From Pirellulaceae bacterium (lineage in GTDB: Bacteria > Planctomycetota > Planctomycetia > Pirellulales > Pirellulaceae): DNA of 64,000 bases. The notes beneath the pieces are model-generated. The model saw nothing but the letters and a program-made list of their open reading frames with translations. It had not been told where the DNA came from and made no database searches. Position 1 is the stretch's first letter, and each line of letters begins with the position of its first letter. The translations under genes and the position numbers were made by a program. This document shows, in pieces, positions 1 through 64,000 of the stretch. Where the stretch lies: NCBI GenBank assembly GCA_016784735.1, contig JADHUC010000007.1:1-64000 (forward strand), written 5' to 3'.

Positions 1-89
1 TAAGGCATGGTATTCCCCACGGATTCAGGACAACCACGGATTAGCGTGGCACGAAAGCATATCATCTTGGACTCTGCACACAACGCGTG

Positions 90-1202
90 TCATTCCAGTC
101 CAACGCCTGTTTGAAGATAGACCGCAAACGTGGCAAGCCAATGTTCGCCTTCGTAATGTCCGCTGAAGACGTAGCCGTATCCCATCCGTGCGTGACTGAG
201 GGCGGCTTCGGTCAGAATCGTCTTGCGTTGGTCGTCTTGTTCAAGAGCTGATGCAATTCCGAGCATCGTCCAGCCGCGCGAAAGATCAAGACCCGCTAAG
301 TGAACCAGTTTGCCGTCGGTCACGTCGGTCACTTCAACCGGCTCGAGTAGATTGCCGACTTGCTTCTCTCGCAGCCCTGGGAAGAACCGATCGAGCCAAT
401 CCGAGAACTCATCTTTCGGCAAGATTCGCCTCATGAAATCGGCTTCATTCAAACCTGCCGAGAAGAAATCCTCGCCAGACGGCTCATACTGCGCCGGGTA
501 GTTGCGGTCACCAACGTAGTAATCGCGGCCGCATTTGATGATCAGTTTCTCCAGTTCGTCGTCGCCGACCGTGCGCGCGTAATCCGTTGCCTGGCCCAGG
601 GCAAACGCGGTGTCCGGATGCACGCCGGTGCGAATCGGATGGCTGAGCCGAGGCAGGTATCCTTTCATCAGTTCAACGATCTTGTTTTCCAAGGGCCGGA
701 AGGCGTCTCGCCATTCCCTTCCGTCCTCATCGTCCCAGGTGTGGAGTTCGGTCGCCAGCCGCAGCGCCCATGCCCACCCGTACATCCGTTCGAACGATCG
801 GTTTTCCCGTATGTCGAAATACGCGGCTTCGGTCTTCATCTTCTCCAGCGTCAGGTGCCTGGCGAGTCGTTCACGCATTCGCCGCGCGGTTGAGCATTCC
901 GGGTACAGTTTCAGCAGCCGAACCAGCATCCAATGTCCGTGGACCGAGCTATGCCAATCGAAACAACCATAGAAAGCCGGGTGCATTTCCTTTGGAGATT
1001 TGATGGAGTCCGGGCCAACCATCACATTCGACGGCTTGTTGGGATACTCTCTTTCCATCCCTTCAAGGGCCAGATTGGCAAATGCAGCGACTTGGGCGTC
1101 GGTCAATACAGTACCCAGCTTGGGCAGTTCCGCGCCAAAACTGTCCTGCATGACCGACTGAAGCGTCAGAACGACGACGATGACCAGCGAAAGAGTCTTC
1201 AT
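90..1202 (-). CDS. DUF2891 family exported protein
   Basis: A protein of about 370 residues that I match to the DUF2891 family, whose biochemical role is unknown. The sequence shows an N-terminal hydrophobic signal (SLVIVVVLTLQSV) ending near residue 25, so the protein is probably exported. It is followed by the family's conserved block HPAFYGCFDWHSSVHGHW and a helical remainder rich in Trp, Arg and Asp that resembles an alpha/alpha-barrel. Length is normal for the family. The start is taken at the ATG at 1202 because GAGAGG lies about 8 nt upstream; an in-frame GTG at 1217 is the alternative. It is divergent from the FG-GAP gene to its right. Fold and export are inferred from sequence; no substrate can be assigned. 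Confidence 0.85.
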   Translation of the reverse strand: MKTLSLVIVVVLTLQSVMQDSFGAELPKLGTVLTDAQVAAFANLALEGMEREYPNKPSNVMVGPDSIKSPKEMHPAFYGCFDWHSSVHGHWMLVRLLKLYPECSTARRMRERLARHLTLEKMKTEAAYFDIRENRSFERMYGWAWALRLATELHTWDDEDGREWRDAFRPLENKIVELMKGYLPRLSHPIRTGVHPDTAFALGQATDYARTVGDDELEKLIIKCGRDYYVGDRNYPAQYEPSGEDFFSAGLNEADFMRRILPKDEFSDWLDRFFPGLREKQVGNLLEPVEVTDVTDGKLVHLAGLDLSRGWTMLGIASALEQDDQRKTILTEAALSHARMGYGYVFSGHYEGEHWLATFAVYLQTGVGLE

Positions 1203-1562
1203 GGAATGGCCTCTCACTCGAATGCGTTTCTTGAACTTGTGCAGCCTTCGCTAATTGTTAAAAAGGTCGAGTGGTTTGTCCACTCATTGATCCAGAATCG
1301 GCGGAACCCGCGTGGCCGCACGTTCCGTTGTTCGTCCTTTCACGGTCGCCAACGAGCATACCAGAGAGCTTCATACCACCACCGAGAGCACCTTGCCATT
1401 TCACGATCGCCGCAATTAGCTACCCCGCTCTTGCTTCGGGTTCCCGTCCGTTAGAGAATCTGGCGTTGTTGCCGTCGCTTCAGGCACACCGAAGTGCGCG
1501 ACGGCACGTCGGGCGAACGATTCACCGCTCCAAGAGTTGAGTCCGTGCATTCAGAGTGACCT
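1203..1562. other. Divergent intergenic region
   Basis: About 360 bases between the minus-strand DUF2891 gene and the plus-strand FG-GAP gene. It must hold both promoters, but I see no convincing -35/-10 pair, operator or hairpin. Open frames here have no ribosome binding site and no recognisable protein pattern. Confidence 0.4.
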
Positions 1563-2936
1563 ATGATACTGTGTTGTTCTTCTCATCGCTTTCGCTTCTT
1601 CGGATGGTGTGTCGTATTTGCGATCGGGGTGACGTTCCATGCCCCGACTCGGACGTTGCATGCGGCCGACCTTCAACAATTCCACACAGATGCCAGGGGA
1701 ACACCGACAGGGAATGCCCCTGTGGTTGACCCGTGGCGTGTCATCACGGTGGACCCGGAGTACGGCGGACACTGGGTGGTCGCGGGCGACGTCGACGGAA
1801 ACGGCGAGGTCGAAATCGTCTCGGCACAGAACTTCAACGAGGGGGACAACCACTTCACTTCCGCGGTCGTTGCTCAGAGACTCGACGGGAGCGTGCTGTG
1901 GCGCTGGGGTGATCCGAAACTCGGGCGTCGCGGACTTCACCACGATGTGGCGTGTCAGATTCACGACCTGGACCGCAACGGCGTGAACGAAGTGATTGTC
2001 GCTGCCGATCAGCAGGTCGTCATTCTCGACGGCCCGACAGGCGAAGTCCGCCAGAGCTTTCCCATTCCCAAGCATGCGAGCGACTGTGTTGCTTTCGCCG
2101 ACCTGTCGGGCAGAGGATGGCCGTCCGATGTGCTGGTCAAGACAAGATACGGCCAAATTTGGGCCTACACGGCCGACGGCAATCTGTTGTGGACGGCCAA
2201 ATCACCGGGTGGATATCGCACATCGCATCAGGCGCTGCCCGTTGATCTGGATGGAGACGGTCGTGACGAAATCCTGGCTGGATACGCCGCGCTCGATGCC
2301 GACGGGTCGACGCGTTGGGTCTTCGAGGCTGATCACGAGCGGAAGAACGCCGGTCACGCCGATTGCTGGCGAGTCGTTCGTTTGGCAGGAAAGGCCGAGG
2401 ACACACGCCTGATCATGACGATGTGTGGAGGCAACGCGCTTGTGATGACCGACGGTAACGGCAGCCTTGTCTGGAAGAAGACCGGACACCATTACGAGTC
2501 GGTCGATGTGGGTGAAGTTCGCGCTGATGTCCCCGGCCTCGAAATAATCGTCGACGTCGACCATTTGCGGGTACCAGAGAGGCCGTTGTGCGTCTTCGAC
2601 GAACAGGGCGAGTTACTTGGGCAGATCGTCACGGATTACACGCGGCATCATGTGTTGGTGGACTGGACCGGCGACGGTTGTGACGAAATCGGTTCTGCCT
2701 TGCCACGAGGCCTTTTCGACGGACGCGGCAAACGCATCGTAACCTTCGCTGTCGGCCCGAACGAGCGTCCGGGGATCATGGCAACTGGTGAGTTGACTGG
2801 CGACGGTGGCGATGATGTCCTTCTCACGACCAGCAGAGACAGTGTGTACAAAGTCTATCTCTACACGAATGACATTGCCGCGTCTGAAGAAGGCCGCGAA
2901 ATCACTGGGACGGGAAGAAATTTCACGTTGTATTGA
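1563..2936 (+). CDS. Exported FG-GAP/VCBS repeat propeller protein
   Basis: A 457-residue protein with an N-terminal hydrophobic segment (about residues 10-27) followed by an AD-type signal cleavage region. The rest is a series of Asp-rich FG-GAP blades, each with a DxDGxGxxE or DGDG-like calcium-binding loop, for example VDGNGEVEIVSA, LDRNGVNEVIVA, LDGDGRDEILAG and TGDGGDDVLLT. These are typical of seven-bladed integrin-like propellers. No catalytic domain is visible, so it is probably a secreted binding or scaffold protein. The ribosome binding site at 1563 is weak, but the signal peptide begins right at this start. It is followed 134 nt later by the PQQ propeller gene on the same strand. 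Confidence 0.8.
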   Translation: MILCCSSHRFRFFGWCVVFAIGVTFHAPTRTLHAADLQQFHTDARGTPTGNAPVVDPWRVITVDPEYGGHWVVAGDVDGNGEVEIVSAQNFNEGDNHFTSAVVAQRLDGSVLWRWGDPKLGRRGLHHDVACQIHDLDRNGVNEVIVAADQQVVILDGPTGEVRQSFPIPKHASDCVAFADLSGRGWPSDVLVKTRYGQIWAYTADGNLLWTAKSPGGYRTSHQALPVDLDGDGRDEILAGYAALDADGSTRWVFEADHERKNAGHADCWRVVRLAGKAEDTRLIMTMCGGNALVMTDGNGSLVWKKTGHHYESVDVGEVRADVPGLEIIVDVDHLRVPERPLCVFDEQGELLGQIVTDYTRHHVLVDWTGDGCDEIGSALPRGLFDGRGKRIVTFAVGPNERPGIMATGELTGDGGDDVLLTTSRDSVYKVYLYTNDIAASEEGREITGTGRNFTLY

Positions 2937-3070
2937 CCTAAGGGGCATCATGGTGGTTGATGAAGGAAGGCTGCCCCAAAAACCTCATTTTGCCTGCGCG
3001 GTCAGTTTTCGTTGAACCACGGCCCAACGAAGACCGCGTGATGCGATAGAACTGAATCGCGAGTGTAATC

Positions 3071-4708
3071 ATGTTGGATAAGAGATTGCTGCTGTTGATT
3101 CCCGTTGCGCTATACGTCTGTACTGGAGCGATGGTGGGCCGCGGCGACGATTGGCCGCGATGGGGCGGACGGAACGACTGCAACATGCTATCGACGGAGA
3201 CCGATCTGCCCACCTCGTTCGAGCGCGGCACAAGACGGTCTGATGGTAGCGGAATAGACTCGACAACCGCGGAAAACGTCAAATGGACCGCCAGGCTGGG
3301 TTCCATCACCTACGGGACGCCGGCGGTGGCCGACGGAAGAGTCTACGTGGGCACGAACGACTTTCGACTTGGCGATCCGCGATTGACGGCGACCCGAGGC
3401 GGAGTGCTCAAGTGCTTCGACGAGCATACGGGCAAGTTGCAGTGGCAGTTGGTGATGCCGCGCAAGCCGATCGACAAACGGGAATTCGCCTTCGACCACA
3501 TGCACTTGGGCGTATGTTCTACGGCCACCGTCCAGGAGGATCACGTATACCTGGTTACGAGCCGATGCGAGGTCGTCTGTTTGGACGCCCGCGGACAGAC
3601 CGATGGAAACGAAGGGCCGTTTACCGAAGAAGGGCGGTACATCGCCGGCGCAGGCCAACCGCCAGTCGAAGTGCAGCCGACCGACGGAGACATCGTCTGG
3701 CTGTTTGACATGTGGGAGGATCCCCGTGTTGCCACGCGGCCGACCGACGCCGCCAACAGCTCGGTGTTGATCGTCGGCGATTACCTGTATGTCTGCACTT
3801 CCAACGGCGTCGACCAGTGGCCGTCAGACACAAAACCGCTGGTTGTCCCCGCGCCGTTGGCACCGAGTCTTATCGTGCTGAATAAGAAGACGGGTCGATT
3901 GGTGGCCGTCGACGACGAGACGATCGGCACTCGGATGCTGCACGGAATGTGGTCTTCCCCTTCGGCAGGCCAAGTCGACGATAGGACACTTGTGTTCTTT
4001 GGCGGCGGCGATGGGTGGTGCTACGCCTTCGAGGCTCTGGACGAGGAGCCGAACGAATTGGCTAAGTTGAAAAGAGTCTGGTCTTTCGACTGCAATCCGC
4101 CGCACTACCGAGTGTACGAGAACGGCAAGCTGCTTGACTATCGCTGCGGCGATAAACGAAATCCGATGAGCCGCAACGAGAACGATGGAACGTTCGTGGG
4201 CCAGAGCGAAATCGTTGCCACGCCCGTGTTCCAAAACAATCGGGTGTACGTCGCCATCGGCCGCGATCCGCACCACGGACGGGGCCGCGGCAACCTGGTG
4301 TGCATCGACGCGACGCAAACCGGCGACATCACAGAAACCGGCGAGATCTGGTCTTACGATGACATCGAACGAACCGTGTCGACAGTGGCGATTGACGACG
4401 GCCTGCTCTATATTGCCGATCTGCCGGGGCGGATTCACTGCCTGGAAGCGGACACCGGGCAATGTCGCTGGGTGCACGAAACGAAATCCGAGACATGGGG
4501 TTCAACGTTGCTGGCCGACGGCAAGATCTATCTGGGCACCGAGCGAGCGCTGGTCGTTCTGGCGGCCGGCAACGAGCCGCAACTGCTAAGCGCAGTTCGT
4601 CTCGGCGCACGGATGGACACGTCGCCGGTCGTGGCCAACGGAGTTCTGTTCGTGGCTTCGCACCGATACCTTTGGGCCGTTCACAACACGGCGGGTCTAC
4701 CGCGTTAG
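3071..4708 (+). CDS. Exported PQQ-binding-like beta-propeller protein
   Basis: A 545-residue protein with a signal peptide (about residues 1-24) and repeated PQQ/BamB-like blades such as VYVGTNDF, VYLVTSRCEVVCLDA, LYVCTSNGV, VYVAIGRDP, LLYIADLPGRIHCLEADTGQ and KIYLGTERALVVL. The mature protein opens with DDWPRWGGRND, the usual planctomycete form (DWPxWRGxxR) at the head of this family. Such proteins are exported, and most lack the quinoprotein dehydrogenase active site; I see no catalytic signature here. It may form a short transcription unit with the FG-GAP gene upstream. A 20-bp inverted repeat follows 29 nt downstream and could act in termination or mRNA stability. Confidence 0.85.
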   Translation: MLDKRLLLLIPVALYVCTGAMVGRGDDWPRWGGRNDCNMLSTETDLPTSFERGTRRSDGSGIDSTTAENVKWTARLGSITYGTPAVADGRVYVGTNDFRLGDPRLTATRGGVLKCFDEHTGKLQWQLVMPRKPIDKREFAFDHMHLGVCSTATVQEDHVYLVTSRCEVVCLDARGQTDGNEGPFTEEGRYIAGAGQPPVEVQPTDGDIVWLFDMWEDPRVATRPTDAANSSVLIVGDYLYVCTSNGVDQWPSDTKPLVVPAPLAPSLIVLNKKTGRLVAVDDETIGTRMLHGMWSSPSAGQVDDRTLVFFGGGDGWCYAFEALDEEPNELAKLKRVWSFDCNPPHYRVYENGKLLDYRCGDKRNPMSRNENDGTFVGQSEIVATPVFQNNRVYVAIGRDPHHGRGRGNLVCIDATQTGDITETGEIWSYDDIERTVSTVAIDDGLLYIADLPGRIHCLEADTGQCRWVHETKSETWGSTLLADGKIYLGTERALVVLAAGNEPQLLSAVRLGARMDTSPVVANGVLFVASHRYLWAVHNTAGLPR

Positions 4709-4737
4709 GGCGTCAGTCTATAGCATACTGGCCCGTT

Positions 4738-4795
4738 GTGGGGCACGTTTCCAACGTGCCTTTTTGGCTGCGGGTACGTTGGAAACGTGCCCCAC
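4738..4795. repeat. Palindromic intergenic element (GTGGGGCACGTTTCC family)
   Basis: A perfect 20-bp inverted repeat, arms 4738-4757 and 4776-4795 (left arm begins GTGGGGCACGTTTCC), with an 18-nt loop. It lies between the PQQ gene and the DUF362 gene. A related but diverged hairpin occurs at 63614-63673. No T-tract follows, so a classical terminator is unlikely; a REP-like dispersed element fits better. Confidence 0.85.
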
Positions 4796-4946
4796 TCGCA
4801 CTTGCCTGTGTGAAAACCGTCGCCACGATTCGACAAAATCGTTGAGAGTATGTACCTTGAGAAGATGGACTCGCCGGGAACGCATACGGTGGTTCTCGTC
4901 GCAAGCGCACTCGGAACGCAATAGAAGAACGAAGGAGAATATCACG

Positions 4947-6143
4947 ATGTCCTGCGAAATGAACCGACGCGAGATGTTGGCCCGCGGCTTGGGTACGGCC
5001 GGTGCATTGGTCGCCGGTGGACTACATACCGCTCGTGGTGCGGAGGAGGCTCCCGCCTCGCAACTGCAGGCCGACAAATCGGCCGAAGCGCCTAGTTCGC
5101 CGGTGGCGATCGAGAAATGCGATTCGTTCGATCCCCAGGTCTTCCGAAAGTCGCTCGATAAGACGTTCGACCTGATCGGCGGCATCGACGACATGGTGCG
5201 TGGCAAGACGGTCACCATCAAGATCAACCTGACGGGAATGAAGTGGGATCCACTGGGCGGAATGCCGGCCTACGAGACCTATCAGACTCATCCAAACACG
5301 GTGGCCGCCCTGTGTGCAAGCCTGGCCGACGCCGGCGCCAAGCGGATGGTTGTGGTCGAGAACCTCTATTGGGATCGGCCGATGGAGCAGACGTTGATCG
5401 ATTCAGGCTGGAATCTCAATGCGATCAAATCGGCCGGTGATCATAAGGTGACGTTCGAAGACACAAGGCATCGGGGCCCGTTTCCGGCATACAGCCGATT
5501 CAAAGTGCCGTGGAACGGTTTCATCTATCCCGCCTTCGACCTGAACGCACGGTTCGAGAAGACGGACGTGTTGATCTCGCTGGCCAAATTGAAACAGCAC
5601 GCGTGTGCGGGCATCACCGGCGCGGTGAAGAATTTCTTCGGCATCACGCCGTGTTCGCTGTATGGCAACGATGCGCCGAACGAGAATCCGCTGTCGCACC
5701 GTACCAGGATGTTTCATTCCGGCAACAAGAGCGTGCCCGATGGCGTGCCGGCGGAGGTTGATAACGACCTGCCGCGCACGTCGGTTGTCCGAGTGCCGCG
5801 GATCGTTGCCGACATCTGGGGCGCTCGGCCAGCGGAATTGAACATCGTCGAAGGTATCCGCACCATCAGCGGCGGAGAAGGTTATTGGAACCGAGGCGTG
5901 GCGATCGTCGATCCCAAGGTGCTGATCACCGGGCGAAACGGCGTTTGCGTCGACGCCGTCAGCACTGCCGTGATGGGTTTCGATCCACAGGCCGCGCACT
6001 CGCAATTCCCGTTCCAAGGAGACAACCACTTGCGCCTCTTGGCCGAGATGGGCATGGGTACAAACGACGTGAGCCGCATCGAAATAGCCGGAGTACCGCT
6101 GAAGGATGCCGTCTATCGCTTCCAACCGGGGCGTACTGGCTAG
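4947..6143 (+). CDS. Tat-exported DUF362 family protein
   Basis: A 398-residue protein with a twin-arginine signal, NRREMLARGLGTAGALVAGG, followed by a DUF362 domain. Recognisable blocks are GKTVTIKINLTGMKW (about residues 90-105), ISLAKLKQHACAGITGAVKN (about 210-230) and the C-terminal GVCVDAVSTAVMGFDP. DUF362 proteins are often annotated as iron-sulfur associated, but I see no ferredoxin-type CxxCxxC cluster here; Tat export suggests a folded, perhaps cofactor-bearing protein. The frame is open back to 4764, but the ATG at 4947 is preceded by GAAGGAGA at about 9 nt and begins the signal, so that start was chosen. The physiological reaction is unknown. Confidence 0.85.
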   Translation: MSCEMNRREMLARGLGTAGALVAGGLHTARGAEEAPASQLQADKSAEAPSSPVAIEKCDSFDPQVFRKSLDKTFDLIGGIDDMVRGKTVTIKINLTGMKWDPLGGMPAYETYQTHPNTVAALCASLADAGAKRMVVVENLYWDRPMEQTLIDSGWNLNAIKSAGDHKVTFEDTRHRGPFPAYSRFKVPWNGFIYPAFDLNARFEKTDVLISLAKLKQHACAGITGAVKNFFGITPCSLYGNDAPNENPLSHRTRMFHSGNKSVPDGVPAEVDNDLPRTSVVRVPRIVADIWGARPAELNIVEGIRTISGGEGYWNRGVAIVDPKVLITGRNGVCVDAVSTAVMGFDPQAAHSQFPFQGDNHLRLLAEMGMGTNDVSRIEIAGVPLKDAVYRFQPGRTG

Positions 6144-6403
6144 GCATTCTCGGATTGTGCGACGCCCCAGTTGGCTAATAGCCCGTCAGATTGTCGTCCG
6201 CATCCGCGGTTGCCAAACGACCCAACGTTTCGAACAGATCTTTCGCCGAATCGCAGGCTATCCGCTCGGGTCTGGTATTGGACATACCGTGCGACCTGCC
6301 CGCTTGGTACAATGTACTTAGACGTTGTGCAAATCAGACTGCGTTGGTACAAGTTGGGTACGCCTGATCGTCCCGACTCCCAAGTTCTCGAAAGGACTTT
6401 GTG

Positions 6404-6907
6404 ATGATTCCAATAGCCCGGTGCCTTCTACTTGGCTTGCTGCTGTTCATGCCGTGTCTTCCGGCGTTCGGGAAAGGGCCCCGTGAGGGGAAATCCACTG
6501 GCGATGTCGAGAAGCTGCAAGGGACCTGGTTAGCCGATTTGGAGCCCGGTCTCCAGGATCGGCTCGTACTCGACGGCAGCCGGCTCCTTCTAGTGAGCAT
6601 CCACAAGGGGCGAGAAACAGTCATTTGGGACGGCCATTTCGCGATCAACGAGTTGGCGGACCCGAAACAGATGGATTGGACTCCGCTTCGTCGCGACAAT
6701 CGAAATCCGCCGGCAAATCTGGCGATCTACCACCTCGACGGCGATGTCCTGTTGATCGTCGGGAGTACCCAAGGTCCCCGGCCGACTGCCTTCTACTCCG
6801 GCGGCAGTGAGTACAGACCGAAGACCGTCGTTTTTCGACGTCAGAAAGTTGAAGGTGAAAGAAACTCGCTCCGCATTACCATACCCGCGGCGACCTCTCT
6901 GGAGTGA
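6404..6907 (+). CDS. Exported TIGR03067-like small protein
   Basis: A 167-residue protein with a clear signal peptide (CLLLGLLLFMPCLPAFG). The mature part contains DVEKLQGTWLADL, then an immunoglobulin-like or lipocalin-like run of beta strands, and ADPKQMDW where the family usually has DPxxxPKxID. This matches the planctomycete-enriched TIGR03067 domain, a secreted family of unknown function. AAAGGA lies 9-14 nt upstream of ATG 6404; the adjacent GTG at 6401 is an alternative. The EamA transporter gene follows 65 nt later on the same strand. Confidence 0.7.
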   Translation: MIPIARCLLLGLLLFMPCLPAFGKGPREGKSTGDVEKLQGTWLADLEPGLQDRLVLDGSRLLLVSIHKGRETVIWDGHFAINELADPKQMDWTPLRRDNRNPPANLAIYHLDGDVLLIVGSTQGPRPTAFYSGGSEYRPKTVVFRRQKVEGERNSLRITIPAATSLE

Positions 6908-6972
6908 ACGCGGCGGGGCACGCTAGGACATAAGGCCCGGCTCCCGTTCAACTTCATAGTACAAAGCTGCGC

Positions 6973-7941
6973 GTGAAAGATCCCGCCGAATCGCTATCGA
7001 CGCCTTCGCCCTGGCTTGGTACCGGCTGCTGCCTGCTTTCGGCGTTGTGCTATACCGCGGTTAATATCTGCCTGCGTCAATTGGCCGAACTCAAGATCGA
7101 ACCGGCATGGGTGATTTGCGTCAAGGAAGCCGTGGCGGTCGCGGTTGTTGGGCCCTGGCTGATGTGGCGGATCCACCGCGGGGTTCGCTTTTCGTTTCCC
7201 ATGCGGGCCCTGGCTGTCTTGGTGTTGGCCGGACTGGCCGTGCAGTTGGCCGGGAACTTAGGCATTCAATGGGCCTTGGGCATCATCGGTCTGGCAATCA
7301 GTATGCCCGTGACCTTCGGCGTGATGTTGGCCGCCAGCGCCGTATTCACCGTCGCGTTGTTTCGTGAATCGCTACCGCCTCGTTCGGTCGTAGCCGTGGT
7401 AACGGTGGTTGTTTCCGTCACGCTGCTGAGCGTCGGGGCGGCGGGAAAGGACGGATCGTCGGAGACATCATCCGCCGCAGCCGGCACGGTCATGGTTCTG
7501 CTTGGAATCGCTGCGGCTTGCGTCGGCGGGGCGATGTTCGCCAGTCTCGGTGCGGCGATCCGTTACGCGGGCAAGGCACGTGTGCCCGTCGCTGTGACGG
7601 TGGCCGTCGTGACCGGGATGGGCGTGATATCGCTTGGCACGCTGAGCATCGTGCGGCTGGGACCGACGAAGATGCTGGCCACCGACTCGAGTGCCCTGGC
7701 CTGGATGATCGCTTCCGGAGTGTTCAACCTAATCGCTTTCGCGTTGATCACCAAAGGACTGCAACTGACCACTCTGGTGCATGCGAACGTCTTGAACGCC
7801 TCGCAGGTTGCTCTCGGGGCAACCGCCGGTATCCTACTTTTCCACGAGGCTTACAACCCTTGGCTGATCTGGGGCGTCGCGTTGACGATTGCCGGCATTG
7901 CACTCTACGGTCACCCTCGGAACAAGCAAGAGTCGGGCTAG
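6973..7941 (+). CDS. EamA/DMT family permease
   Basis: A 322-residue integral membrane protein with about ten hydrophobic helices arranged as two EamA halves (about residues 15-145 and 165-315). Members of the drug/metabolite transporter superfamily move metabolites or amino acids across the inner membrane; the substrate cannot be told from sequence. The second half carries typical features such as TKGLQLTTLVHANVLNASQVALGATAGILLF split over the last helices. The start is a GTG at 6973 with a poor ribosome binding site. Its TAG stop overlaps the stop of the convergent phosphatase gene by two bases, so the two transcripts meet tail to tail. Confidence 0.85.
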   Translation: MKDPAESLSTPSPWLGTGCCLLSALCYTAVNICLRQLAELKIEPAWVICVKEAVAVAVVGPWLMWRIHRGVRFSFPMRALAVLVLAGLAVQLAGNLGIQWALGIIGLAISMPVTFGVMLAASAVFTVALFRESLPPRSVVAVVTVVVSVTLLSVGAAGKDGSSETSSAAAGTVMVLLGIAAACVGGAMFASLGAAIRYAGKARVPVAVTVAVVTGMGVISLGTLSIVRLGPTKMLATDSSALAWMIASGVFNLIAFALITKGLQLTTLVHANVLNASQVALGATAGILLFHEAYNPWLIWGVALTIAGIALYGHPRNKQESG

Positions 7942-9545
7942 GCTTTGAGCATGACGGCGGTCATGTCGTCGCGCTGAGGCGCGTCCTGCGAGAACCGACG
8001 GGCTGCTTGGTAGAGCAGTTCCAACGTCTCACCAGACGGTAGCCTGTCATTGGTTCGGATCAGTTCGAGAATACGTGCTTCCCCAAACAAATCGCCATCA
8101 GGACTCGCTGCCTCCAAGAAACCATCCGTCGGTATTAACAGCGTCTGGCCTGGCTGAAGCGTGACTGGCGGTTCGGTAGGGATCGTCAGGTCCGGAAGGC
8201 ACCCAAGTATCGTGCCTGTGCTATCAAGCCTCTTTCCCGCGCCCGTCGAGTCAAGCAAGTACCCGAGTTGCCCAGCGCTGGCATAAGAAAGCGATCGATC
8301 CTGCGGGTCGATTTGCGCGAAGAACAGCGTAACGAAAAACCCGTCCGGGGTTTCCTCCAAAAGGAATCTGTTCAAACGCGCCAGCACAGCGGTTAGATCG
8401 CTGGAAGACGCAACCAGCCCCCGCAAATGTACGCTGGTTGCTGCCATGATCATTGCACTGTCGATACCGTGGCCGCTCACGTCACCCACGACAATTCCCA
8501 GGGATCCATCGGGCAGCGAAAGAAAGTCATAGAAATCGCCACTCGTTTCCTCCGAAGGACGTAGGATGGCACCGATGTCAAAACCAGGTAGAGTCGGCTC
8601 CGTCTTCGGAAGAAGTGTTCGCTGGATCCGTGCGGCGAGACGCAATTTCACCCGAGTCGATCGCAACGCATACTCGGCTTCGAGCCGCGCGTTGCGTTCC
8701 GCCAGGGCTTGACGTTCGGTTTCGCTGTCTCTGAGTTGCCGCTCAGAGTAGTGACGTTCTCGCACATTCGTGTTCAAGCTTCTTCCTGCCATCACGATTC
8801 CGATTGCCCCGACCAGCCACAGCAGACCGTGGCCCACGGCAACGGCACGATTGTGGTTTCGAGCCAGAGCGTAGAGTGGTTCCATGGGCACGCTGACGGC
8901 GATCCCGCCTTGGACATCACCGACTTTGTATCCTTGCGTCTCGTGGCATTTCAGGCAGCCTTCCTCCGTAAGCAACGGACGCATCAGACGCATGTGGGGT
9001 TTGCCGTCAAAGTGGTCGATCGACGTGACCTCCTTCGCACCACGACCGAAAGCGTGCAGGGCTTCGGTTTCCCACGAGTCTGCCTTATTCTCGGGACGAA
9101 GGGGATTCTCGCTCGTGATGTGGCTGTGGACGCCCGTGCGCTGTCGCTCCATGTCGTACACCTGCCGACTGACCATGGCTGGGTTGCGCAGCGTCAGGCT
9201 ACCCTTGGGTGTGTCAATGTCGCGTTCAGAGACCTTCTCCAGGTAGACGCTGGACTGCGTTTCCTCGTTCACCCATACGTACACACCTCCGTGTTTGGCA
9301 ATCCAGCTCCGATAGGAAAGGTCCTTCTCAAACGCCGTTGCCGCGTGTGCGCGTGCCGTTCCGAGAGTCTCCTGTTCCTGCTGATGCACACTCCACGCGA
9401 GCGATGCGACGACGACGATCGTCCATAGCACCAACAGTCCGCAGACATACTTCGCGATACCGGGTTCGAAGGCAGCTTGGTCAAATCCGTCTTGTGACTT
9501 AGCCGACTCGATGTCCGAATCAGTGGCACTGGTCATTTGCTGCAA
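7938..9545 (-). CDS. Membrane heme-sensor SpoIIE-type PP2C phosphatase
   Basis: A 535-residue signalling protein. Domains in order: cytoplasmic tail; membrane helix (about residues 32-52); extracytoplasmic Tll0287-like/DUF3365 sensor with a c-type heme motif CLKCH at 197-201 followed by GDVQGGIAVSVPM; second membrane helix (about 238-256); coiled coil (about 265-315); SpoIIE/PPM phosphatase domain (about 325-535). The phosphatase has SGDFYDF, GDVSGHGIDSAM and RDDMTAVML, the Asp residues that bind two metals. It would dephosphorylate a protein, usually an anti-sigma-factor antagonist, in response to heme redox state or a ligand. No partner anti-sigma gene is nearby. The start ATG at 9545 precedes a polar N-terminus without signal, consistent with a membrane receptor. 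Confidence 0.9.
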   Translation of the reverse strand: MQQMTSATDSDIESAKSQDGFDQAAFEPGIAKYVCGLLVLWTIVVVASLAWSVHQQEQETLGTARAHAATAFEKDLSYRSWIAKHGGVYVWVNEETQSSVYLEKVSERDIDTPKGSLTLRNPAMVSRQVYDMERQRTGVHSHITSENPLRPENKADSWETEALHAFGRGAKEVTSIDHFDGKPHMRLMRPLLTEEGCLKCHETQGYKVGDVQGGIAVSVPMEPLYALARNHNRAVAVGHGLLWLVGAIGIVMAGRSLNTNVRERHYSERQLRDSETERQALAERNARLEAEYALRSTRVKLRLAARIQRTLLPKTEPTLPGFDIGAILRPSEETSGDFYDFLSLPDGSLGIVVGDVSGHGIDSAMIMAATSVHLRGLVASSSDLTAVLARLNRFLLEETPDGFFVTLFFAQIDPQDRSLSYASAGQLGYLLDSTGAGKRLDSTGTILGCLPDLTIPTEPPVTLQPGQTLLIPTDGFLEAASPDGDLFGEARILELIRTNDRLPSGETLELLYQAARRFSQDAPQRDDMTAVMLKA

Positions 9546-9884
9546 ATCCTATCCAAGAGGGGCTTAACGGCGTGTAGTTGTCTCGCCACTAACAACACCC
9601 AATCGAGTTTCTCCGAGGCGCGCAAGTGGGTCTTCACTAGAAAAAGGCTGCGTGGCTTTCGTTTCTAGGCGCTAGTTCTTGGAGAACTAGGACAAGTATT
9701 GTCCGCCTTGTACGCAGAACCGTTTGGGACATAAGAACTTAGCGCCAATGAACGAACTGATGGAATTCGCTCCACGGAACGGCCCAATCGGACGGATGAA
9801 CGATAGTCAGAAGGAGCTTGCTCCCGCAGCCTGAAGGCTGAACTCCAGCGCGGAATCTCAGAATGTCAACCCACCGGAGCGCAC
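9546..9884. other. Intergenic region with two short hairpin elements
   Basis: About 340 bases between two minus-strand genes. It contains a perfect 8-bp stem with a 3-nt loop (CTAGTTCT/AGAACTAG, 9672-9690) and, at 9813-9840, two adjacent small palindromes (GGAGCTTGCTCC and CAGCCTGAAGGCTG). The latter look like dispersed planctomycete intergenic repeats. No coding pattern is seen. Confidence 0.5.
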
Positions 9885-12278
9885 CTATCGGTGCCATTCC
9901 GGCGCGAAGAAACTGATCGCTTCGTCGAACGTGGGTTTGCGACGAAAATCCGCTGGCTTGTAAGAGGGTTTTCCGGGATCCGGATTGACCCACTGCGGAT
10001 GGTGCCGGCCGTAGTAGCCGCCATAGAACTGATAGTTGGCATCCACCCAGCGGCTGAGAATCATCAATTCCCTTTCTGTGAGCATCCGGGAATGGTCATC
10101 TTCGGCGTTCTTCGGGTGGGTGGAATTGGTTAACACGTCGATCAATGTGCTCTTGGCGCAACCCAAGCTCCTTGGGGGAAGATACGCGCCGTTGTAATTG
10201 CCCCGATCCCCGTGGAGGAATGATGTGAATTCGGGAATGATCGGACCAGCCAGCTCCCTTCTGGCAAGCTCTTCGTACGAGGTGTTGTAGTAGAGCGTGG
10301 CTTCGTCGGTCAGCTTCAGGCCACCGGCAGGTTCGCTTTTGCCGTGACACGAGACACACTTGGCGTTGAAGATCGGTTGAATATCCGTGGGGTAATGGAT
10401 GACCTGTCCCGCCCGACCGTCTCCGCCATTCTCGACAAGGTCACACGGTTGTGGCTGCGGTGTGCTCGGTGCACGGGTCAACGCCAGTGGCGTTACGGAA
10501 CCTAGCGCCGACGCGGTATGGGCGGCTTGCCCATGGCAACCAGTGCAGGAACGGACTTCCCCTGGCGCGTAATTCACATACGTCCTCTCTCGCTGGATCT
10601 CCCTGAAGTTCTCGTCCAAAGCCTGGAAGAAGATGCTGCGATTCGCCGGTACCAGAAAATGAGCTGAACCGTCTTCTTCGACGGGCACAATCCCCCACTG
10701 CACGCGCGGCCAGAGCGCCGCTTTCCAACTGGAACTGCTCAGCGAGGAACCCCACCGTCTGCCAGTGTCCCAGTAACGCGGTACAGCTTCGTTGATTCGC
10801 AGCCATTTGACTTCTCCCGGCTCGACCCCCTGCATCCCCCGGCTGATATTGCTCAGGATGCACAGAGCCTGATCGCTGGCGGCGTATTCGGGATTACGCA
10901 CCGTTTCAATTGCAGGCGGCACGCGTCGCGGGACCAGCGGCGTGGGATGCCAGCAGGAGAGCTCGTCATCCGCGTGAACAAAACGATGGTTTCCCTCGGT
11001 ATCTACGAGATACAGAGAATAGGCGTCGGCAACGTTCTTGTAGTGATCCGTGGGATCGACCTTGAGAGAAACCAGAAACTCTCTGTCGCTGACCGGATAA
11101 GGGTGTGTATACAGGTGCCCCTGCTGGCCGTTCCGATCATGCACGTGCCGACCTTCCTTGGTCAGAAAATGCCAACCGGGTTCGGTCCGGCGTTCGACGA
11201 ACACATGCGGAGTCAAATTCGTGACCGCGTTTCGTTCATCCCACTGAACGTAGTCCGCTTCGTCCGGATCCGGACCGCGTGCACGAACGCCTTTCTTGAA
11301 GTCGATCAGCATGATCGCTCCGAGGCAACCTCCTTGCGGAAAGTGGCACGTCCCGACACAGACCAGACGATCATCGCTGCCGGGAACAGCTTGGGGATAC
11401 ATGTAGACGGTCGTGGTGTCGTCGGCCACTCCGTACCGTTCGCGCGGCGCGGTTCCGTCCGGATTCATCGACCATATCGTCTTGCCGACACGAGCGCCCT
11501 TGTCGATATACTCCCAGCGGTGGTACATGACACGGCCATCGCCGAGAACCACCGGGCAGAATTCACTGACCGGACTGTGAGTGATCTGTTCGACATTCGT
11601 GCCGTCCGCATCCATGCGATGCAGACCCGGAGCCACAAGGGCAGCCGATCCCCCGCACAGAACGGTGTGCTCGCAACGCGTCGAGGAGAATATGATCTTG
11701 CCGTCTGGTAGGTAGCAAGGGTGGATGTCATCGGTGTGCCACGGCCTGCCCCAGCGTGCCACCTTGTCCGCCTCATCCTCCGGCGGGAACAATATCTGCC
11801 GCAAACCCGTGCCGTCCGTGTTCACTTCCCAAATTCGAAAACCGGATCCGGGATCCTGGCGAAAATCAAGGATGACCTTCTTAGCATCGAAGGACAATCC
11901 AATCTTGCCAATGAAGCCCTTACCGCCGGGCAGATCAGCGGCCGTGATGACCGTCCGCTCGGATTGCGTTCGAAGGTTGAAGATGCAGATTGCGTTTTCG
12001 GGAAGGAACCGGTCGGGACTGGTGCCGTTGTTGATGTCCGTGTAATAGTGATCGGAAGAGTAAGGCTTGCGTTTGACAAAGATGATTTCCTCGAAGCCTA
12101 GTTCGTCCGGATCAACCGTTGCCTCGGGCGAAGCCTGGGCAATCATCGGCAGCCGAACAACCTCGCGTGCATTGGCGGTATCTACTGGCCACGAGCCGAT
12201 ACCACTCAGCACGATCGGTGCCAAAGCAAGCAGAAACAGTGCCGAAACAACGGTCGGAGTTCTTGTAGAATTGCGCAT
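9885..12278 (-). CDS. HzsA-related di-heme protein H1
   Basis: About 797 residues. N-terminal hydrophobic signal, then a TolB-like/six-bladed propeller (blade motifs PDGKIIFSSTRC, DGRVMYHRWEYID), then a linker containing VPVEEDGSAHFLVPANRSIFFQALD, then two c-type heme motifs about 63 residues apart: CTGCH at about 578 and CVSCH at about 641. A C-terminal segment ends in a WVDANYQFYGGYYG block. This layout is that of the hydrazine synthase alpha family (HzsA; length similar to the anammox subunit), but no HzsB or HzsC gene is present. The position that in hydrazine synthase carries the heme-ligating Tyr, four residues after the first motif's His, is Ala. It is probably a periplasmic electron-transfer or redox enzyme of unknown substrate. 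The start at 12278 has AGGA about 11 nt upstream; 12290 is the alternative. Confidence 0.8.
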   Translation of the reverse strand: MRNSTRTPTVVSALFLLALAPIVLSGIGSWPVDTANAREVVRLPMIAQASPEATVDPDELGFEEIIFVKRKPYSSDHYYTDINNGTSPDRFLPENAICIFNLRTQSERTVITAADLPGGKGFIGKIGLSFDAKKVILDFRQDPGSGFRIWEVNTDGTGLRQILFPPEDEADKVARWGRPWHTDDIHPCYLPDGKIIFSSTRCEHTVLCGGSAALVAPGLHRMDADGTNVEQITHSPVSEFCPVVLGDGRVMYHRWEYIDKGARVGKTIWSMNPDGTAPRERYGVADDTTTVYMYPQAVPGSDDRLVCVGTCHFPQGGCLGAIMLIDFKKGVRARGPDPDEADYVQWDERNAVTNLTPHVFVERRTEPGWHFLTKEGRHVHDRNGQQGHLYTHPYPVSDREFLVSLKVDPTDHYKNVADAYSLYLVDTEGNHRFVHADDELSCWHPTPLVPRRVPPAIETVRNPEYAASDQALCILSNISRGMQGVEPGEVKWLRINEAVPRYWDTGRRWGSSLSSSSWKAALWPRVQWGIVPVEEDGSAHFLVPANRSIFFQALDENFREIQRERTYVNYAPGEVRSCTGCHGQAAHTASALGSVTPLALTRAPSTPQPQPCDLVENGGDGRAGQVIHYPTDIQPIFNAKCVSCHGKSEPAGGLKLTDEATLYYNTSYEELARRELAGPIIPEFTSFLHGDRGNYNGAYLPPRSLGCAKSTLIDVLTNSTHPKNAEDDHSRMLTERELMILSRWVDANYQFYGGYYGRHHPQWVNPDPGKPSYKPADFRRKPTFDEAISFFAPEWHR

Positions 12279-12340
12279 CAGATAATCCATCCTGTAAACA
12301 ATGCGTATCGTCGTTGACTGCCAGTGCCGCTGCAGCGAAC

Positions 12341-12422
12341 CGTTTAACCCCGAGCCGAAGGCGACGGTTATTGTGAGCGGCTCGATGCGCCTCGACCGTC
12401 GCCTTCGGCTCGGGGTTAAACG
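12341..12422. repeat. Long perfect hairpin (GTTTAACCCCGAGCCGAAGG family)
   Basis: A perfect 28-bp inverted repeat, arms 12341-12368 and 12395-12422, with a 26-nt loop, between H1 and the PQQ gene. A second copy with 31-bp arms and a few compensated base changes lies at 50751-50840. Two well-paired copies with different sequence imply selection on the stem or recent spread of a REP-type element. Confidence 0.9.
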
Positions 12423-12507
12423 ACTATTCGCGACGGGCTACGTTCCCTTATTCACACCAATCTAACGGGCATCTCCCAGTATGTCAAAATGGACGTGGAG
12501 ACACCCT

Positions 12508-13728
12508 CTATTCACGACTCGATTCAATGCGGTAGAGATGCCCGTCCGTGCGGAGATAGATCGCACCCTCGGAGACGGCCATCGAGGCCAGCGTCCGCCC
12601 GTCGAGCCGGTTGCTTGCCAATCGCTTGAAATCGGGCCCAGCGGCGATAACCGTCGCGACGCCTTCTTCGTTGAGAAAGTAGACACGACCGGCGGCGTAG
12701 ACAGGCGATGCAGAGAAATCGCCTCCGAGCCGCTGCCGCCAATGCTGCGTACCCGTCCTGGCATCCAGGCAAGCAGCAATGCCGTCGTCACTCACGATAA
12801 ACAACTCGTCGCCAACCAACAGCGGCGAAGGACTCAACGGTACGCCACGTTTCAGCGTCCAAGCGACATGCGATTCGGTCACGTCACCCTGGCCATCGGG
12901 CCGAATGGCATAGAGGGTGGCCGGTGGGTCAAAGCCCGAGCAGATGAACACCAACCCGTGCCCGTAGACAGGCCGAGGCACCAACGAATAGCCGACGTAA
13001 CGTGACGACCAGATCTCTTCACCAGTCAACGGAACGTATGCCGTTACACGATCCCCGCCAGTGCTCACAACCTGACTCTTACCGTCGACTTCGATAACAA
13101 GCGGTGTGGAGTAGGAATGTCGCCCATTCGGCCGGTCGCTTTTCCAGACGATCTGCCCCGTGTTCTTGTCGAGCGCGACGATGAACTGATCGCTGCGGCC
13201 GTCGCAACTGATAATCAACAAGTCGCCAAACAGGGCGGGACATCCGGCCGGTCCGTGGCCGTGGTTGTACTCCAGGGCGGTCTGCCAGACGATCTTCCCG
13301 TCATTTGACAGACAAGCAGTTCCATGTGCCCCGTAGTGCACATAGACCCGATCGCGTTCGAGTATGGGCGTCGGTGACGCGTGGCTGTTCTTCCGGTTGA
13401 TTCGGCCCGGATTCTCCTTGTGAAACACCTCGACGTCGTGCACCAGCCGGCCCGCTTTACGGTCCAGGCAAACGGCCCGCAGTGATTGGCCTTCAAGCTC
13501 GGCGGTCGTCAGCCAAATCTGATCGTCTTTCAGAACCGGCGACGACCAGCCCCGGCCGGCGATGGGAACCTTCCAGGTGATATTCTCCGTCTCGCTCCAG
13601 GCAATCGGGAGATGACGTTCGGCGGAATGCCCTTCACCACCCGGACCACGAAACTGCGGCCAGTCTTCTGCCAATGCCGAAGCGGAGCTCAACACTACCG
13701 AAACAAGTAACCACAGCCAAACACGCAT
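12508..13728 (-). CDS. Exported PQQ/BamB-like beta-propeller protein
   Basis: A 406-residue protein with a signal peptide (VWLWLLVSVVLSSASALA) and a mature start EDWPQFRGPGGEGHSAE, the hallmark opening of planctomycete PQQ-like propellers. The blades include IWLTTAELEGQSLRAVCLD, VYVHYGAHGTACLSNDGK, LFIVSDDGIAACLDARTG and VYFLNEEGVATVIAAG, spanning seven or eight repeats. Length is typical for this class. ATG at 13728 was chosen because GAGG lies 9-12 nt upstream and the signal begins there; the frame extends to 13776 without merit. No catalytic residues can be identified; a binding or scaffold role is likely. Confidence 0.85.
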   Translation of the reverse strand: MRVWLWLLVSVVLSSASALAEDWPQFRGPGGEGHSAERHLPIAWSETENITWKVPIAGRGWSSPVLKDDQIWLTTAELEGQSLRAVCLDRKAGRLVHDVEVFHKENPGRINRKNSHASPTPILERDRVYVHYGAHGTACLSNDGKIVWQTALEYNHGHGPAGCPALFGDLLIISCDGRSDQFIVALDKNTGQIVWKSDRPNGRHSYSTPLVIEVDGKSQVVSTGGDRVTAYVPLTGEEIWSSRYVGYSLVPRPVYGHGLVFICSGFDPPATLYAIRPDGQGDVTESHVAWTLKRGVPLSPSPLLVGDELFIVSDDGIAACLDARTGTQHWRQRLGGDFSASPVYAAGRVYFLNEEGVATVIAAGPDFKRLASNRLDGRTLASMAVSEGAIYLRTDGHLYRIESSRE

Positions 13729-13827
13729 GTGAAATCCTCGCTCCATTCTCATTTCCATCCTCGTCGTAGTTCCCACTTAGCTGCCGGACCTGGCCAGAGT
13801 GAAGCAGAAGCTCATTCGCGCGGAGAT

Positions 13828-14235
13828 CTAGGGGACGTACAGTCGGCCCACGCCGCGTAGGTTTTCCAGGTCTAGGACATATTCGAGAATCTGTTCAGCC
13901 ACCCGGGCAGCGTAGGCACGGTCCTTCAGCAACCGCGTCGGGTCACCGATGGTCAACACGGGAAGGCTGTCTTCGTCGCGATGATTGACGATCGTCACCT
14001 CTAGCGAGTCGTCGCCCTCCGCGTTTCGATTCCCCGTGATCAGGATGATGCCCTCCTGCTGGCATAGACGCCAGAGCTCGTCATCCCGCGTGTCGTGCCG
14101 TATCCCCAGCCTCTGGAACGACTCGACGTCGCACGATGCGTCCCGCCAGACTTCGTTCCAGGCGGACGACGTCCAAATGTTCAACAAGGCGTCCAGGTGA
14201 CCTTCGGCGTTGTGATCAGCCATGATCTTCGGCAT
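13828..14235 (-). CDS. DUF5615-type PIN-like toxin
   Basis: A protein of about 135 residues that begins MPKIMADHNAEGHLDALL. It contains the PIN-like acidic positions typical of DUF5615 (DHN near the start, DDELW about residue 60, ILITGNRNAEGDDSLE about 75-90), where the acidic residues would bind metal for RNA cleavage. Homologues with this exact pattern are sometimes mislabelled as ACP S-malonyltransferase. The start overlaps the end of the upstream DUF433 gene by 20 bp; antitoxin-first with overlap is the usual order for DUF433/DUF5615 modules. A longer frame to 14409 would run antisense-like through the DUF433 gene in another frame and is rejected. Toxicity is inferred, not shown. Confidence 0.75.
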   Translation of the reverse strand: MPKIMADHNAEGHLDALLNIWTSSAWNEVWRDASCDVESFQRLGIRHDTRDDELWRLCQQEGIILITGNRNAEGDDSLEVTIVNHRDEDSLPVLTIGDPTRLLKDRAYAARVAEQILEYVLDLENLRGVGRLYVP

Positions 14236-14578
14236 CGCAGGCCTCCTGTGCGCGATGCTTCCGAAGTTCCTCCATCCTCCGGCGAGCGGTTCCGCGGCAT
14301 TTGTCGATCTTGGCTTGGACGTCAGGCGGATAGCTATAATTCTGATGTCGTTCGAGAATCTGCTGGTAGTCAGCCTCAACTTCCCCACGGTGCTGCTCGA
14401 TATAGTCAATCGCCGCCTGAATGTCGCGCGACGAAAGGCGGAACAGACTGGCGATTCGGTCTCGATGCCACCCCTCGCCCAAGTAATCCATTACATCAAA
14501 TACCGTGATCCGTGTACCTGCTATTTCCGGGCCGCGTCCTCGGTTGACGATTGTTGCTTCGGTCGTCACAGATGCCAT
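14216..14578 (-). CDS. DUF433 antitoxin
   Basis: A 120-residue protein with the DUF433 winged-helix pattern: IVNRGRGPEIAGTRITVFDVMDYLGEGW, then a helix-turn-helix-like LFRLSSRDIQAAIDYIEQHRGE. DUF433 proteins are DNA-binding antitoxins that pair with DUF5615 PIN-like toxins and probably autoregulate the pair. The C-terminal 45 residues are charged and helical and likely wrap the toxin. GGAGG lies about 12 nt upstream of ATG 14578. It overlaps the toxin gene by 20 bp, which suggests translational coupling. Confidence 0.85.
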   Translation of the reverse strand: MASVTTEATIVNRGRGPEIAGTRITVFDVMDYLGEGWHRDRIASLFRLSSRDIQAAIDYIEQHRGEVEADYQQILERHQNYSYPPDVQAKIDKCRGTARRRMEELRKHRAQEACDAEDHG

Positions 14579-14792
14579 TGTCCCGTCCCTCCAATCACTA
14601 TCGCCAGTCGATTACTTGGCTCATGGTCCATCACGCCATCCTTGGTACCCGTCTGTCATTCTCGCACCAAGATGTTGCCTGTCAATGAAGTTCACGGCGA
14701 TTCTCCCTCGCTAACGCTTTCGGGTTGCGATGGCCGCCATTCGGCCGAATGTGACACGGCAGCAGCGAAACGCATCGACGAGGCGACTAGCG

Positions 14793-17378
14793 CTAGTCGT
14801 TGGGCAGGGCGATGCGGATGTCGAACGGCTTGTATTTGATGAACTTCAACGCTTGGACTTCGGTAACACATACGGCGCGTCGCGGTTTGATCTTGTACTT
14901 CACGTAGCGCGCGGATGCAGGCGCTTCCAGGATCTGTTCATAGTTCCATGCGCGGGCGGTTTCCTCGTCCGTGATGAAATGGTTAATTGGGATATCCTTG
15001 CGCCAGAGGTTCAAGTCGAACTTGCCGTGGCTTTGGTAGGTCTCGCCGTCCAGAGAACTCAACACTTCGACTTCATCCTGCACTTCGCCGCGCAGTGCAT
15101 CCCACCAAGGCCAGCCGGCCGTCAAGTGGATGCGGAACGCGCCGATGGTCTCCGGTTCGCCCATGTCGACCGTGATCTCCGGTTCGCCGCTTTTCGTGCC
15201 CCAAATCGCGCCGGAACGCGGCGCGATACCGCCGGCGTAAGGTGGGCCGACGATGCCGTCGGTCAGCTTGACGTTGTCCGGGTCGTCGCCTCCCCATTGG
15301 CCTGTGGGCGGCACGGAGACCGTATACGGCTTGCCCTCCAGAAGATTCGCTCCGTAGGTAACCCAGCGGTCGACGAGCCGCTCGCCACCAACGTCCTTGC
15401 CGTCCGAGTATCCGTATTGGACGTCCGGGACGGCGCCAACGAGATCTATCCGCAGCGAGTCGACGATCGGGTGATCGGCGCCACCGACGTTGATTGTGTA
15501 CTCGGCCGGCGCCTTGTCGATACGCTGCGTGTGGCTGCGCTCGACCAGCGACCGGTCCGCCTGCACCTCGCTCCACGCAAACGTCACCTCAAGCGGTCGA
15601 GCCCCTGGAGCTACCGGCTGATGGTTGATCTCCATGCGCACACTGTAAATGCTGCACGCGTTGGAACCCGCTTCACGGGCGTTCAGGCTGTACTTCATCA
15701 GCACCGATCGGGTGTCGGCCGGAACCGCATCGACCGTTTCGTAATGGATCACGTCCCACGGCGGTTCGGTGTCGGTCAGATGATACGTCTCTGTCCACGA
15801 CTGTCCGTCGTCGAAAGAGTGCGAGAGTCGGATGTTGGCATCTGGAGCGCGATTGTAGAAGCGGCCGCCGTAGGTGACGCGTGTAATGTCTTGCGGAGCG
15901 TCCATCCGGTATACCACGTAGGCTTCTTCCTTGGGTTCGGCCGCGTGCATCACTCCCAGGTAGCCTGGATGCTCGTCTCGCGTCGCAATGTTATGCTCCT
16001 CGACCACGTGCGGCTTGTACGCCGTCCCCTGCAAGTCGGGCCACAGAACAATGGAATCGGTCTGTTCGCCGAGCCCCACGTGGACCGTGTTCTTGCCGAG
16101 TCGCAGTTGGGGCTGCGTCTTGCTGTTCAGCATCGTGGTCGTCTCGATCTTCAGATCCTTCAACAGCACATAGTCCACTGACCTCGATGTCTTCAATGTC
16201 ACCTTGACCAGTATCTCGTAAACGCCATTGACCTCCTCCATCAAATCCACGTCGGCCGACACGTCGCCTATCTCGTCGGCCGTCCAGGCGTCTTGCCAAG
16301 TTAGCCCGTTGTTGGTGCTGATCGAGATCTGCGCTAGATCGGACGCCGATTTTCGCGAGAACTCCGCCCGGATCTTCTGGCTGGTCGTGACGTTGGCCGA
16401 ATTGACCTTGAAAACAACTTCTGCCGGCACATCCGGTGTTGCCGGCTGCAGCCCGCCCGTGGCAAGGATGCGGATATTGGAAGCCCGGACGATTGATCGC
16501 TTGAACTCTTCGGGCGTGAGACGAGGCTCGAACGTCCATACCCCGTTCGCGCGGATGCGGTAGCGTTCGTTCACCGATTCCGGGTCTTTGCCTTTGTTGG
16601 GCACGAAGTACTCCGGCCCTTTTCCAAGGCTTCGATAGTGGCGTGTGTAGGTTTCACGCTCGCGCAGATTTAGTATATACCGGTGCCCCCAATCCCAGTT
16701 GTGGTAGTAGTAGCGGTATTTCAGTCCGGACGGTTTGAAACAACGGTACTCCTGCGCCAGGTCCCGTGGGCAGTCGGCGCCGGTCAGAAACCCGTTATTG
16801 CTGGTCGCGTTCAGGCAGTGATACTTGGCGATGTGCCCCGGTTCGACCTTGCCACCCGACGCAGCGCATGCCCCTCGCTTACCCACATCCTCGACACCGG
16901 CCACCGTGACGCCATCGCACAGGGTGTAGAGGGCCGACATCGAATTGTCGTAGATGTGCCATCGGCCATCATGGAAACACTCGGAGACCGTATGCAGCGA
17001 GATGTCCCAGAACCGCACGCCCATCCCCAGGTTGTGCCAGATCGCACAGTTCGAACCGGCGATCGTACTGCACATCATGTATCCATAGTCGTTGAATTGC
17101 CGGATTGGGTCGGTCAGTTCTTGGCCGTGCAGGATCATCGGCGCTGTCTGTCGGCGGGCGATGTGGTTCCAGTAGAACATGGCCCAACATTTATCCGCAG
17201 GCGTTGACCACTTCGAGGTGATGCTATGAACCATGCTGTCCATATCAGAGTAATCCGGACTGGCATCCGTGACTATCTTGATGTTCGAGACTTGCGCCCC
17301 GGCTTGGGCCGCCAGGTACAGAACAAGCATCAAGGCGACGAAGGGCAACCGCTGGAGTGTGTTGTTAATTCTCTGCAT
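14793..17378 (-). CDS. Exported transglutaminase-like multidomain protein
   Basis: About 861 residues with a signal peptide (LPFVALMLVLYLAAQAGAQ). Residues about 50-160 contain a transglutaminase-like core: Cys in YGYMMCSTIAG, His in ISLHTVSECFHDGRW and Asp in HIYDNSMSA, in the right order and spacing for the Cys-His-Asp triad. The middle (about 300-620) is a run of beta-sandwich domains with a sialidase-like repeat (SFDDGQSW). The C-terminal 160 residues (DNVKLTDGIVG, VDMGEPETIGAFRIHL, SARYVKYKI) look like an F5/8 type C carbohydrate-binding domain. Substrate unknown; a secreted surface or glycan-associated protein is likely. ATG 17378 has AGGAG 6 nt upstream and was preferred over 17420. 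A 16-bp perfect palindrome (14784-14799) straddles the stop codon. Confidence 0.75.
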   Translation of the reverse strand: MQRINNTLQRLPFVALMLVLYLAAQAGAQVSNIKIVTDASPDYSDMDSMVHSITSKWSTPADKCWAMFYWNHIARRQTAPMILHGQELTDPIRQFNDYGYMMCSTIAGSNCAIWHNLGMGVRFWDISLHTVSECFHDGRWHIYDNSMSALYTLCDGVTVAGVEDVGKRGACAASGGKVEPGHIAKYHCLNATSNNGFLTGADCPRDLAQEYRCFKPSGLKYRYYYHNWDWGHRYILNLRERETYTRHYRSLGKGPEYFVPNKGKDPESVNERYRIRANGVWTFEPRLTPEEFKRSIVRASNIRILATGGLQPATPDVPAEVVFKVNSANVTTSQKIRAEFSRKSASDLAQISISTNNGLTWQDAWTADEIGDVSADVDLMEEVNGVYEILVKVTLKTSRSVDYVLLKDLKIETTTMLNSKTQPQLRLGKNTVHVGLGEQTDSIVLWPDLQGTAYKPHVVEEHNIATRDEHPGYLGVMHAAEPKEEAYVVYRMDAPQDITRVTYGGRFYNRAPDANIRLSHSFDDGQSWTETYHLTDTEPPWDVIHYETVDAVPADTRSVLMKYSLNAREAGSNACSIYSVRMEINHQPVAPGARPLEVTFAWSEVQADRSLVERSHTQRIDKAPAEYTINVGGADHPIVDSLRIDLVGAVPDVQYGYSDGKDVGGERLVDRWVTYGANLLEGKPYTVSVPPTGQWGGDDPDNVKLTDGIVGPPYAGGIAPRSGAIWGTKSGEPEITVDMGEPETIGAFRIHLTAGWPWWDALRGEVQDEVEVLSSLDGETYQSHGKFDLNLWRKDIPINHFITDEETARAWNYEQILEAPASARYVKYKIKPRRAVCVTEVQALKFIKYKPFDIRIALPND

Positions 17379-17660
17379 GTCCATCTCCTGAATCACTGGC
17401 CTCACGAGCGTTTTGTGCATCGGCTCTCCATTGTAAGCCTAACGGCAGCAAGGCTGCCAGTGTTCACGACAAGCACACTTGGCCTCACTGCCAATGTTCA
17501 GCAGCCGTAACGACTCTTGATGTTGTCCGAGCTGTGGCGATCCGACGTCTTGCGTTTGCCCACCGGCTCTGTAGCATCATATACGGCGTAGGTATATTCT
17601 ACTCAGATTGCCACCGGTCAAATGCAGACTCGATTGTTCACCCGAGCAAGGAGCATCAAC

Positions 17661-18755
17661 ATGCCAAGAACACGTCACCTGCCGAAGTCTGCACTGGGCT
17701 TGATGCTTCTGTTGGGAGGCTGCAATCAGCCAGCCAGCCAACCGACTGGCGGCGGCGCGAAAGGCACGCCAGGAGACGCGGCGCAAAACTCAATCCAGAT
17801 GGTGCCCTTGCAGGATTTTGGTCGAATTGCGAAGGACGTGGTATCGGAGGAACAGGAGGCCTTCATTCAAGCGGTTTTCGTCACGGGCGGCGTCCCGGAG
17901 ATCCGTTTGAAGACGACGTGGAAATATAAGGAGAAGGAGCAGACGCTGTTTTCATCCTTGCTGCCCCTTCCAGTTGACACCGGTGTATCATCGCAGCCGG
18001 CCAGCGGCTACTTGGTGTTGAGCGTCCCCAACTTCGCCCCGGAAAACCGCGACCGGCAACTCCGCCTGACTTGGTATCCGTTGGGCACATCGGCTCGGCA
18101 GGACAAGCAAGAACCGTCAACCATCGCCGTACCGCTTGGATCCATTCTCCCGGACGAGAAGATCTACGCAATGAAAGCCGAGAGGATGTCAGACGCTTGT
18201 TTTACCACTCGCTTTGGTGAAGAAATCGTCTCGGTAAACGCAGGCGTTTCTCTCATGTTGGCCGACGACGCCAAAGAGAAAGGATCGCTGAACTTCACGG
18301 TGGTGGCCTCCAAAATGCCCGTGCGAAAGCCGATCAGCGAGCAGGCAGCCGAATTGACAACGGGGGATTCGTTCTACCGTGGCTTTGGATATACATTTGT
18401 CGACTCTGCCGAAGGCGGCGGAATCGACGTGCCTTTGGACGATTTCCAGCCGCGAGGTCACATACGCTATACGACGAGCGGCACTGGCACCCGTTGGGAG
18501 ATAACTCCAATCCGTGGGCAAGTTGTATCGGAAACCGTTGAGCCCGGCATCGAGATCAAGCCTGTCCAACTCGCATCGGATCGAATCACATTCGAGGTTG
18601 TGGCGCGACTGGACGGTCAAATCGTTCAGGCCGATCTGCTCGAAGTCCCCGTCGACCAGACAGAGGTCTTCTGGGTCCAGCCCTCCGTGGCATTCTTTCG
18701 CGAGCAGGGTAAACCGCCGGTCGGCATCGCGGTCCACGTGTTCAGCGAAGAGTAG
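17661..18755 (+). CDS. Hypothetical lipoprotein
   Basis: A 364-residue protein with a lipoprotein signal: PKSALGLMLLLGGCNQP, lipobox LGGC, so Cys is predicted to be lipidated and the protein membrane-anchored. A low-complexity linker (ASQPTGGGAKGTPGD) follows. The rest is beta-rich with no family I recognise; it reads as two or three beta-sandwich repeats with no obvious catalytic triad. ATG 17661 was chosen because AAGGAG lies about 9 nt upstream and places the lipobox correctly; the frame opens at 17622. It is divergent from the transglutaminase-like gene and convergent with the oxidoreductase gene. Confidence 0.75.
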   Translation: MPRTRHLPKSALGLMLLLGGCNQPASQPTGGGAKGTPGDAAQNSIQMVPLQDFGRIAKDVVSEEQEAFIQAVFVTGGVPEIRLKTTWKYKEKEQTLFSSLLPLPVDTGVSSQPASGYLVLSVPNFAPENRDRQLRLTWYPLGTSARQDKQEPSTIAVPLGSILPDEKIYAMKAERMSDACFTTRFGEEIVSVNAGVSLMLADDAKEKGSLNFTVVASKMPVRKPISEQAAELTTGDSFYRGFGYTFVDSAEGGGIDVPLDDFQPRGHIRYTTSGTGTRWEITPIRGQVVSETVEPGIEIKPVQLASDRITFEVVARLDGQIVQADLLEVPVDQTEVFWVQPSVAFFREQGKPPVGIAVHVFSEE

Positions 18756-18804
18756 TGCCTTTCTCCGGCGTCCGGCGCTTCTTGAAGAGCTTCGCCCCTT
18801 GTGG

Positions 18805-20097
18805 CTAGGTAATCTCGGGCAACTCGAAGCCCTTGCGGTGTTCACGGCCGACGTATTGGTTGGCCTCCTCCTCGTCAAACGTCTCGGTCTCGGCGTCGAA
18901 TCGCAGCTTCTTGCCGGTGCGCCAGGATATGTTGCCGGCGTGGCACATGACGGTGCTGACGTGCCCCGAGTAGATCTCCTGGTTGAGCGACTCGCGATTG
19001 CGGCTGCGTACGGCGTCCAGGAAGTTGCGGATGTGGGCCTGCTGGGTCTGGCTTCCGTTGCCCTGGCCCTCCTTGACCACTTTGCCGGCAGCGTCGTATG
19101 CCTTCCACGAATTGTTCGTCAGCAGTATCCAACCGTTTTCGCCGTAAACGACTGCCCCCTCGCCGATGTCGAACAGTCTCGGTCGTGACCAGAGGCGCAT
19201 CTCGTACGTTAGGATCTTGCCCGGATACTCGTAGTTGATGATTTCCGTGTCGGGCCACTCTTGGTCGTCCTCGAAGAAGAACTTGCCGCCGGAACAGCAA
19301 ATCGCCTCGGGCATCCCTTCCAGGCCCATCAGGTATCGGCAGTAGTCGATACGGTGGACACCGTCGTTGCCCAGGTCGCCCGTGCCGTAGTCGAAGAGCC
19401 ACCGCCAGGCACCGCCGACGATCGATCGGTTGTAGGGCCGCTCGGGCGCCGGGCCTTGCCACATGTTGTAGTCGAGTTCCGCTGGCGGCTCGCTGTCCGC
19501 CGCCAGGTGCACTGCGCCGTTGCGGGCCGTCTCCCAGGCCTTGCCATAGATCACCTTTCCCAACGCGCCGCTCTTTACGTATTCGGCAGCGTCGTGCAGG
19601 AAGGGGGCGCTGCGGATCTGCGTGCCCATTTGCACCATGCGGTTTCGCTTGCGCGCGGCGGCCACCGCCGTCTTGCCTTCGAGGATATTGTGGCTGGCGG
19701 GCTTCTCGACGTAGACGTCCTTGTCGGCCAGGCAGCCGTGGATGGTAGGCAGCGCATGCCAGTGGTCCGGTGTGGCGACCATGAACACGTCCACCGATTT
19801 GTCGTCGAGCAACGTGCGATAGTCGTTGACCAGCTTGGGCATAAGCCCTGTATTTTCCTTCATCTGCGCTCCGCGCTGCTGACGCGTGGACTCTCTGACG
19901 TCGCAGATGTGTGTGATAGCGCAGTCCGGCTCGGCGGCGAAACTGTGCATTACCGAGTTGCCGCGTCCGCGGACGCCGATGCAGGCGACGCTGATCTTAT
20001 CGTTGGCGGCGAACGCTTTGGCGTTCAGCCCGGCGGTCAAACCCAGGCCGACAGCGGCCGACTGTTGAACAAAACGACGGCGAGTGGTACGGGACAT
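18805..20097 (-). CDS. Tat-exported Gfo/Idh/MocA family oxidoreductase
   Basis: About 430 residues. Twin-arginine signal SRTTRRRFVQQSAAVGLGL, then a Rossmann NAD(P)-binding domain (ISVACIGVRGRGNSVM, the GxRGRG form used by exported members), DVFMVATPDHWHA and the catalytic-region motif VYVEKPASHN. The C-terminal alpha/beta domain ends with NQYVGREHRKGFELPEI. Exported planctomycete members of this family act on sugars or sugar derivatives, with the nucleotide cofactor loaded before Tat export. AGGAGG lies 6-11 nt before ATG 20097. Specific substrate unknown. Confidence 0.9.
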   Translation of the reverse strand: MSRTTRRRFVQQSAAVGLGLTAGLNAKAFAANDKISVACIGVRGRGNSVMHSFAAEPDCAITHICDVRESTRQQRGAQMKENTGLMPKLVNDYRTLLDDKSVDVFMVATPDHWHALPTIHGCLADKDVYVEKPASHNILEGKTAVAAARKRNRMVQMGTQIRSAPFLHDAAEYVKSGALGKVIYGKAWETARNGAVHLAADSEPPAELDYNMWQGPAPERPYNRSIVGGAWRWLFDYGTGDLGNDGVHRIDYCRYLMGLEGMPEAICCSGGKFFFEDDQEWPDTEIINYEYPGKILTYEMRLWSRPRLFDIGEGAVVYGENGWILLTNNSWKAYDAAGKVVKEGQGNGSQTQQAHIRNFLDAVRSRNRESLNQEIYSGHVSTVMCHAGNISWRTGKKLRFDAETETFDEEEANQYVGREHRKGFELPEIT

Positions 20098-20187
20098 GGA
20101 AAAACCTCCTAAGTGACTGACGGGAAATTCAATCCGCATCTTAGCATTGTTTCTATGCCCATTGGCTTGTCGGACCAGCGTTTCTCC

Positions 20188-20309
20188 TTATCTTCTCCCT
20201 TCCACGTCGGCGGCGAAGGCGTGCAGCCATTCTTCGAGATTCGTGTAACCATCGCCGTCGTCGTCCCCGTTCGGGTTTTGGGGAATCGTCAGCTTCAGGC
20301 CGGGCAGGG
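20188..20309 (-). pseudogene. C-terminal remnant of a dockerin/EF-hand-like tailed protein
   Basis: On the minus strand an open stretch reads LPGLKLTIPQNPNGDDDGD followed by GYTNLEEWLHAF, and ends at TAA (20188-20190). The DGDGYTNLEEWL pattern is the calcium-binding tail common at the C-terminus of planctomycete polysaccharide lyases and similar exported enzymes. There is no start or upstream coding part: the stretch runs directly into the REP element at 20307. It is therefore a decapitated gene, probably cut by the REP/RAYT module or an associated deletion. Confidence 0.65.
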
Positions 20310-20402
20310 CTCAGATGTACAGAATTCAAAATTGGCGGGCAAACCGCTCGGTGAAGGAAAAGTCTTTCGGCCGCCAATTTTGAATTCTGTACGTCTGAGC
20401 CC
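20307..20402. repeat. REP hairpin, 5' of the RAYT
   Basis: A 96-bp element with 32-bp inverted arms (20307-20338 and 20371-20402; one mismatch) that begins GGGCTCAGATGTACAG. The copy at 21370-21465 has the same orientation and near-identical sequence, including the loop. The two copies bracket the tyrosine transposase gene, the arrangement expected for a RAYT and its cognate REP sequences. Confidence 0.92.
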
Positions 20403-20422
20403 CGATCGTATATGCTGTTGCT

Positions 20423-21364
20423 ATGTCCATCGCCGAACGTTTCCCGGTTGAGAACGGCCTTTTTCACGTGACCAATCGCGGTGTGGATCGGAGAGACATC
20501 GTTCTCGATGACCACGACCGGAAGACATGGCTGCGATTGCTCGACCGAAACGCAACCCGTTGCGGTTGGCGGGTCTTCGCCTTTGCCCTGCTCGACAACC
20601 ATTTTCATCTCTACCTCCGCACACCGCAAGCCAATCTCTCGACTGGTATGCGCGACTTCGAGGGCGGATACGCGACGCTGTTCAATCGGCGGCACGACCG
20701 TGAGGGGCACCTGTTCCAGAGTCGGTTTCACGGCGTCATCGTGGAAAATGACGGGCATTCATGGGAATTGACGCGTTATGTCCATCTCAATTCCTTTCGC
20801 GCCGGTCTGGCCAAGGATCCGTTTCAGGACCGCTGGAACAGCTATCGGCATTACCTGAATCCGGACCGCTCGCCGGATTGGCTGGACTGGAGAACCGTAC
20901 TGGCCGAATTTGGCGGCACGGAATCGCGGGCACGCTTGGCCTACAAGCAGTTCATCGACTCCGGCATCGCCCAGTCGCCGCCGAATCCGCTGGACGCTGC
21001 CGTGGACGGCTGGATATTGGGAAACCAGGAGTTTGTGGCCCAATGCCGGGTGTGGCGGGAGAAGGCGGAAACGCCCGCCGCCACCGTAAGCTTGCAGCAG
21101 GTGTTGGACGCGGCAGCACTCGCGTTCGAGACGCCGCTCGAACATATCATCTAGCGCGGAAGGCATGGAAACTGTGGTCGGGACGCGGCGGTCTTGTTGT
21201 CGCGAGACTTGGTGAGTGAGTCGTTGGACGTGTTGGCGGAGCGTTTCGGCGGCGTCAGCCGCAGCGCCATCACGGAGACGGCCCGCCGTGCCCGCCAACG
21301 TGCCGAGCGGGAACCGACGTTCGCTGCCTTGCTCGTGAAAATCCGCCGCGAGCTCGGGCGGTAA
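20423..21364 (+). pseudogene. REP-associated tyrosine transposase (RAYT) with in-frame amber stop
   Basis: The intact part (20423-21154, 243 codons) has the Y1/HUH transposase fold: GLFHVTNRGVDRRDI, HUH motif DNHFHLYLRT (His60, His62), HLFQSRFHG, and the catalytic-Tyr motif RYVHLNSFRAG (Tyr119). A TAG stop at 21152-21154 interrupts the frame. Reading on in the same frame gives 69 more codons to TAA 21362-21364, with GRDAAVLLSRDLVSES and LAERFGGVSRSAITETARRA, the DnaA-like helix-turn-helix tail usual in this RAYT group. So a full-length gene has acquired one nonsense mutation. It may still make a tail-less protein. RAYTs mobilise REP hairpins; the flanking elements are the likely substrate. 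Confidence 0.85.
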
Positions 21365-21369
21365 GGGAA

Positions 21370-21465
21370 GGGCTCAGACGTACAGAATTCAAAATTGGCG
21401 GGCAAACCGCTCGGCGCTGGGAAAGTCTTTCGGCCGCCAGTTTTGAATTCTGTACGTCTGAGCCC
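21370..21465. repeat. REP hairpin, 3' of the RAYT
   Basis: Second 96-bp copy, arms 21370-21401 and 21434-21465 (one mismatch), in the same orientation as the copy at 20307-20402. It begins 5 nt after the RAYT readthrough stop. On the minus strand it is translated as the last 24-25 residues and stop codon of the glycosidase-like gene. Confidence 0.92.
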
Positions 21466-23722
21466 GGATCGCACTGTCGGCCTCGGGCGTCGCTTGCACG
21501 CGGATACGATCGACGCACATGATGCCGTTGTTTCTGTTGGGAGATAGGATGATCGTCTGGATGCGGTGCACGTCGTCTCGGACAAAAGGCAGACCCGCGA
21601 CTGATCGACCGGCTACGGTCAGGTCGAAGGTGGCCGCTCGCATGTCGGCCCGAATTACCACGTCCTGCCACATGTCGGTTTCGATGGTCAGACCCTCGAT
21701 GGGCACGTCCGTTTCGCCGTAGTAGCAGACCTTGCCGTCTGGAAAGAACCGCACGTGGAACGCGCGGTTTGTGTAGGTATTGGGCGCGTTGTCGAAGGCG
21801 TCGATATCCACGTGGCAACGGCTGGTCGACGGCAAGAGGATCCGCGCCTCGACTTCAACGACGCCGTCTTCGGTATCCACGGCATCTTGTGGCGAGAACT
21901 TGATCCACGCCCGCCCGCCCTGCTGGGCATGTTCGTCGCGACGCTCGACTCTCAGGTAATTCGACTTGCCCGGTTTGCCGCTGCCCGGCGGGTCGTCGTT
22001 CAGCACCTGCACCCGATCCGGTTGGCCCTCGCTGATGAACCACGGTTTGCCGCACGTGTCGGGGTCCACATCCGCGTCGCTGCCCGACGTGCCGGCGTTG
22101 GCCGAGGCAAAGTCGTCATCCATGACCACATACGGGCCCCGTCCTACGGAGCGATTGGGCATGCCTCCATAGAGCACGAGGTCCGGACGTTCGGGATCGG
22201 GCTCGTGGGGCACGAATTGAAAGGCGTACAGGTCCGCGTCCTTCAAGACAAAACGCAAACGCACGGGTTCGCCGGCCAGCGAACGCACGTCGCCGCCTTT
22301 CTTCTTCCAGCGAACTGTATATCGGATGTCGTCGCCGTAGATCTCCGGGCAGTCGCGGAACGTGTAGCCCTTGATTGGGTTGCCGTCTGCGTCCTGGATC
22401 TCGACTTGCACGCTGCCCCCACCGGATGTAGCCAGGTTGAGCGTCAGATTGCCGCCTTCGAAGACCAGCGGTTTGGTGACGATCTCGCCGCCAGCCGCGG
22501 CCGCGTGGGCGGACACGAAACCGTCGATCCGCATCGTGTAGCGGCGCACGCTCGTAGACGTGCCGCGCCAATAACCTTCGCTGGCGTAAAGCGAGATGTC
22601 GTTCGGTGCGCACGGCAAGTTCGAGGCCGTCTCGACCATGCCCCAAAACACGAAGTTGTCGCCGTAGGTCCACGTGTCTTTCTTGGCCGGCCCTGGCCGG
22701 ATGAACGCTTCGGGCCAACGTTTGAACACGCGTCCGTCGCGACTGGTCATGAACAGCGCGTCCGTAACCGCCGTGCCGTAACGTCGACTGCTCTTGGCAC
22801 GCACAAGACGCTCGTCCAACTCGGGCAGGCTAAGCGTCGATTCGGACCAGCCGCGGTCGTTGTAACGCATGGGAAAGCCCATGAAGATGTGGGGCGCCCG
22901 GTAGTAGGGCTGGACCTGGTTGGTGTAGAGGTGCTCGTGGGCGGCACCGGGGAATTCGAGCCAGACTGGCTCCGGGAATTGGAGGATGTCCTTGCTGGTC
23001 GCCGTCATGATGCCACGCACACCGGCGGCGAAGCTGCGGTGGTATTCACGGTACTCGCAGCGTACCGGATCCCAGAACATCAAGTTCTGTGAATCGAACG
23101 CGCCCTTGGTCACCGACGGCTTGTCGCTCATGGGCGTGAAACGGATTCCATCGGCCGAAGCGAGGACGAAGAGCCCACGCGGTTTGTGTCCGACGACCAC
23201 GATCTTGTAGCGTTGGTCGGCCGGGCAGTCCGGGTTGGCGTCCTTGAACGTGGCCGTGTGCGCCGGGTCGCCGCCGATGTCTTCGAGAAAATCGGGCGTC
23301 AAGATGATATTGTTGGCCTTCGATTCGTTGAACTCGAACAGGCCCAACTCCGGTTTGCGCCAGTGGATGCCATCGTCACTCTCGGCATAACAGAGCATCC
23401 AGGGGTGATCCTCCAACGCCTGGGCCGGTTCGCCGCTGTGCCGGTAGTGCAGGCCGCGATAGTACATCCGGTACAGGTCGTCGTCCTTGAACACGCTTTG
23501 GAATGCACTCGCGTTGCCCTCCCACGGCGCGTCCGTGCGAAATACCACTTCGCGCCGTTCGGGCCGGTGCATCCGCAGTTGCACTTCACCGGTCATGGAT
23601 TCAATGAGCGCCTCGTCGACGAACAGTTCCAGCCGCGAACCAATGTGCAGCGGCGGTTCCGTATCCTGGGTCGCTGGCGCAGCGCACAGAGTCAGTATGG
23701 CGCCGGCAATAATCGTGTCCAT
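21389..23722 (-). CDS. Exported glycosidase-like five-bladed propeller protein with LamG-like C-domain
   Basis: A 777-residue protein. Short signal (IIAGAILTLCAAPATQ), then a GH32/GH43-like five-bladed propeller (about residues 25-420; blades such as DDLYRMYYRGLHYRH, WMLCYAESDDGIHWRKPELGLF, FKDANPDCP, NLMFWDPVRCEY and FMTSRDGRVFKRW). A beta-sandwich follows at about 425-530, and a concanavalin/LamG-like domain at about 545-750 ending in CVDRIRVQA. The family usually has acidic catalytic residues, but I cannot assign them securely. The last 24-25 residues (from AQTYRIQNWRPKD on) and the stop come from the REP element, so the native C-terminus has been replaced or extended. GAGAGG precedes ATG 23722. 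It lies 145 nt downstream of paralog A and may be co-transcribed. Confidence 0.75.
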   Translation of the reverse strand: MDTIIAGAILTLCAAPATQDTEPPLHIGSRLELFVDEALIESMTGEVQLRMHRPERREVVFRTDAPWEGNASAFQSVFKDDDLYRMYYRGLHYRHSGEPAQALEDHPWMLCYAESDDGIHWRKPELGLFEFNESKANNIILTPDFLEDIGGDPAHTATFKDANPDCPADQRYKIVVVGHKPRGLFVLASADGIRFTPMSDKPSVTKGAFDSQNLMFWDPVRCEYREYHRSFAAGVRGIMTATSKDILQFPEPVWLEFPGAAHEHLYTNQVQPYYRAPHIFMGFPMRYNDRGWSESTLSLPELDERLVRAKSSRRYGTAVTDALFMTSRDGRVFKRWPEAFIRPGPAKKDTWTYGDNFVFWGMVETASNLPCAPNDISLYASEGYWRGTSTSVRRYTMRIDGFVSAHAAAAGGEIVTKPLVFEGGNLTLNLATSGGGSVQVEIQDADGNPIKGYTFRDCPEIYGDDIRYTVRWKKKGGDVRSLAGEPVRLRFVLKDADLYAFQFVPHEPDPERPDLVLYGGMPNRSVGRGPYVVMDDDFASANAGTSGSDADVDPDTCGKPWFISEGQPDRVQVLNDDPPGSGKPGKSNYLRVERRDEHAQQGGRAWIKFSPQDAVDTEDGVVEVEARILLPSTSRCHVDIDAFDNAPNTYTNRAFHVRFFPDGKVCYYGETDVPIEGLTIETDMWQDVVIRADMRAATFDLTVAGRSVAGLPFVRDDVHRIQTIILSPNRNNGIMCVDRIRVQATPEADSAIRAQTYRIQNWRPKDFPSAERFARQF

Positions 23723-23867
23723 AATTGCCTCTCATTGATCGTTGGGTTTGGGCAAAGCCGACCGTTTCATTGTCGCGCCAATCTAGCTGGTGCCCCTCCA
23801 AGAAGCAAATCTCCACCACACGCAGCTCTCGTCTAGCGAGCGAGATCGAACGTGATCCCTCTCGGGT

Positions 23868-26800
23868 CTAACCGGCCTTCTTGTCAGCCTGCCCATAGAC
23901 GATGCGGCACTTGACGATGCGTCGATTCAGCATATCCACGACGAACAGGCGGTCTTTCCAGACGGACAAGGCTGATATCGTACCGAAAGGAAGCTCGGGG
24001 TATGGATAGGCGCTTCCCTTGCCCTTGCAGTCCATATTGCCATAGCTTCCGAATTCGCCCGCCAACTTGCCCGTATCGCAGTCAATCACTTGAACACTGT
24101 ACTTGCCGGCGGCGTACAGATAGCCTTTGCCATCTAGCGTTTGGTGCTGCCGTGATGTAATGCAATGGCAAGGCGCAAAGATCGCTTCGGCCTGCCCAAT
24201 GTAGCCGTCCCACCGTCGGGTCCAGAGCGGCTGGCCGCCTGATGGTGCGAACCTTGAAAGAGCAAGATAGTCTTCCCACGGCCTTTCTGCGGGCCGGTGA
24301 AGCGCGTACAAGTATCCTTCGTCGTCGACTTGGAGACCTCGGACGCAGTCCAGCACGAGCAGGCCTTTCTTCGTCAGGTTCCCGTCGGCGTCGTATACGT
24401 TGACCTGCCGGCGCAAAGCGTTGTATGCACTGATGGGGCGCGATTTGGAATCGACGTCCACTTTCGCGACATAGTAGATGTTGCCTTGCCGGTCGACATC
24501 CATACCGTGATAGACGTCGTGCCAGAAATTAACCTGCATCGTATGATCGACGAACAAGGCATTCGTCCCCGTGGCCTTGAACGGTACCGGCTTCCCCTCG
24601 CGGTCGAAGCGGAGGATTTCCACCCCGGCCTTTCCCAGTTTCCACCGGTAGACCCTGCCGTCTTTTCCGAAGATGGAGTCGACAAACAGCGGCTCCTGCG
24701 AATAGCGGAAATGGCGATCGTGATTCAACGCCCCCCAAGGCGAGGTCATCTTCAAATCTCTGGCGTCAAAGAAGAAGGGCGGCCACTTCTTCAGTACGTT
24801 TCCCTCCTGGTCGATCCGGTAGACCGTTCCGTACTGTTTGATGCGGTAGTTGGAATCGTCTTCGACGTAGAGGTCGCCGGTTTGCGGGTCGATGTTCAGT
24901 AGCGGCTGGTTGCCGCTCTGCCTCGGATAGGAGAGCGTCTCGCCGTTGTCTATCCATTTGGCCTTCACCGAGAGATCGTCGCCCGCCAGTTGCACCAGGC
25001 TCCCCGGGCCGACACCATTAGCCACCCACACGAGCGGCGGCGATGCTCCGGCGTCCACCGCGATCTGCAGCACGTCCGGATCGAGTGGCTCGGAAACGGT
25101 CAGTAGTTCAGGCTCCCGCCAACTCTTGAGCTTGATCAGTTTCCTGGGGGCCTCCGGAGGCTTTCCAGCCGCGGCGACCAGAGCTTGGCGCAACGATGAC
25201 AACGTGCGTTCAACTCGCGGGTCCGCCGGTCTTTTCTCGGACGCAATGAGTACATAAAGGCTCTTTTCATGATCTATCGCCAACGCAGTTGGACCGTATA
25301 GTGGTTTCTTCTTTCCTTCGCGTTCATAATGCGTGATCGAAGCGATCGGGCGGCCGTCTTCTCCGAGTACTTGCAGGCGGTTGTTCCCGGCATCCGCCAC
25401 GATCAGATTGTCTCCGTCAAGGGCCAGCCCGCTCGGCTCGGCGAAGCCGCCGAACGAAACCGGTTTCTCGATCTTGACGTTCGAGTGCAGCTTACACTTC
25501 CATACGTAGGCTCCTCGCCCCTCGTCTCCGCTCGCCTCCCAGTGGTAGCTTCCCCCTTCTTCGCCCACCTCCCAATGGTATCCGTACTGCTTTGTCGGTC
25601 GGGAGCTTTGACCGGCCGAGACGTACAGAAGGCCGTCGGAATCAAAACAGAAGTAGGGATAGTGCAGCGAGTGAAAGGGCAAGTAATTCTTCAGATCCAG
25701 GACTTTCCAGAAGTTCTGGGCCAAGGCCGTGCTCTCGAACGGTTCATTTCGCCCCGGATGGTAAGCCGACGTCCATCCCTCCGGCGACAAGCTTCCATCG
25801 GGCCTCATTCTCCACAGTGTCCCCCGGTAGATATTGGACAGGATCAAGTCGCCGTTTGGCGCCAACGCTATCTTCTGAGGCAGGTTCCACCAAGCGCCGT
25901 ACATGGAGAGCGAACCGCAAAGCGTCTCGAACATCTTCGGGATGACCAAATCCGTCTCGCCTTCCCGTGCCATCTTCCCGCAAAGATCTCGCACGCTGGA
26001 TCGCGACAAGGTTGGGTTGAACGGCATAATCGTCCGCAAGTATTCTCCCTGCCTGTCGAAAACCCGCAGTTCAGGCGCCTCTCGAACGGGTCTCGGATCG
26101 GAGAGCAAGTAAAGCTCACCGTTCTTCTGGTCGACAGCGAGGTCCCAGATGATGCCCCGTGCATGAGGATCGCCCGCCAGCAGGAACCCCTCCAATTCCA
26201 GTTTCATCTCGCCGGTCGTCCCTGGATGAGCAGAACCGGGGCCAAGTTGTATCGTCTGCCCTTCCTCTTCGGCCAGAAACGCTCGCTTCGCTTCCGTTGT
26301 GGCGCGGTGCAACCAGTCAAGTTTCGCATAATCGGGTCGCGGAAGACTCTCCCGCGTCGGGATACGCGCCAGTACTCCCGCATCGCCGGGATTCGTGAAC
26401 GTGCCCTGCCAGCAATGCGCCTCACCTCCGGGCACACCGGACCGACGGACGTTGAATCCGATCTCCGACGCCAGCGTCTTGTTCTTGTTGAAGATGTCCA
26501 GCGGAAGAGCGAGTTCGGCAGCCCATGCATCCTTGGCGTTTGCCGCAGCGGACTTGAACTGAGGGTGCCAAGTCCGGTCGCACCACGGCGGGTCACATTC
26601 GTTGTAGGAGCAGGTAGCCTTCCCGCCGTCTTCGGCAATCCGGATCAGGTAGTACGAATTCCGATCGCCATTCGAGTCGATCAGCAGCTCGACGCTCTCC
26701 ACGCCCTTCAATGGCTCGCCAGGCTTGTCCTTGCCGTTGGCCGCATCGCTGCCTACACAGCTCACGCCAACATAAAGATGCTCCGCGTCGCACGAGATGA

Positions 26801-27275
26801 ATGCCTCAGTTGTCGACTTCGCTGGCTTTGCCGGCGTGATCGTGAACGGACCTGTTCTTGCAGCAGCTTTCCAGCTCGGCTCATCGAGTTTTCCGTCGAT
26901 CACTGGCTTCGAGTCGCTCACCGGCACATGCAAAACGGGTCCGGCGTGGGCGCCGCTTCGTTGCTCGGCGAACGCCTGCTTGGTCTCTTCAGCGCCCAGC
27001 AAAGCCACGAGCGTCGCGATACCCAAAAACGTCACTGCTGTGAACATCTTGCCCGTGGGCAAGCCCCAGAAGACACGCTGGTTACGGGGCTCCGATTCGT
27101 AACCCACTGGACGCGAGGCTTTGCCTCGCAAGAGCCGGCGGAGCCGGCAAGACAGTGCGTTCCCAGGCAGGAGCCTGGGAACGAGGTTTACGAAGATGTT
27201 CATAGCCGTTCCCCAAAACGCCGTCGTCGAAGCCAGGAAAACAGCGACCGTTTGCAATCTTGTCCGATAGATCAT
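23868..27275 (-). CDS. CBM9-like/NHL propeller protein, array paralog A
   Basis: About 1,135 residues. After the N-terminal region comes a CBM9-like (DOMON-type) carbohydrate-binding domain (PVIDGKLDEPSWKAAA ... NSYYLIRIAEDGG ... EIGFNVRRSG). A large six-bladed NHL-type propeller follows, with blades such as LIVADAGNNRLQVLGEDG and RVFDRQGEYLRTIMPFNPTL. The strongly conserved C-terminal block contains TLDGKGYLYAAGKYSVQVID, GEFGSYGNMDC and PELPFGTISAL. The start is ATG 27275: it overlaps the TGA of paralog B by 4 bp (ATGA) and has AGGAGG 9 nt upstream. Residues about 31-55 are encoded by a palindromic repeat (27113-27183) that splits the signal region. A second hydrophobic segment begins at Met77 (27047). 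No catalytic motif is recognised; exported glycan binding is likely. Confidence 0.8.
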   Translation of the reverse strand: MIYRTRLQTVAVFLASTTAFWGTAMNIFVNLVPRLLPGNALSCRLRRLLRGKASRPVGYESEPRNQRVFWGLPTGKMFTAVTFLGIATLVALLGAEETKQAFAEQRSGAHAGPVLHVPVSDSKPVIDGKLDEPSWKAAARTGPFTITPAKPAKSTTEAFISCDAEHLYVGVSCVGSDAANGKDKPGEPLKGVESVELLIDSNGDRNSYYLIRIAEDGGKATCSYNECDPPWCDRTWHPQFKSAAANAKDAWAAELALPLDIFNKNKTLASEIGFNVRRSGVPGGEAHCWQGTFTNPGDAGVLARIPTRESLPRPDYAKLDWLHRATTEAKRAFLAEEEGQTIQLGPGSAHPGTTGEMKLELEGFLLAGDPHARGIIWDLAVDQKNGELYLLSDPRPVREAPELRVFDRQGEYLRTIMPFNPTLSRSSVRDLCGKMAREGETDLVIPKMFETLCGSLSMYGAWWNLPQKIALAPNGDLILSNIYRGTLWRMRPDGSLSPEGWTSAYHPGRNEPFESTALAQNFWKVLDLKNYLPFHSLHYPYFCFDSDGLLYVSAGQSSRPTKQYGYHWEVGEEGGSYHWEASGDEGRGAYVWKCKLHSNVKIEKPVSFGGFAEPSGLALDGDNLIVADAGNNRLQVLGEDGRPIASITHYEREGKKKPLYGPTALAIDHEKSLYVLIASEKRPADPRVERTLSSLRQALVAAAGKPPEAPRKLIKLKSWREPELLTVSEPLDPDVLQIAVDAGASPPLVWVANGVGPGSLVQLAGDDLSVKAKWIDNGETLSYPRQSGNQPLLNIDPQTGDLYVEDDSNYRIKQYGTVYRIDQEGNVLKKWPPFFFDARDLKMTSPWGALNHDRHFRYSQEPLFVDSIFGKDGRVYRWKLGKAGVEILRFDREGKPVPFKATGTNALFVDHTMQVNFWHDVYHGMDVDRQGNIYYVAKVDVDSKSRPISAYNALRRQVNVYDADGNLTKKGLLVLDCVRGLQVDDEGYLYALHRPAERPWEDYLALSRFAPSGGQPLWTRRWDGYIGQAEAIFAPCHCITSRQHQTLDGKGYLYAAGKYSVQVIDCDTGKLAGEFGSYGNMDCKGKGSAYPYPELPFGTISALSVWKDRLFVVDMLNRRIVKCRIVYGQADKKAG
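27113..27183. repeat. Compound palindromic element inside paralog A
   Basis: Three successive dyads: GCGAGGC/GCCTCGC (27113-27129), two GCCGGC sites (27134-27148) and CGTTCCCAGGC/GCCTGGGAACG (27158-27183, 4-nt loop). The last is a common planctomycete intergenic hairpin type. Here it is read in frame as about 24 residues of the paralog A N-terminus; paralogs B, C and D have nothing matching. Confidence 0.85.
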
Positions 27276-30200
27276 CTTGATGCCTCCTCGTAAATGATAC
27301 GGCACTTGGCGATGCGCGCGTTCATCGCATCCACGACGAACAGCCAGTCTTTCCAGACGGCCAGGGTGGCGATCGTGCCGAAGGGAAGTTCCGGGTGCGG
27401 ATGGGCGCTGCCTTTGCCGAGACAGTCCATGTTGCCGTAGCTGCCGAATTCACCCGCCAGCCGGCCGGTTTCGCAATCGATGACCTGCACGCTGAACTTG
27501 TTGGCCACGTACAGATACCCTTTCCCGTCCAGCGCCTGGTGCAATCTTGGGGTCAGGCAGACGCAGTGGGTCTGCATCCACGCAACGCGGCCGGCGCCGC
27601 ATCCCAGGATGCCTTCCCATCGCCTCGACCAGATCGGCTCACCTCCGGAGGGACGGTACTTCGAGAGGTATAGACGGCGCGACGTCCAGTGCCCTTCGTC
27701 CGTTCTTGTCGGGCCGGCAGGACAGGAGAGAACGTACAGGCTTCCCTGTTCATCGACCAAAAGGCCTCGCGTGTCGATCAACTGGAGCAGATCTTGGCTG
27801 CGCGGATTTCCGTTTGAGTCGTAAACACCGACGCTGTTTCGCGAATTCACGTAATAGATGTTGCCCTGCGCGTCGACATCCATGCCGCGATAGACGAAAT
27901 GATTGCGTTGGGAACCCTTGGGACGTTGGTCGACAATCAGCGAATTGGTGCCGCCGACCTTGAAAGGAATCGGCTCCCCATCGCGGTCAAAGCGCAAGAT
28001 CTCCGCCGTCGTCTCCCCCCGTTGCCACCGGTACACCTTCCCGTCCTTCCCGAACAGCGAGTCAAGAAACAGTGGCTCGTCCGGATAACGAAAGACTGGC
28101 GTAGCATGAGCCTGGTCGTACACGGGTTCGCCGTCCCAGTTTGGCAGCTCGTTGTAGGGCAAGGGCGGCCATTTCTTCAAGACCTTCCCACTTTGGTCCA
28201 ACCTGTAAACCTCGCCATACACGCTTCGATGGTAGTACGAATCGTCTTCGACATAGAGCTGACCGGTTTGCGGGTCGATATTCAGGATGGGCACGTATCC
28301 GTATTGGCCCGGGCTCGACAATTTCTCTTCGTCGTCCTCCCATTTTCCTTTCCGCGACAGGTCGTCGCCCGCAAGCTGAAGCAGTGTTCCAAGTCCTGCG
28401 CCGTTGGCGATCCAGACCAGTGGTGGATTCACGCCACGGTCCACGGCAATCCGAATCGTATCCGCGTCGAGTGGTTCGGAAACCGCCAACAGGCGAGGTT
28501 CCTGCCAGCTCTTGAGCTTGATCAGTCTTCTCTTGGATTCGACCAGGGCGAGTACATACAGGCCTTGGTCGCGGTCCATCGCCAATGCGGTTGGATTCTG
28601 GAGCGGAACATCTTGCCCTTCTCGCGAGAAGCTTCTGATCGAGCCCACCAGACGACCGTCTTGTTCAAATACCTGCAAGCGGTTGTTGCCGGAATCCGCG
28701 ACGATCAGGTGATCGTCGATGCCCAGCCCGCAAGGTTGGTTGAAATGTGCGTCATCCGAGCCCGGTTGCCCTTCGAGACCCAAATGATTTCGCCCCATTT
28801 CCGTCGTCTTCGCCGTGCCGTTGAATCGGAAATCCCGGGCGCCCTCCAGCTTGGTGCCCTCCAACAGCCGATACTTCCAGACGGCTTCACCCTGACCACG
28901 GCCGGGCACCTCCCAGTTGATCGAGTAGAACTGGGACAACGCCGAGAACACGCCGCCGGAGACGTACAGATTCCCACTTCTGTCGAAACACATGTCCGGT
29001 TGGCAGAACTTGCCGTAAGAGAGATAGGGTTTCAGGCCCCTGGCATGCCAGGGGCCGACGAGCCAACCGGCGCTCTCGAAGGGTTCATTTCGCTGTGGAT
29101 TGTAGATCGACGTCCATCCCTCGGCCGGCAAGCTTCCGTCCGACCTCATTCTCCATAACGTTCTCTTGAACAAGTTGGACATGATCAGGTCGCCGTTCGG
29201 CGCGATCGCCAAGCTCTGTGGCAAGTGCCAATACTCGCCATACAGGCTGGGCTCGGTGCCGCACGTCTCGAACAGTTTCGGGACGATCAGCTCTACCATG
29301 CCCTCTGAAACCGTCTTGCGACACAGGTCCCTCACGCTGTCTCTGGGCAGTGTGGGATTGAAAGGCATGATCGTGCGAAGATACTTGCCCTGTCGGCCGA
29401 AGACCCGCAACTCGATGGCACTTTTCCTTCGGGCCGCCGAGAGCACGTAGAGTTCTCCCTTTTTCTCGTCCACGGCCAGATCCCAGATCAGGGCCCGCGC
29501 GTGAACATTACCGCCCAGCAGGAACTCCTCCAATTCGATTCGTACCTCGCCTGTCGTGCCGGGGTGAGAGGAACCGGGCCCGAGCGGTATCGGCCGTTGT
29601 TCCTCTGCGCCGGGCGAGGTGTCCGACGGCAAGTTGAAGCCCTGCCGATAACCGCCATCCAGTCGGTAGCACCCCGCGTAGCCGGAGAGCGGAGGAACCG
29701 GAAAACCCTCTCGAGCCGGGATGCCCGTGAGCAGGCCCGCCTCGGCGGGATTCGAGAACGCACCGCACCAACAGCAAGTTTGCTCGGCGCTCGCATCGTG
29801 GCGACGGATGTTGAATCCGATCTCGGAGGTCAGCGTCTTGGTCTTGTCGAAGATATCAAACGGTAACGAGAACTCTGCGCTCCATTCGTTTTCACCCACA
29901 GCCGTGCTGCATTGGAACCTCGGTTTCCGCCGGCTCCACGTCGGATCGTGCCACGGCGGAAAGTGTTCATTGTAAGATGCGTCGACGGTCCCCTTCTGAG
30001 TCAAGGTGATGAGGTAGTAGGAATTGCGATCATGGTTCGAGTCGATCAGTATCGCGACGTGTTCCTGTTTCGAGAGGTCCGGCGGTTCGGCCGGTTCCAT
30101 TTCCATGGGCGCGGGGCCACTCAACTCGCAGATGACCCCAACATGAAGCTGCTCAGCGTCGCGCAACACGAACGCCTCGGTCGTCGACTTTGCCGGCTTC

Positions 30201-30451
30201 CCCTGCTTCTGCATCAGGATGCCTGTCGTGGCTGCCGCCTTCCAACACGGTTCGTCAAGCCGTCCGTCGATCACCGGCGCGGAGTCGCTTACCGGCACCT
30301 GCAACACCGGCCTTATGTCGGGCCTGCTTTCCGCCGCCAGCGACCGGTCAAGGCACATGAATAAGCCCAGAATGGCAATTGCGATATGGATGTTCTGTAA
30401 CCGTTCCGTCCCGCGCCTGTCCGAGCGGCAACTACCTGTAATGATTAACAT
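27272..30451 (-). CDS. CBM9-like/NHL propeller protein, array paralog B
   Basis: A 1,059-residue paralog. Signal region NIHIAIAILGLFMCLDRSLAAE (about residues 20-41); CBM9-like domain from PVLQVPVSDSAPVIDGRLDE to EIGFNIRRHD (about 50-225). Then comes a conserved bridging block SHPGTTGEVRIELEEFLLGG (about 300-320), an NHL propeller (LIVADSGNNRLQVFEQDG, LYVLALVESKRRLIKLKSW) and the C-terminal block with HCVCLTPRLHQALDGKGYLY. Four Cys residues in the last 110 residues are shared with the other paralogs. GGGGG lies about 9 nt before ATG 30451. Its TGA overlaps the ATG of paralog A, so translation is probably coupled. It follows paralog C by 34 nt. Function inferred only as exported glycan-associated propeller. 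Confidence 0.85.
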   Translation of the reverse strand: MLIITGSCRSDRRGTERLQNIHIAIAILGLFMCLDRSLAAESRPDIRPVLQVPVSDSAPVIDGRLDEPCWKAAATTGILMQKQGKPAKSTTEAFVLRDAEQLHVGVICELSGPAPMEMEPAEPPDLSKQEHVAILIDSNHDRNSYYLITLTQKGTVDASYNEHFPPWHDPTWSRRKPRFQCSTAVGENEWSAEFSLPFDIFDKTKTLTSEIGFNIRRHDASAEQTCCWCGAFSNPAEAGLLTGIPAREGFPVPPLSGYAGCYRLDGGYRQGFNLPSDTSPGAEEQRPIPLGPGSSHPGTTGEVRIELEEFLLGGNVHARALIWDLAVDEKKGELYVLSAARRKSAIELRVFGRQGKYLRTIMPFNPTLPRDSVRDLCRKTVSEGMVELIVPKLFETCGTEPSLYGEYWHLPQSLAIAPNGDLIMSNLFKRTLWRMRSDGSLPAEGWTSIYNPQRNEPFESAGWLVGPWHARGLKPYLSYGKFCQPDMCFDRSGNLYVSGGVFSALSQFYSINWEVPGRGQGEAVWKYRLLEGTKLEGARDFRFNGTAKTTEMGRNHLGLEGQPGSDDAHFNQPCGLGIDDHLIVADSGNNRLQVFEQDGRLVGSIRSFSREGQDVPLQNPTALAMDRDQGLYVLALVESKRRLIKLKSWQEPRLLAVSEPLDADTIRIAVDRGVNPPLVWIANGAGLGTLLQLAGDDLSRKGKWEDDEEKLSSPGQYGYVPILNIDPQTGQLYVEDDSYYHRSVYGEVYRLDQSGKVLKKWPPLPYNELPNWDGEPVYDQAHATPVFRYPDEPLFLDSLFGKDGKVYRWQRGETTAEILRFDRDGEPIPFKVGGTNSLIVDQRPKGSQRNHFVYRGMDVDAQGNIYYVNSRNSVGVYDSNGNPRSQDLLQLIDTRGLLVDEQGSLYVLSCPAGPTRTDEGHWTSRRLYLSKYRPSGGEPIWSRRWEGILGCGAGRVAWMQTHCVCLTPRLHQALDGKGYLYVANKFSVQVIDCETGRLAGEFGSYGNMDCLGKGSAHPHPELPFGTIATLAVWKDWLFVVDAMNARIAKCRIIYEEASR

Positions 30452-30485
30452 CTGGTCCCCCTACGTTGAATGTTAACTGCCATCG

Positions 30486-33400
30486 CTATCGGTCATCGGG
30501 ATCAAGACGCGTCTCTCTCTTTGCCGGGTCGTAGATGATGCGGCATTTGGCGATGCGTCGATTCAGTGCGTCCACTACGAAGAGCTGGTCCTTCCATACG
30601 GAAAGAGCGGAGATCGTGCCGAACGGAAGCTCCGGGTGCGGAAACTTGCTACCCCTGCCTTGACAATCCATGTTACCATAGCTGCCAAACTCGCCGACCA
30701 GCCTTCCCGTCTCGCAGTCGATCACTTGAACACTGTATTTTCCGGCGGCGTACAGATACCCTTTTCCATCCAGTGCCTGGTGCAGTCGTGAGGTCAGGCA
30801 CATGCAATGCTCGGCATAGACGTCGACCTGTCCTATAACGCCGTCCCAACGTCTGGACCAGAGCGGCTCGCCTCCGGACGGAGGAAACTTGGAGAGAGTA
30901 AGATAGAAACACCAAGGCGGATTGGTAGGCTTGTAAAGAGCGTACAGGTTTCCCCGTTCATCCACCTGGATCCATCGTGTAGCGTTGAGATGGAGCAGGC
31001 CCTTCTTCTGCAGATTTCCATCGGAGTCGTAAACGTCCACTCGGTGCCGCACTTTGTTCTGCCCGGATACCTTGGCAACATAGTAGATATTGCCATGACG
31101 GTCGACGTCCATGCCGTGATAGATGTCGTGACGGTTTCGCGCGCCCCAGAGTTCAGTTTCCACAACCAATGCGTTTGTTCCGGTAGCCTCGAAAGGAATC
31201 GGTCTCCCCGAGCGATCGAAACGCAGGATCGCTATGTCGGTCTTCCTCAGTTTCCATCGGTATACCCTTCCGTCCTTCCCGAAGATGGAATCGATAGACA
31301 GCGGTTCGTCCGGATTGCGGAAATGGCCGTCCCGATCCGTGATCCCGAAAGTATCGGGCTCTTTCTTGCCCGTGGTGTGGAAGAACACGGGGTCCCATCT
31401 TTTCAATATCGTACCGCCTTGGCTGAGCTGATAGACGGTACCGTACATGTTCGAGCGGTAGTGCGAGTCGTCTTCGATGTAGATGTGGCCGGTCTGCGGG
31501 TCGATGTTCAGGATGGGGAGCCCTCCGTATTGTGCCGGGTTGGACAACTTCTCGTCGTCGTCCGCCCATTTTCCCTTCACCGCGAGGTTGTCACCCGCGA
31601 GTTGAAGTAATGTCCCCAGGCCCGCGCCGTTGGCGACCCAAGCCAGCGGAGGGTCCACGCCCGAGTCCACGGCGATCTGGAACGTCTCCGCGTCGAGCGG
31701 TTCGGAGACGGCCAAGAGACGAGGTTCCTGCCAGGAGTCGAGCTTGATTAGTCTTCTCTCGGACTCAACCAGTGCGAGCACGTAGAGGTGCCGCTGGCGG
31801 TCGATCGCCAAGGCGGTTGGATTCCCCAGGGGCACGTCCCGGCCTTCCTGCTCGAAGTCTGTTATTGAGGCGGCCAGACGGCCGTCCCCTTCGAATATCT
31901 GCAGGCGGTCATTACCGGAATCCGCCACGATCAGAAAATCGCCGTCGGTGGCCAGCCCGCAAGGAGAGTCGAAGTGGGCATTGTCCTGCCCAGGCTTCCC
32001 CACAACGCCGAGAGAGTTTCGCGCCTTGGGAACCTCATGATCGCCGTTGATTCGAAAATCCATGACATGCTCGATCTTGACGCCCTCGAGTAAACGCAGT
32101 TTCTGGATCACGGATGATTTCCCATGTCCCTTTACCTCCCACCACCGGCCGAACAACCTGGTCTGGCGCGATTCCAAGCCATCCGAGACGTACAGATTGC
32201 CGTTTTGCTGAAGAGCGATGTAAGGGTAGCGCAACGAGGCATGAGGGAGGTAGTTCTTCAGACTGTGAGCATGCCAACGGTCCACCACCCAATCGGCGCT
32301 CTCGAACGGTTCATTTCGCCCCCGATGGTAAACCGATGTCCAGCCCTCGGGGGACAAGCTTCCGTCAGGCCGAATCCTCATCAACGTCCCTTTGTACATG
32401 CTCGACAGGATTAGATCGCCGTTCGGCGCCACTGCTATCTTCTGCGGCAGGTTCCACCAGGCGCCATACATGGTAAGCTCGCCGCCGGAGACCTCGAACA
32501 GTTTCGGGACGACCAGTTCCACGCCGCCTTCCGATGCCGTTTTCCGGCAGAGGTCCAGCACGCTCGCGCGGGGCAAGTTGGCGTTGAACGGCATGATGGT
32601 TCGCAGATACTTTCCCTGCCGGTCGAATACTCGCACATCGGGGACACCTCTCACCGTCCTGGGGTCCGAGAGCACGTAAAGCTCCCCCGTCTTCTCGTTG
32701 ACGGCAAGGTCCCAGATGATGGCCCGCGCGTGAACATTGCCGCCTAGCAGGAAACCCTCCAACTCCAGTCGGACCTCTCCCGTCGTGCCAGGATGAGTGG
32801 AACCGGGCTCAATCCGTATCCTCTGCCCTTCCTGTCCAGCCAGAAATGCTATTTTCGCTTTCGTCGGAGGAGGGCCGGCCCAGTTGTAGCCGTGCTCGGC
32901 ATACTCGGGCTTCGGCAGTCGCTCTCGCGCCGGCAAGCCTCCGAGGATCCCGGCACTAGCCGGATTCCAAAACTCACCACTCCAGCAATGGGTCTCGCCA
33001 TGTCGCATGTCGTAGCGACGGACATTGAATCCAAACTCGGAGGTGAGCGTTCGGTTCTTGTGAAACATGGTGAAGGGAAGCGAGAACTCGGCGGTCCAGC
33101 CATTCGCATCTGTTGCCGCGGCGGACTCGAAACGGGGTTGCCACGTACGGTCCATCCATGGCGGCCAGTGCTCTCTGTAGGATGTTTCGACTTTTCCGTA
33201 TCGAGTCAAGATGACGAGGTAATATGAATTCCGGTCGTGGTTGGAGTCGATCAGTAGCGCCACGTGTTCCTGTTTCGAGATGTCTGGCGGTTGAGCGGGC
33301 TTCTTCGCGTCCGCTCCCTGGCCGCTCACTCCGCAGATGACCCCAACATGAAGCTGCTCAGCGTCGCGCAACACGAACGCCTTGGTCGTCGACTTTGCCG

Positions 33401-33656
33401 GCTTCCCCTGCTCCAACATCAACGGGCCTGTCGCGACCGCCTCCCTCCAGCACGGTTCGTCAATCTGCCCGTCGATCACCGGCGCGGACTCGCTTACGGG
33501 CACCTGCAACACCGGCCTATTGTTGGGCCTGCTTTCCGCTGCCGCCGCCCGGTCAAGGCACAGCAGTGAGCCCAAAATGGCAACCGCGATATGGATGTTT
33601 CGTTGCGGTTCCGTCGTTCGTCTGTTCAAGCGGCGGCTGCCTGTAATGATTAACAT
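30486..33656 (-). CDS. CBM9-like/NHL propeller protein, array paralog C
   Basis: About 1,056 residues and the closest relative of B by its N-terminus (MLIITGSRRLNRR against MLIITGSCRSDRR) and of D by its C-terminus (both end in DPxDR). It has the same order: signal, CBM9-like domain (PVIDGQIDEPCWREA, NSYYLVILTRYGK), GTTGEVRLELEGFLLGG bridge, NHL blades (LIVADSGNDRLQIFEGDG) and the conserved Cys-containing tail. ATG 33656 has AGGAGACGAG directly upstream; the frame extends to 33698 but that start lacks a ribosome site. It is first in the C-B-A operon, so the promoter should lie in 33657-33715. The mosaic similarity to B at one end and D at the other suggests gene conversion. Confidence 0.85.
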   Translation of the reverse strand: MLIITGSRRLNRRTTEPQRNIHIAVAILGSLLCLDRAAAAESRPNNRPVLQVPVSESAPVIDGQIDEPCWREAVATGPLMLEQGKPAKSTTKAFVLRDAEQLHVGVICGVSGQGADAKKPAQPPDISKQEHVALLIDSNHDRNSYYLVILTRYGKVETSYREHWPPWMDRTWQPRFESAAATDANGWTAEFSLPFTMFHKNRTLTSEFGFNVRRYDMRHGETHCWSGEFWNPASAGILGGLPARERLPKPEYAEHGYNWAGPPPTKAKIAFLAGQEGQRIRIEPGSTHPGTTGEVRLELEGFLLGGNVHARAIIWDLAVNEKTGELYVLSDPRTVRGVPDVRVFDRQGKYLRTIMPFNANLPRASVLDLCRKTASEGGVELVVPKLFEVSGGELTMYGAWWNLPQKIAVAPNGDLILSSMYKGTLMRIRPDGSLSPEGWTSVYHRGRNEPFESADWVVDRWHAHSLKNYLPHASLRYPYIALQQNGNLYVSDGLESRQTRLFGRWWEVKGHGKSSVIQKLRLLEGVKIEHVMDFRINGDHEVPKARNSLGVVGKPGQDNAHFDSPCGLATDGDFLIVADSGNDRLQIFEGDGRLAASITDFEQEGRDVPLGNPTALAIDRQRHLYVLALVESERRLIKLDSWQEPRLLAVSEPLDAETFQIAVDSGVDPPLAWVANGAGLGTLLQLAGDNLAVKGKWADDDEKLSNPAQYGGLPILNIDPQTGHIYIEDDSHYRSNMYGTVYQLSQGGTILKRWDPVFFHTTGKKEPDTFGITDRDGHFRNPDEPLSIDSIFGKDGRVYRWKLRKTDIAILRFDRSGRPIPFEATGTNALVVETELWGARNRHDIYHGMDVDRHGNIYYVAKVSGQNKVRHRVDVYDSDGNLQKKGLLHLNATRWIQVDERGNLYALYKPTNPPWCFYLTLSKFPPSGGEPLWSRRWDGVIGQVDVYAEHCMCLTSRLHQALDGKGYLYAAGKYSVQVIDCETGRLVGEFGSYGNMDCQGRGSKFPHPELPFGTISALSVWKDQLFVVDALNRRIAKCRIIYDPAKRETRLDPDDR

Positions 33657-33715
33657 CTCGTCTCCTGTGTTGAATATTGAGATGTCACTAGGCCACATTT
33701 CTCGCTAGTTACACA

Positions 33716-33772
33716 AGCCCGAAGCGCAAGCGAGGGACGGCGGGCGGCTTATCCTCGCTCGCGCGTCGGGCT
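33716..33772. repeat. Palindromic intergenic element (AGCCCGACGCGCGAGCGAGG family)
   Basis: Inverted repeat with 20-bp arms at 33716-33735 and 33753-33772 (two mismatches), 17-nt loop, upstream of paralog C. A perfect 21-bp member of the same family is at 58912-58971. Read on the minus strand it gives the SPTRERG tail often appended to planctomycete ORFs. Confidence 0.85.
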
Positions 33773-34331
33773 GGTGTCAACACACCGTCGCGATTTCCCC
33801 GTCTGGTGAGAAATGCGGCTTAGCCCAAACGGCACGTCCCCGAATGTAGATACCGGAGCGTGAAGGTGTGAGCGAGCCGTCCAGCCCGACGCCGCATGAT
33901 ACATCAGCCGGCAACGGGAATCAAAAACCCGTCGGGCGTCGTTCTCCGAAACGATTCCCGACCACTCCCGCCCCCTCCCGTGGAACACCATCCCACCAGG
34001 AGCGACTCGGACAGTGCGCGGCGTCTCAACAATCTCGCCAACGAGGCCCAACTCGTCAATAATTAGACCCGTCCATCCGTCCCGTTTATCTGCCTTCGTT
34101 TATCTGCCTCCGATCCATAGGTTCTGCCGGTTGGTCCAGGCGGCGGGTTGTTGGGCGATTGAACGCTCGGCTACAATAGATATGGGCAGACAGCCGTGGA
34201 CAGTAGGGAGTAAATCGGCATGTGTCGACCAGCGTCGTCACGAGTGACTCGCTGGCAGTGTTACCGTGCACGCAAGCTCGTGTCGGGCAACAGCCGGTCG
34301 AGTAGCGCCAGGCAGGAAGAATGGTAGGCAT
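33773..34331. other. Non-coding stretch between repeat and toxin-antitoxin pair
   Basis: About 560 bases with no credible gene. It contains a short direct duplication (GTTTATCTGCCT twice near 34083-34110) and scattered low-complexity sequence, and it looks like degraded DNA inserted between paralogs D and C. A minus-strand frame at 33749-34051 ends in the repeat and lacks any recognisable domain or ribosome site. Confidence 0.4.
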
Positions 34332-34580
34332 ATGCCGTGGTATGACGTAATTTGGAATTACGAACCTGGCGGCAACGTGGAACATGTCGCCGAGCATGGA
34401 CTGACGCCGGAAGAGGTGGAAGCCGTCATTTGCAGTCCTCTGGAGAAGAAAATCAGCCGCAGTTCCGGTCGGCCTGTGGCGACCGGCTACACTCCGGACG
34501 GGCGCCTCATTCTGGTCGTTTACGAGGAATTCGACGAAATCACGATCTATCCGGTGACGGCCTTCGAGGTGGAAGGCTAA
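34332..34580 (+). CDS. BrnT/DUF4258-like toxin
   Basis: An 82-residue protein beginning MPWYDVIWNYEPGGNVEHVAEHG. The pattern NVEHVAEHGLTPEEVEAVI, then RPVATGYTPDGRLILVVYEEF, then ITIYPVTAFEV, is that of small RelE-fold toxins of the BrnT/DUF4258 type (helix with His, then a four-strand sheet). Such toxins cleave mRNA. The assignment is by pattern only. A ribbon-helix-helix antitoxin gene follows after 29 nt, which is the brnT-brnA order. The start is chosen where the fold begins; the frame opens at 34266 without support. Confidence 0.65.
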   Translation: MPWYDVIWNYEPGGNVEHVAEHGLTPEEVEAVICSPLEKKISRSSGRPVATGYTPDGRLILVVYEEFDEITIYPVTAFEVEG

Positions 34581-34609
34581 ATCCCGATCGAGAGGAAAGG
34601 AAACATCCC

Positions 34610-34906
34610 GTGACTCACGAAATACGCCAGCGAATCCTCCGCCCAGCGACGCCGGAGGAGAAGGAACGCCATCAGCACATTCGGCAGCAAGTCGAACAGG
34701 AGGCGTCCGAGTTACAGCAGTGGGCGCGAGAGGCGGCGACTCGGCATCGAGACCGCGTGACCGTTGGGACCGTATTCACGGCGCAAGAGGCGGATGTGCT
34801 CGAAGCGATCGACGACTATGCGGCCAAGCACGCGCTGGCAAACCGCAGCGCCGTGGTCCGCGAAGCATTGTCGCGCCTCCTGGAAGTCGAGATTACCAAG
34901 TCCTGA
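34610..34906 (+). CDS. Ribbon-helix-helix antitoxin
   Basis: A 98-residue protein starting at GTG 34610, with AGAGGAAAGG about 9 nt upstream. The N-terminal 50 residues are highly charged and helical (toxin-wrapping type). The C-terminal 40 (VFTAQEADVLEAIDDYA, NRSAVVREALSRLLE) form a ribbon-helix-helix/CopG-like DNA-binding domain. It would neutralise the upstream BrnT-like toxin and repress the pair. The gene was hidden because its real start is GTG. Confidence 0.65.
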   Translation: MTHEIRQRILRPATPEEKERHQHIRQQVEQEASELQQWAREAATRHRDRVTVGTVFTAQEADVLEAIDDYAAKHALANRSAVVREALSRLLEVEITKS

Positions 34907-35009
34907 GCGCACCCAAGGGCATGGTTGAGGCGTCGATTTCTCGGCGCTCGCAAGTCGGTGGGCAACAAAACGGTTCCTGGACCTTTTCCGCCGTCTTGGA
35001 GGAGGTTTG

Positions 35010-35109
35010 ATGAAACTGACCACACAACGATTTGCCGACTACCTTCGCAAGAACGAGGGGAAAGAGTATCAGGTCGAAGGCACGAACTTCTGCTACTTGA
35101 CTGCAACCG
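35010..35109 (+). pseudogene. N-terminal gene fragment abutting paralog D
   Basis: ATG 35010 has a strong GGAGGAGG ribosome site and encodes MKLTTQRFADYLRKNEG and KEYQVEGTNFCYLTA before colliding with the 3' end of paralog D on the other strand. Beyond 35109 the frame is only antisense of D. I do not recognise the family. It looks like the first ~33 codons of a gene cut off by a rearrangement that joined it to the D stop codon. Confidence 0.45.
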
Positions 35110-38100
35110 CTATCGATCCTCGGGATCGACACGCATCCTTCTGTTTGCCGGGTCGTAGACAATGCGGCACTTGGCGATGCGCCGATTCATTACGTCTACC
35201 ACGAAGAGCCTGTCTTTCCATACGGCCAGGGCGGAGATCGTTCCGAAAGGTAGCTCGGGATGCGGGTGCGCGCTTCGGTGGCCCAAACAATCCGCGTTGC
35301 CGTAGCTCCCGAATTCGCCCACCAGCCGTCCGGTCTCGCAATCAATGACCTGAACGCTGAACTTGCCGGCCAGGTAGAGATACCCTTTGCCATCCAGGGC
35401 CTGGTGTATCCTTGAGGTCCTGCACATGCAGTAGTAGTCCGATATTCCCCCGTGGCCTTCGACGCCTATCCAAGGTCTCGACCAAATTGGTTTCCCGCCG
35501 GATTTGGGGAACTTGGTGACGCAGAGACGGAAGTCAGGGCCCTCGTAAAGAACGTAGATGTCGCCGTGGTCATCTATCAGTACCCCCCGAGGTACATTGA
35601 CCTGGAGCAGTCCCTTGGTCTTCAAGTTGCCGTCGGGACCGTACAGGTCCACGGCCGTCTTGTTGGCCACATAGATGTTGCCCAGCCGGTCGACGTCCAT
35701 ACCCCGATAGATCTTGTGACGATTTGATCCATTCCATTGGGTAGGCTCGACCATCAAGGCGTTCGACCCGGTGGCTTCGAAAGGGATGGGCTTGCCGGCG
35801 CGGTCAAAACGCAGGATCGATATCTCGTCCTTCGTCAGTTGCCACCGGTAGATCTTTCCGTCCTTGCCGAACAGGCAATCGATAAACGGTATTTCTTCAG
35901 GACAACGGGTATGGCGATCCAAATCGGGTATCCCATACTGATCGCTCTGGTGCTTGCCGTTTGCATGATAGAACACCGGCGGCCATTTCTTCAGTATCTG
36001 GCCGCTTTGGTCGATCCGCAGAACGGTCCCGTGCATTCTGTGGCGGTAGTGCGAATCGTCCTCGACATAGACGTGGCCGGTTTCCGGGTCAATATTCAGG
36101 ATCGGGTGGCCGCCGTATTGATCCGGATTGGACAGCTTTTCGTCGTTGCCCCATGAGGTCCAGGTCGGCACGACTTCCGAGGACCCCCATTGGCCCTTTT
36201 GCGAGAGGTCATCGCCGGCCAGTTGCAGCAGGGTCCCCGGCCCGGCACCGTTGGCCACCCAGACCAACGGTGTCGCCACCCCGGCGTCCACGGCGATCTG
36301 ATGGGTCTCCACGTGCAAGGGCTCGGAAATAGCCAGCAACTCCGGCGTCCGCCAACTCTTGAGCCTGAGCAATCGGCGGGGGCCCTTTGCCGCCTCCTGG
36401 ACGAGTACATAGAGACTGCCGCCGTCGGTGGTCAAAGCAGTAGGCCACTGCAAGGGGACTTGCTTGCCTTCGCGCTCATAGTGCCGTATCGTGGCGGCCA
36501 GACGGCCGCTTGATTGGAATACTTGGATGCGGTTATTACCTGAATCCGCCACGATCAGAAAATCGCCGTCGACAGCCAGCCCGCAAGGACCGTTGAACTG
36601 CGTGTCGGCTTCTCCTGGATTCCCAGCCACGCCGAGACTGTTTTGCGGCTCGGCAAGTTCTTCGACCCCGTCATATCGAAAATCCCTGGCGTGCTCGATT
36701 CTGACGCCCTTGCCCAGGCGAAACTTCCGCACGGCCGCCCCCGCCGGGCCTTTTCCTGCCACATTGAATTCAAATTCTTGGCCGAGTTGTCGAGTCAGGG
36801 TCGCGCGCACCCCCGCACCATCGGAGATATACAGTCGGCCGCCGTCGTCAAAACACATGTACGAGTAGGAAGTCGAGACTCCCGGGACATACCGTTTCAC
36901 CCACCGTCCACCCATCCATGCCCCATATCCACCCCCACTGATCCAGCAGGCGGTCTCGAAGGGCTCATTTCGTCCGGGATTGTAGATTGAAGTCCATCCC
37001 TCGCGGGGCAGGCTTCCATCAGGCCTCATTCGCCACAAGGTCCCCAGATAGATACCCGACATGATCAGGTCGCCATTCGGGGCCAGTAGCATCTTCTGCG
37101 GCAGGTTCCACCATTCTCCATACAGCGAGAACTCACACTGGCACTGAATCTGGAACACCTTGGGCATGACCAACTCGACGCCATCTTCCACGGCCGTATT
37201 GCGGCAGAGATCTTTCACATCGGCGCTCGGCAACGTGGGATCGAATGGCATGACGGTTCGCAAATACCGGCCCTGCCGATCGTAAACCCGCAGCTCGCTA
37301 TAGCTCTTGATCCTGGGCACGGAGAGCACATACAGCTCCCCGGTCTTGTCGTCCACCGCCAGATCCCAAATCGCGGCCCGCGCGTGGTGGTCGCCTCCCA
37401 ACAGATATCCTTCCATCTCGATCCGCACCTCGCCTGTCGTGCCGGGATGAGCGGAGCCGGGCCCAAGGCGAATCGGCTCCTGGGTGGCAATCTCTGTCGG
37501 CGGGAGGTTGAACAACGATCGACGATAACTTGGTACGCGACGCTCGTTTGGATCAACCTCGTTTTGATAGTGGACCAGCGGAAAACTCCGCGAGGGCATC
37601 CCCCTGAGTGTTCCGGCGTCATGGGGATTCAAAAAGGGGTCAAGTACCGTTGCCGGAACGGCCCGCAGGGTGCTTCGCACAGCGGTACCTGACCCCTTTT
37701 TGGGCCATGCCCAACAATGGATCTCGCCGCGCGCGTCTCGCCGGCGGATGTTGAACCCGAATTCGGGAGTCAGCGTCCGGTTTCGATGGAAACTGTTGAA
37801 AGGAATCGACACTTCCGCCGTCCAGCCGTTCTCGCCTTGAGCCACGACGGACGTGAACTGCAACCGCCACAGATCCTGCCATGGCGGCCAGTGCTCCCGG
37901 TATTCCCCCGGCGGCGCCCATCGCCCTTGCTTACGCTTGGTTGGCGTGACGGTGATGAGATAGAACGAATTGCCATCGCCGTTGGAATCGACCAGGAGCG
38001 TGAGTTCCTCTTGTTCGGATTCTTTATCTGGTGCTGCTTTGGCACCCATTGTCTCGTTCATGCCGCAGACGACGCCCACGTAAAGATGTTCGGCATCACG

Positions 38101-38361
38101 CGCCACGAACGCCTCGGTCTTTGAGTCCGCCGGCTTTCCATCCACCCTCTTCAGCGGTCCGGTACTTGCAGCCTGCTTCCAAAACGGCTCGTCGAGTTTT
38201 CCGTCGATCTCCGGCTTGGAGCCGATCTCGGGAACTCGCAAGACCGGCCGGTCGCCGCTCTGCTGCGCCGCGGGCAAACGCGACGGCAGTGCCGCAGACG
38301 CAGACGCAATAATCAAAACGCCATAAGCCGCAGCCGTTCTGGCTCTTCTACGAGGCACCAT
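35110..38361 (-). CDS. CBM9-like/NHL propeller protein, array paralog D
   Basis: About 1,083 residues. Signal AAAYGVLIIASASAALPSRL; CBM9-like domain (KPEIDGKLDEPFWKQAA, NSFYLITVTPTKRK); bridge GTTGEVRIEMEGYLLGG; NHL blades (LIVADSGNNRIQVFQSSG); conserved C-terminal block (IHQALDGKGYLYLAGKFSVQ, NADC, PELPFGTISAL). ATG 38361 has AAGGGAG about 8 nt upstream; GTG 38370 is too close to it. Within the CBM9 domain about 22 extra residues (roughly KKGSGTAVRSTLRAVPATVL) are encoded by a palindromic element at 37631-37701, where paralogs B and C have only a 5-residue loop. It is separated from the C-B-A operon by about 1.4 kb of inserted DNA. Confidence 0.82.
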   Translation of the reverse strand: MVPRRRARTAAAYGVLIIASASAALPSRLPAAQQSGDRPVLRVPEIGSKPEIDGKLDEPFWKQAASTGPLKRVDGKPADSKTEAFVARDAEHLYVGVVCGMNETMGAKAAPDKESEQEELTLLVDSNGDGNSFYLITVTPTKRKQGRWAPPGEYREHWPPWQDLWRLQFTSVVAQGENGWTAEVSIPFNSFHRNRTLTPEFGFNIRRRDARGEIHCWAWPKKGSGTAVRSTLRAVPATVLDPFLNPHDAGTLRGMPSRSFPLVHYQNEVDPNERRVPSYRRSLFNLPPTEIATQEPIRLGPGSAHPGTTGEVRIEMEGYLLGGDHHARAAIWDLAVDDKTGELYVLSVPRIKSYSELRVYDRQGRYLRTVMPFDPTLPSADVKDLCRNTAVEDGVELVMPKVFQIQCQCEFSLYGEWWNLPQKMLLAPNGDLIMSGIYLGTLWRMRPDGSLPREGWTSIYNPGRNEPFETACWISGGGYGAWMGGRWVKRYVPGVSTSYSYMCFDDGGRLYISDGAGVRATLTRQLGQEFEFNVAGKGPAGAAVRKFRLGKGVRIEHARDFRYDGVEELAEPQNSLGVAGNPGEADTQFNGPCGLAVDGDFLIVADSGNNRIQVFQSSGRLAATIRHYEREGKQVPLQWPTALTTDGGSLYVLVQEAAKGPRRLLRLKSWRTPELLAISEPLHVETHQIAVDAGVATPLVWVANGAGPGTLLQLAGDDLSQKGQWGSSEVVPTWTSWGNDEKLSNPDQYGGHPILNIDPETGHVYVEDDSHYRHRMHGTVLRIDQSGQILKKWPPVFYHANGKHQSDQYGIPDLDRHTRCPEEIPFIDCLFGKDGKIYRWQLTKDEISILRFDRAGKPIPFEATGSNALMVEPTQWNGSNRHKIYRGMDVDRLGNIYVANKTAVDLYGPDGNLKTKGLLQVNVPRGVLIDDHGDIYVLYEGPDFRLCVTKFPKSGGKPIWSRPWIGVEGHGGISDYYCMCRTSRIHQALDGKGYLYLAGKFSVQVIDCETGRLVGEFGSYGNADCLGHRSAHPHPELPFGTISALAVWKDRLFVVDVMNRRIAKCRIVYDPANRRMRVDPEDR
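37631..37701. repeat. In-frame palindromic element inside paralog D (AAAAAGGGGTCAGGTACC type)
   Basis: A 71-bp hairpin with 19-bp arms (37631-37649, 37683-37701; one T/C difference) lying entirely in the coding sequence, between conserved HCW and NPxxAG of the CBM9-like domain. AAGGGGTCAGGTACC hairpins are, from my knowledge, typical RAYT/REP substrates. The reading frame is maintained. Confidence 0.88.
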
Positions 38362-38419
38362 CGCCTTCACTCCCTTCCGTTTGGCCGCTGGGCTTGGAAG
38401 AGTCCTGCGCCCATCGTCA

Positions 38420-38459
38420 TTTCCCTAATCTTTCGCCCTAATCTCCCACCCTAATCTCT
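38420..38459. repeat. Tandem 13-nt repeat, left flank
   Basis: Three copies of CCCTAATCT spaced exactly 13 nt apart (38423, 38436, 38449). An inverted set with the same 13-nt period lies at 38980-39018. The two sets bracket the four-helix-bundle pseudogene. Confidence 0.8.
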
Positions 38460-38473
38460 CTCCTCCCCCCGCC

Positions 38474-38957
38474 TCATGTCTCCGTGTGCAGGTATCCTCT
38501 CAACCCGCCTAGCATCGCCATCACCTCGCGCAAGTAGGATTTGGCAGCATCCACTTCCATCAGCGACGCGGCCTCCACCAAATCCAAGTACGCGGCGAGT
38601 TTCGTGCCCGCATCCTCCGCAGTCCGAACGAACTTGCTATGATCCAGCTTCGAGAAACGACCGTTGCCTTCGGCGATGTTGATGGTCAGACTTGTGGACA
38701 GATCATCTACTCTCCTGGCATGCCGCACACTCCAATACCGAACCCAGCGAGCACTCCAGGCAGTAGATTCCGTTCTCTGTTGCACGCAGACGCGCAGCCT
38801 TGGCCAGATTCGTCACGATGCTTTCCGTCGCTCGGCCCAATTGGTCGGAAACGGCCATGACCGCTGGCCAGGAAGCGATCAGCGCGGTGGCCGTCTTCGC
38901 GAACCCTAAGGCATGCGCGTAGACATCCAGTTTCTCGTGCGGAAAGAACTGCGTCAT
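38474..38957 (-). pseudogene. Decayed four-helix-bundle (23S rRNA IVP/Avd-like) gene
   Basis: The first part (start 38957, MTQFFPHEKLDVYAHALGF ... SDQLGRATESIVTNLAKAA ... LECAAC) matches the four-helix-bundle family PF05635. A stop and frame change near 38703 follow. The rest continues in another frame (DDLSTSLTINIAEGNGRFS, FVRTAEDAGTKLAAYLDLVE, LREVMAMLGGLRGYL). The second part is the C-terminal half of a second such domain. I recall planctomycete homologues with two bundles in one chain, so this is probably a double-domain protein that lost its middle by deletion plus frameshift. Function of these bundles is unclear; Avd in diversity-generating retroelements is one member. Confidence 0.75.
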
Positions 38958-38979
38958 CTGGGAGCGCTCGTGTGGTACG

Positions 38980-39018
38980 GGTGGAAGATTAAGGTGAAAG
39001 ATTAGGGTGGAGAATTAC
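38980..39018. repeat. Tandem 13-nt repeat, right flank (inverted)
   Basis: Three 13-nt units (GGTGGAAGATTAA, GGTGAAAGATTAG, GGTGGAGAATTAC), the reverse complement of the left-flank repeats at 38420-38459. Confidence 0.8.
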
Positions 39019-39032
39019 TCCATCACCACGGT

Positions 39033-41933
39033 TCATTCCAATTCCGGTCCCTGAATTCGCTCGCCCCTCAACTGCCGCCCTTGGTCTTCATGGTTGAAGG
39101 TCCCGTAAAACAACGCGTTGGTATCCATCCAGGTGATCAGCCGTTCCCAGTCTTGTGCGGCCAATTCGACGTCGTGATGGCCCTCGACCAGGAGCGTCGT
39201 CAATTTGCTGCCACGGGCTCCGTATTGGTCCGGGCTCGTCCGCGGCGGCCCATTGCTGTCGCGGTATGGAACACGGCCAACCAGCGCATTGTAGGACTTG
39301 GAGAATTTTGCCTCTGGTTCTCCCGTGAGAAAAACGTCCCCGCTTTGCTCCTTCGGCATCTCGGCCTTGTGACACCGAACGCAGTGCCGGTCCAGCACGG
39401 GCTGGACGAGCAACGGATAGCTGAACGGCAAGGAACCGTCAGGGCCGGGCGTGATTACCGAAGGGGGTCGACCAAGCGCCATGGCTACCGGGCTCGATGG
39501 TGATGCAGAAGGAGATGTCATGCCGTGTTCGTGGCAACCGACGCAAGCGACGGTTTCGCCGGGCTGGGCATACGTCAGACTGTACATCGTCTGGACCGCC
39601 CGGCCCCGTTCGTCCAACGCCTGGAACATCACGGCCTTGCGCGCCGGGACGCGGAAGTGGGCCGAGCCATCCTCCTCGACCGGCACCGTGCCCAAAACCT
39701 GTTTGCCCGGGGCCCCACGAGCAGCACCGGGAGACGGGTTGCCCATATTTGGCGTGGTTTTGGGCAGCACCTGGATGACGCGAAGCTGAGTGATGCGCTC
39801 CGTGGGAAGCGGCGTCCAACTTTCGTACACGTTTTGGAGCAAGAACGTCCCCTCGGCCTCGCCTTCGGCCGCAAGCGCGGAAGGCAGGACCGGCGGTTTG
39901 TCTCGCTGCCGCAAGGGGATCGGCCAGGAACTCGATATGTTCAAGTCCCGGTACAGCAACTCCTTGTTGCCGAAGCAGTCCACGAGGTAGAGCCCGAACA
40001 GATGCGGAGGGTTCTTGTACGGCTCGCCGCGAAGTGTGTCAAACGTGTAGGCCGCCAGACAGTATTTCTCCGAAAGCGGATAGGGGCTGCGGTAACAGTG
40101 CCCAGGCCAGCGGATCGTTTGGAGTCGTTCCATAACCTCGGGGGGCCATCTTCCACCCCATCGGCTCCGCACGGGAAACTCAGATTCGTAGAAGGGCACG
40201 TCGGGCGTGAAACGCGTGAGCGGTTTAAGGTCGTCGATGCCCTTGCTCACGTCCACCAGGACGATCGAACCGGCGGGCACGGCGTGGTGGGCGCAGGCCG
40301 TACCCATGACGCGTTTGGAACCGGGGATCGGCTGCGCCTCCCAGATTCCCATGGGGTTCAGCGTGCTGTTGCCGTAGTAGATGCGCACGTCGCTGCCATC
40401 GGGCTTGACGGTCCAGAGATGCTGGAAGTTGACGGCGCGGCGATCCACATAATCCCAGCGCGTGTACAGGACGCGGCCATCGTGCAAGACGGCCGGATCG
40501 TATTCGTGCGTGTCGTGAAAGGAAACCACTCGCGGGTCGCTGCCGTCGGCCTCGCAAATCGCCATAGTGTGGGTGGGACAAGGTCCTTTGCCACAGCGAT
40601 GGAAGCCGCCGCGGCGACTGGAGCAGAAGGCGATCTTGCCGTTCGGCAGGAAGCACGGTGAATGATCGTCGTAGGGGCCGTCGGTGAGCTGCGCGAAATT
40701 GCCGCCATCCGCGTCCACGGAGTACAGGTGAAAATGCCGGTCCGGAAACTGGCCATAGGTGGTCGGGTCCGACTCCGCCTCGCTGTACGCGAAAAGGACG
40801 CGCCGCCCGTCGTAGGATACCTCAGGAGACATGTAGGCGCCTTGAGGCAGCTGGTCTCGGACCAGCGGCCGAAGACGCATCGACCGGCCCGGTTCTTCCA
40901 GCACAAAGACGCCGCCGCCCGGCCGCGCGCAGTCTCCGTGGAATGAAACGATGTGCGAGCTGTAAGCCCCACCCGGCACGTCCTGGACGAACACCACGGG
41001 GCCGGTATCCGCCAATGGGTTCTTCAGGGTGATACGGCGACGCACATGGTGCACTTCTCGCCACAGCTTCTCCCAGGCCACTTCGGCCGCCTTCTCATCC
41101 GCGGCCAGTTTTTTCCATTCCGAACGCAAACTTCCCCACTCGGCCGTTTCCGCGTCTATCTGATGCCCGCCGCTGTGGAGGTCCTCGATCAAATGATCTC
41201 CCCCCTCGAACATCCGCTCGACGGCCGCCGCATACGTTACCGAGTCTCGCGGCGTGCCGATGCCATCCTGCATGCGCCAGTCCCATTCGATCATCACCTG
41301 TTCCATGGCCGGCCGCAGGGACGGATGTATCGGCGGGGGGCAGGTAACCTGCTTCGGCGCGAGCGCCAGGGCGATCGGCGTGGAACTACCAGCCGTTTCG
41401 ATGCGAATTTCCCGCCAGCGGACCGCAACCTCGGCTCCGGAACCACGCGAAATCAGTCGCGCGAGCGGTTCGCCACTTGATGCCGCGGCGTCGACGCTCA
41501 ATTCAACCGCCTCGCCGCTGCGCAACGTCCGTGCCACGTTTTTGCCTTCGACTGCAATTTCGACCTCTGCCGCTTCGCCAGCTACCAGATCCACGCGAGC
41601 GGAAACCGAAAACGCGCCGGCCTGTTTGGGAAGCGGTATGCCCACTTCCGCCGTTTCATCCTGCCCGACGCACGCCACCACGGCGCCGGCATAGGCCAGG
41701 ACTGCGACCTGAGGGCCTGTGCCGTCCGCCATCAGCACGAAGCCAGCCACTTCGCTGCTCTTGTTGGTGACGGGCTTGCCGTCGGCGACAAACTGTAGGG
41801 CGTCGAGAGGGATGCTCTTCGGCTGACCCACCGCCTCCGCACCCGGCGAACGCGGCGGCCGGGCAATCCCGATGGATACCATGGTCGAAATCACAAAAAG
41901 CGCAACCGTCCGCGATCTTGTCCAAGAGGCCAT
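39033..41933 (-). CDS. HzsA-related di-heme protein H2
   Basis: About 966 residues. Signal TVALFVISTMVSIGIA, then a beta-sandwich N-terminal extension (about residues 30-190) not present in H1. Next is the TolB-like propeller (DGRRVLFAYSEAE, PNGKIAFCSSRRGG, DGRVLYTRWDYVD, AQPIPGSKRVMGT). The VPVEEDGSAHFRVPARKAVM block precedes two heme c motifs, CVGCH at 797 and CVRCH at 851, and the chain ends with WMDTNALFYGTFNHE. The residue four after the first motif's His is Met, not Tyr. AGGAG lies 8 nt before ATG 41933. It is the last gene of a Gfo/Idh-DUF1080-sulfatase-H2 operon (gaps 30-51 nt), so it probably works in the same extracytoplasmic degradation process. Confidence 0.82.
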   Translation of the reverse strand: MASWTRSRTVALFVISTMVSIGIARPPRSPGAEAVGQPKSIPLDALQFVADGKPVTNKSSEVAGFVLMADGTGPQVAVLAYAGAVVACVGQDETAEVGIPLPKQAGAFSVSARVDLVAGEAAEVEIAVEGKNVARTLRSGEAVELSVDAAASSGEPLARLISRGSGAEVAVRWREIRIETAGSSTPIALALAPKQVTCPPPIHPSLRPAMEQVMIEWDWRMQDGIGTPRDSVTYAAAVERMFEGGDHLIEDLHSGGHQIDAETAEWGSLRSEWKKLAADEKAAEVAWEKLWREVHHVRRRITLKNPLADTGPVVFVQDVPGGAYSSHIVSFHGDCARPGGGVFVLEEPGRSMRLRPLVRDQLPQGAYMSPEVSYDGRRVLFAYSEAESDPTTYGQFPDRHFHLYSVDADGGNFAQLTDGPYDDHSPCFLPNGKIAFCSSRRGGFHRCGKGPCPTHTMAICEADGSDPRVVSFHDTHEYDPAVLHDGRVLYTRWDYVDRRAVNFQHLWTVKPDGSDVRIYYGNSTLNPMGIWEAQPIPGSKRVMGTACAHHAVPAGSIVLVDVSKGIDDLKPLTRFTPDVPFYESEFPVRSRWGGRWPPEVMERLQTIRWPGHCYRSPYPLSEKYCLAAYTFDTLRGEPYKNPPHLFGLYLVDCFGNKELLYRDLNISSSWPIPLRQRDKPPVLPSALAAEGEAEGTFLLQNVYESWTPLPTERITQLRVIQVLPKTTPNMGNPSPGAARGAPGKQVLGTVPVEEDGSAHFRVPARKAVMFQALDERGRAVQTMYSLTYAQPGETVACVGCHEHGMTSPSASPSSPVAMALGRPPSVITPGPDGSLPFSYPLLVQPVLDRHCVRCHKAEMPKEQSGDVFLTGEPEAKFSKSYNALVGRVPYRDSNGPPRTSPDQYGARGSKLTTLLVEGHHDVELAAQDWERLITWMDTNALFYGTFNHEDQGRQLRGERIQGPELE

Positions 41934-41984
41934 CTTGAGGGCTCCTTTCACAGTCATTCCACTGGCTTCGCTGGATACCAACGC

Positions 41985-43430
41985 CTAGCCGTCCTCCATC
42001 TTCCATTGATAGTCCGGATGGGCGTGCTGTTTGAAATAGTCACTAAGCTGACGGTACAGCCTGTTCTTGATCTCTTGATATTCGGGACGCTGGCTTAAAT
42101 CATTCGTCTGACCAGGATCCTCGTTCATATCGTACAACGCGGTCTCTTCATTATGCGTTGCGGTCTTTGTGTCACTCAATCCTCCCCGAGCGACAAACAG
42201 CATCCAGTCCTTTGTTCTTACTCCCCGTTCCCAGTTGCGATAGTCGAAGTATATCGTATCGTCCCAATCTTCGATTCTCGTCCCCCGCAACTCCGCCGAA
42301 TAATCCCTACCGGGCTGTTTCGGCGCGGCCGGGAGTTTGCCTTTCATTCCAAGATAGGAAAGCAGCGTGGGCATGAGATCATAATGTGAAACCAGCCTGT
42401 CAGATCTTCGTCCCGCTTCGACGTGCTTCGGATGTCGAAAGATAAGGGGGACGTCCACACAACCGTCCTTCAGACATCTGACGAAGTTGGGCGAATGGCT
42501 GAAATGTCCATATCTGCCGGCAGGAACTCCTTGATCGGAAGTGAACACCACGACGGTATCGTTTTCAACGTCAGTCTCTTTCAGCGTCTTCATGATGGAC
42601 CCAATGCCCTCGTCCATGAGCGTGATCGACGAGGCAAATATCCGGCAATAAGTCAGATGAGCTTCACTGTTTTCGGCATCTGCAGGATAGAATATCGTAT
42701 TCAACGCTTTTCTGTAATACTCAAGGTGCTTGTTCCTACTTCGATTCTGCATGCCATATCCCGTTGGCACGTTATAGGAAAGATAGAGGAAAAACGGTTG
42801 TTCCGCGCCGGCATTTTCCTTAATCCAATCCACGGCACATTGCGAGAAAAATTCGGTGTCATTTGTTTCCGCGAAACCCTGCTTGCCATTTTTTATATAC
42901 GTTGTGGTAATCCAGGGCGCGCCGCCTGCGAGATAGGGCAAGGTGGTCCATGAAGAAAAGCCCTTGTAGTCCGGTCCTTTACCTTCCAGATGAAACTTTC
43001 CGATGGCGTGGCAATTGTAGCCAGTCTCGGACAATATCTGAGGCAGGGTCTTCATACTGTCCAACAATTCCGGTTTGGATTTGCATTCGTTGTTGATGCT
43101 CCGGCTGCAAATATCAATCTGTCCGTGTTGACATGGCAGTAATCCCGTGAGAATAGATGCACGGCTCGGAGAGCAGGCGGGGCTGCAGCTAAAGGCCTTG
43201 TTGAACATCGTGCCCTCTCTGGCAAGGGCATCGATATTCGGTGTCAGAACATCCGCGTTGCCGTAGCATCCCAGAGTCGACGGACTGTGGTTGTCGGACA
43301 TGATGAAGACAACGTTGGGCAATCGCCTATTCTCGGACGGAGAGTCATTGCCCAAAAGGCTGTCTACGCAGAGCAATAATGCTGCAATACACGTCAGCTT
43401 GATCAACAGTCTGCATGTGATGCTTGTCAT
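41985..43430 (-). CDS. Exported sulfatase (S1 family, FGly-type)
   Basis: A 481-residue arylsulfatase-fold enzyme. Signal LLIKLTCIAALLLCVDSLLG; start of the catalytic domain PNVVFIMSDNHSPST with metal ligands Asp46/Asn47. The formylglycine motif CSPSR (Cys86) is followed by ASILTGLLP. Further metal-site residues are in VVVFTSDQGVPAG. Cys86 must be converted to formylglycine by a maturase not found in this window. Length is normal for S1 sulfatases. The enzyme would remove sulfate esters from a glycan or small molecule outside the cytoplasm. AAGGA lies 7 nt before ATG 43430. It lies between the DUF1080 gene and H2 in a likely operon. Codons look slightly less GC-rich than neighbours (many AAT, ATA and TTC/TTT), hinting at transfer. 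Confidence 0.93.
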   Translation of the reverse strand: MTSITCRLLIKLTCIAALLLCVDSLLGNDSPSENRRLPNVVFIMSDNHSPSTLGCYGNADVLTPNIDALAREGTMFNKAFSCSPACSPSRASILTGLLPCQHGQIDICSRSINNECKSKPELLDSMKTLPQILSETGYNCHAIGKFHLEGKGPDYKGFSSWTTLPYLAGGAPWITTTYIKNGKQGFAETNDTEFFSQCAVDWIKENAGAEQPFFLYLSYNVPTGYGMQNRSRNKHLEYYRKALNTIFYPADAENSEAHLTYCRIFASSITLMDEGIGSIMKTLKETDVENDTVVVFTSDQGVPAGRYGHFSHSPNFVRCLKDGCVDVPLIFRHPKHVEAGRRSDRLVSHYDLMPTLLSYLGMKGKLPAAPKQPGRDYSAELRGTRIEDWDDTIYFDYRNWERGVRTKDWMLFVARGGLSDTKTATHNEETALYDMNEDPGQTNDLSQRPEYQEIKNRLYRQLSDYFKQHAHPDYQWKMEDG

Positions 43431-43481
43431 TCTGTAGTCCTTCGCACAGCCGGAGTCGCCGCCGGTTTTCGCCGAACACCT

Positions 43482-44198
43482 TCAGTTGGTGCTCGATTGC
43501 TGACCGTCTCCCATCGGTACGATCCAGATATTTCGAAAGCGCACACGGCCTTGGCTTCTGTGGTTTTCGAGCACGATCGGTCCCGGCGCGGGTCCTTCGG
43601 GCTCCTGCAGAGTCGGGCATCGACTCTGGATTTCCACGTCGTCGTGAATCTTGACGCCATTCAGAAACACCGTAAATCGGGCGTTTTCGGTCTTCTTGCC
43701 GCTGCCGTCGAAACGGGCGTTTCTGAACGTGATGTCGAGCGTCTGCCAAATGCGTGCCGGTTCGCTCGCGTCCACGTCCGGTGCCTTCAGGCCGTAGATC
43801 GCGCCAAGCCGATATTTCTCCCCTTTCTCATTCCGACCACGTATTTCAGTGCAATAACGATAATGGGTCCATATGCCGCTGTTGATCCCCTCTTCTCCGG
43901 GCAGCCAAACTTCCACGTGCAATCTGAAATCGCCGAACCGCTGCTTGGTAATCAAGTGCCCCGGATCGCTAACCTCCAGAGCGCCGTCTACCAGCTTGTA
44001 GTGGCACGGCGGAGGCTCCTTCATCTGGTCGGCGGTGGGAATCCTCATGCTCTTATGCTGCATCCAGGCCGACGTGTCGATGCCGTCGAAAAGGACGATG
44101 GCGTTCTCCGGCGGCCTAGCCGGCGCGACGTCGGCCGAAAATGAGGTGTCGACGACGCCAAAGATCAAAGTTGTGGCGATCAGAACAGTCTTGTCCAT
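43482..44198 (-). CDS. 3-keto-disaccharide hydrolase domain protein (DUF1080)
   Basis: A 238-residue protein with signal VLIATTLIFGVVDTSFSAD and a concanavalin-like jelly-roll. Motifs include NAIVLFDGIDTSAW near the start, ALEVSDPGHLITKQRFGDFRLHVE, GINSGIWTHYRYC (usually NSGIxxxGRYE), and ENARFTVFLNGVKIHD, with the C-terminal VLENHRSQGRVRFRNIWI that ends most DUF1080 domains. Members hydrolyse 3-keto-glycosides or bind glycans; a nearby oxidoreductase would make the 3-keto sugar. Start ATG 44198 with AAAGGT about 8 nt upstream. It sits 30 nt after the Gfo/Idh/MocA gene. Confidence 0.92.
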   Translation of the reverse strand: MDKTVLIATTLIFGVVDTSFSADVAPARPPENAIVLFDGIDTSAWMQHKSMRIPTADQMKEPPPCHYKLVDGALEVSDPGHLITKQRFGDFRLHVEVWLPGEEGINSGIWTHYRYCTEIRGRNEKGEKYRLGAIYGLKAPDVDASEPARIWQTLDITFRNARFDGSGKKTENARFTVFLNGVKIHDDVEIQSRCPTLQEPEGPAPGPIVLENHRSQGRVRFRNIWIVPMGDGQQSSTN

Positions 44199-44228
44199 CG
44201 TCTCATACCTTTCGGGGCTGCAAGAGCG

Positions 44229-45542
44229 CTATGTCATCCACGGGCTGCGCGTCGCTCGCGATCGCATTCGGTCGGCTTCGCTGTCGTCGACAAAACTCCC
44301 GGCCGCCGGGTCCCAGGTAACTCTGCGGTTCAGTCGGATGGCCACGTCGGCGATATTGCACAGCGTGGTGGCGGCATGACCAGCCTCGACCGGGGCAACC
44401 GGGTCGCGCCGGCTTCTGACGCACTCCAGGAAGTTGCCCATGTGGTTCTTACTTTCGTACAGGTGAGTCTCGTCCGGTTTGATGGCGACCTTCAGCAGCG
44501 ATGCGGGTTCGGCCTCGATCTTTGAACCGTTGACGAAGACCCAACCCTTGTCGCCTTTGAAACGCACACCCGATGGATGAAGATTGTTGCTTTCGGAGTA
44601 CTTGATCTCCAGACCGTCGGCCAGTGTGTATTCAACCGCCCAGGAAATGGGCGTGTCGTTCATGCCGGCTTTGGGAAACACGGCCGTCCCTTCGACTTCG
44701 ATTGCCCCAGAGTGATCTTTGCCCAACGCGAACAGAGCGATATCCATGTGGTGCACCCCCCAGCCGCTGATCCACCCGGTGACGAAATTGTAGCAGTGCA
44801 TCCACCCGAACAATCGGTCGCATCGGTGGGGCGTGTAGGAGATCATCAATGCCGGCCCGACCCACATTTCATAGTCCAGCCCAGCCGGGACGGGCACCTC
44901 TTTTTCGACCGGCGCCTCGCGTCCGCCCGGACAGGCGACTTCCACCGTATGCAAACGGCCCAAGTACCCGTTCTGCACGAGTTCGCCAGCAAAACGGACG
45001 TGAGCGATCGAACGCATGTGCGTACCGGTCTGGAAGACCCGACTGTAGCGCCGGACTGTCCGGCACATCGCCTGCCCCTCGGCGATCGTCACCGACAGCG
45101 GCTTCTCGCTGTAGAGGTCCTTGCCGGCTTTCATTGCCTGGACGGCTTGAATCGCGTGCCAATGGCCGGGCGAGGCGATCACCACCGCGTCGATGTCGTC
45201 GCGGCCGATCAGTTCGCGGAAATCGTTGTAAGTCTCACAGCCATGGTAGTTGCCTTTGCCGGCCCGGTCGGCGTACCGGGTTTCGATCGTTCTCTTGGCT
45301 GCCTGACACTTGTGCTCGAAAGGATCGCAGACCGCGACGACTTGCGCTGTGTCGAATGCCAAGCACCCGTTCAGCAGCCCGCTACCCCGGCTTCCCACGC
45401 CGATCGAGCCCAGAGTGATGCGTTCCGAGGCCGCCACATTGTCACCGGCCCCCAGGGCCCTGGCCGACACGAAACGCGGCACGGCGATCGAACCTGCGGC
45501 TGCCTGAAGAAATCGACGACGACTGATGTGCGAACAAGTCAT
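44229..45542 (-). CDS. Tat-exported Gfo/Idh/MocA family oxidoreductase
   Basis: About 437 residues. Tat signal HISRRRFLQAAAGSIAVPRF; NAD(P)-binding ITLGSIGVGSRGSGLLNG; VVIASPGHWHAI and catalytic-region motif DLYSEKPLSVTI; C-terminal domain with HHMDIALFALG. Exported members oxidise sugars at C3 or reduce keto-sugars. With DUF1080 downstream, a 3-keto-glycoside route is plausible. GGGAG lies about 7 nt before ATG 45542. It is probably the promoter-proximal gene of the sulfatase operon; a 191-nt gap separates it from the FG-GAP gene upstream. Confidence 0.92.
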   Translation of the reverse strand: MTCSHISRRRFLQAAAGSIAVPRFVSARALGAGDNVAASERITLGSIGVGSRGSGLLNGCLAFDTAQVVAVCDPFEHKCQAAKRTIETRYADRAGKGNYHGCETYNDFRELIGRDDIDAVVIASPGHWHAIQAVQAMKAGKDLYSEKPLSVTIAEGQAMCRTVRRYSRVFQTGTHMRSIAHVRFAGELVQNGYLGRLHTVEVACPGGREAPVEKEVPVPAGLDYEMWVGPALMISYTPHRCDRLFGWMHCYNFVTGWISGWGVHHMDIALFALGKDHSGAIEVEGTAVFPKAGMNDTPISWAVEYTLADGLEIKYSESNNLHPSGVRFKGDKGWVFVNGSKIEAEPASLLKVAIKPDETHLYESKNHMGNFLECVRSRRDPVAPVEAGHAATTLCNIADVAIRLNRRVTWDPAAGSFVDDSEADRMRSRATRSPWMT

Positions 45543-45733
45543 TCGAGTGCTCCCACGATTGGCCCGCAACTGTAACATTGTGCAGGCAGCCATTCACACA
45601 CGCTCTCTGGCGGCCGTTCACGGTCAATCATACTTGATTGCCTAGCCGACAACATCAAGGGATGCAGAAATCCTTGCTCCAACTCGGTGACCGGACCCAG
45701 CGCCCGACGCGGAACGAATCAGCGAATCAGACA

Positions 45734-48418
45734 TCAACGATCCAGACAGTAAATCACCCCATCGTCGCCCATCACGATGATTTCGGCCACGCCGTCCCCG
45801 TCGGTATCCGCAATCGAGGGTGTTGCCGGCATGGCCGGCAGTTCGCATTCCCATTGGATGGCTCCGTCGCCTTCGGCAGTCTCGCCCACAGCCACGACGC
45901 GGCGTTTGACGCCCAGAAGAAACTCGTCGCGGCCATCGCTGTCGATGTCTGCGGTGACGGTCGAGGTGAAATTCCCTTCCATGGGGACTTCCCAGCGAAT
46001 CTTGCCCGTTGCGCCGTCAAAGCAACAAAAACGGTTGCCGTAGCCTGCCCCGCCAATTTCCAGTCGGCCGTCGCCGTTCACGTCTCCGATTCCATCCCGC
46101 TGGTAGGTGCTGGTCGTATGGCTCCAGACGGCCTTTGGCTCCGGCGTCATCACGCCCAGGACGTAGCTGCTGTCGAACAGCAACTCCGGCTCGCCGCCCG
46201 GCACCAAATCGGCGACGGCGGGCCGGCCGTAGTAGGCCACAACGTCGGGAAAGAACCTGCTCATGGATCGGCTGCGCAGCAGGTCGCCCGTGGCGCCGTC
46301 GGCCATCCAGTAGTTGATGGGATACTCGAAGAACATCTCCTCGCGGCCATCGCCTACAAGATCGAAGAAGGCCATCTCGTAGCCGCCATACCCCCAAGCC
46401 TGGCCCGTCGGTTTCCCCTCGTCGTTCCACACGGCGGCCGAGTCATGATGCCACAGTATGTCTCCCGTCAGACCGGACAAGGCATAGCTCTCGTCGCTGT
46501 GCATGATGGTACGCATTACGTTGACCACGACATCGTATCGTTTGGGATCGGTCAGCCGAGCGACGAACAGATGGCGCAGCCCACCAAGTCGATACACCTC
46601 GCGTCGCCCGTGGAAATGACGGAAGGAGCGGCTCCACAGAACCGAGCCGTCAGGCCGCAGGGCCACAACGCTGGCCCGGCCCTCTCCATCAGGTCGAGCC
46701 AAGACCACTTCCTTCGTCCCGTCGCCGTCCAGATCGGCGGCCAACAAGCCATCTTCCGGCCCTTCGCCTCGCCCGGCCACGCGCCAGAGCAGGCGGGGTC
46801 GCTCGTCCTCGTCTCGTGGAGGTTCCACAGCGACGACAAAGTCGCCAGGCGCGGTAGCTACGACAAGCGGCCGGCCGTTGCTGCGCAGGTCCGGGGCAAT
46901 GACGGGCCATTTCCCCGTGACGTTCTGGGCGAACGACTGCACCTCGGCGTCCGCGCCCTGCCCCTTGAACTCGGCCGACGCAACAGTGGGGCTGATCCAC
47001 GACAATAAGACGTCGTCCTTCTCGTCTTGATTGACGTCGGAGACCGCTTCCACCGTCAGACGCATGCCCGGCGAGGCCTCCACCGTCCATAGGTCTTGCC
47101 AGCCGTCATCGTCGGCGTCCAGGCCGTGCCACCTTTCCACGAACTCCGACGGCCGTCCAGTCGGTTCACGCGTGGCGTAGACGAACCCTTGCCGGCCGTC
47201 GCCATCGAAATCGCCCCAGGCGATCCGCCGGGCTCCGCCGCCCGTTTTGAATGTCGCGAGTTGCGGAGGCTGCCGATGAAGGGAAATCTTGGGGATGAAG
47301 CCGCACTGGGTCGACCAACGCGAAACCGCTTGGCCCTCGCGCAGGTTGTAGATCTCGAGCGGCATGTATCCGAACATGCACAGGCCCGTGGTCCTTTGGC
47401 AGACGATTTCGACCAAACCATCGCCGTCCAGATCCAACGCCTCCATCAGATAGGTCGATGGCAGATCCAGTTCCGGTTCGCCCGTCAAGGCGTCGAAGGC
47501 AACCACGTGCCACTGTTGATCGCCGGCGTCGTTGTAGAGGTTGAAGAGGATTTCGTTCCGACCGTCCTGGTCGATGTCAGTGAGCGTGGTCAGCGGACAC
47601 TGCACCGCGCGGCGGTGGCGGGAGATATCCAGTTCGATGTCCCGCCGCCAGTTCGTCTTGATTTTGCCCTCGACGACATCCAACGATTCGATGGCCAGTT
47701 GGAAATTGCCGATGTTGACGATTTCCATTCCCGGCTCGTCGTCCAAGTTGATCGCCCCCAGGAAGCCCCGACTGCGGTGTGGGTAGTGAATGTCGTCAAG
47801 TAGTTCGCCCGTCTGTCCGTTGTGGACTGTGAGGTAGTAGTAGCTGCCGGTGACGACTTCTAAACGGCCGTCGGCGTTTACGTCGGCCGCGAGCACCTGC
47901 GGCCGGTGAAAGCTCTTGTACGTCACGGCGGTTTCCCACACGACCTCGGGCCGGTCGGGTCCGTTGCGAAAAACCTCCAGCCGCACCCGTCCGTCCAGAC
48001 CCTGGCCGTGCCAACTCACACGTTGCGGAAACTTCTCGTCCGGCAGCCAGTTGGCCCAGCGCACCGCGTCGCTATCCCGCATCTCCAACACACTTCCATC
48101 GTCATACACAAACTTCTGCGGCGCGAGGCCCCAGGCATTGGCCGTCTGAGCCAGGTAGTTAGGATTCCTTTCCGCATCGACCTTAGCCATGCTCTCCGCA
48201 CCGGGCCCGACTTGGAGATACCCGCGATAGGCGGCCAACGAAACGGACCAGGCCACCTCTGGGGCCGTAGTCATCGCTCCCTTCAAACTCGACCGCCCGG
48301 TCAGGGCCGGATCATGGAACGGCATAGGCCAATCATCGGCGGCGGCGAGAGTGGCAGCAGTGGCTGGTGTCAGGAGCAGGGAGACGGACATCGAAGCACG
48401 GAGGAGAAGTCCAGTCAT
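45734..48418 (-). CDS. Exported FG-GAP/VCBS repeat protein
   Basis: An 894-residue protein with signal MSVSLLLTPATAATLAAAD. The mature part opens with DDWPMPFHDPALTGRS, as in PQQ-like proteins. It then has more than ten FG-GAP blades with calcium loops (DVNADGRLEVVTG, DIDQDGRNEILFN, DLDGDGLVEIVC, DFDGDGRQGFVYA, DVNQDEKDDVLLS, DLDGDGTKEVVLA, DVNGDGRLEIGG, DIDSDGRDEFLLG, DTDGDGVAEIIVM). This fits one or two seven- or eight-bladed propellers. A resemblance to family-11 rhamnogalacturonan lyases is possible, but I cannot identify their catalytic site. Start ATG 48418 directly precedes the signal. It lies 63 nt downstream of the DUF4838 gene. Confidence 0.85.
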   Translation of the reverse strand: MTGLLLRASMSVSLLLTPATAATLAAADDWPMPFHDPALTGRSSLKGAMTTAPEVAWSVSLAAYRGYLQVGPGAESMAKVDAERNPNYLAQTANAWGLAPQKFVYDDGSVLEMRDSDAVRWANWLPDEKFPQRVSWHGQGLDGRVRLEVFRNGPDRPEVVWETAVTYKSFHRPQVLAADVNADGRLEVVTGSYYYLTVHNGQTGELLDDIHYPHRSRGFLGAINLDDEPGMEIVNIGNFQLAIESLDVVEGKIKTNWRRDIELDISRHRRAVQCPLTTLTDIDQDGRNEILFNLYNDAGDQQWHVVAFDALTGEPELDLPSTYLMEALDLDGDGLVEIVCQRTTGLCMFGYMPLEIYNLREGQAVSRWSTQCGFIPKISLHRQPPQLATFKTGGGARRIAWGDFDGDGRQGFVYATREPTGRPSEFVERWHGLDADDDGWQDLWTVEASPGMRLTVEAVSDVNQDEKDDVLLSWISPTVASAEFKGQGADAEVQSFAQNVTGKWPVIAPDLRSNGRPLVVATAPGDFVVAVEPPRDEDERPRLLWRVAGRGEGPEDGLLAADLDGDGTKEVVLARPDGEGRASVVALRPDGSVLWSRSFRHFHGRREVYRLGGLRHLFVARLTDPKRYDVVVNVMRTIMHSDESYALSGLTGDILWHHDSAAVWNDEGKPTGQAWGYGGYEMAFFDLVGDGREEMFFEYPINYWMADGATGDLLRSRSMSRFFPDVVAYYGRPAVADLVPGGEPELLFDSSYVLGVMTPEPKAVWSHTTSTYQRDGIGDVNGDGRLEIGGAGYGNRFCCFDGATGKIRWEVPMEGNFTSTVTADIDSDGRDEFLLGVKRRVVAVGETAEGDGAIQWECELPAMPATPSIADTDGDGVAEIIVMGDDGVIYCLDR

Positions 48419-48481
48419 GGTGATTGTCGAATCCTCGTATGCGAACGTTCCGGGAATGGAAGTCCTCGATGCGGCCCAGGT

Positions 48482-50674
48482 CTATGGCCCCAGAAGCTCG
48501 GCCAACTGGGCCACGGCCGCCGGGGCATAGCTGGCCTGTAGGGCATCGGCCAAACAGGGTTCATAGGTAAACTTTGGCGACGTTGTGTCCGCGCGCAGCG
48601 AGTCAGCTAGCTGCTTCACCCGACGATAGTGGGTGCGGGCCTCGTCGAGCTTGTTCGCCCGGGCAAGCTGCAGCGTCTGGACACACTCGTCGTAGAACAG
48701 GATCGTCTGCTCGCCATAGGTAAACATCCGTTCGTCTTCGGCGATGCGGCCGCGGATCCGGTCGGGTAGTTCGGCCGTCAGGGCTTCGTCGATCAACTCG
48801 CGGCACTTCTTGGCATCAGCGACGATCTCCACCAGAGTACGCCCGTCACAGACTATGCCCTGCTGGCGCCGGTATTGCAGATGCCGCTCAGGAAAGAGGT
48901 CTTCGGCGCCACGGTTCAGCCGCCGCGCCAGCCCGTACTTCAGTTCGGTGACGTTCGAGAGCATCTTCTCCAGGGATTCGTAGAATCGGCGCATCGTACA
49001 CGCGGCCGGGCCGTATCGTCGTGTGAAGTAGTCTGCCAAGAGCGCTTCGCAGTCGGTGTTCACGTCCCAGAGCTGGCGGGCCATTTGGTAGTTGGTCAAC
49101 GCCTTGTTGCCCCAGTTGGCCGTGGTCACGTGCATGTACTGAAAGTAGCGCGCGCCGACCTTGTAGTAGTGGGGAATGTCGTTGGTCATGGTGTTCATGA
49201 AAACGACGGGAAGACATTGGTAGCCCGAAACGTTGTAGTATTCGCCGATCACGAGCTGGCCGCGGTAGTGGCGCTCTGGATCGGCTACCCACCCGTGCAG
49301 TTGCTGTTGATAGCGGACGTTGCGGGGACAGTCGGGATCGTCGAAGTCGTGGACGTAACAGCGGGCGATCGGGTAGAAGGTACCGGAACAAGTCGCGTAG
49401 TCGAAACCGGGCGGCAGAGGGCGCGTGGGTGGGCTGAGTACGTCGGCGTAAACCAGGAAACGGATTGGAATCGACCGATGGATCCTGCCCGCCGCGCGGG
49501 CCTGCTTGATCTCGCGGTCCAGCCGCTCGACCAGTAGCAAGTTGCGGTCGCTGGGAGTGCCCAGCGCCTTACACGCCTCGCACTGGCACCAGCGTCCGGC
49601 GTCGAGGGTCCAGAAGCGGATGATGTCGGCGCCGCGATAGGGGCCGTCAATCAGCGCCTGGACGTAGTTCCTCATGAACTCGGTGACTGCGCTCGGATTG
49701 GACGTGCAGAAATTGGTGCCGCTCCAATCTCCAATACCCGGGATCCGACGCCCGCCTTCGAAGGCGAACCATTCCGGATGAGCTTCGAAATAGGAGAGCT
49801 TCCCATCAGAGTCGACGTCGCCCTGGTACTGGCTGCCGGGCGGATACGGATTTTTGGGCCTGTCGTCATCGTTGTCGAACTGTGGATGGTCGTATGGATA
49901 TGCCGAAGACGGACGGAGGAAAAGCCATTCCGCGTCGTGCATCCCGCAGACCATCTTGATGCCCAGCTTGCGAACCAGTGGGTGGTCGCTCTGTTCGATG
50001 CACCAGTCGTTCAGACGGTTCCGCGCCATCCAAAGCAGGAACTCGGGATTGCCGCGGTCTTGCCAAGCCATGAAGCCGCGGGTGTGGAAGCTCGGCCGCT
50101 CGGTCAAGTCAAAGTCTACGATCCCTTCAATCTGTGGCACTTCTTCGTGCAGTTCGCCCGGAGCGAACCAGCGGCAGCCGAGCCGATACAGCAAGTCGTA
50201 GGCTCCGTACAACGTGCCCTCACGCCCGCCACCGGCTATCAGCGTGATACGGCGTCCGCCCGTCTCGGCGCTGCGGATGCGGTACCCTTGAGCGCCGACC
50301 TCGGAAAGCTGCTCTGCATCCACGCCCAACTTCCCGGCAAACTCGCGGGTGGCCGCATTCGACTCCGGGCCGCCGAGCAGGATCAGGTCGCCGGCGTTCG
50401 GTTGATCGTCGTCGACGATGGCAAAATCCTCTCCGCGGCCCGCCATCTTGCGCAGATAATGTTGAAGCTCCACGGCCGCAAAGCACTCGGTGCAGATCGT
50501 ATCGTCGGCCGGGTCAGCGTCGAGCCAATTCACCTCGGCCTCGGCGCCTCCGGCGACCTTAGCCGACGGATTCGACCCGAAATTCACGACGATCGTCGTG
50601 TCCGGACGAGCCGGATGGGCGGCCAGACAGACAGCGGTCAAAACCGACACCAGAAGAACCTGGCGGAATCTCAT
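48482..50674 (-). CDS. DUF4838 family glycoside-hydrolase-like exported protein
   Basis: About 730 residues. Signal VLLVSVLTAVCLAAHPARP. Residues about 30-150 form an alpha-glucuronidase/GH20-type N-terminal domain (ECFAAVELQHYLRKMAG, ITLIAGGGREGTLYGAYDLL, GCRWFAPGELHEEVP). The DUF4838 core follows (about 180-600: FHTRGFMAWQDRGNPEF, DIIRFWTLDAGRWCQCEAC, YYNVSGYQCLPVVFMNTM), then a helical C-terminus. DUF4838 enzymes resemble clan-K and GH67/GH115 glycosidases and probably cleave a hexosaminide or uronide. AGGAG lies 7 nt before ATG 50674. Upstream is a 31-bp hairpin, then the methyltransferase/PQQ gene. Confidence 0.87.
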   Translation of the reverse strand: MRFRQVLLVSVLTAVCLAAHPARPDTTIVVNFGSNPSAKVAGGAEAEVNWLDADPADDTICTECFAAVELQHYLRKMAGRGEDFAIVDDDQPNAGDLILLGGPESNAATREFAGKLGVDAEQLSEVGAQGYRIRSAETGGRRITLIAGGGREGTLYGAYDLLYRLGCRWFAPGELHEEVPQIEGIVDFDLTERPSFHTRGFMAWQDRGNPEFLLWMARNRLNDWCIEQSDHPLVRKLGIKMVCGMHDAEWLFLRPSSAYPYDHPQFDNDDDRPKNPYPPGSQYQGDVDSDGKLSYFEAHPEWFAFEGGRRIPGIGDWSGTNFCTSNPSAVTEFMRNYVQALIDGPYRGADIIRFWTLDAGRWCQCEACKALGTPSDRNLLLVERLDREIKQARAAGRIHRSIPIRFLVYADVLSPPTRPLPPGFDYATCSGTFYPIARCYVHDFDDPDCPRNVRYQQQLHGWVADPERHYRGQLVIGEYYNVSGYQCLPVVFMNTMTNDIPHYYKVGARYFQYMHVTTANWGNKALTNYQMARQLWDVNTDCEALLADYFTRRYGPAACTMRRFYESLEKMLSNVTELKYGLARRLNRGAEDLFPERHLQYRRQQGIVCDGRTLVEIVADAKKCRELIDEALTAELPDRIRGRIAEDERMFTYGEQTILFYDECVQTLQLARANKLDEARTHYRRVKQLADSLRADTTSPKFTYEPCLADALQASYAPAAVAQLAELLGP

Positions 50675-50750
50675 CCTGAGGCTCCTTCTACTGCGGCGGT
50701 CCGATGATCGCCAATAGAAACGCTTTCCGATTTCGTTCACGCATGGTTCT

Positions 50751-50840
50751 CGTTTAACCCGAAGCCGGAGGCGATGGCGGGAAGTGGTATGGATCGTCTA
50801 CACATGGCGCCCGCCATCGCCTCCGGCTTCGGGTTAAACG
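50751..50840. repeat. Long perfect hairpin, second copy of the GTTTAACCC family
   Basis: A perfect 31-bp inverted repeat, arms 50751-50781 and 50810-50840, 28-nt loop, between the methyltransferase/PQQ and DUF4838 genes. It shares its outer 10 bases (CGTTTAACCC) and overall plan with the copy at 12341-12422, with paired base changes on both arms. Confidence 0.92.
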
Positions 50841-50863
50841 AAGAGGTTGTCTCATCCCTGATC

Positions 50864-53800
50864 TTACTGTCCCACACAAACAACTGTCCCCGCGATTGTC
50901 GACATATACAGCCGTGTTCCCGCTACGCACATACCGTTGAATACCGGTGGGTTCTCCAGATCGGTTTCCTGCTGCTTGGCGCCGTCACTGGCCGAATAGA
51001 CACACAATACGCCCCCCTTGCTCCCTTCGATGAACGCCCAGGGGTCTGCCGGATCTCCCATGTCCAGCGTGCCGGCAACGTAAAGCTTGTCACCGGCCAA
51101 CACCATCGCTTGGATGCGGACTTGAACGTCGACAGCAAATTGTTCCTCGTTGGTCTCGTGGTTGTAGGCAAAGAGCGTATAGCCCTTCCCAGGCTGAAAG
51201 CGATAACGGTCGTGTCTGCTTCTCGATTTCCTATCGCGCGCTCTGACTCCATAAGTGGTTGTGTCATCAAAAACCAACAGCTTTGACCGCGAAGCGTTGC
51301 GGTATGTCCAATAGACTTGATTGAACCAGGAGCCGTCCAGGAATCCTGCATCGGACACGACTTGAGGACCAGGTACCGGATCCTGCCTGACACCGCCGCC
51401 AAACCGGGCGTCGATGGTTTCTCTCGCCTGAGAAACTGGCCGACTGATGTCCTTGGGATCCAGCCGGAGATTCCGCATGTAGATAAGTCCCCCGTCGGCG
51501 GTCAGAATATCTGACACGGCCCCCAGGTTCTCCGACGGCATGTCATAGAACTTTGACAACGGCACTAAGAACTGGGGCGACCGCGTCTCGTATTCCTTTT
51601 GCTCAATGCCCTGCAACTCTGGACTGAACACTTGGGTCTTCTGAAGCGTGCGACCGGTGAATGGATCGAGCGCATACGCAAAGATCCCTCCATCCACGAA
51701 TGACTGGCGACCGGCCGTAAGATAGGCGACACCGTTTGTGACAAGTATGCTTCCATGAACGGGCCACGGGGATTCCAGCCTGTCAAGTGCAACGATTCGA
51801 CGCTCGGCCGGGGCGCCCCTGAACCTGTATACAAGTTTTCCATTGCCCGCATTCAGTGCATAAGCCCATCCGTCTCGCGAACCGCAGAGGGCAAGGCCTT
51901 TGTAGATCGTAGGTGGCGAGTCAATCGGTCCGCCGGTCACATAGGACCAACTCCTTTCGCCGGAGTCGGCGTCTACGGCCCAGACCGCGTGGCGGTCCGT
52001 CGCGCCGAAGAAGACTTTGCCTTCTGCCACGACGGGGCTGGTTGCCGCGCAGCCAATGTCGGTTCTCCAACGGACGCTCAGATCGGAAGGCCCCGTTGCG
52101 GGCGTCGCACAACTGCGCTGAGGGTCGAACCGGTAGGTTGGCCACTCTTCCGATGATTGGGGCAAGTTGGCTGCAGGCGACAGGCCGTAATCAGGCCCTT
52201 TTTCGAGCCTGCTGTTTGCTCTCGGCGTGGGCTTCTCGGACGACTCGGGCGCGAAGGCATAGAAGCCTGCCAGTTTCGCCGAGATATAACAGACGCAGGC
52301 GTCGGGCGGCGCATAGATCAGGCCGTTACACGGCAGGATTCCATATCGACATCCGCCTCTTGTCCAATGATGAAGCTTGACGTCACCAGTAGCCAGTTCC
52401 GTGGATTCGATGCCGCGGCGTCCGGTGAAGATGTAATTGGGCGTCGCCTTGTTACGATAGCACCGGTGATGGTGGCCTTGAAAGAAAGCGTCGGCCGCAT
52501 CGATGGTCTCCTTGACTTTGCCCGTCCTCGCTTCGAAGCCAACAAGGGAGAAATCCGAATCTCCAACCGTCCAGATCAGGCCATCGATCCCGAATGCATC
52601 CGCCGAGGTCACGAAAGGCCAACCTCCGCACTTGGCGGACCATAAGATACTTCCTGCTTCAGCGTCGACGGCAAAAATGGCGGTTCGGGTTGGCTTCTTG
52701 TATGGTTCGCCCGGTTCGGTCGGCTGCGTCAATACGAGCACCTTGTCGTAGTAGGCAAGCGAGCAGACATTGTGAAAGGCAAAACCCCGGTTCTTCACTT
52801 CCACATGGTCGGGCCTCGGCAGACGCCAACACACCTCCCCGCCGTTCGCATCAAGGCATACGATCTCGTTGGCGTCCAGCACGTAGACCTTGCCGTCGCC
52901 GGCTACCAAGGGAAGATACGTCTTGCTGGACAGGTACGGCAGACCGCCGAACGGCTCGCTCTTCCACTTCATCGATCCTGTGTCAGGATCGACTGCGACA
53001 ACACTGTTGACGGCGGTCGGCGCGCCGCGTTCGGCAGAATTTCCGGTATCGCGCTGACGAACGGCAAGGACGAGCGCCCCGTCATGTAACAGTATCTGTT
53101 GCGTGTCTTCCGTGTCTTCATAGGTACGGAGGACGTCGCCCGTCTGAGCGTCCAACGCGGAAACCGGGGCATTGAAACCAAGGGTGACATATATGGTATT
53201 CCCAGCGGCAACAAGCCGGTACGGGATGCTTTTGTCCTGGCGAAGCCAGGTGCCGTGCGCCGGTCCGCCCCAGTCAGGCAGCGGCTTCTTCCAGAGCAAC
53301 ACGCCGTTGAACGCATCCCGGGCGATAAGCGACCATTTCTCTGGCGACGCGAAGACGCCCGTTGGTGTCTCGTCAAGGATGTAGAACAGTCTTCCTCGTG
53401 CCGAGACCATCGCGCTGACGGCGGGCGGGCCATCGTGATGACGCTGCCAAAACGGCTCGGCAATCCATTGAATGCGACCGGGCGGGCCGACCCGGGTGTC
53501 ATTGGCCACCGCATTCCCATCAGCGTCGTGAAGCCAGTGTGTCCATTCGTCGATTTCCTCCGGCCAAGGCTTGACCCATTTCCGATTTTCGATTTCCGAT
53601 TGCCGATTGAGAAAAATGGCGACACCGCCAGGGGCTAGCACGCGCTGGATCTCTTCATCTCGTATCTCGTATCCCGCATCCCGCATCACAACCAACTTCA
53701 CAAGGTCGTCAACGTACGGCAGTTGCTTGCCCTGCCATTGTTCCACCGACACCTTACCGTACAGGCCAAGCGACCGGATGTGCTCGCGAGCCTTCCGGAC

Positions 53801-54070
53801 GCTCTCCGCATCGGCATCGAGACCGTGGACCAGGAAGCCATCGCCCACCCGCAAGGCGGCGGTCAGTCGGCCATCGTCACAGCCAACGTGTACGATCACG
53901 CCACCGGTGACTTCGGCGGCTTCCAAGATCTGCCGCGCCATCTTACTAGTGTCATCCTGCGTCTGCAGGTCAGCCGCTTGGAGGATCGTGCCCCATGCCA
54001 GAAACACGACGACACAGGGAATTCCAACGCACAGGCTGATGGCAGTTCGCGCCGCGTGGATCATGGCCAA
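50864..54070 (-). CDS. Exported methyltransferase-fold/PQQ propeller fusion protein
   Basis: A 1,068-residue protein. Signal AISLCVGIPCVVVFLAWGTI; then a class I SAM-methyltransferase-like Rossmann domain (about residues 45-155: VIVHVGCDDGRLTAAL, VHGLDADAESVRKAREHI, VLAPGGVAIFL). A linker rich in short repeats follows, then WPEEIDEWTHWLHDADGNAV, which opens a large eight-bladed PQQ-like propeller running to the end. The glycine loop is VGCDDG, close to the canonical ExGxGxG but with an Asp. An exported methyltransferase would lack SAM, so the domain may bind another ligand. This fusion recurs in planctomycetes; function unknown. ATG 54070 has AGGAG about 8 nt upstream. Four 7-nt repeats (53580-53607) are translated in the linker. 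Confidence 0.85.
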   Translation of the reverse strand: MAMIHAARTAISLCVGIPCVVVFLAWGTILQAADLQTQDDTSKMARQILEAAEVTGGVIVHVGCDDGRLTAALRVGDGFLVHGLDADAESVRKAREHIRSLGLYGKVSVEQWQGKQLPYVDDLVKLVVMRDAGYEIRDEEIQRVLAPGGVAIFLNRQSEIENRKWVKPWPEEIDEWTHWLHDADGNAVANDTRVGPPGRIQWIAEPFWQRHHDGPPAVSAMVSARGRLFYILDETPTGVFASPEKWSLIARDAFNGVLLWKKPLPDWGGPAHGTWLRQDKSIPYRLVAAGNTIYVTLGFNAPVSALDAQTGDVLRTYEDTEDTQQILLHDGALVLAVRQRDTGNSAERGAPTAVNSVVAVDPDTGSMKWKSEPFGGLPYLSSKTYLPLVAGDGKVYVLDANEIVCLDANGGEVCWRLPRPDHVEVKNRGFAFHNVCSLAYYDKVLVLTQPTEPGEPYKKPTRTAIFAVDAEAGSILWSAKCGGWPFVTSADAFGIDGLIWTVGDSDFSLVGFEARTGKVKETIDAADAFFQGHHHRCYRNKATPNYIFTGRRGIESTELATGDVKLHHWTRGGCRYGILPCNGLIYAPPDACVCYISAKLAGFYAFAPESSEKPTPRANSRLEKGPDYGLSPAANLPQSSEEWPTYRFDPQRSCATPATGPSDLSVRWRTDIGCAATSPVVAEGKVFFGATDRHAVWAVDADSGERSWSYVTGGPIDSPPTIYKGLALCGSRDGWAYALNAGNGKLVYRFRGAPAERRIVALDRLESPWPVHGSILVTNGVAYLTAGRQSFVDGGIFAYALDPFTGRTLQKTQVFSPELQGIEQKEYETRSPQFLVPLSKFYDMPSENLGAVSDILTADGGLIYMRNLRLDPKDISRPVSQARETIDARFGGGVRQDPVPGPQVVSDAGFLDGSWFNQVYWTYRNASRSKLLVFDDTTTYGVRARDRKSRSRHDRYRFQPGKGYTLFAYNHETNEEQFAVDVQVRIQAMVLAGDKLYVAGTLDMGDPADPWAFIEGSKGGVLCVYSASDGAKQQETDLENPPVFNGMCVAGTRLYMSTIAGTVVCVGQ
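53580..53609. repeat. Heptamer tandem repeat inside the methyltransferase/PQQ gene
   Basis: Four successive 7-nt units (TTCCGAT, TTTCGAT, TTCCGAT, TGCCGAT) at 53580-53607. They are read on the minus strand as part of NRQSEIENRKW between the methyltransferase-like and propeller domains. Confidence 0.8.
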
Positions 54071-54109
54071 TTCTCCTAAATTCGGCTGGACCAGTTTGCT
54101 CTCGGACTT

Positions 54110-54193
54110 GGTTATAGATTAGTGGTTATAGATGAAGGCAGGTACGATTCCATCTCCGCCTCTCTTCTTATCTATAACCACCAATCTATAACC
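54110..54193. repeat. Inverted pair of tandem repeats in a divergent promoter region
   Basis: GGTTATAGAT occurs twice 14 nt apart (54110, 54124) and its reverse complement twice again. Arms 54110-54133 and 54170-54193 form a 24-bp inverted repeat with one mismatch and a 36-nt loop. It lies in the 334-base region between the divergent methyltransferase/PQQ and H3 genes, so it could be a regulator binding site or a mobile hairpin. Nothing else is recognisable in 54194-54404 apart from the AAGGAGGT ribosome site of H3. Confidence 0.8.
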
Positions 54194-54404
54194 ACCCTCC
54201 AAACGACCGCTACCACGGAATGCCCCTCTAATTCCGGACGAAACGTAGCAGCTCACAGCGTCTAATCATCGCATCCGAGACCCGTGAGTGCAAACGAACG
54301 CTGGCCTGCTACAATAATCGCTAGACAAGCACGCTCGCGGTAAACGCCCCGGTCCGCCGAGGCACCGTCGGCTGGAAGGAAACCGAAGGAGGTACCACCG
54401 AACC

Positions 54405-57400
54405 ATGAAACCGATCGCACTCACAATCGCGCCGTTCGTACTGCTGTCGTTCGCCACGCTTTCGCCGTCGGCAAGCGGTGCCCAGCCGCCCAAAACCGCG
54501 CCAGTGTATGTCAAGAAAGACACTTGGCAGCAGAGTATGCTGGCGTCGCTGGAGGCCACGTTCGGGCCGACCGTCGGAAAGGACCGCGCCGCCGGGTCCG
54601 ACGGATTCCACCCGGCGACCGTTCGACTGACGCCCGACGCGCAACCGGTGCGGCTGGAGTTTCGGGTCGACGGCCTCCAGCGGTTGTACTTCGCCACGCT
54701 CGGCCGCCTGCCGGAAAACGGCTCGGCGCATTTCCTTAGCCCGCGGCTGTTCGACAAACAGGGTAATTCCATCTCTCTGGAACTCGACGGCACGATGGTG
54801 GAAGGAAAGGTCAACACCCGTGTGGCCAGGGCGACGGAGTTGAAGATCGGCGGCACGACGCACCGTGGCTTCGCGCTTTCGCCTGGCGAAGTCGGCTTTC
54901 GACTCGACGGCAAGTACGAGCGACTGGAAGTGTTCGTCCACTACGTGCGGGCAATGAGGGGACTACCGCCGCACGCGGCTGTCGACTGCCGGCCGATCGT
55001 CGCCCGCGCGTCGGAATGTCGGCAAGTCCGGGAAGCGTTGTGGGACCTGGTGGCTCGGGACTTTCGCGATCGGCGGTCGCAGATCGAAATGGAGATGGAA
55101 CGGCGTGACGGAATTTGGAATGACTACGTACCGACAGGGAACGGCGCCTCAAATGCGTACTATCTCGCGCATGCCCAACAGCGACTGGAGTTGGCACGCA
55201 AGACGCTTGAATTTGTGCAGAAAACGACGCCCCGGCCGAAAATGGCGGCGGAATTCCAGACGCTCAAGCAAGCCATCGACCAGGCGGCCAAAGAGCCCGC
55301 CTCTTCGGCCGGCAGAGATCTCTTTGCCCAGGCGGTCGACCTCCGACGCCGGATCGTCTTCTCGCACCCTGCGCTCGATTTCGATCGGATGCTGCTGACC
55401 AAGCGGCCGCCGCCGCTGCTGAGCGCCCCAGGGGACAACTATTTCGGACGCCACAACGATACAGGACCGGGGTTGGTCGTTCTGGACGGCTGGAAGACCG
55501 ACAAGCCGAACGAAACGGTGCTGTTAGAAGGCAAACTGCCGCCGGGTTGCGCGATGCACCCGGACTTGTCGTTCGACGGCGAGCGGGTGGTATTTGCCTA
55601 CGCCGATCACGCGCCTCCGCGCGACCAGTGGCAGTTCTTCCTCTACGAAATCGGCGTCGATGGCTCGGGCTTGCGGCAGATCACCGGTACGGACGACGAT
55701 CCGTTAGCCGGGACCGACGGCAGGATGACGGTGCTGTGCGAGGACTACGATCCCTGCTACTTGCCCGACGGTGGGTTTGCTTTCATCTCGACGCGAAACC
55801 AAGGTGGCGTGCGATGCCACAACGGCGGACGCTATTGTCCCACGTACGTCCTCTATCGTTGCGACGCGGACGGATCGGACATCAGCCAGATCTCTTACAA
55901 CGAGGCCAGCGAATGGGACCCGACGATGATGCCCGATGGACGGATCCTCTGGATGCGTTGGGACTACATCAACCGGCCCGTGATTCCGACGTTCGGCCTG
56001 TGGACCACCCGGCTCGACGGCACGGCCGCCGTCCACTACTTCGGCAGCTACACGCCGAACCCGTGCAGAATCTGCCAGGCCAGGCCCATTCCCGGCTCGC
56101 ACAAGCTCGTTGCCACGGCGGCCGGACACCACACAATGCATGCCGGGTCATTGTTTCTGATCGACCGCGAAATCGCCGAGGACGGCCTGGAGGCCATCAC
56201 GCGACTGACGCCAGAGGCAAACTTTCCAGAATCGGAAGCCGATTCGCCGGTCAGTTTCGGCAGTCCGTATCCGCTGAGCGAAGACCTATACCTGGCCTCG
56301 TTCTGCCCCGATCCGTACCCGTGTTCCATGGCGCAGTATCCGCGGCACGACGCTTACGGGGTCTACCTGGTCGATACGCTCGGTGGGCGGGAGTTGATCT
56401 ATCGCGATCCGGAGATCTCGTGCTTCGCTCCGATGCCCGTTCAGCCGCGGCCAAAACCGCCGGTGCTGCCGTCGTCGGTGGCCGGCAAGGAAACGCAAGC
56501 GAAGGGAGTCTTCTACCTACAGGATATCTATGAGGGCACGCAGGATATTCCTCGCGGCACGGTCCGGCGGTTGCGCGTCAACGAACTGATCCCCCAACCC
56601 ACCCAACGCGTACCGTATTCCAGCGCCGTGAGGTTCGAGGTGCTCAAACGGGTTGTCGGCACCGTGCCCATCGACGAAAGCGGCTCGGTGGCGTTCGAGG
56701 CACCGACCGGCGTGGCGCTGCAATTCCAGGCATTGGACGAAAACGGCATGGCCGTGATGAGCATGCGCACGGCCACCTACTTGCAACCGGGCGAGCAAGC
56801 GGGCTGCGTAGGCTGCCACGAACCCCGCACTGCGAGCCCCGTGATTCAACGCGACCCCTCCGCGAGCGAAGTCATTCTGAAGCTGCAGCCGCCGGCGGGC
56901 CCCCAGTATCCGGGCGGCCTCAGCTTCGCCAAGACCGTACAGCCGGTGCTGGACCGTTACTGCATCGACTGCCACGGCTTGAAGGAAACCGCTGGCGAGG
57001 TCAACCTGCTGGGCACGATCGACACCACCGAGAAGAACATCGCCAACACCTTCCAGCGACTGCTGCCCAGCACGGCCTACGCATCGCTGACCCAGGACGG
57101 TAGCTTGGTCAAGATCGCCCAATACCAACGCGAAACCTGGTACAGCCAGCCGAAGGACTATTTCGCTCACGGCGGCACCCTGGCCAAGCTGTTGCTGGCG
57201 GGCCACGAGAACGTCGCCCTCGACCCCGAAAGCCACCAGCGAATCATCGACTGGCTCGATCTGAACGCCCAGTTCTACGGCACGTACTCGTGGAACAAGG
57301 AGGAGTGGCGGCAGACAGATGCGGAAGGCGAGAAGGCGCTCCGCTCGCACATCCGTCAGAGGTTCGGCGACCAATTGGCCGAGCAACCGCTCACGGCACT

Positions 57401-57674
57401 CGTGAACGTGGCGTTGCCGGGCGAGAGCCGTATCCTGAAAGCGCCGCTGGCGATTGAGGCCGGCGGATGGGGACAGATCGAACATGGCGGCTGGAACAGC
57501 ACTGACGAACCGGACTACCGGAAGATGCGCGGGCTCGTCGAAGCGGCCATTCAGCCCCTACGATACCACGACATCGCCGGCACTTGCGGCCAAGGCGAAG
57601 ACTGCATGTGTCTAAGTTGCTGGGTCCGCAAACGCGGAGAAGAGCGACAGAGGCGAGTCGCCGCCACGCGGTAG
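54405..57674 (+). CDS. HzsA-related di-heme protein H3
   Basis: A 1,089-residue protein. Signal IALTIAPFVLLSFATLSPSASG; N-terminal beta-sandwich (about residues 30-185), helical segment (about 190-320). Then the TolB-like propeller: DGERVVFAYADHAP, PDGGFAFISTRNQGG, DGRILWMRWDYIN, ARPIPGSHKLVAT. The conserved VPIDESGSVAFEAPTGVALQ block precedes heme motifs CVGCH at 801 and CIDCH at 853, and a WLDLNAQFYGTYSW block follows. Unlike the others it ends in a Cys-rich tail (TCGQGEDCMCLSCW) that could bind metal. Residue four after the first heme His is Thr, not Tyr. AAGGAGGT lies about 11 nt before ATG 54405. The C45 peptidase gene starts 28 nt downstream, suggesting co-transcription. Confidence 0.83.
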   Translation: MKPIALTIAPFVLLSFATLSPSASGAQPPKTAPVYVKKDTWQQSMLASLEATFGPTVGKDRAAGSDGFHPATVRLTPDAQPVRLEFRVDGLQRLYFATLGRLPENGSAHFLSPRLFDKQGNSISLELDGTMVEGKVNTRVARATELKIGGTTHRGFALSPGEVGFRLDGKYERLEVFVHYVRAMRGLPPHAAVDCRPIVARASECRQVREALWDLVARDFRDRRSQIEMEMERRDGIWNDYVPTGNGASNAYYLAHAQQRLELARKTLEFVQKTTPRPKMAAEFQTLKQAIDQAAKEPASSAGRDLFAQAVDLRRRIVFSHPALDFDRMLLTKRPPPLLSAPGDNYFGRHNDTGPGLVVLDGWKTDKPNETVLLEGKLPPGCAMHPDLSFDGERVVFAYADHAPPRDQWQFFLYEIGVDGSGLRQITGTDDDPLAGTDGRMTVLCEDYDPCYLPDGGFAFISTRNQGGVRCHNGGRYCPTYVLYRCDADGSDISQISYNEASEWDPTMMPDGRILWMRWDYINRPVIPTFGLWTTRLDGTAAVHYFGSYTPNPCRICQARPIPGSHKLVATAAGHHTMHAGSLFLIDREIAEDGLEAITRLTPEANFPESEADSPVSFGSPYPLSEDLYLASFCPDPYPCSMAQYPRHDAYGVYLVDTLGGRELIYRDPEISCFAPMPVQPRPKPPVLPSSVAGKETQAKGVFYLQDIYEGTQDIPRGTVRRLRVNELIPQPTQRVPYSSAVRFEVLKRVVGTVPIDESGSVAFEAPTGVALQFQALDENGMAVMSMRTATYLQPGEQAGCVGCHEPRTASPVIQRDPSASEVILKLQPPAGPQYPGGLSFAKTVQPVLDRYCIDCHGLKETAGEVNLLGTIDTTEKNIANTFQRLLPSTAYASLTQDGSLVKIAQYQRETWYSQPKDYFAHGGTLAKLLLAGHENVALDPESHQRIIDWLDLNAQFYGTYSWNKEEWRQTDAEGEKALRSHIRQRFGDQLAEQPLTALVNVALPGESRILKAPLAIEAGGWGQIEHGGWNSTDEPDYRKMRGLVEAAIQPLRYHDIAGTCGQGEDCMCLSCWVRKRGEERQRRVAATR

Positions 57675-57702
57675 ACATCCCACCGGTTGGCCCTAACGCA
57701 CG

Positions 57703-58776
57703 ATGAAGACACATTATCCTCCAACACGATACCGTGAGATCGAAGTTAGCGGCCCGCCGCGGGAACTGGGCCGGCAGATTGGCGATGCTGCTCGCGAGGA
57801 GGTCCGCGGTTTCTGCGAGATCGCCCTGGAACGAGTCCAAAAGACCACGCCGATCTCGCGCGAGAAGGCCATGGAAGTGGCTCGACGCAGCGCCGAATTC
57901 GCGGAGCATTACAGCCCGGACATGATGGAAGAACTCCGCGGCACGGCAGAGGCTGCGAGGGTTTCGATCGACGACCTGATGCTGCTGCAGGTGAGGAACC
58001 AGCTTCAACCGGAGCAGGACGCGGGATGTACGGTCTTGTCACTTCCCTCAGATCCCGAGCTACAACGCGCCGCAATCGTCGCGCAAAACTGGGACAACGA
58101 TCCGGCTCTGGATACACTGACGGTCGTGTTGACTCGGCGTCCCTCCGGCAAGCCGGCGCTGACCGTGTGCACTCAGGCCGGCCTGATTTCGTACATGGGG
58201 TTTAACGAAGCTGGCATCGGAGCGTGTGTAAACACACTGCCGGCGCCCAGCCGCGAAGCTGGCGTTCCGCACTACTTCATACTGCGCGGCATCTACGAAG
58301 CAACGACACTGGAAGAAACCGTGCAGGCAGTCCAACGGGCTCACCGGGCGATTCCCGCGAACATCATGTTGGCGACGCCCGAAGGACCGGCGGACCTGGA
58401 GGTCACGATTGGCGACGTTCACGTATTGCGGCCGAATGGACGCGGCTGGCTCACGCACACCAACCACTGCCTTCATCCGGACCTGACGCCCAACAATGAC
58501 GCGTTCCCGGAACTGATCCAGTCCCATGCACGTAAGAGACGAATCGACCAGTTGGTTGTTGCCTTGGACAAGGAAATGAACATCGACGCGGTGAAATCCA
58601 TCCTCAGCGATCACGACGACCACCCCACGTCGATCTGCCGTCACGCCAACGCAGATCCGATACTTGGTTTCTGGGAGACCGTGTTTTCCATCATCATTGA
58701 ACCAATCGAGCGCCGCATGCACGTAAGCCGCGGCACGCCGTGCGATCATCCGTACGAGACGTACCTGATGCCGTAG
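57703..58776 (+). CDS. C45 family peptidase / acyltransferase (Ntn hydrolase)
   Basis: A 357-residue protein without signal peptide, matching the acyl-CoA:6-APA acyltransferase-like C45 family. N-terminal helical domain starts REIEVSGPPRELGRQIG (conserved G-xx-G-xx-G). Then DAGCTVLSL, where Cys109 would be the autoprocessing nucleophile (usually C[TS]) of the Ntn fold. Then AIVAQNWDND, MGFNEAGIGACVNTL and the Asn/His motif THTNHCLHPDL. These enzymes cleave or form amide bonds in peptides and beta-lactam-like compounds. Start ATG 57703. It follows H3 by 28 nt; the link between the two is unclear. Confidence 0.9.
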   Translation: MKTHYPPTRYREIEVSGPPRELGRQIGDAAREEVRGFCEIALERVQKTTPISREKAMEVARRSAEFAEHYSPDMMEELRGTAEAARVSIDDLMLLQVRNQLQPEQDAGCTVLSLPSDPELQRAAIVAQNWDNDPALDTLTVVLTRRPSGKPALTVCTQAGLISYMGFNEAGIGACVNTLPAPSREAGVPHYFILRGIYEATTLEETVQAVQRAHRAIPANIMLATPEGPADLEVTIGDVHVLRPNGRGWLTHTNHCLHPDLTPNNDAFPELIQSHARKRRIDQLVVALDKEMNIDAVKSILSDHDDHPTSICRHANADPILGFWETVFSIIIEPIERRMHVSRGTPCDHPYETYLMP

Positions 58777-58911
58777 CCGCGGACCAGTGCGACCGCTCAG
58801 GCCGCAGGGCCCCGTGGGCGGTCCTCACATCGCCAGCTTCCCGGATCCGAGTCCCGATCCACACCGGAAGAGCAAACCATACCGCTTCCGGTCAAGTTTG
58901 ACACATTGCAC

Positions 58912-58971
58912 ACTAGCCCGACGCGCCAGCGAGGGAATGGCTGGGCACCGTCGCTGGCGCGTCGGGCTAGT
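58912..58971. repeat. Perfect hairpin of the AGCCCGACGCG family
   Basis: A perfect 21-bp inverted repeat, arms 58912-58932 and 58951-58971, 18-nt loop, downstream of the C45 gene. It is related to the element at 33716-33772. It could terminate the H3-C45 transcript, but no T-run follows. Confidence 0.9.
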
Positions 58972-59006
58972 ATCATTCCCAGTCGGGAGCGGTATATTGC
59001 GATGTT

Positions 59007-59192
59007 CTATTCGTTCGCCGCATTCACTTGATTCCACCATACGAAAAGCCGATGCGGGCTCTCGGGCGTGTTCTCAAATCGTTGGGTCATCAGGAGCAAA
59101 CCCACGGCAAAGTCAAGGTCGCCGTCACTATCGAAATCCGCCATCTCGAGCGTGGCATGGTAGATTGGGCCTGCCGACTCGCGGTTGAATGA
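59007..59192 (-). pseudogene. C-terminal fragment of a VCBS/FG-GAP protein
   Basis: A minus-strand frame reads SFNRESAGPIYHATLEM, then ADFDSDGDLDFAVG (a textbook FG-GAP calcium loop), and ends LFVWWNQVNAANE before TAG (59007-59009). Only one blade remains. Upstream the frame runs into a cytochrome c fragment in the opposite orientation, so this is a broken gene end. Confidence 0.65.
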
Positions 59193-59607
59193 AAGGGGCA
59201 AAGACTTGCATGTGCGTTACGCCTGCCATTCCTGTCACGGCGAGGACGGAGTCGGCAGCGGGGACTTGCTCCTTTTCGATGACGAGGGCCGTCCAACTCG
59301 ATCCCGCGATTTGGTCCACGATTCCTTCAAAGGCGGGCACGAACCGGAGTCGATCTACCTGCGGATTGCAGTAGGCATGCCGGGCACACCGCACCCAGCT
59401 TGCCTGGACATTGCCGAGGACCAAATCGTCGACCTGGTCCATTACTGCGGTTCGCTGTCCCAAGAACCAAAACGGACACTAACGAACTGCCAGCGAGCAC
59501 TTCAAGCCACCGGAGGCACGTACGCCGAAAAACGCCGTCATAAAACGCACGCCTCGCAGAAGGCCCTCTCACAGAGGCAGGGTGTGCGTGTTATGCGGAC
59601 CCGATAA
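59185..59607 (+). pseudogene. Cytochrome c domain fragment
   Basis: Open from 59185. It encodes YACHSCHGEDGVGSGD, in which CHSCH is a c-type heme motif, followed by DLVHDSFKGGHEPESIYLRI and VGMPGTPHPACLDIAEDQIV, the pattern of a small class I cytochrome c with the Met-containing loop. There is no signal peptide or credible start (only TTG or a frame-shifted ATG), so heme attachment could not occur as encoded. The N-terminus is lost at the junction with the VCBS fragment. The last ~35 codons look random. Confidence 0.6.
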
Positions 59608-59672
59608 CACGCAGCCTCAATGGAGGGAAAACAGCGGAAATCGTTAGCTGCACGGGCCTTGCGCTGGTAGAC

Positions 59673-59696
59673 TAACACTCAGATCGAGGAGTGTTA
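59673..59696. repeat. Short perfect hairpin upstream of the zinc-ribbon gene
   Basis: TAACACTC (59673-59680), 8-nt loop, GAGTGTTA (59689-59696). It lies in the 181-base gap before the first cassette-type gene. Could be an operator or terminator; no further evidence. Confidence 0.5.
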
Positions 59697-59788
59697 CGCC
59701 GCCGAAACCGCCACCATAACTAATTACGGAGGCAGCGTCCCGGCGGCAGAATTACACGAAACAGGTCTCGGCCCCAATAGAGGCTCCC

Positions 59789-60106
59789 GTGGTCATCATT
59801 TACCTTCTATCCGCCATTTTCGCGTGGTACTGCTGGTCCGTCCTCGCGAGGCGGTTGGGCTATGAAGTCCCGTGGATGGCCGGTCTGTTGATGCTGATTC
59901 CGGTTGTAAACGTGGGTCTACTTCTATTCCTGGTCCTTAACGAATCACCCAACGAAAAACGGCTCCGGAGTGCCGCGAGCGAGCCGGAAGAGTCTCAGAC
60001 CCACGCACCAGAGGAGACATGTCTTCAGTGCGGAGCCCCGATGCCGGAGGACATGATGAGCTGCGCGTCGTGTGGTTGGAGCTACAGTACCGATGCAGAC
60101 GAATGA
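59789..60106 (+). CDS. Small membrane protein with C-terminal zinc ribbon
   Basis: A 105-residue protein starting at GTG 59789. Two hydrophobic helices (IIYLLSAIFAWYCWSVLA; GLLMLIPVVNVGLLLFLVL) are followed by an acidic linker and a zinc ribbon with two Cys pairs, CLQCG and CASCGW, 12 residues apart. A membrane-anchored metal-binding or regulatory role is likely, but no family is assigned. The stop is about 30 nt before the attC-like site, the spacing of an integron cassette gene. Confidence 0.7.
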   Translation: MVIIYLLSAIFAWYCWSVLARRLGYEVPWMAGLLMLIPVVNVGLLLFLVLNESPNEKRLRSAASEPEESQTHAPEETCLQCGAPMPEDMMSCASCGWSYSTDADE

Positions 60107-60130
60107 CAAAAATGGGAGGGCATTCGTTTC

Positions 60131-60222
60131 GTGTAACCATCGGATGCAGGCGAGCGGGGGATCAGGTCCTGCGGTGTCGCTGGGTGCATCCGTCCCCGCC
60201 GCCTGATCCGTGTCGTTCGGCC
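60131..60222. other. attC-like integron recombination site
   Basis: An imperfect palindrome of about 90 nt. The outer boxes are GTGTAAC (60131-60137) and GTTCGGC (about 60214-60220). The inner stem pairs CGGATGCAGGCGAGCGGGG on the left with CCCCGCCGCCTGATCCG on the right, leaving exactly two unpaired bases (a G and an A) on the left arm. Extrahelical bases in the stem and AAC/GTT ends are hallmarks of attC sites. The sequence also resembles attC-type ACCATCGGATGCA...TGATCCG sites that I recall from other planctomycetes. It is preceded and followed at about 20-25 nt by small ORFs. No integrase is in the window. Confidence 0.7.
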
Positions 60223-60242
60223 AGTCAATCGCAGGTGTTTGC

Positions 60243-60575
60243 GTGAAGCTTCGACATTGGTACGCAGTCCATGGCGGAATTGACGTCACTCCGTCCCCAG
60301 CGGCCATGTTGGATTCCATCCGACCGCGCGTGAATGGCTTGTCCGAGGACTTTCCGATTCACGACGGGAGTTGGTGTGAAGGGGTATTCCGTTTGGAAGG
60401 CGTATCCCGCCCAGTCATTCTGGTACGGCGGTTGCGACCGGGCGACGAGTCGTACCCCTGGGATCGTGATGGTTGGGAGGCGGAACTGCGATCATGGGAC
60501 GGGCCAAACTGCGCGGATGTGATCCAGCACATACGCCACACGCGAAAAGAGATTACGATCACGGTCGCTCGATAA
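60243..60575 (+). CDS. Hypothetical protein, cassette-type
   Basis: About 110 residues from GTG 60243 (VKLRHWYAVHGGIDVTP); a GTG at 60210 inside the attC-like site is less likely. The protein is soluble, mixed alpha/beta, with no signal and no family I recognise; size and style resemble cassette-borne or immunity-type small proteins (GVFRLEGVSRPVILVRRL, then EAELRSWDGPN). It starts about 20 nt after the attC-like site. Its 3' end overlaps the convergent H4 gene by 17 bp, and no second attC follows, so the cassette appears truncated at its right end. Confidence 0.55.
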   Translation: MKLRHWYAVHGGIDVTPSPAAMLDSIRPRVNGLSEDFPIHDGSWCEGVFRLEGVSRPVILVRRLRPGDESYPWDRDGWEAELRSWDGPNCADVIQHIRHTRKEITITVAR

Positions 60576-63558
60576 CGGGGGCGGTGGCGACGCGGGGGCG
60601 GATTGGCAGTCGCTCGATTCCGGGGAAATCTGGGTCGCCCTGGGCGCGGAGTTCCTCGTCGCCCATGAATGGGCAGCAGGCGTCTACCCAGGCCATCAGC
60701 CGGTGCAGATTCTCAGAATCCACTTTCACGTCGTAGTGTTTGCCGCTGGCGGACAAGTCGACCAGGCGGCTCTTGTAGGAGAGGTATTGCATGGGCGGCA
60801 ACGTGGTTAGGGCTTCGGGATCGTTTTGCCCGTAGCTGCTTTCCACCGGGATTGCTCCCGCGATGCCATAGCCGGGACGCTCGCCGGGAACCGGATTCCC
60901 CCAGCCCGCCGAGCCCACCAGCGTCAGATAAGGCTCCTTGAACACGCTGTGACCAGGACGCAGGACGAGGTTGGGTTCGGCGGAGGCTTCCGCGGTACCC
61001 GCGTGGCACTTGACGCAGTAACGGTCCAGTACCGGTTGGGCGAAACGTTCGTAGCTGATGCTCCCGGTGCCCCATGGCGGTGGAGAGAGTTCGGTCGGCG
61101 GGCGTCCGAGGGCCAGGCCGGTCTGCGGCGGAGGCACGGTGCTGTGCATTTCATGGCAGCCCACGCAGCCTCGCTCCTCGCCGGGCATTAGCCCGGAGAA
61201 ACTGCGCATCGTCTGCAAGCAGCGGCGATCTGCGTCCAGAAGCTGGAAGTACAACGAGCGTCCCGCCGGTGCCGTGAAATACACCGAGCCGTCGGCCTCG
61301 ACCGGCACCTCGGAGAGAATGCGTTTTACGGCCTCCTCTTGAATAATCGACACCGATGGACCCGAGTGGCGGTACGTCTTGTTCCAGGTCGAATACGTCT
61401 TGTAGTCCTGCTGGAACACGCGCAAGTACTTGACCGCGCCGCGCGGCAGACCGGGCACGCCTTGGTACACGTCGGAGCTGAAGAACACGCCCGATTCGGT
61501 TGGTTTGCGATCCTTACCCGTGCCCGGCCAGACAACGCGGTCCGGCTGCGCCGGCGGCATCGGCCGCGGCTTCACGGGAATCGCATGCCAGACGTTGTAG
61601 ATGCCCTCGTAGATCAAGTCCCGGTTGCCGTGCACGTCCATCAGGTAAAGGCGAAACTTGTCGCCTACGCCGCGAGCCGAAACGAGAAGATCCTCTTCGG
61701 ATAGCGGATAGGCCGTCTTGTAACCGGTGAAGCGGCCCGAGGCATGATAGTCGGCCGCTTCGGGCGCGTCTTGCGGCGGGATGCTGACTTCCGGCCAACG
61801 CAGGTCGGCGGTCACCTTGGTCAAGCCGTGCGGGAAGTCGCGGCCTTTGTCCGGGTCGATTATCCCGATCGATCCGGACCACCAGTCGTGATGCCCTACG
61901 CCGGAGAACATCACGCGGCGGCTACCGGGGATCGGACGCGGCTCGGACAGATGGTCGGGCCACACGGATTGGTTGCCCCAGAAATGCGCCGTGCCCGTGC
62001 CGTTCTGGTTGGTCGTCCAGAGCTTCTGCAGACGCCACAGAGGCTTGTCGGTGTATTCCCAGCGGGAGTAAATCACGCGACCGTCGTTCAATAGCGCGGG
62101 CACGAAGTCCGGCTCGCCGTTGTAGCTGATCAGATAGACATTGCTGCCGTCAGCGTCGCACCGCGCCAGGATGTACGAATAGATGAACGGTCCGCAGCGC
62201 ACATATGAGTTGCCTCGCGTTGTGGTGAAGAGAATGTGTCCGTCGGGCAGGTAGATCGGGTCGATGTCGTCGTACTCGCTGTCGGTAAGTTGCCGCAGAC
62301 CGGTACCATCGAGATTCATTTCAAACAAATGAAAACTCTCATCGTCGTACGGCTTGCAGCAGAAGAGCACCTTCGTCGCGTCGAATGACAGATCGGGACG
62401 CCAGAAGCTGCCAGGCCTTTCCTGCGGCGCCAGTTGGCGAAGCTTGCCGCCGGGATGAAGACCGTCCAGTACCAGCAATCGGCCGCCCGGCATTGCCATG
62501 ATGCCCATGCGATGGATGGCTTCGTGGCGTGACTCGGGGCCTTGCGGCAGCGGCTGGTCGATGAACAGCAACTGCGAAAAATCCAGTACGGGATTCTTGA
62601 ACAGGATCTCGCGCTTCACCCGCCGTACCGAAAAGTACAGCTCCTTGGCTGCCGGGGCCGCGTCGGCATACGAAGCGACGGGGTCGTCTTGCACATCCGC
62701 CTTGTCCACGCCCGCGATCTTCTTCCAGGGCCCACCGCCGAACGGCGCAGCCACCATTGACGATTTCCATTTGGAATCGTCAAAAGCGACCTGTTCCCAT
62801 TGCGGACATAGCTGCTTCTCTGCACGCCACGAGGTATCGGAAACCAAGACCATTTGCCGTCCGTCGGCCTGAGTCACGGCCAAGCGAGCAATCAGTCCGG
62901 CAGGGTTCGCGTGTGGAGCCGGCCTGTTCTCCGCTCGAATGGCCAGCAAGTTTTCCCCAGTCTTCAATAACGATCCGACGTGGAATACGCCAGCTCGGGC
63001 CCAAGTCGGATGGCTGCCAACCCGGTCGCCGTTAACGAAAACCTCGCACACATCGTCCGCCGCAACCCGCAACACGGCAGTATTAACGTCCGTCGACACT
63101 GCAAATCGGCAGCGAAAGTACCTCGATTCGGCCGGGGCGTCCTCGGCCGGTCGGCCTTCGGGATACCAAATCCAACTCGGCGTCGCGTCGGCCGTCTTGG
63201 CCGGCTTCGCCGGAACAGGCGCAACACGCACTTTGGCAAGGCGTTCTTCCAGAACATCCAGCCGTGTCAGTTCGGCCGACATACCTGGAGTCAGCGAATG
63301 GCGGGACAAGCGCGCGGCCAACTCCCGTGCCCAAACAATCTCCTGGGCCGTCCTCTCGGCCAGCGGCTCGCCCATCGCTTGAAACAGCCAATCGCGCTCC
63401 AACGCCAGGGCCGCCTCTTGGGCGGTCAACGCCCGCGTTTCGGGTGTCCGAGCTTCGCCCGGGGGCAGCGGCAGGTTGTCGGCCAGCACCAACGGCGCAC
63501 AACTCGCAGCGAGAGAAAGAGCCACGATACGCTTCAGGATCGGAGTTGCAGTCTTCAT
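60559..63558 (-). CDS. HzsA-related di-heme protein H4
   Basis: A 999-residue protein. Signal IVALSLAASCAPLVLAD; helical segment (about residues 35-125); a galactose-binding-like jelly roll (about 127-290: PSWIWYPEGRPAEDAPAESR split over strands, VLRVAADDVCEVFVNGDRVG). Then the TolB-like propeller (PDLSFDATKVLFCCKPYDDE, PDGHILFTTTRG, DGRVIYSRWEYTD, PRPIPGSRRVMFSG). The VPVEADGSVYFTAPAGRSLY block is followed by heme motifs CVGCH at 798 and CVKCH at 848, and the chain closes with LMAWVDACCPFMGDEELR. Residue four after the first heme His is Ser, not Tyr. ATG 63558 precedes the signal directly. Its last residues overlap the convergent cassette-type gene. Confidence 0.83.
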   Translation of the reverse strand: MKTATPILKRIVALSLAASCAPLVLADNLPLPPGEARTPETRALTAQEAALALERDWLFQAMGEPLAERTAQEIVWARELAARLSRHSLTPGMSAELTRLDVLEERLAKVRVAPVPAKPAKTADATPSWIWYPEGRPAEDAPAESRYFRCRFAVSTDVNTAVLRVAADDVCEVFVNGDRVGSHPTWARAGVFHVGSLLKTGENLLAIRAENRPAPHANPAGLIARLAVTQADGRQMVLVSDTSWRAEKQLCPQWEQVAFDDSKWKSSMVAAPFGGGPWKKIAGVDKADVQDDPVASYADAAPAAKELYFSVRRVKREILFKNPVLDFSQLLFIDQPLPQGPESRHEAIHRMGIMAMPGGRLLVLDGLHPGGKLRQLAPQERPGSFWRPDLSFDATKVLFCCKPYDDESFHLFEMNLDGTGLRQLTDSEYDDIDPIYLPDGHILFTTTRGNSYVRCGPFIYSYILARCDADGSNVYLISYNGEPDFVPALLNDGRVIYSRWEYTDKPLWRLQKLWTTNQNGTGTAHFWGNQSVWPDHLSEPRPIPGSRRVMFSGVGHHDWWSGSIGIIDPDKGRDFPHGLTKVTADLRWPEVSIPPQDAPEAADYHASGRFTGYKTAYPLSEEDLLVSARGVGDKFRLYLMDVHGNRDLIYEGIYNVWHAIPVKPRPMPPAQPDRVVWPGTGKDRKPTESGVFFSSDVYQGVPGLPRGAVKYLRVFQQDYKTYSTWNKTYRHSGPSVSIIQEEAVKRILSEVPVEADGSVYFTAPAGRSLYFQLLDADRRCLQTMRSFSGLMPGEERGCVGCHEMHSTVPPPQTGLALGRPPTELSPPPWGTGSISYERFAQPVLDRYCVKCHAGTAEASAEPNLVLRPGHSVFKEPYLTLVGSAGWGNPVPGERPGYGIAGAIPVESSYGQNDPEALTTLPPMQYLSYKSRLVDLSASGKHYDVKVDSENLHRLMAWVDACCPFMGDEELRAQGDPDFPGIERLPIRPRVATAPVIERP

Positions 63559-63613
63559 TGGTCCATCTCCCTGTACTGATCGCTAAGGGTGAGCGGCGGA
63601 TCAGACCTTACCC

Positions 63614-63673
63614 GTGGGGCAAGCTTCCAGCTTGCCTTTCCCGGAAAATTCGCAAGCTGGAAGCTTACGCCAC
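63614..63673. repeat. Palindromic element (GTGGGGCAAGCTTCCAGC)
   Basis: Inverted repeat with 22-bp arms (63614-63635, 63652-63673; two mismatches) upstream of H4. Similar plan to 4738-4795 (GTGGGGCA start, GCCAC or CCCAC end). Common type of planctomycete intergenic repeat. Confidence 0.8.
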
Positions 63674-63761
63674 GGTACAAGACCAACTGCCGCTCCCCTA
63701 GCCACCAGTTTCCACCATACACTGACGACAATGCAAGGTCATCACCAAGATAAAGGTGGAC

Positions 63762-64000
63762 TTACTTCTCCACGACTTCGTAAATCCCAACGGAAAGGCG
63801 ATCGAGGCGATCATCGAAGCTGCGAGCGTTCGGCTCGATTGCTCGGGCCTGCGTCAACTCACGCACCGAATCAATTGGCACGAAAAAATGAAAAGTCGCA
63901 TTCCCCTCACCGTCTCCGTCGTTAACTGCGATCACATAAAGTTTACCGAGGTGCCTGCGGACAAACCAGTGTAACCATGCGGGCGGCCCACCTTCGTTGA
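63762..64000 (-). CDS. C-terminal part of a gene running off the right edge (glycosidase-type beta domain, tentative)
   Basis: On the minus strand a frame is open from the window edge to TAA (63762-63764), giving 78 residues. It includes GPPAWLHWFVRRHLGKLYVI, AVNDGDGEGNATFHFFVP and DDRLDRLSVGIYEVVEK. Strand-rich sequence of the form xYVIAVNxxxxxxxATFxF...GxYxVV is typical of the C-terminal beta-sandwich of glycoside hydrolases and related exported proteins. It has no start in this window. The plus-strand frame at 63756-63974 on the same DNA lacks any protein-like pattern. Confidence 0.65.
   Translation of the reverse strand, partial: NEGGPPAWLHWFVRRHLGKLYVIAVNDGDGEGNATFHFFVPIDSVRELTQARAIEPNARSFDDRLDRLSVGIYEVVEK

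Follow-up and report, generated by a model that had tools for sequence, protein, structure and literature searches.

Four tandem CBM9-like/NHL-propeller paralogs of a Pirellulaceae bacterium and their likely place in a planctomycete superfamily with a CxC-GxYGNxD tail

In a 64,000-nucleotide stretch of a Pirellulaceae genome (hereafter the window; contig C112 of an assembly of 11.66 Mb in 450 contigs, 79% complete), we found four tandem genes, A to D, encoding full-length paralogs which, judged by profile searches, are a CBM9-bearing branch of a larger superfamily that shares a conserved C-terminal tail. The explanation that we tentatively prefer is that these are exported multi-domain glycan-recognition propellers that would serve polysaccharide breakdown, with copies that may have diversified in ligand. 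The four genes lie as follows.

23868 to 27305, minus strand: gene A, paralog with CBM9-like domain and predicted NHL double propeller, 1145 codons from GTG
27272 to 30451, minus strand: gene B, paralog, 1059 aa
30486 to 33698, minus strand: gene C, paralog, 1070 aa, the sole copy with CBM9_1 above the Pfam cut-off
35110 to 38370, minus strand: gene D, paralog, 1086 aa, GTG start with an ATG at 38361

All four genes span 1,059 to 1,145 codons and can be aligned end to end, with whole-length identities to A of 56% for B, 60% for C, and 54% for D. By these alignments the similarity is full-length and far above chance, and the earlier note's picture of a four-paralog tandem of CBM9-like and NHL-propeller proteins stands, while its count of four genes for the family is too low: A fifth copy sits on another contig (G000:C154:1-2964, 987 codons, truncated by the contig edge). 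The tight C-B-A packing with an ATGA overlap, also proposed there, holds for one junction only. The likely start of A is the ATG at 27275, which shares an ATGA overlap with the stop TGA of B (27274-27272), whereas C and B do not overlap and are 34 nt apart. D and C are separated by 1,411 nt, and two small ORFs in this gap (34266-34906, plus strand) look like a BrnT-like toxin and a ribbon-helix-helix antitoxin at sub-threshold Pfam scores. The leader of A contains a dispersed repeat of ~150 bp (27040-27190, minus strand) with 20 matches in the genome, short partial ones included; translation from the GTG or the ATG may run through this element at the N-terminus of A, and the Met preceding MFTAVTFLGIATLVALLG may be the true start.

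The domain order of the encoded proteins was read from Pfam and PDB profile matches, and three segments are referred to repeatedly below.

32997 to 33476, minus strand: CBM9-like domain of C, family profile matching Thermotoga Xyn10A CBM9-2 (E = 6.8e-6)
30510 to 30846, minus strand: tail of C, residues ~951-1063, predicted last two NHL blades, with CxC (C965, C967) and GxYGNxD (1005-1011)
23886 to 24215, minus strand: tail of A, residues 1031-1140, with the same CxC and GxYGNxD signature

Each protein begins with a signal-like leader and is probably exported, and in each the NHL repeat exceeds its Pfam gathering score (35.5 to 48.3 bits against 20, 4/4 proteins). Reading the blade core by eye, we counted ~12 blades from residue 325 of C to the C-terminus, which would most simply form two six-bladed propellers. 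Known NHL propellers (PF01436; the PknD sensor, TRIM71/Brat/Thin, and the designed Pizza) have the blade motif and the inter-blade junction in common with A to D, but they have 6 blades rather than the ~12 of our motif count, and they differ from the superfamily in having neither a CxC at a fixed distance before GxYGNxD nor an N-terminal CBM9-like or FlgD-Ig-like domain. NHL blades are likewise shared with ScyF, ScyD, and ScyE of scytonemin loci (NCBIfam NF035926, NF033206); a closer relation to ScyF/ScyE was rejected, as the match is local and reaches 37 to 52 bits against an equivalog cut-off of 350. At the N-terminal side, CBM9_1 scores 28.3 bits in C, above the Pfam cut-off of 23.4, and 23.1 bits in D, slightly under it; in A and B the domain was assigned through alignment to C. 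The profile of this domain has a single PDB match, over the domain length, to CBM9-2 of Thermotoga maritima Xyn10A (1I82, also solved as 1I8A and 1I8U). CBM9-2 clamps its ligand between Trp71 and Trp175 (PMC8280721). In our alignment the family does not keep this pair: The position equivalent to Trp71 is non-aromatic, most copies carry Phe at that of Trp175, others Ser or Thr, and the family instead has an invariant PPWxD..W motif of its own. We therefore call the domain CBM9-like rather than a proven CBM9, and glycan binding by the classical CBM9 mode appears doubtful.

The last 110 residues had been described as near-invariant and more similar than the rest of the protein. They are indeed the top-scoring 110-column window of the alignment, a value that 1% of windows attain; yet their pairwise identity is 68 to 76% with a mean of 73%, two other blocks come close (residues 723-821 of A, 70%; residues 352-461 of A, 68%), and the earlier wording goes too far. 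A profile of the tail matches designed and natural NHL propellers (Pizza, PknD, TRIM) with E values down to 1e-19, which identifies the tail, at the level of sequence, as two NHL blades, the last of the propeller. The number of conserved tail cysteines, given as four in the earlier note, depends on the depth of comparison: Five are invariant in A to D (C1046, C1048, C1076, C1093, and C1133 of A), four are kept in the close family, and the CxC pair alone persists in the superfamily, where it begins 39 to 40 residues before a GxYGNxD motif near the C-terminus, as in A to D.

Upon searching with this tail block, as the earlier note had recommended, we uncovered a superfamily present in 17 genomes of a 392-genome Planctomycetota sample (E ≤ 1e-12), this genome included. 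Carriers usually hold several copies, many of them at least eight by the same threshold, and most members have a FlgD-Ig-like domain ahead of the tail propeller. Four further proteins of the same genome (contigs C352, C212, C430, and C63) share the tail without a CBM9-like domain, three of them with a FlgD-Ig-like N-terminus whose Pfam score is at or under the cut-off. Together with loci L105 to L112, these FlgD-Ig and NHL proteins resemble A to D in tail signature, length, and frequent same-strand tandem arrangement, but they differ in their N-terminus, and their tails are 28% identical to those of the CBM9 type. Members of the superfamily are habitually arranged in tandem: In nine of the 16 other carriers, two or more copies share a strand and lie within 5 kb, with up to four in a run. 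At L105, L107, and L108, three to four proteins of the FlgD-Ig/NHL type, each with the CxC tail, follow one another on the same strand, and two of the L107 copies have 4 to 5 Cys in ~900 residues, two of which form the CxC. Since the 53-member superfamily alignment was chosen by the CxC pattern, CxC conservation was counted on 67 tails that were found by profile and cover the site, and 63 of these have both cysteines. The 53-member alignment is well conserved at columns of G, D, P, Y, V, R, N, W, K, A, and F besides the CxC pair; it contains no conserved His, no Cys column beyond CxC, and few conserved acidic positions other than the NHL-type Asp. Hence, no ordinary catalytic set is visible, and the CxC has no conserved partner; the pair would then either form a local disulfide or rely on other ligands to complete a site. 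Between and within distant superfamily groups, too, no block is better conserved than the tail, and its conservation is therefore older than the A-D tandem. Because the tail consists, by its profile matches, of two NHL blades that are conserved behind different N-terminal domains too, the shared partner suggested in the earlier note becomes superfluous, although such a partner may still exist.

Close relatives are sparsely distributed. A pattern scan of 84,980 species genomes yielded ten close-relative loci; organism names among the related loci are planctomycetal, for example Pirellulales, Rhodopirellula, and Rubripirellula. The CBM9-like domain is present in one group (L035 and L040 to L042), another (L036 to L039) starts at the propeller without it, and L043 and L044 are fragments. 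Of 60 searched genomes, the organism's own was the only one with full-length close homologues, the other 59, all close relatives, having none, and a plasmid search returned only weak CBM9 matches, in Gemmatirosa. The L039 homologue lies on a 4.5-kb contig of a metagenome-assembled genome labelled Deltaproteobacteria but clusters within planctomycete sequences, and may reflect transfer or misbinning.

The surroundings of A to D are of a polysaccharide and sugar type, and they also contain proteins of the di-heme HZS_alpha kind.

39033 to 41981, minus strand: HZS_alpha di-heme protein of a different subfamily, without Cys-rich tail, directly upstream of D
41985 to 50740, minus strand: sulfatase, 3-keto-disaccharide hydrolase, GFO/IDH/MocA oxidoreductase, FG-GAP protein, and DUF4838/GH67-N protein
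54405 to 57674, plus strand: HZS_alpha di-heme protein, candidate linked gene, with a C-terminal TCGx(4)CxCLSCWVRK tail

More than one GFO/IDH/MocA oxidoreductase surrounds A to D, and the CBM9-less homologue L036 is flanked by two sulfatases, an esterase, and a PSCyt/PSD-domain protein. An ORF at 50864-54070 (minus strand) is an unusual fusion in which a PQQ-type propeller follows a methyltransferase-like domain at the N-terminus.

On these grounds we lean, with some reserve, toward glycan recognition. In this view a CBM9-like beta-sandwich would come after the signal-like leader, with two propellers behind it. Faces of the sandwich and of the propellers probably keep polysaccharide or its fragments bound for sulfatases and sugar-oxidising enzymes whose genes lie in this region; B, C, and D, as a local expansion, would widen the ligand set. 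The tail would supply blades 11 and 12, with the GxYGNxD junction and a DxxNRR blade core closing the second propeller, and the CxC pair directly before blade 11 would probably form a local structural disulfide made after export. This reading draws on the NHL repeats of all four proteins, the CBM9_1 match of C, and the exclusive match of the domain profile to Xyn10A CBM9-2; on the resemblance of the tail to NHL propellers and the purifying selection acting on it (see below); on the sulfatases and sugar enzymes in the window and beside L036; on the lack of an ordinary catalytic set across the 53 members; and on the recurrence of tandem arrays of divergent copies in other carriers. Against it speak the loss of Trp71 and Trp175, the relatives L036 to L039 that do without CBM9 altogether, and the fact that propellers can be enzymes despite few conserved residues.

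The strongest rival would make the propeller itself an enzyme acting on carbohydrates, such as a polysaccharide lyase or a glycosidase, for which the CBM9-like domain would serve as targeting module, the copies cutting different linkages. Lyases and glycosidases of the propeller type exist, the genes lie among sulfatases and sugar enzymes, and invariant polar residues are numerous in the close family. Nevertheless, neither a Pfam or NCBIfam enzyme family nor a solved enzyme matched over the protein body, and at superfamily depth a conserved His is absent, as is any acidic cluster outside the NHL structural positions. An enzymatic propeller is rather unlikely, if still a serious competitor.

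A second alternative takes the CxC as a redox-active or metal site and places the proteins, together with di-heme HZS_alpha, in extracytoplasmic electron transfer or sugar oxidation. It is favoured by the near-universal CxC, by the lack of a conserved partner Cys, and by gene order: At L040, L041, and L042, an HZS_alpha gene encoding two CxxCH sites and a TCGx(4)CxCLSCWVRK end lies upstream of a single-copy CBM9-NHL gene, ~80 bp away at L040, 0.6 kb at L042, and 2.8 kb at L041, where one 551-codon ORF intervenes. The window holds four HZS_alpha di-heme proteins (9885-12290, 39033-41981, 54405-57674, and 60559-63558), among which only that at 54405-57674 has this tail; it is the orthologue of the L040 to L042 proteins and lies on the opposite strand to D, 16 kb away. 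A similar TCxxxxCxCxxCWVR tail occurs in HZS_alpha proteins on contigs C26 and C365 of the same genome and in another genome (G022), yet no tail-superfamily gene was found on these two contigs or in the G022 genome. Cys-tailed HZS_alpha thus exists without a propeller gene, so the linkage is suggestive only, and a strict pairing of the two genes is weakened. Furthermore, L036-type homologues have no neighbour of this Cys-tailed HZS_alpha type, and CxC pairs can be purely structural. According to a recent study, HZS homologues outside anammox bacteria are missing key hydrazine-synthesis residues, and none of the top matches has a different confirmed function (PMC12758564). We consider a redox or metal role improbable, and marginally more so a wider version in which an exported double-propeller superfamily would act through such a CxC site, with HZS_alpha, in extracytoplasmic polysaccharide oxidation and would have diversified by tandem duplication and N-terminal swapping.

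There is an even slimmer chance that A to D are structural or cell-surface scaffolds without glycan specificity, such as building blocks of the planctomycete envelope. Exported-looking, large, repeated, multi-copy proteins would suit such a role, but the CBM9-like domain and the sugar-enzyme neighbours do not, and a distribution so patchy that none of the 59 other close relatives has a full-length close homologue is unlike that of a core envelope protein.

The earlier note had further proposed that gene conversion between the tandem copies keeps the tail alike, for which its rank as the most conserved window and a B-D tail dS of 0.85, below the other B-D segments, can be cited. In the other five of six pairs, however, the tail dS (NG86) is 1.2 to 1.5, near saturation and within the range of other segments, four-fold-site divergence is ~0.5 as elsewhere, and dN is low. 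Because dN is low at normal dS, the pattern is that of purifying selection on the tail rather than homogenisation. Separate trees of the CBM9-like domain, the propeller, and the tail, a comparison that had also been recommended, each group A together with the copy on C154 and foreign orthologues, apart from B, C, and D, although some inner branches are weakly supported; their agreement argues against a homogenised tail, as does the conservation of the same block in distant genomes. Gene conversion as the cause is thus largely refuted and very improbable, although one small conversion event in the B-D tail may have occurred.

Returning to the exported glycan-recognition propellers that we prefer, the parts of these proteins are of known kinds, whereas the superfamily signature and the tandem habit are apparently undescribed: The open-licence papers searched hold no description of either or of the family's role, in agreement with the earlier note's view of that role. 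Planctomycetes degrade complex sulfated polysaccharides by means of many exported proteins that lack annotation. A superfamily with a simple signature, many copies per genome, and tandem arrangement offers a handle on part of this unannotated content, with the CxC as a single testable site, and it illustrates that tail conservation within a tandem family can reflect an old structural constraint rather than gene conversion.

Follow-up and report, generated by a model that had tools for sequence, protein, structure and literature searches.

Within a protein-coding gene of the 64,000-nt Pirellulaceae contig segment analyzed here (the window), we found a 73-bp palindromic element that is one member of a repeated planctomycete family, copies of which are read in frame by unrelated host genes. 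It is most probably a non-autonomous, REPIN-like miniature transposable element moved by TIRYTs, with copies that broke genes being lost and copies that kept the frame being retained. The whole element spans positions 37630 to 37702 (no strand assigned), including a closing C-G pair, limits that are based on hairpin energy, the inverted repeat and the other full-length copies. A left arm of the GGGGTCA type (37630 to 37652, + strand; subfamily TTCAAAAAGGGGTCAGGTACCGTTG) and a right arm that is its inverse (CAGCGGTACCTGACCCCTTTTTG; 37680 to 37702, + strand, located by inverted-repeat search) enclose a conserved 27-nt loop (CCGGAACGGCCCGCAGGGTGCTTCGCA; 37653 to 37679, + strand), which is identical or nearly so in copies across many planctomycete genomes. 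The 23-nt arms are 91% complementary, with 2 positions mispaired, and the loop, together with adjoining arm bases, holds small internal palindromes of its own (GCCG-GAA-CGGC and GTGC-TTC-GCAC). The left-arm subfamily of the window copy is also found at loci L093, L142 and L154. The first-pass annotation had placed a hairpin at 37631-37701, the AAAAA...TTTTT core of the element, and this hairpin is real: AAAAAGGGGTCA occurs exactly at 37631-37642 (+) and inverted at 37690-37701 (-), against a chance expectation of 0.20 matches in the window with up to 1 mismatch, and its folding energy gives z scores of -4.8 (+ strand) and -6.1 (gene D strand), with 0 of 200 shuffles equally stable.

The host, gene D (35110 to 38370, - strand), is an uninterrupted ORF of 1086 aa with a CBM9-like N-terminal domain and NHL/β-propeller repeats, and it translates the element as PKKGSGTAVRSTLRAVPATVLDPFL (residues ~224 to 248). 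Gene D has 27 residues between the conserved CW and NP where paralogs B and C have 5, making it 22 aa (66 nt) longer at this point with the frame kept, just as had been read from the sequence at first pass. Paralog A likewise lacks the insert, and all three paralogs align with D on either side of the element; the similar insertion that had been supposed in paralog A was not confirmed, with no inverted repeat found in that gene. The location of the insert within a CBM9 domain needs a small correction. The label is roughly right, with residues 55-212 (37735 to 38208, - strand) giving a weak match to Pfam CBM9_1 that falls just below the cut-off (23.1 bits compared to 23.4), but the insert lies directly after that match. 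Structure prediction of the gene D domain rendered the insert as coil (pLDDT of ~25) in a model too poor (mean pLDDT of 43) to reveal a surface loop.

A genome-wide search for more copies had been suggested at first pass, and such copies exist both inside and outside genes. In the bacterium's own genome, an 11.66-Mb draft in 450 contigs (~79% complete), blastn recovered 18 full-length copies; using these to build a covariance model brought in one more with the same loop, giving a total of ~19, of which ~13 are genic and ~6 lie elsewhere. The covariance model also picked up palindromes with like arms but other loops in this genome. An exact loop scan of one genome per species returned at least 119 element stretches in other genomes. 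Among the matches listed, every record bears the name of a Planctomycetota group apart from a single Lentisphaeria metagenome-assembled genome, and Rhodopirellula and Stieleria isolates are included; most loci come from metagenome-assembled draft genomes. No copy in M30B19 or SM50 was classed as genic. A scan of open-licence papers yielded no description of this element.

The loop CCGGAACGGCCCNNNGGGTGCTTCGCA is near-invariant throughout the family, whereas the arms vary between genomes and between copies yet remain self-complementary. The 118 exact-loop copies carry 62 distinct 21-nt arms, and pairing between the arms of one copy is 0.968, compared to 0.689 after random reassignment of right arms across the 118 copies. 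The consensus fold comprises 29 pairs, 9 of them with double compensatory changes, and one-sided changes are almost absent. Many arms are near-palindromes centered on CAG, and the element cores measure 71 to 75 bp in aligned copies. Beyond the A-run, flanks differ by site yet pair with each other (42/60 compared to 20.3 expected; 0 of 20000 shuffles), which could reflect either a preference for small palindromic targets or flank sequence copied on insertion. No direct repeats were recognized at the flanks, and the empty sites in homologs (65 to 80% identical) are too diverged for the exact junctions or a target-site duplication to be read from them. The same-genus pair G044/G084 was checked for exact empty sites, and its copies belong to another loop family and are apparently mostly intergenic; this different palindrome family (AGCAGCCTGTTGAAAAAGGGG...CCCCTTTTTCAACAGGCTGCT; L303-L318) is common to the two species.

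The arms connect the family to a class of transposase. TIRYTs, their GGGGWSAS motif and their TIR dimers are described in PMC3733652 and PMC6006769. The arms of many copies carry this motif, or one close to it, as GGGGTCAG or GGGGACAG, and so does the right arm of the window copy when read inwards. The label "REP-type" given at first pass was therefore near the mark, but the arms are of the TIRYT terminal-inverted-repeat class and not those of GTAG- or CGTC-tagged REPs. Y1 transposases of the type found at L049, which score above the Pfam cut-off for Y1_Tnp and below the NCBIfam cut-off for REP_Tyr_transpos, are present in 54 of 98 relatives, and most of the fetched loci have an inverted arm motif close outside the gene. 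Inverted repeats flank the Y1 transposase gene at L271-L275, L283, L286-L289, L291-L293, L357 and L358; the gene lies between complete palindromes in G018 and G026; and arm types AAAAGGGGTCGGGAGTC and AAAAGGTGTCAGGAACC of the own genome recur as inverted pairs beside such transposases of relatives. From the GGGGWSAS arms, the arm-bracketed L049 homologs and the shared arm types, we infer that the element is mobilized in trans by TIRYTs, and the transposase that moved the window copy was presumably one of them. Among own-genome transposase loci, only L049 has a similar arm (TTAAACGGGACAGGTCTAATT), the others having unrelated palindromes, and no transposase gene with the exact window arm (GGGGTCAGGTACC; arms AAAAAGGGGTCAGGTACC) was found, the own genome being a 79% complete draft. 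The loop was also sought inside transposase elements, as would be expected from an origin by internal deletion, and nothing was found near the arms. Genome G028 contains 29 TIRYT transposase matches, many of which have stops, and these decayed copies suggest a past burst.

Other palindromes are present in the window. A RAYT-like transposase gene (20423-21154, + strand) sits between two 96-nt palindromes of unrelated type (20307-21465 in all), the right one of which overlaps the 3' end of an ORF at 21389-23722 (- strand). Further strong palindromes lie outside the main ORFs at 12341-12422, 50750-50841, 4738-4795 and 63612-63675. The RAYT gene of L045 has the 50750-50841 palindrome next to it again, and a palindrome similar to 4738-4795 adjoins the RAYT gene of L051; the genome therefore carries several REP/transposase systems at once. 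A glycosidase-like gene and a methyltransferase/PQQ fusion had been put forward at first pass as additional in-window examples of the insertion in gene D, but the hairpins concerned (50750-50841 and 54109-54194) fall outside ORFs.

To avoid circularity, frame keeping in host genes was judged solely from the 300 bp flanking a copy on either side, and a copy was counted if both of these flanks were called as coding with confidence and on one strand. Scored in this way, the frame is kept in 26 of 27 in-gene copies overall and in 11 of 11 from the own genome (p of ~7e-12 against one in three), in agreement with the first-pass expectation of frame keeping above one in three. Flank-only scoring of random sites in the same DNA gave 1100/1143. 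Further loci, including palindromes with other loops, add 6 kept and 0 broken frames, one of them (L345) repeating L086. The sole frame-broken copy (L168) has stops in the flanking frame as well and may not be genic. Hosts are unrelated to each other and include GH116, GH127, GH2, ceramidase-like, CcmF, methyltransferase, PQQ and HZS_alpha/FGE proteins. The insert is missing from the paralogs of gene D and from homologs of the HZS_alpha/FGE protein, the GH127 protein and one further host, relative to which the net gain is 60, 66, 78 or 84 nt. Given these frame statistics, the simplest account would be that gene-breaking insertions were purged and that in-frame ones survived as extra loops.

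Frame keeping alone fits purifying selection and an inherent multiple-of-three insertion alike. It is conceivable, though on balance unlikely, that the element is adapted to in-frame entry, with a fixed 75 bp (25 codons), no duplication and a preferred open frame making it harmless by design. From the first GG to the last CC, the core is 63 nt, a multiple of three, in most copies, genic and non-genic alike, which leaves room for an inherent frame-neutral length. Furthermore, 22 of 30 in-gene copies use the frame KKGxGxICRNGPEGASHKLxLxPF or its other-orientation counterpart, where even use of open frames would give ~14, and all six frames are open in 25 of 126 copies, compared to 2.7% of shuffled palindromes. 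However, in-gene cores of 61 nt (L016, L142, L154) and 65 nt (L029), as well as elements with other loop lengths, are equally in frame, which speaks against a frame-neutral length that is strictly fixed, and the unequal net gains over homologs point the same way. Copies with all six frames open are no commoner in genes (3/26) than outside them (22/100), and the ratio of ~13 genic copies to 6 others is close to that of random insertion with one-third survival, at a coding density of ~88% that is assumed and not measured. A translation-proof transposon, its length and frames shaped for gene entry, spreading this peptide and its reverse-orientation form through unrelated proteins of different planctomycete genera while swapping transposase-specific arms around a fixed loop, is an idea that we regard as doubtful.

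It is improbable that the insert is retained because its peptide is useful to the host protein as a spacer, binding or flexible segment. The case for this draws on the preference for one reading frame and on two HZS_alpha/FGE-type proteins from two genera (L240 in G000 and L244 in G016), in which copies stand at the same loop after CxxCH in opposite orientations and are therefore independent insertions. But this site is a loop of variable length, and its sharing could mean that the loop tolerates insertions or that it is a hot spot for them; the host proteins are unrelated and have homologs without the insert; and the stem pairing of the window copy is already decaying. Where a Rickettsia palindromic element (RPE) in guanylate kinase was tested, the published results suggested that it is neutral or slightly deleterious (review PMC2229807). 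The insert in the planctomycete protein is probably neutral. We give still less credence to the idea that the hairpin is an ordinary intrinsic terminator or regulatory RNA structure lying in a reading frame by chance. The hairpin is strong and has a T run, and a number of copies, L017, L019 and L021, lie between genes or immediately ahead of them, but the same sequence occurs in the middle of genes for unrelated proteins, in both orientations, and is missing from homologous genes. An Rfam search of the element returned no family at gathering score, with sub-threshold microRNA-like matches that are unremarkable for a long hairpin. True membership in the RPE family or among the GTAG- or CGTC-tagged REPs is the least credible reading: the element is palindromic, repeated and in frame in coding sequence, but it is shorter than RPEs, the ends of aligned copies lack a GTAG or CGTC tag, its arms are of the TIRYT class and the matches listed are almost wholly from Planctomycetota.

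The mobile-element reading that we prefer has parallels in several known systems. TIR repeats associated with TIRYTs (Di Nocera et al. 2013, PMC3733652), classed as TnpA_REP subclass 2.1 in Quentin et al. 2018 (PMC6006769), are alike in their GGGGWSAS arms, inverted pairs beside Y1 (HUH) genes and dispersed dimers. Unlike them, the planctomycete element shares a single loop across genera, exchanges arms and is frequently placed in frame in genes, a placement that the passages of these papers on TIRYTs do not report. REPINs/BIMEs (Bertels and Rainey 2011, PMC3116915) similarly consist of two inverted palindromes and a spacer that form one hairpin, with compensatory changes and a link to RAYTs. 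However, REPINs are almost all extragenic and their spacers are less conserved, whereas in the planctomycete element no part is as conserved as the spacer, extragenic copies do not predominate (~13 of 19 own-genome copies being genic) and the unpaired GTAG tag per unit is absent in aligned copies. RPEs, too, are palindromic repeats that occur in frame within genes for unrelated proteins and are presumed to be tolerated, so the analogy with them drawn in the first-pass annotation is sound, but kinship is not: RPEs measure 105 to 146 bp (PMC2229807) compared to ~75 bp, and RPE-4 and RPE-6 are CGTC-tagged with no dedicated transposase known (PMC3733652), whereas the planctomycete element has TIRYT-type arms and no CGTC tag at the ends of aligned copies. 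Intragenic GTAG/CGTC REPs of Opitutus terrae, Thauera and others (PMC3733652) match it as REP dimers coding 20 to 30 amino acids in ORFs and differ in tags and sequences. Intragenic in-frame REPs and MITEs are thus already documented (PMC2229807, PMC10969869 and PMC3733652), and therefore the principle of in-frame insertion is not new; the planctomycete lineage, the transposase link and the fixed-loop/variable-arm design are.

We propose that two inverted TIRYT-type terminal repeats enclosing the conserved ~27-nt loop would be recognized as single-stranded arms by, most likely, a TIRYT/RAYT-like HUH tyrosine transposase acting in trans, which could then excise or copy the element and insert it at many sites. 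Copies would persist between genes, or in a loop or linker of a gene where the frame is kept and no stop is introduced, and over time several arm types may have been joined to the constant loop. Being short, usually stop-free on both strands and rich in G, P, S and K in its commonest frame, the element could be read through as ~25 tolerated residues. In gene D, it adds ~22 residues after the CBM9-like domain.

In-frame coding hairpins have so far been regarded mainly as an oddity of Rickettsia, with the mobilizing enzyme unknown. Planctomycetes offer a comparable system in which a candidate class of transposase lies next to arms that match, and the peptide tag makes its insertions countable in any proteome. 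The family is thereby a tractable test case for how protein loops arise from small elements and for how a fixed loop comes to be joined to different transposase-specific ends.
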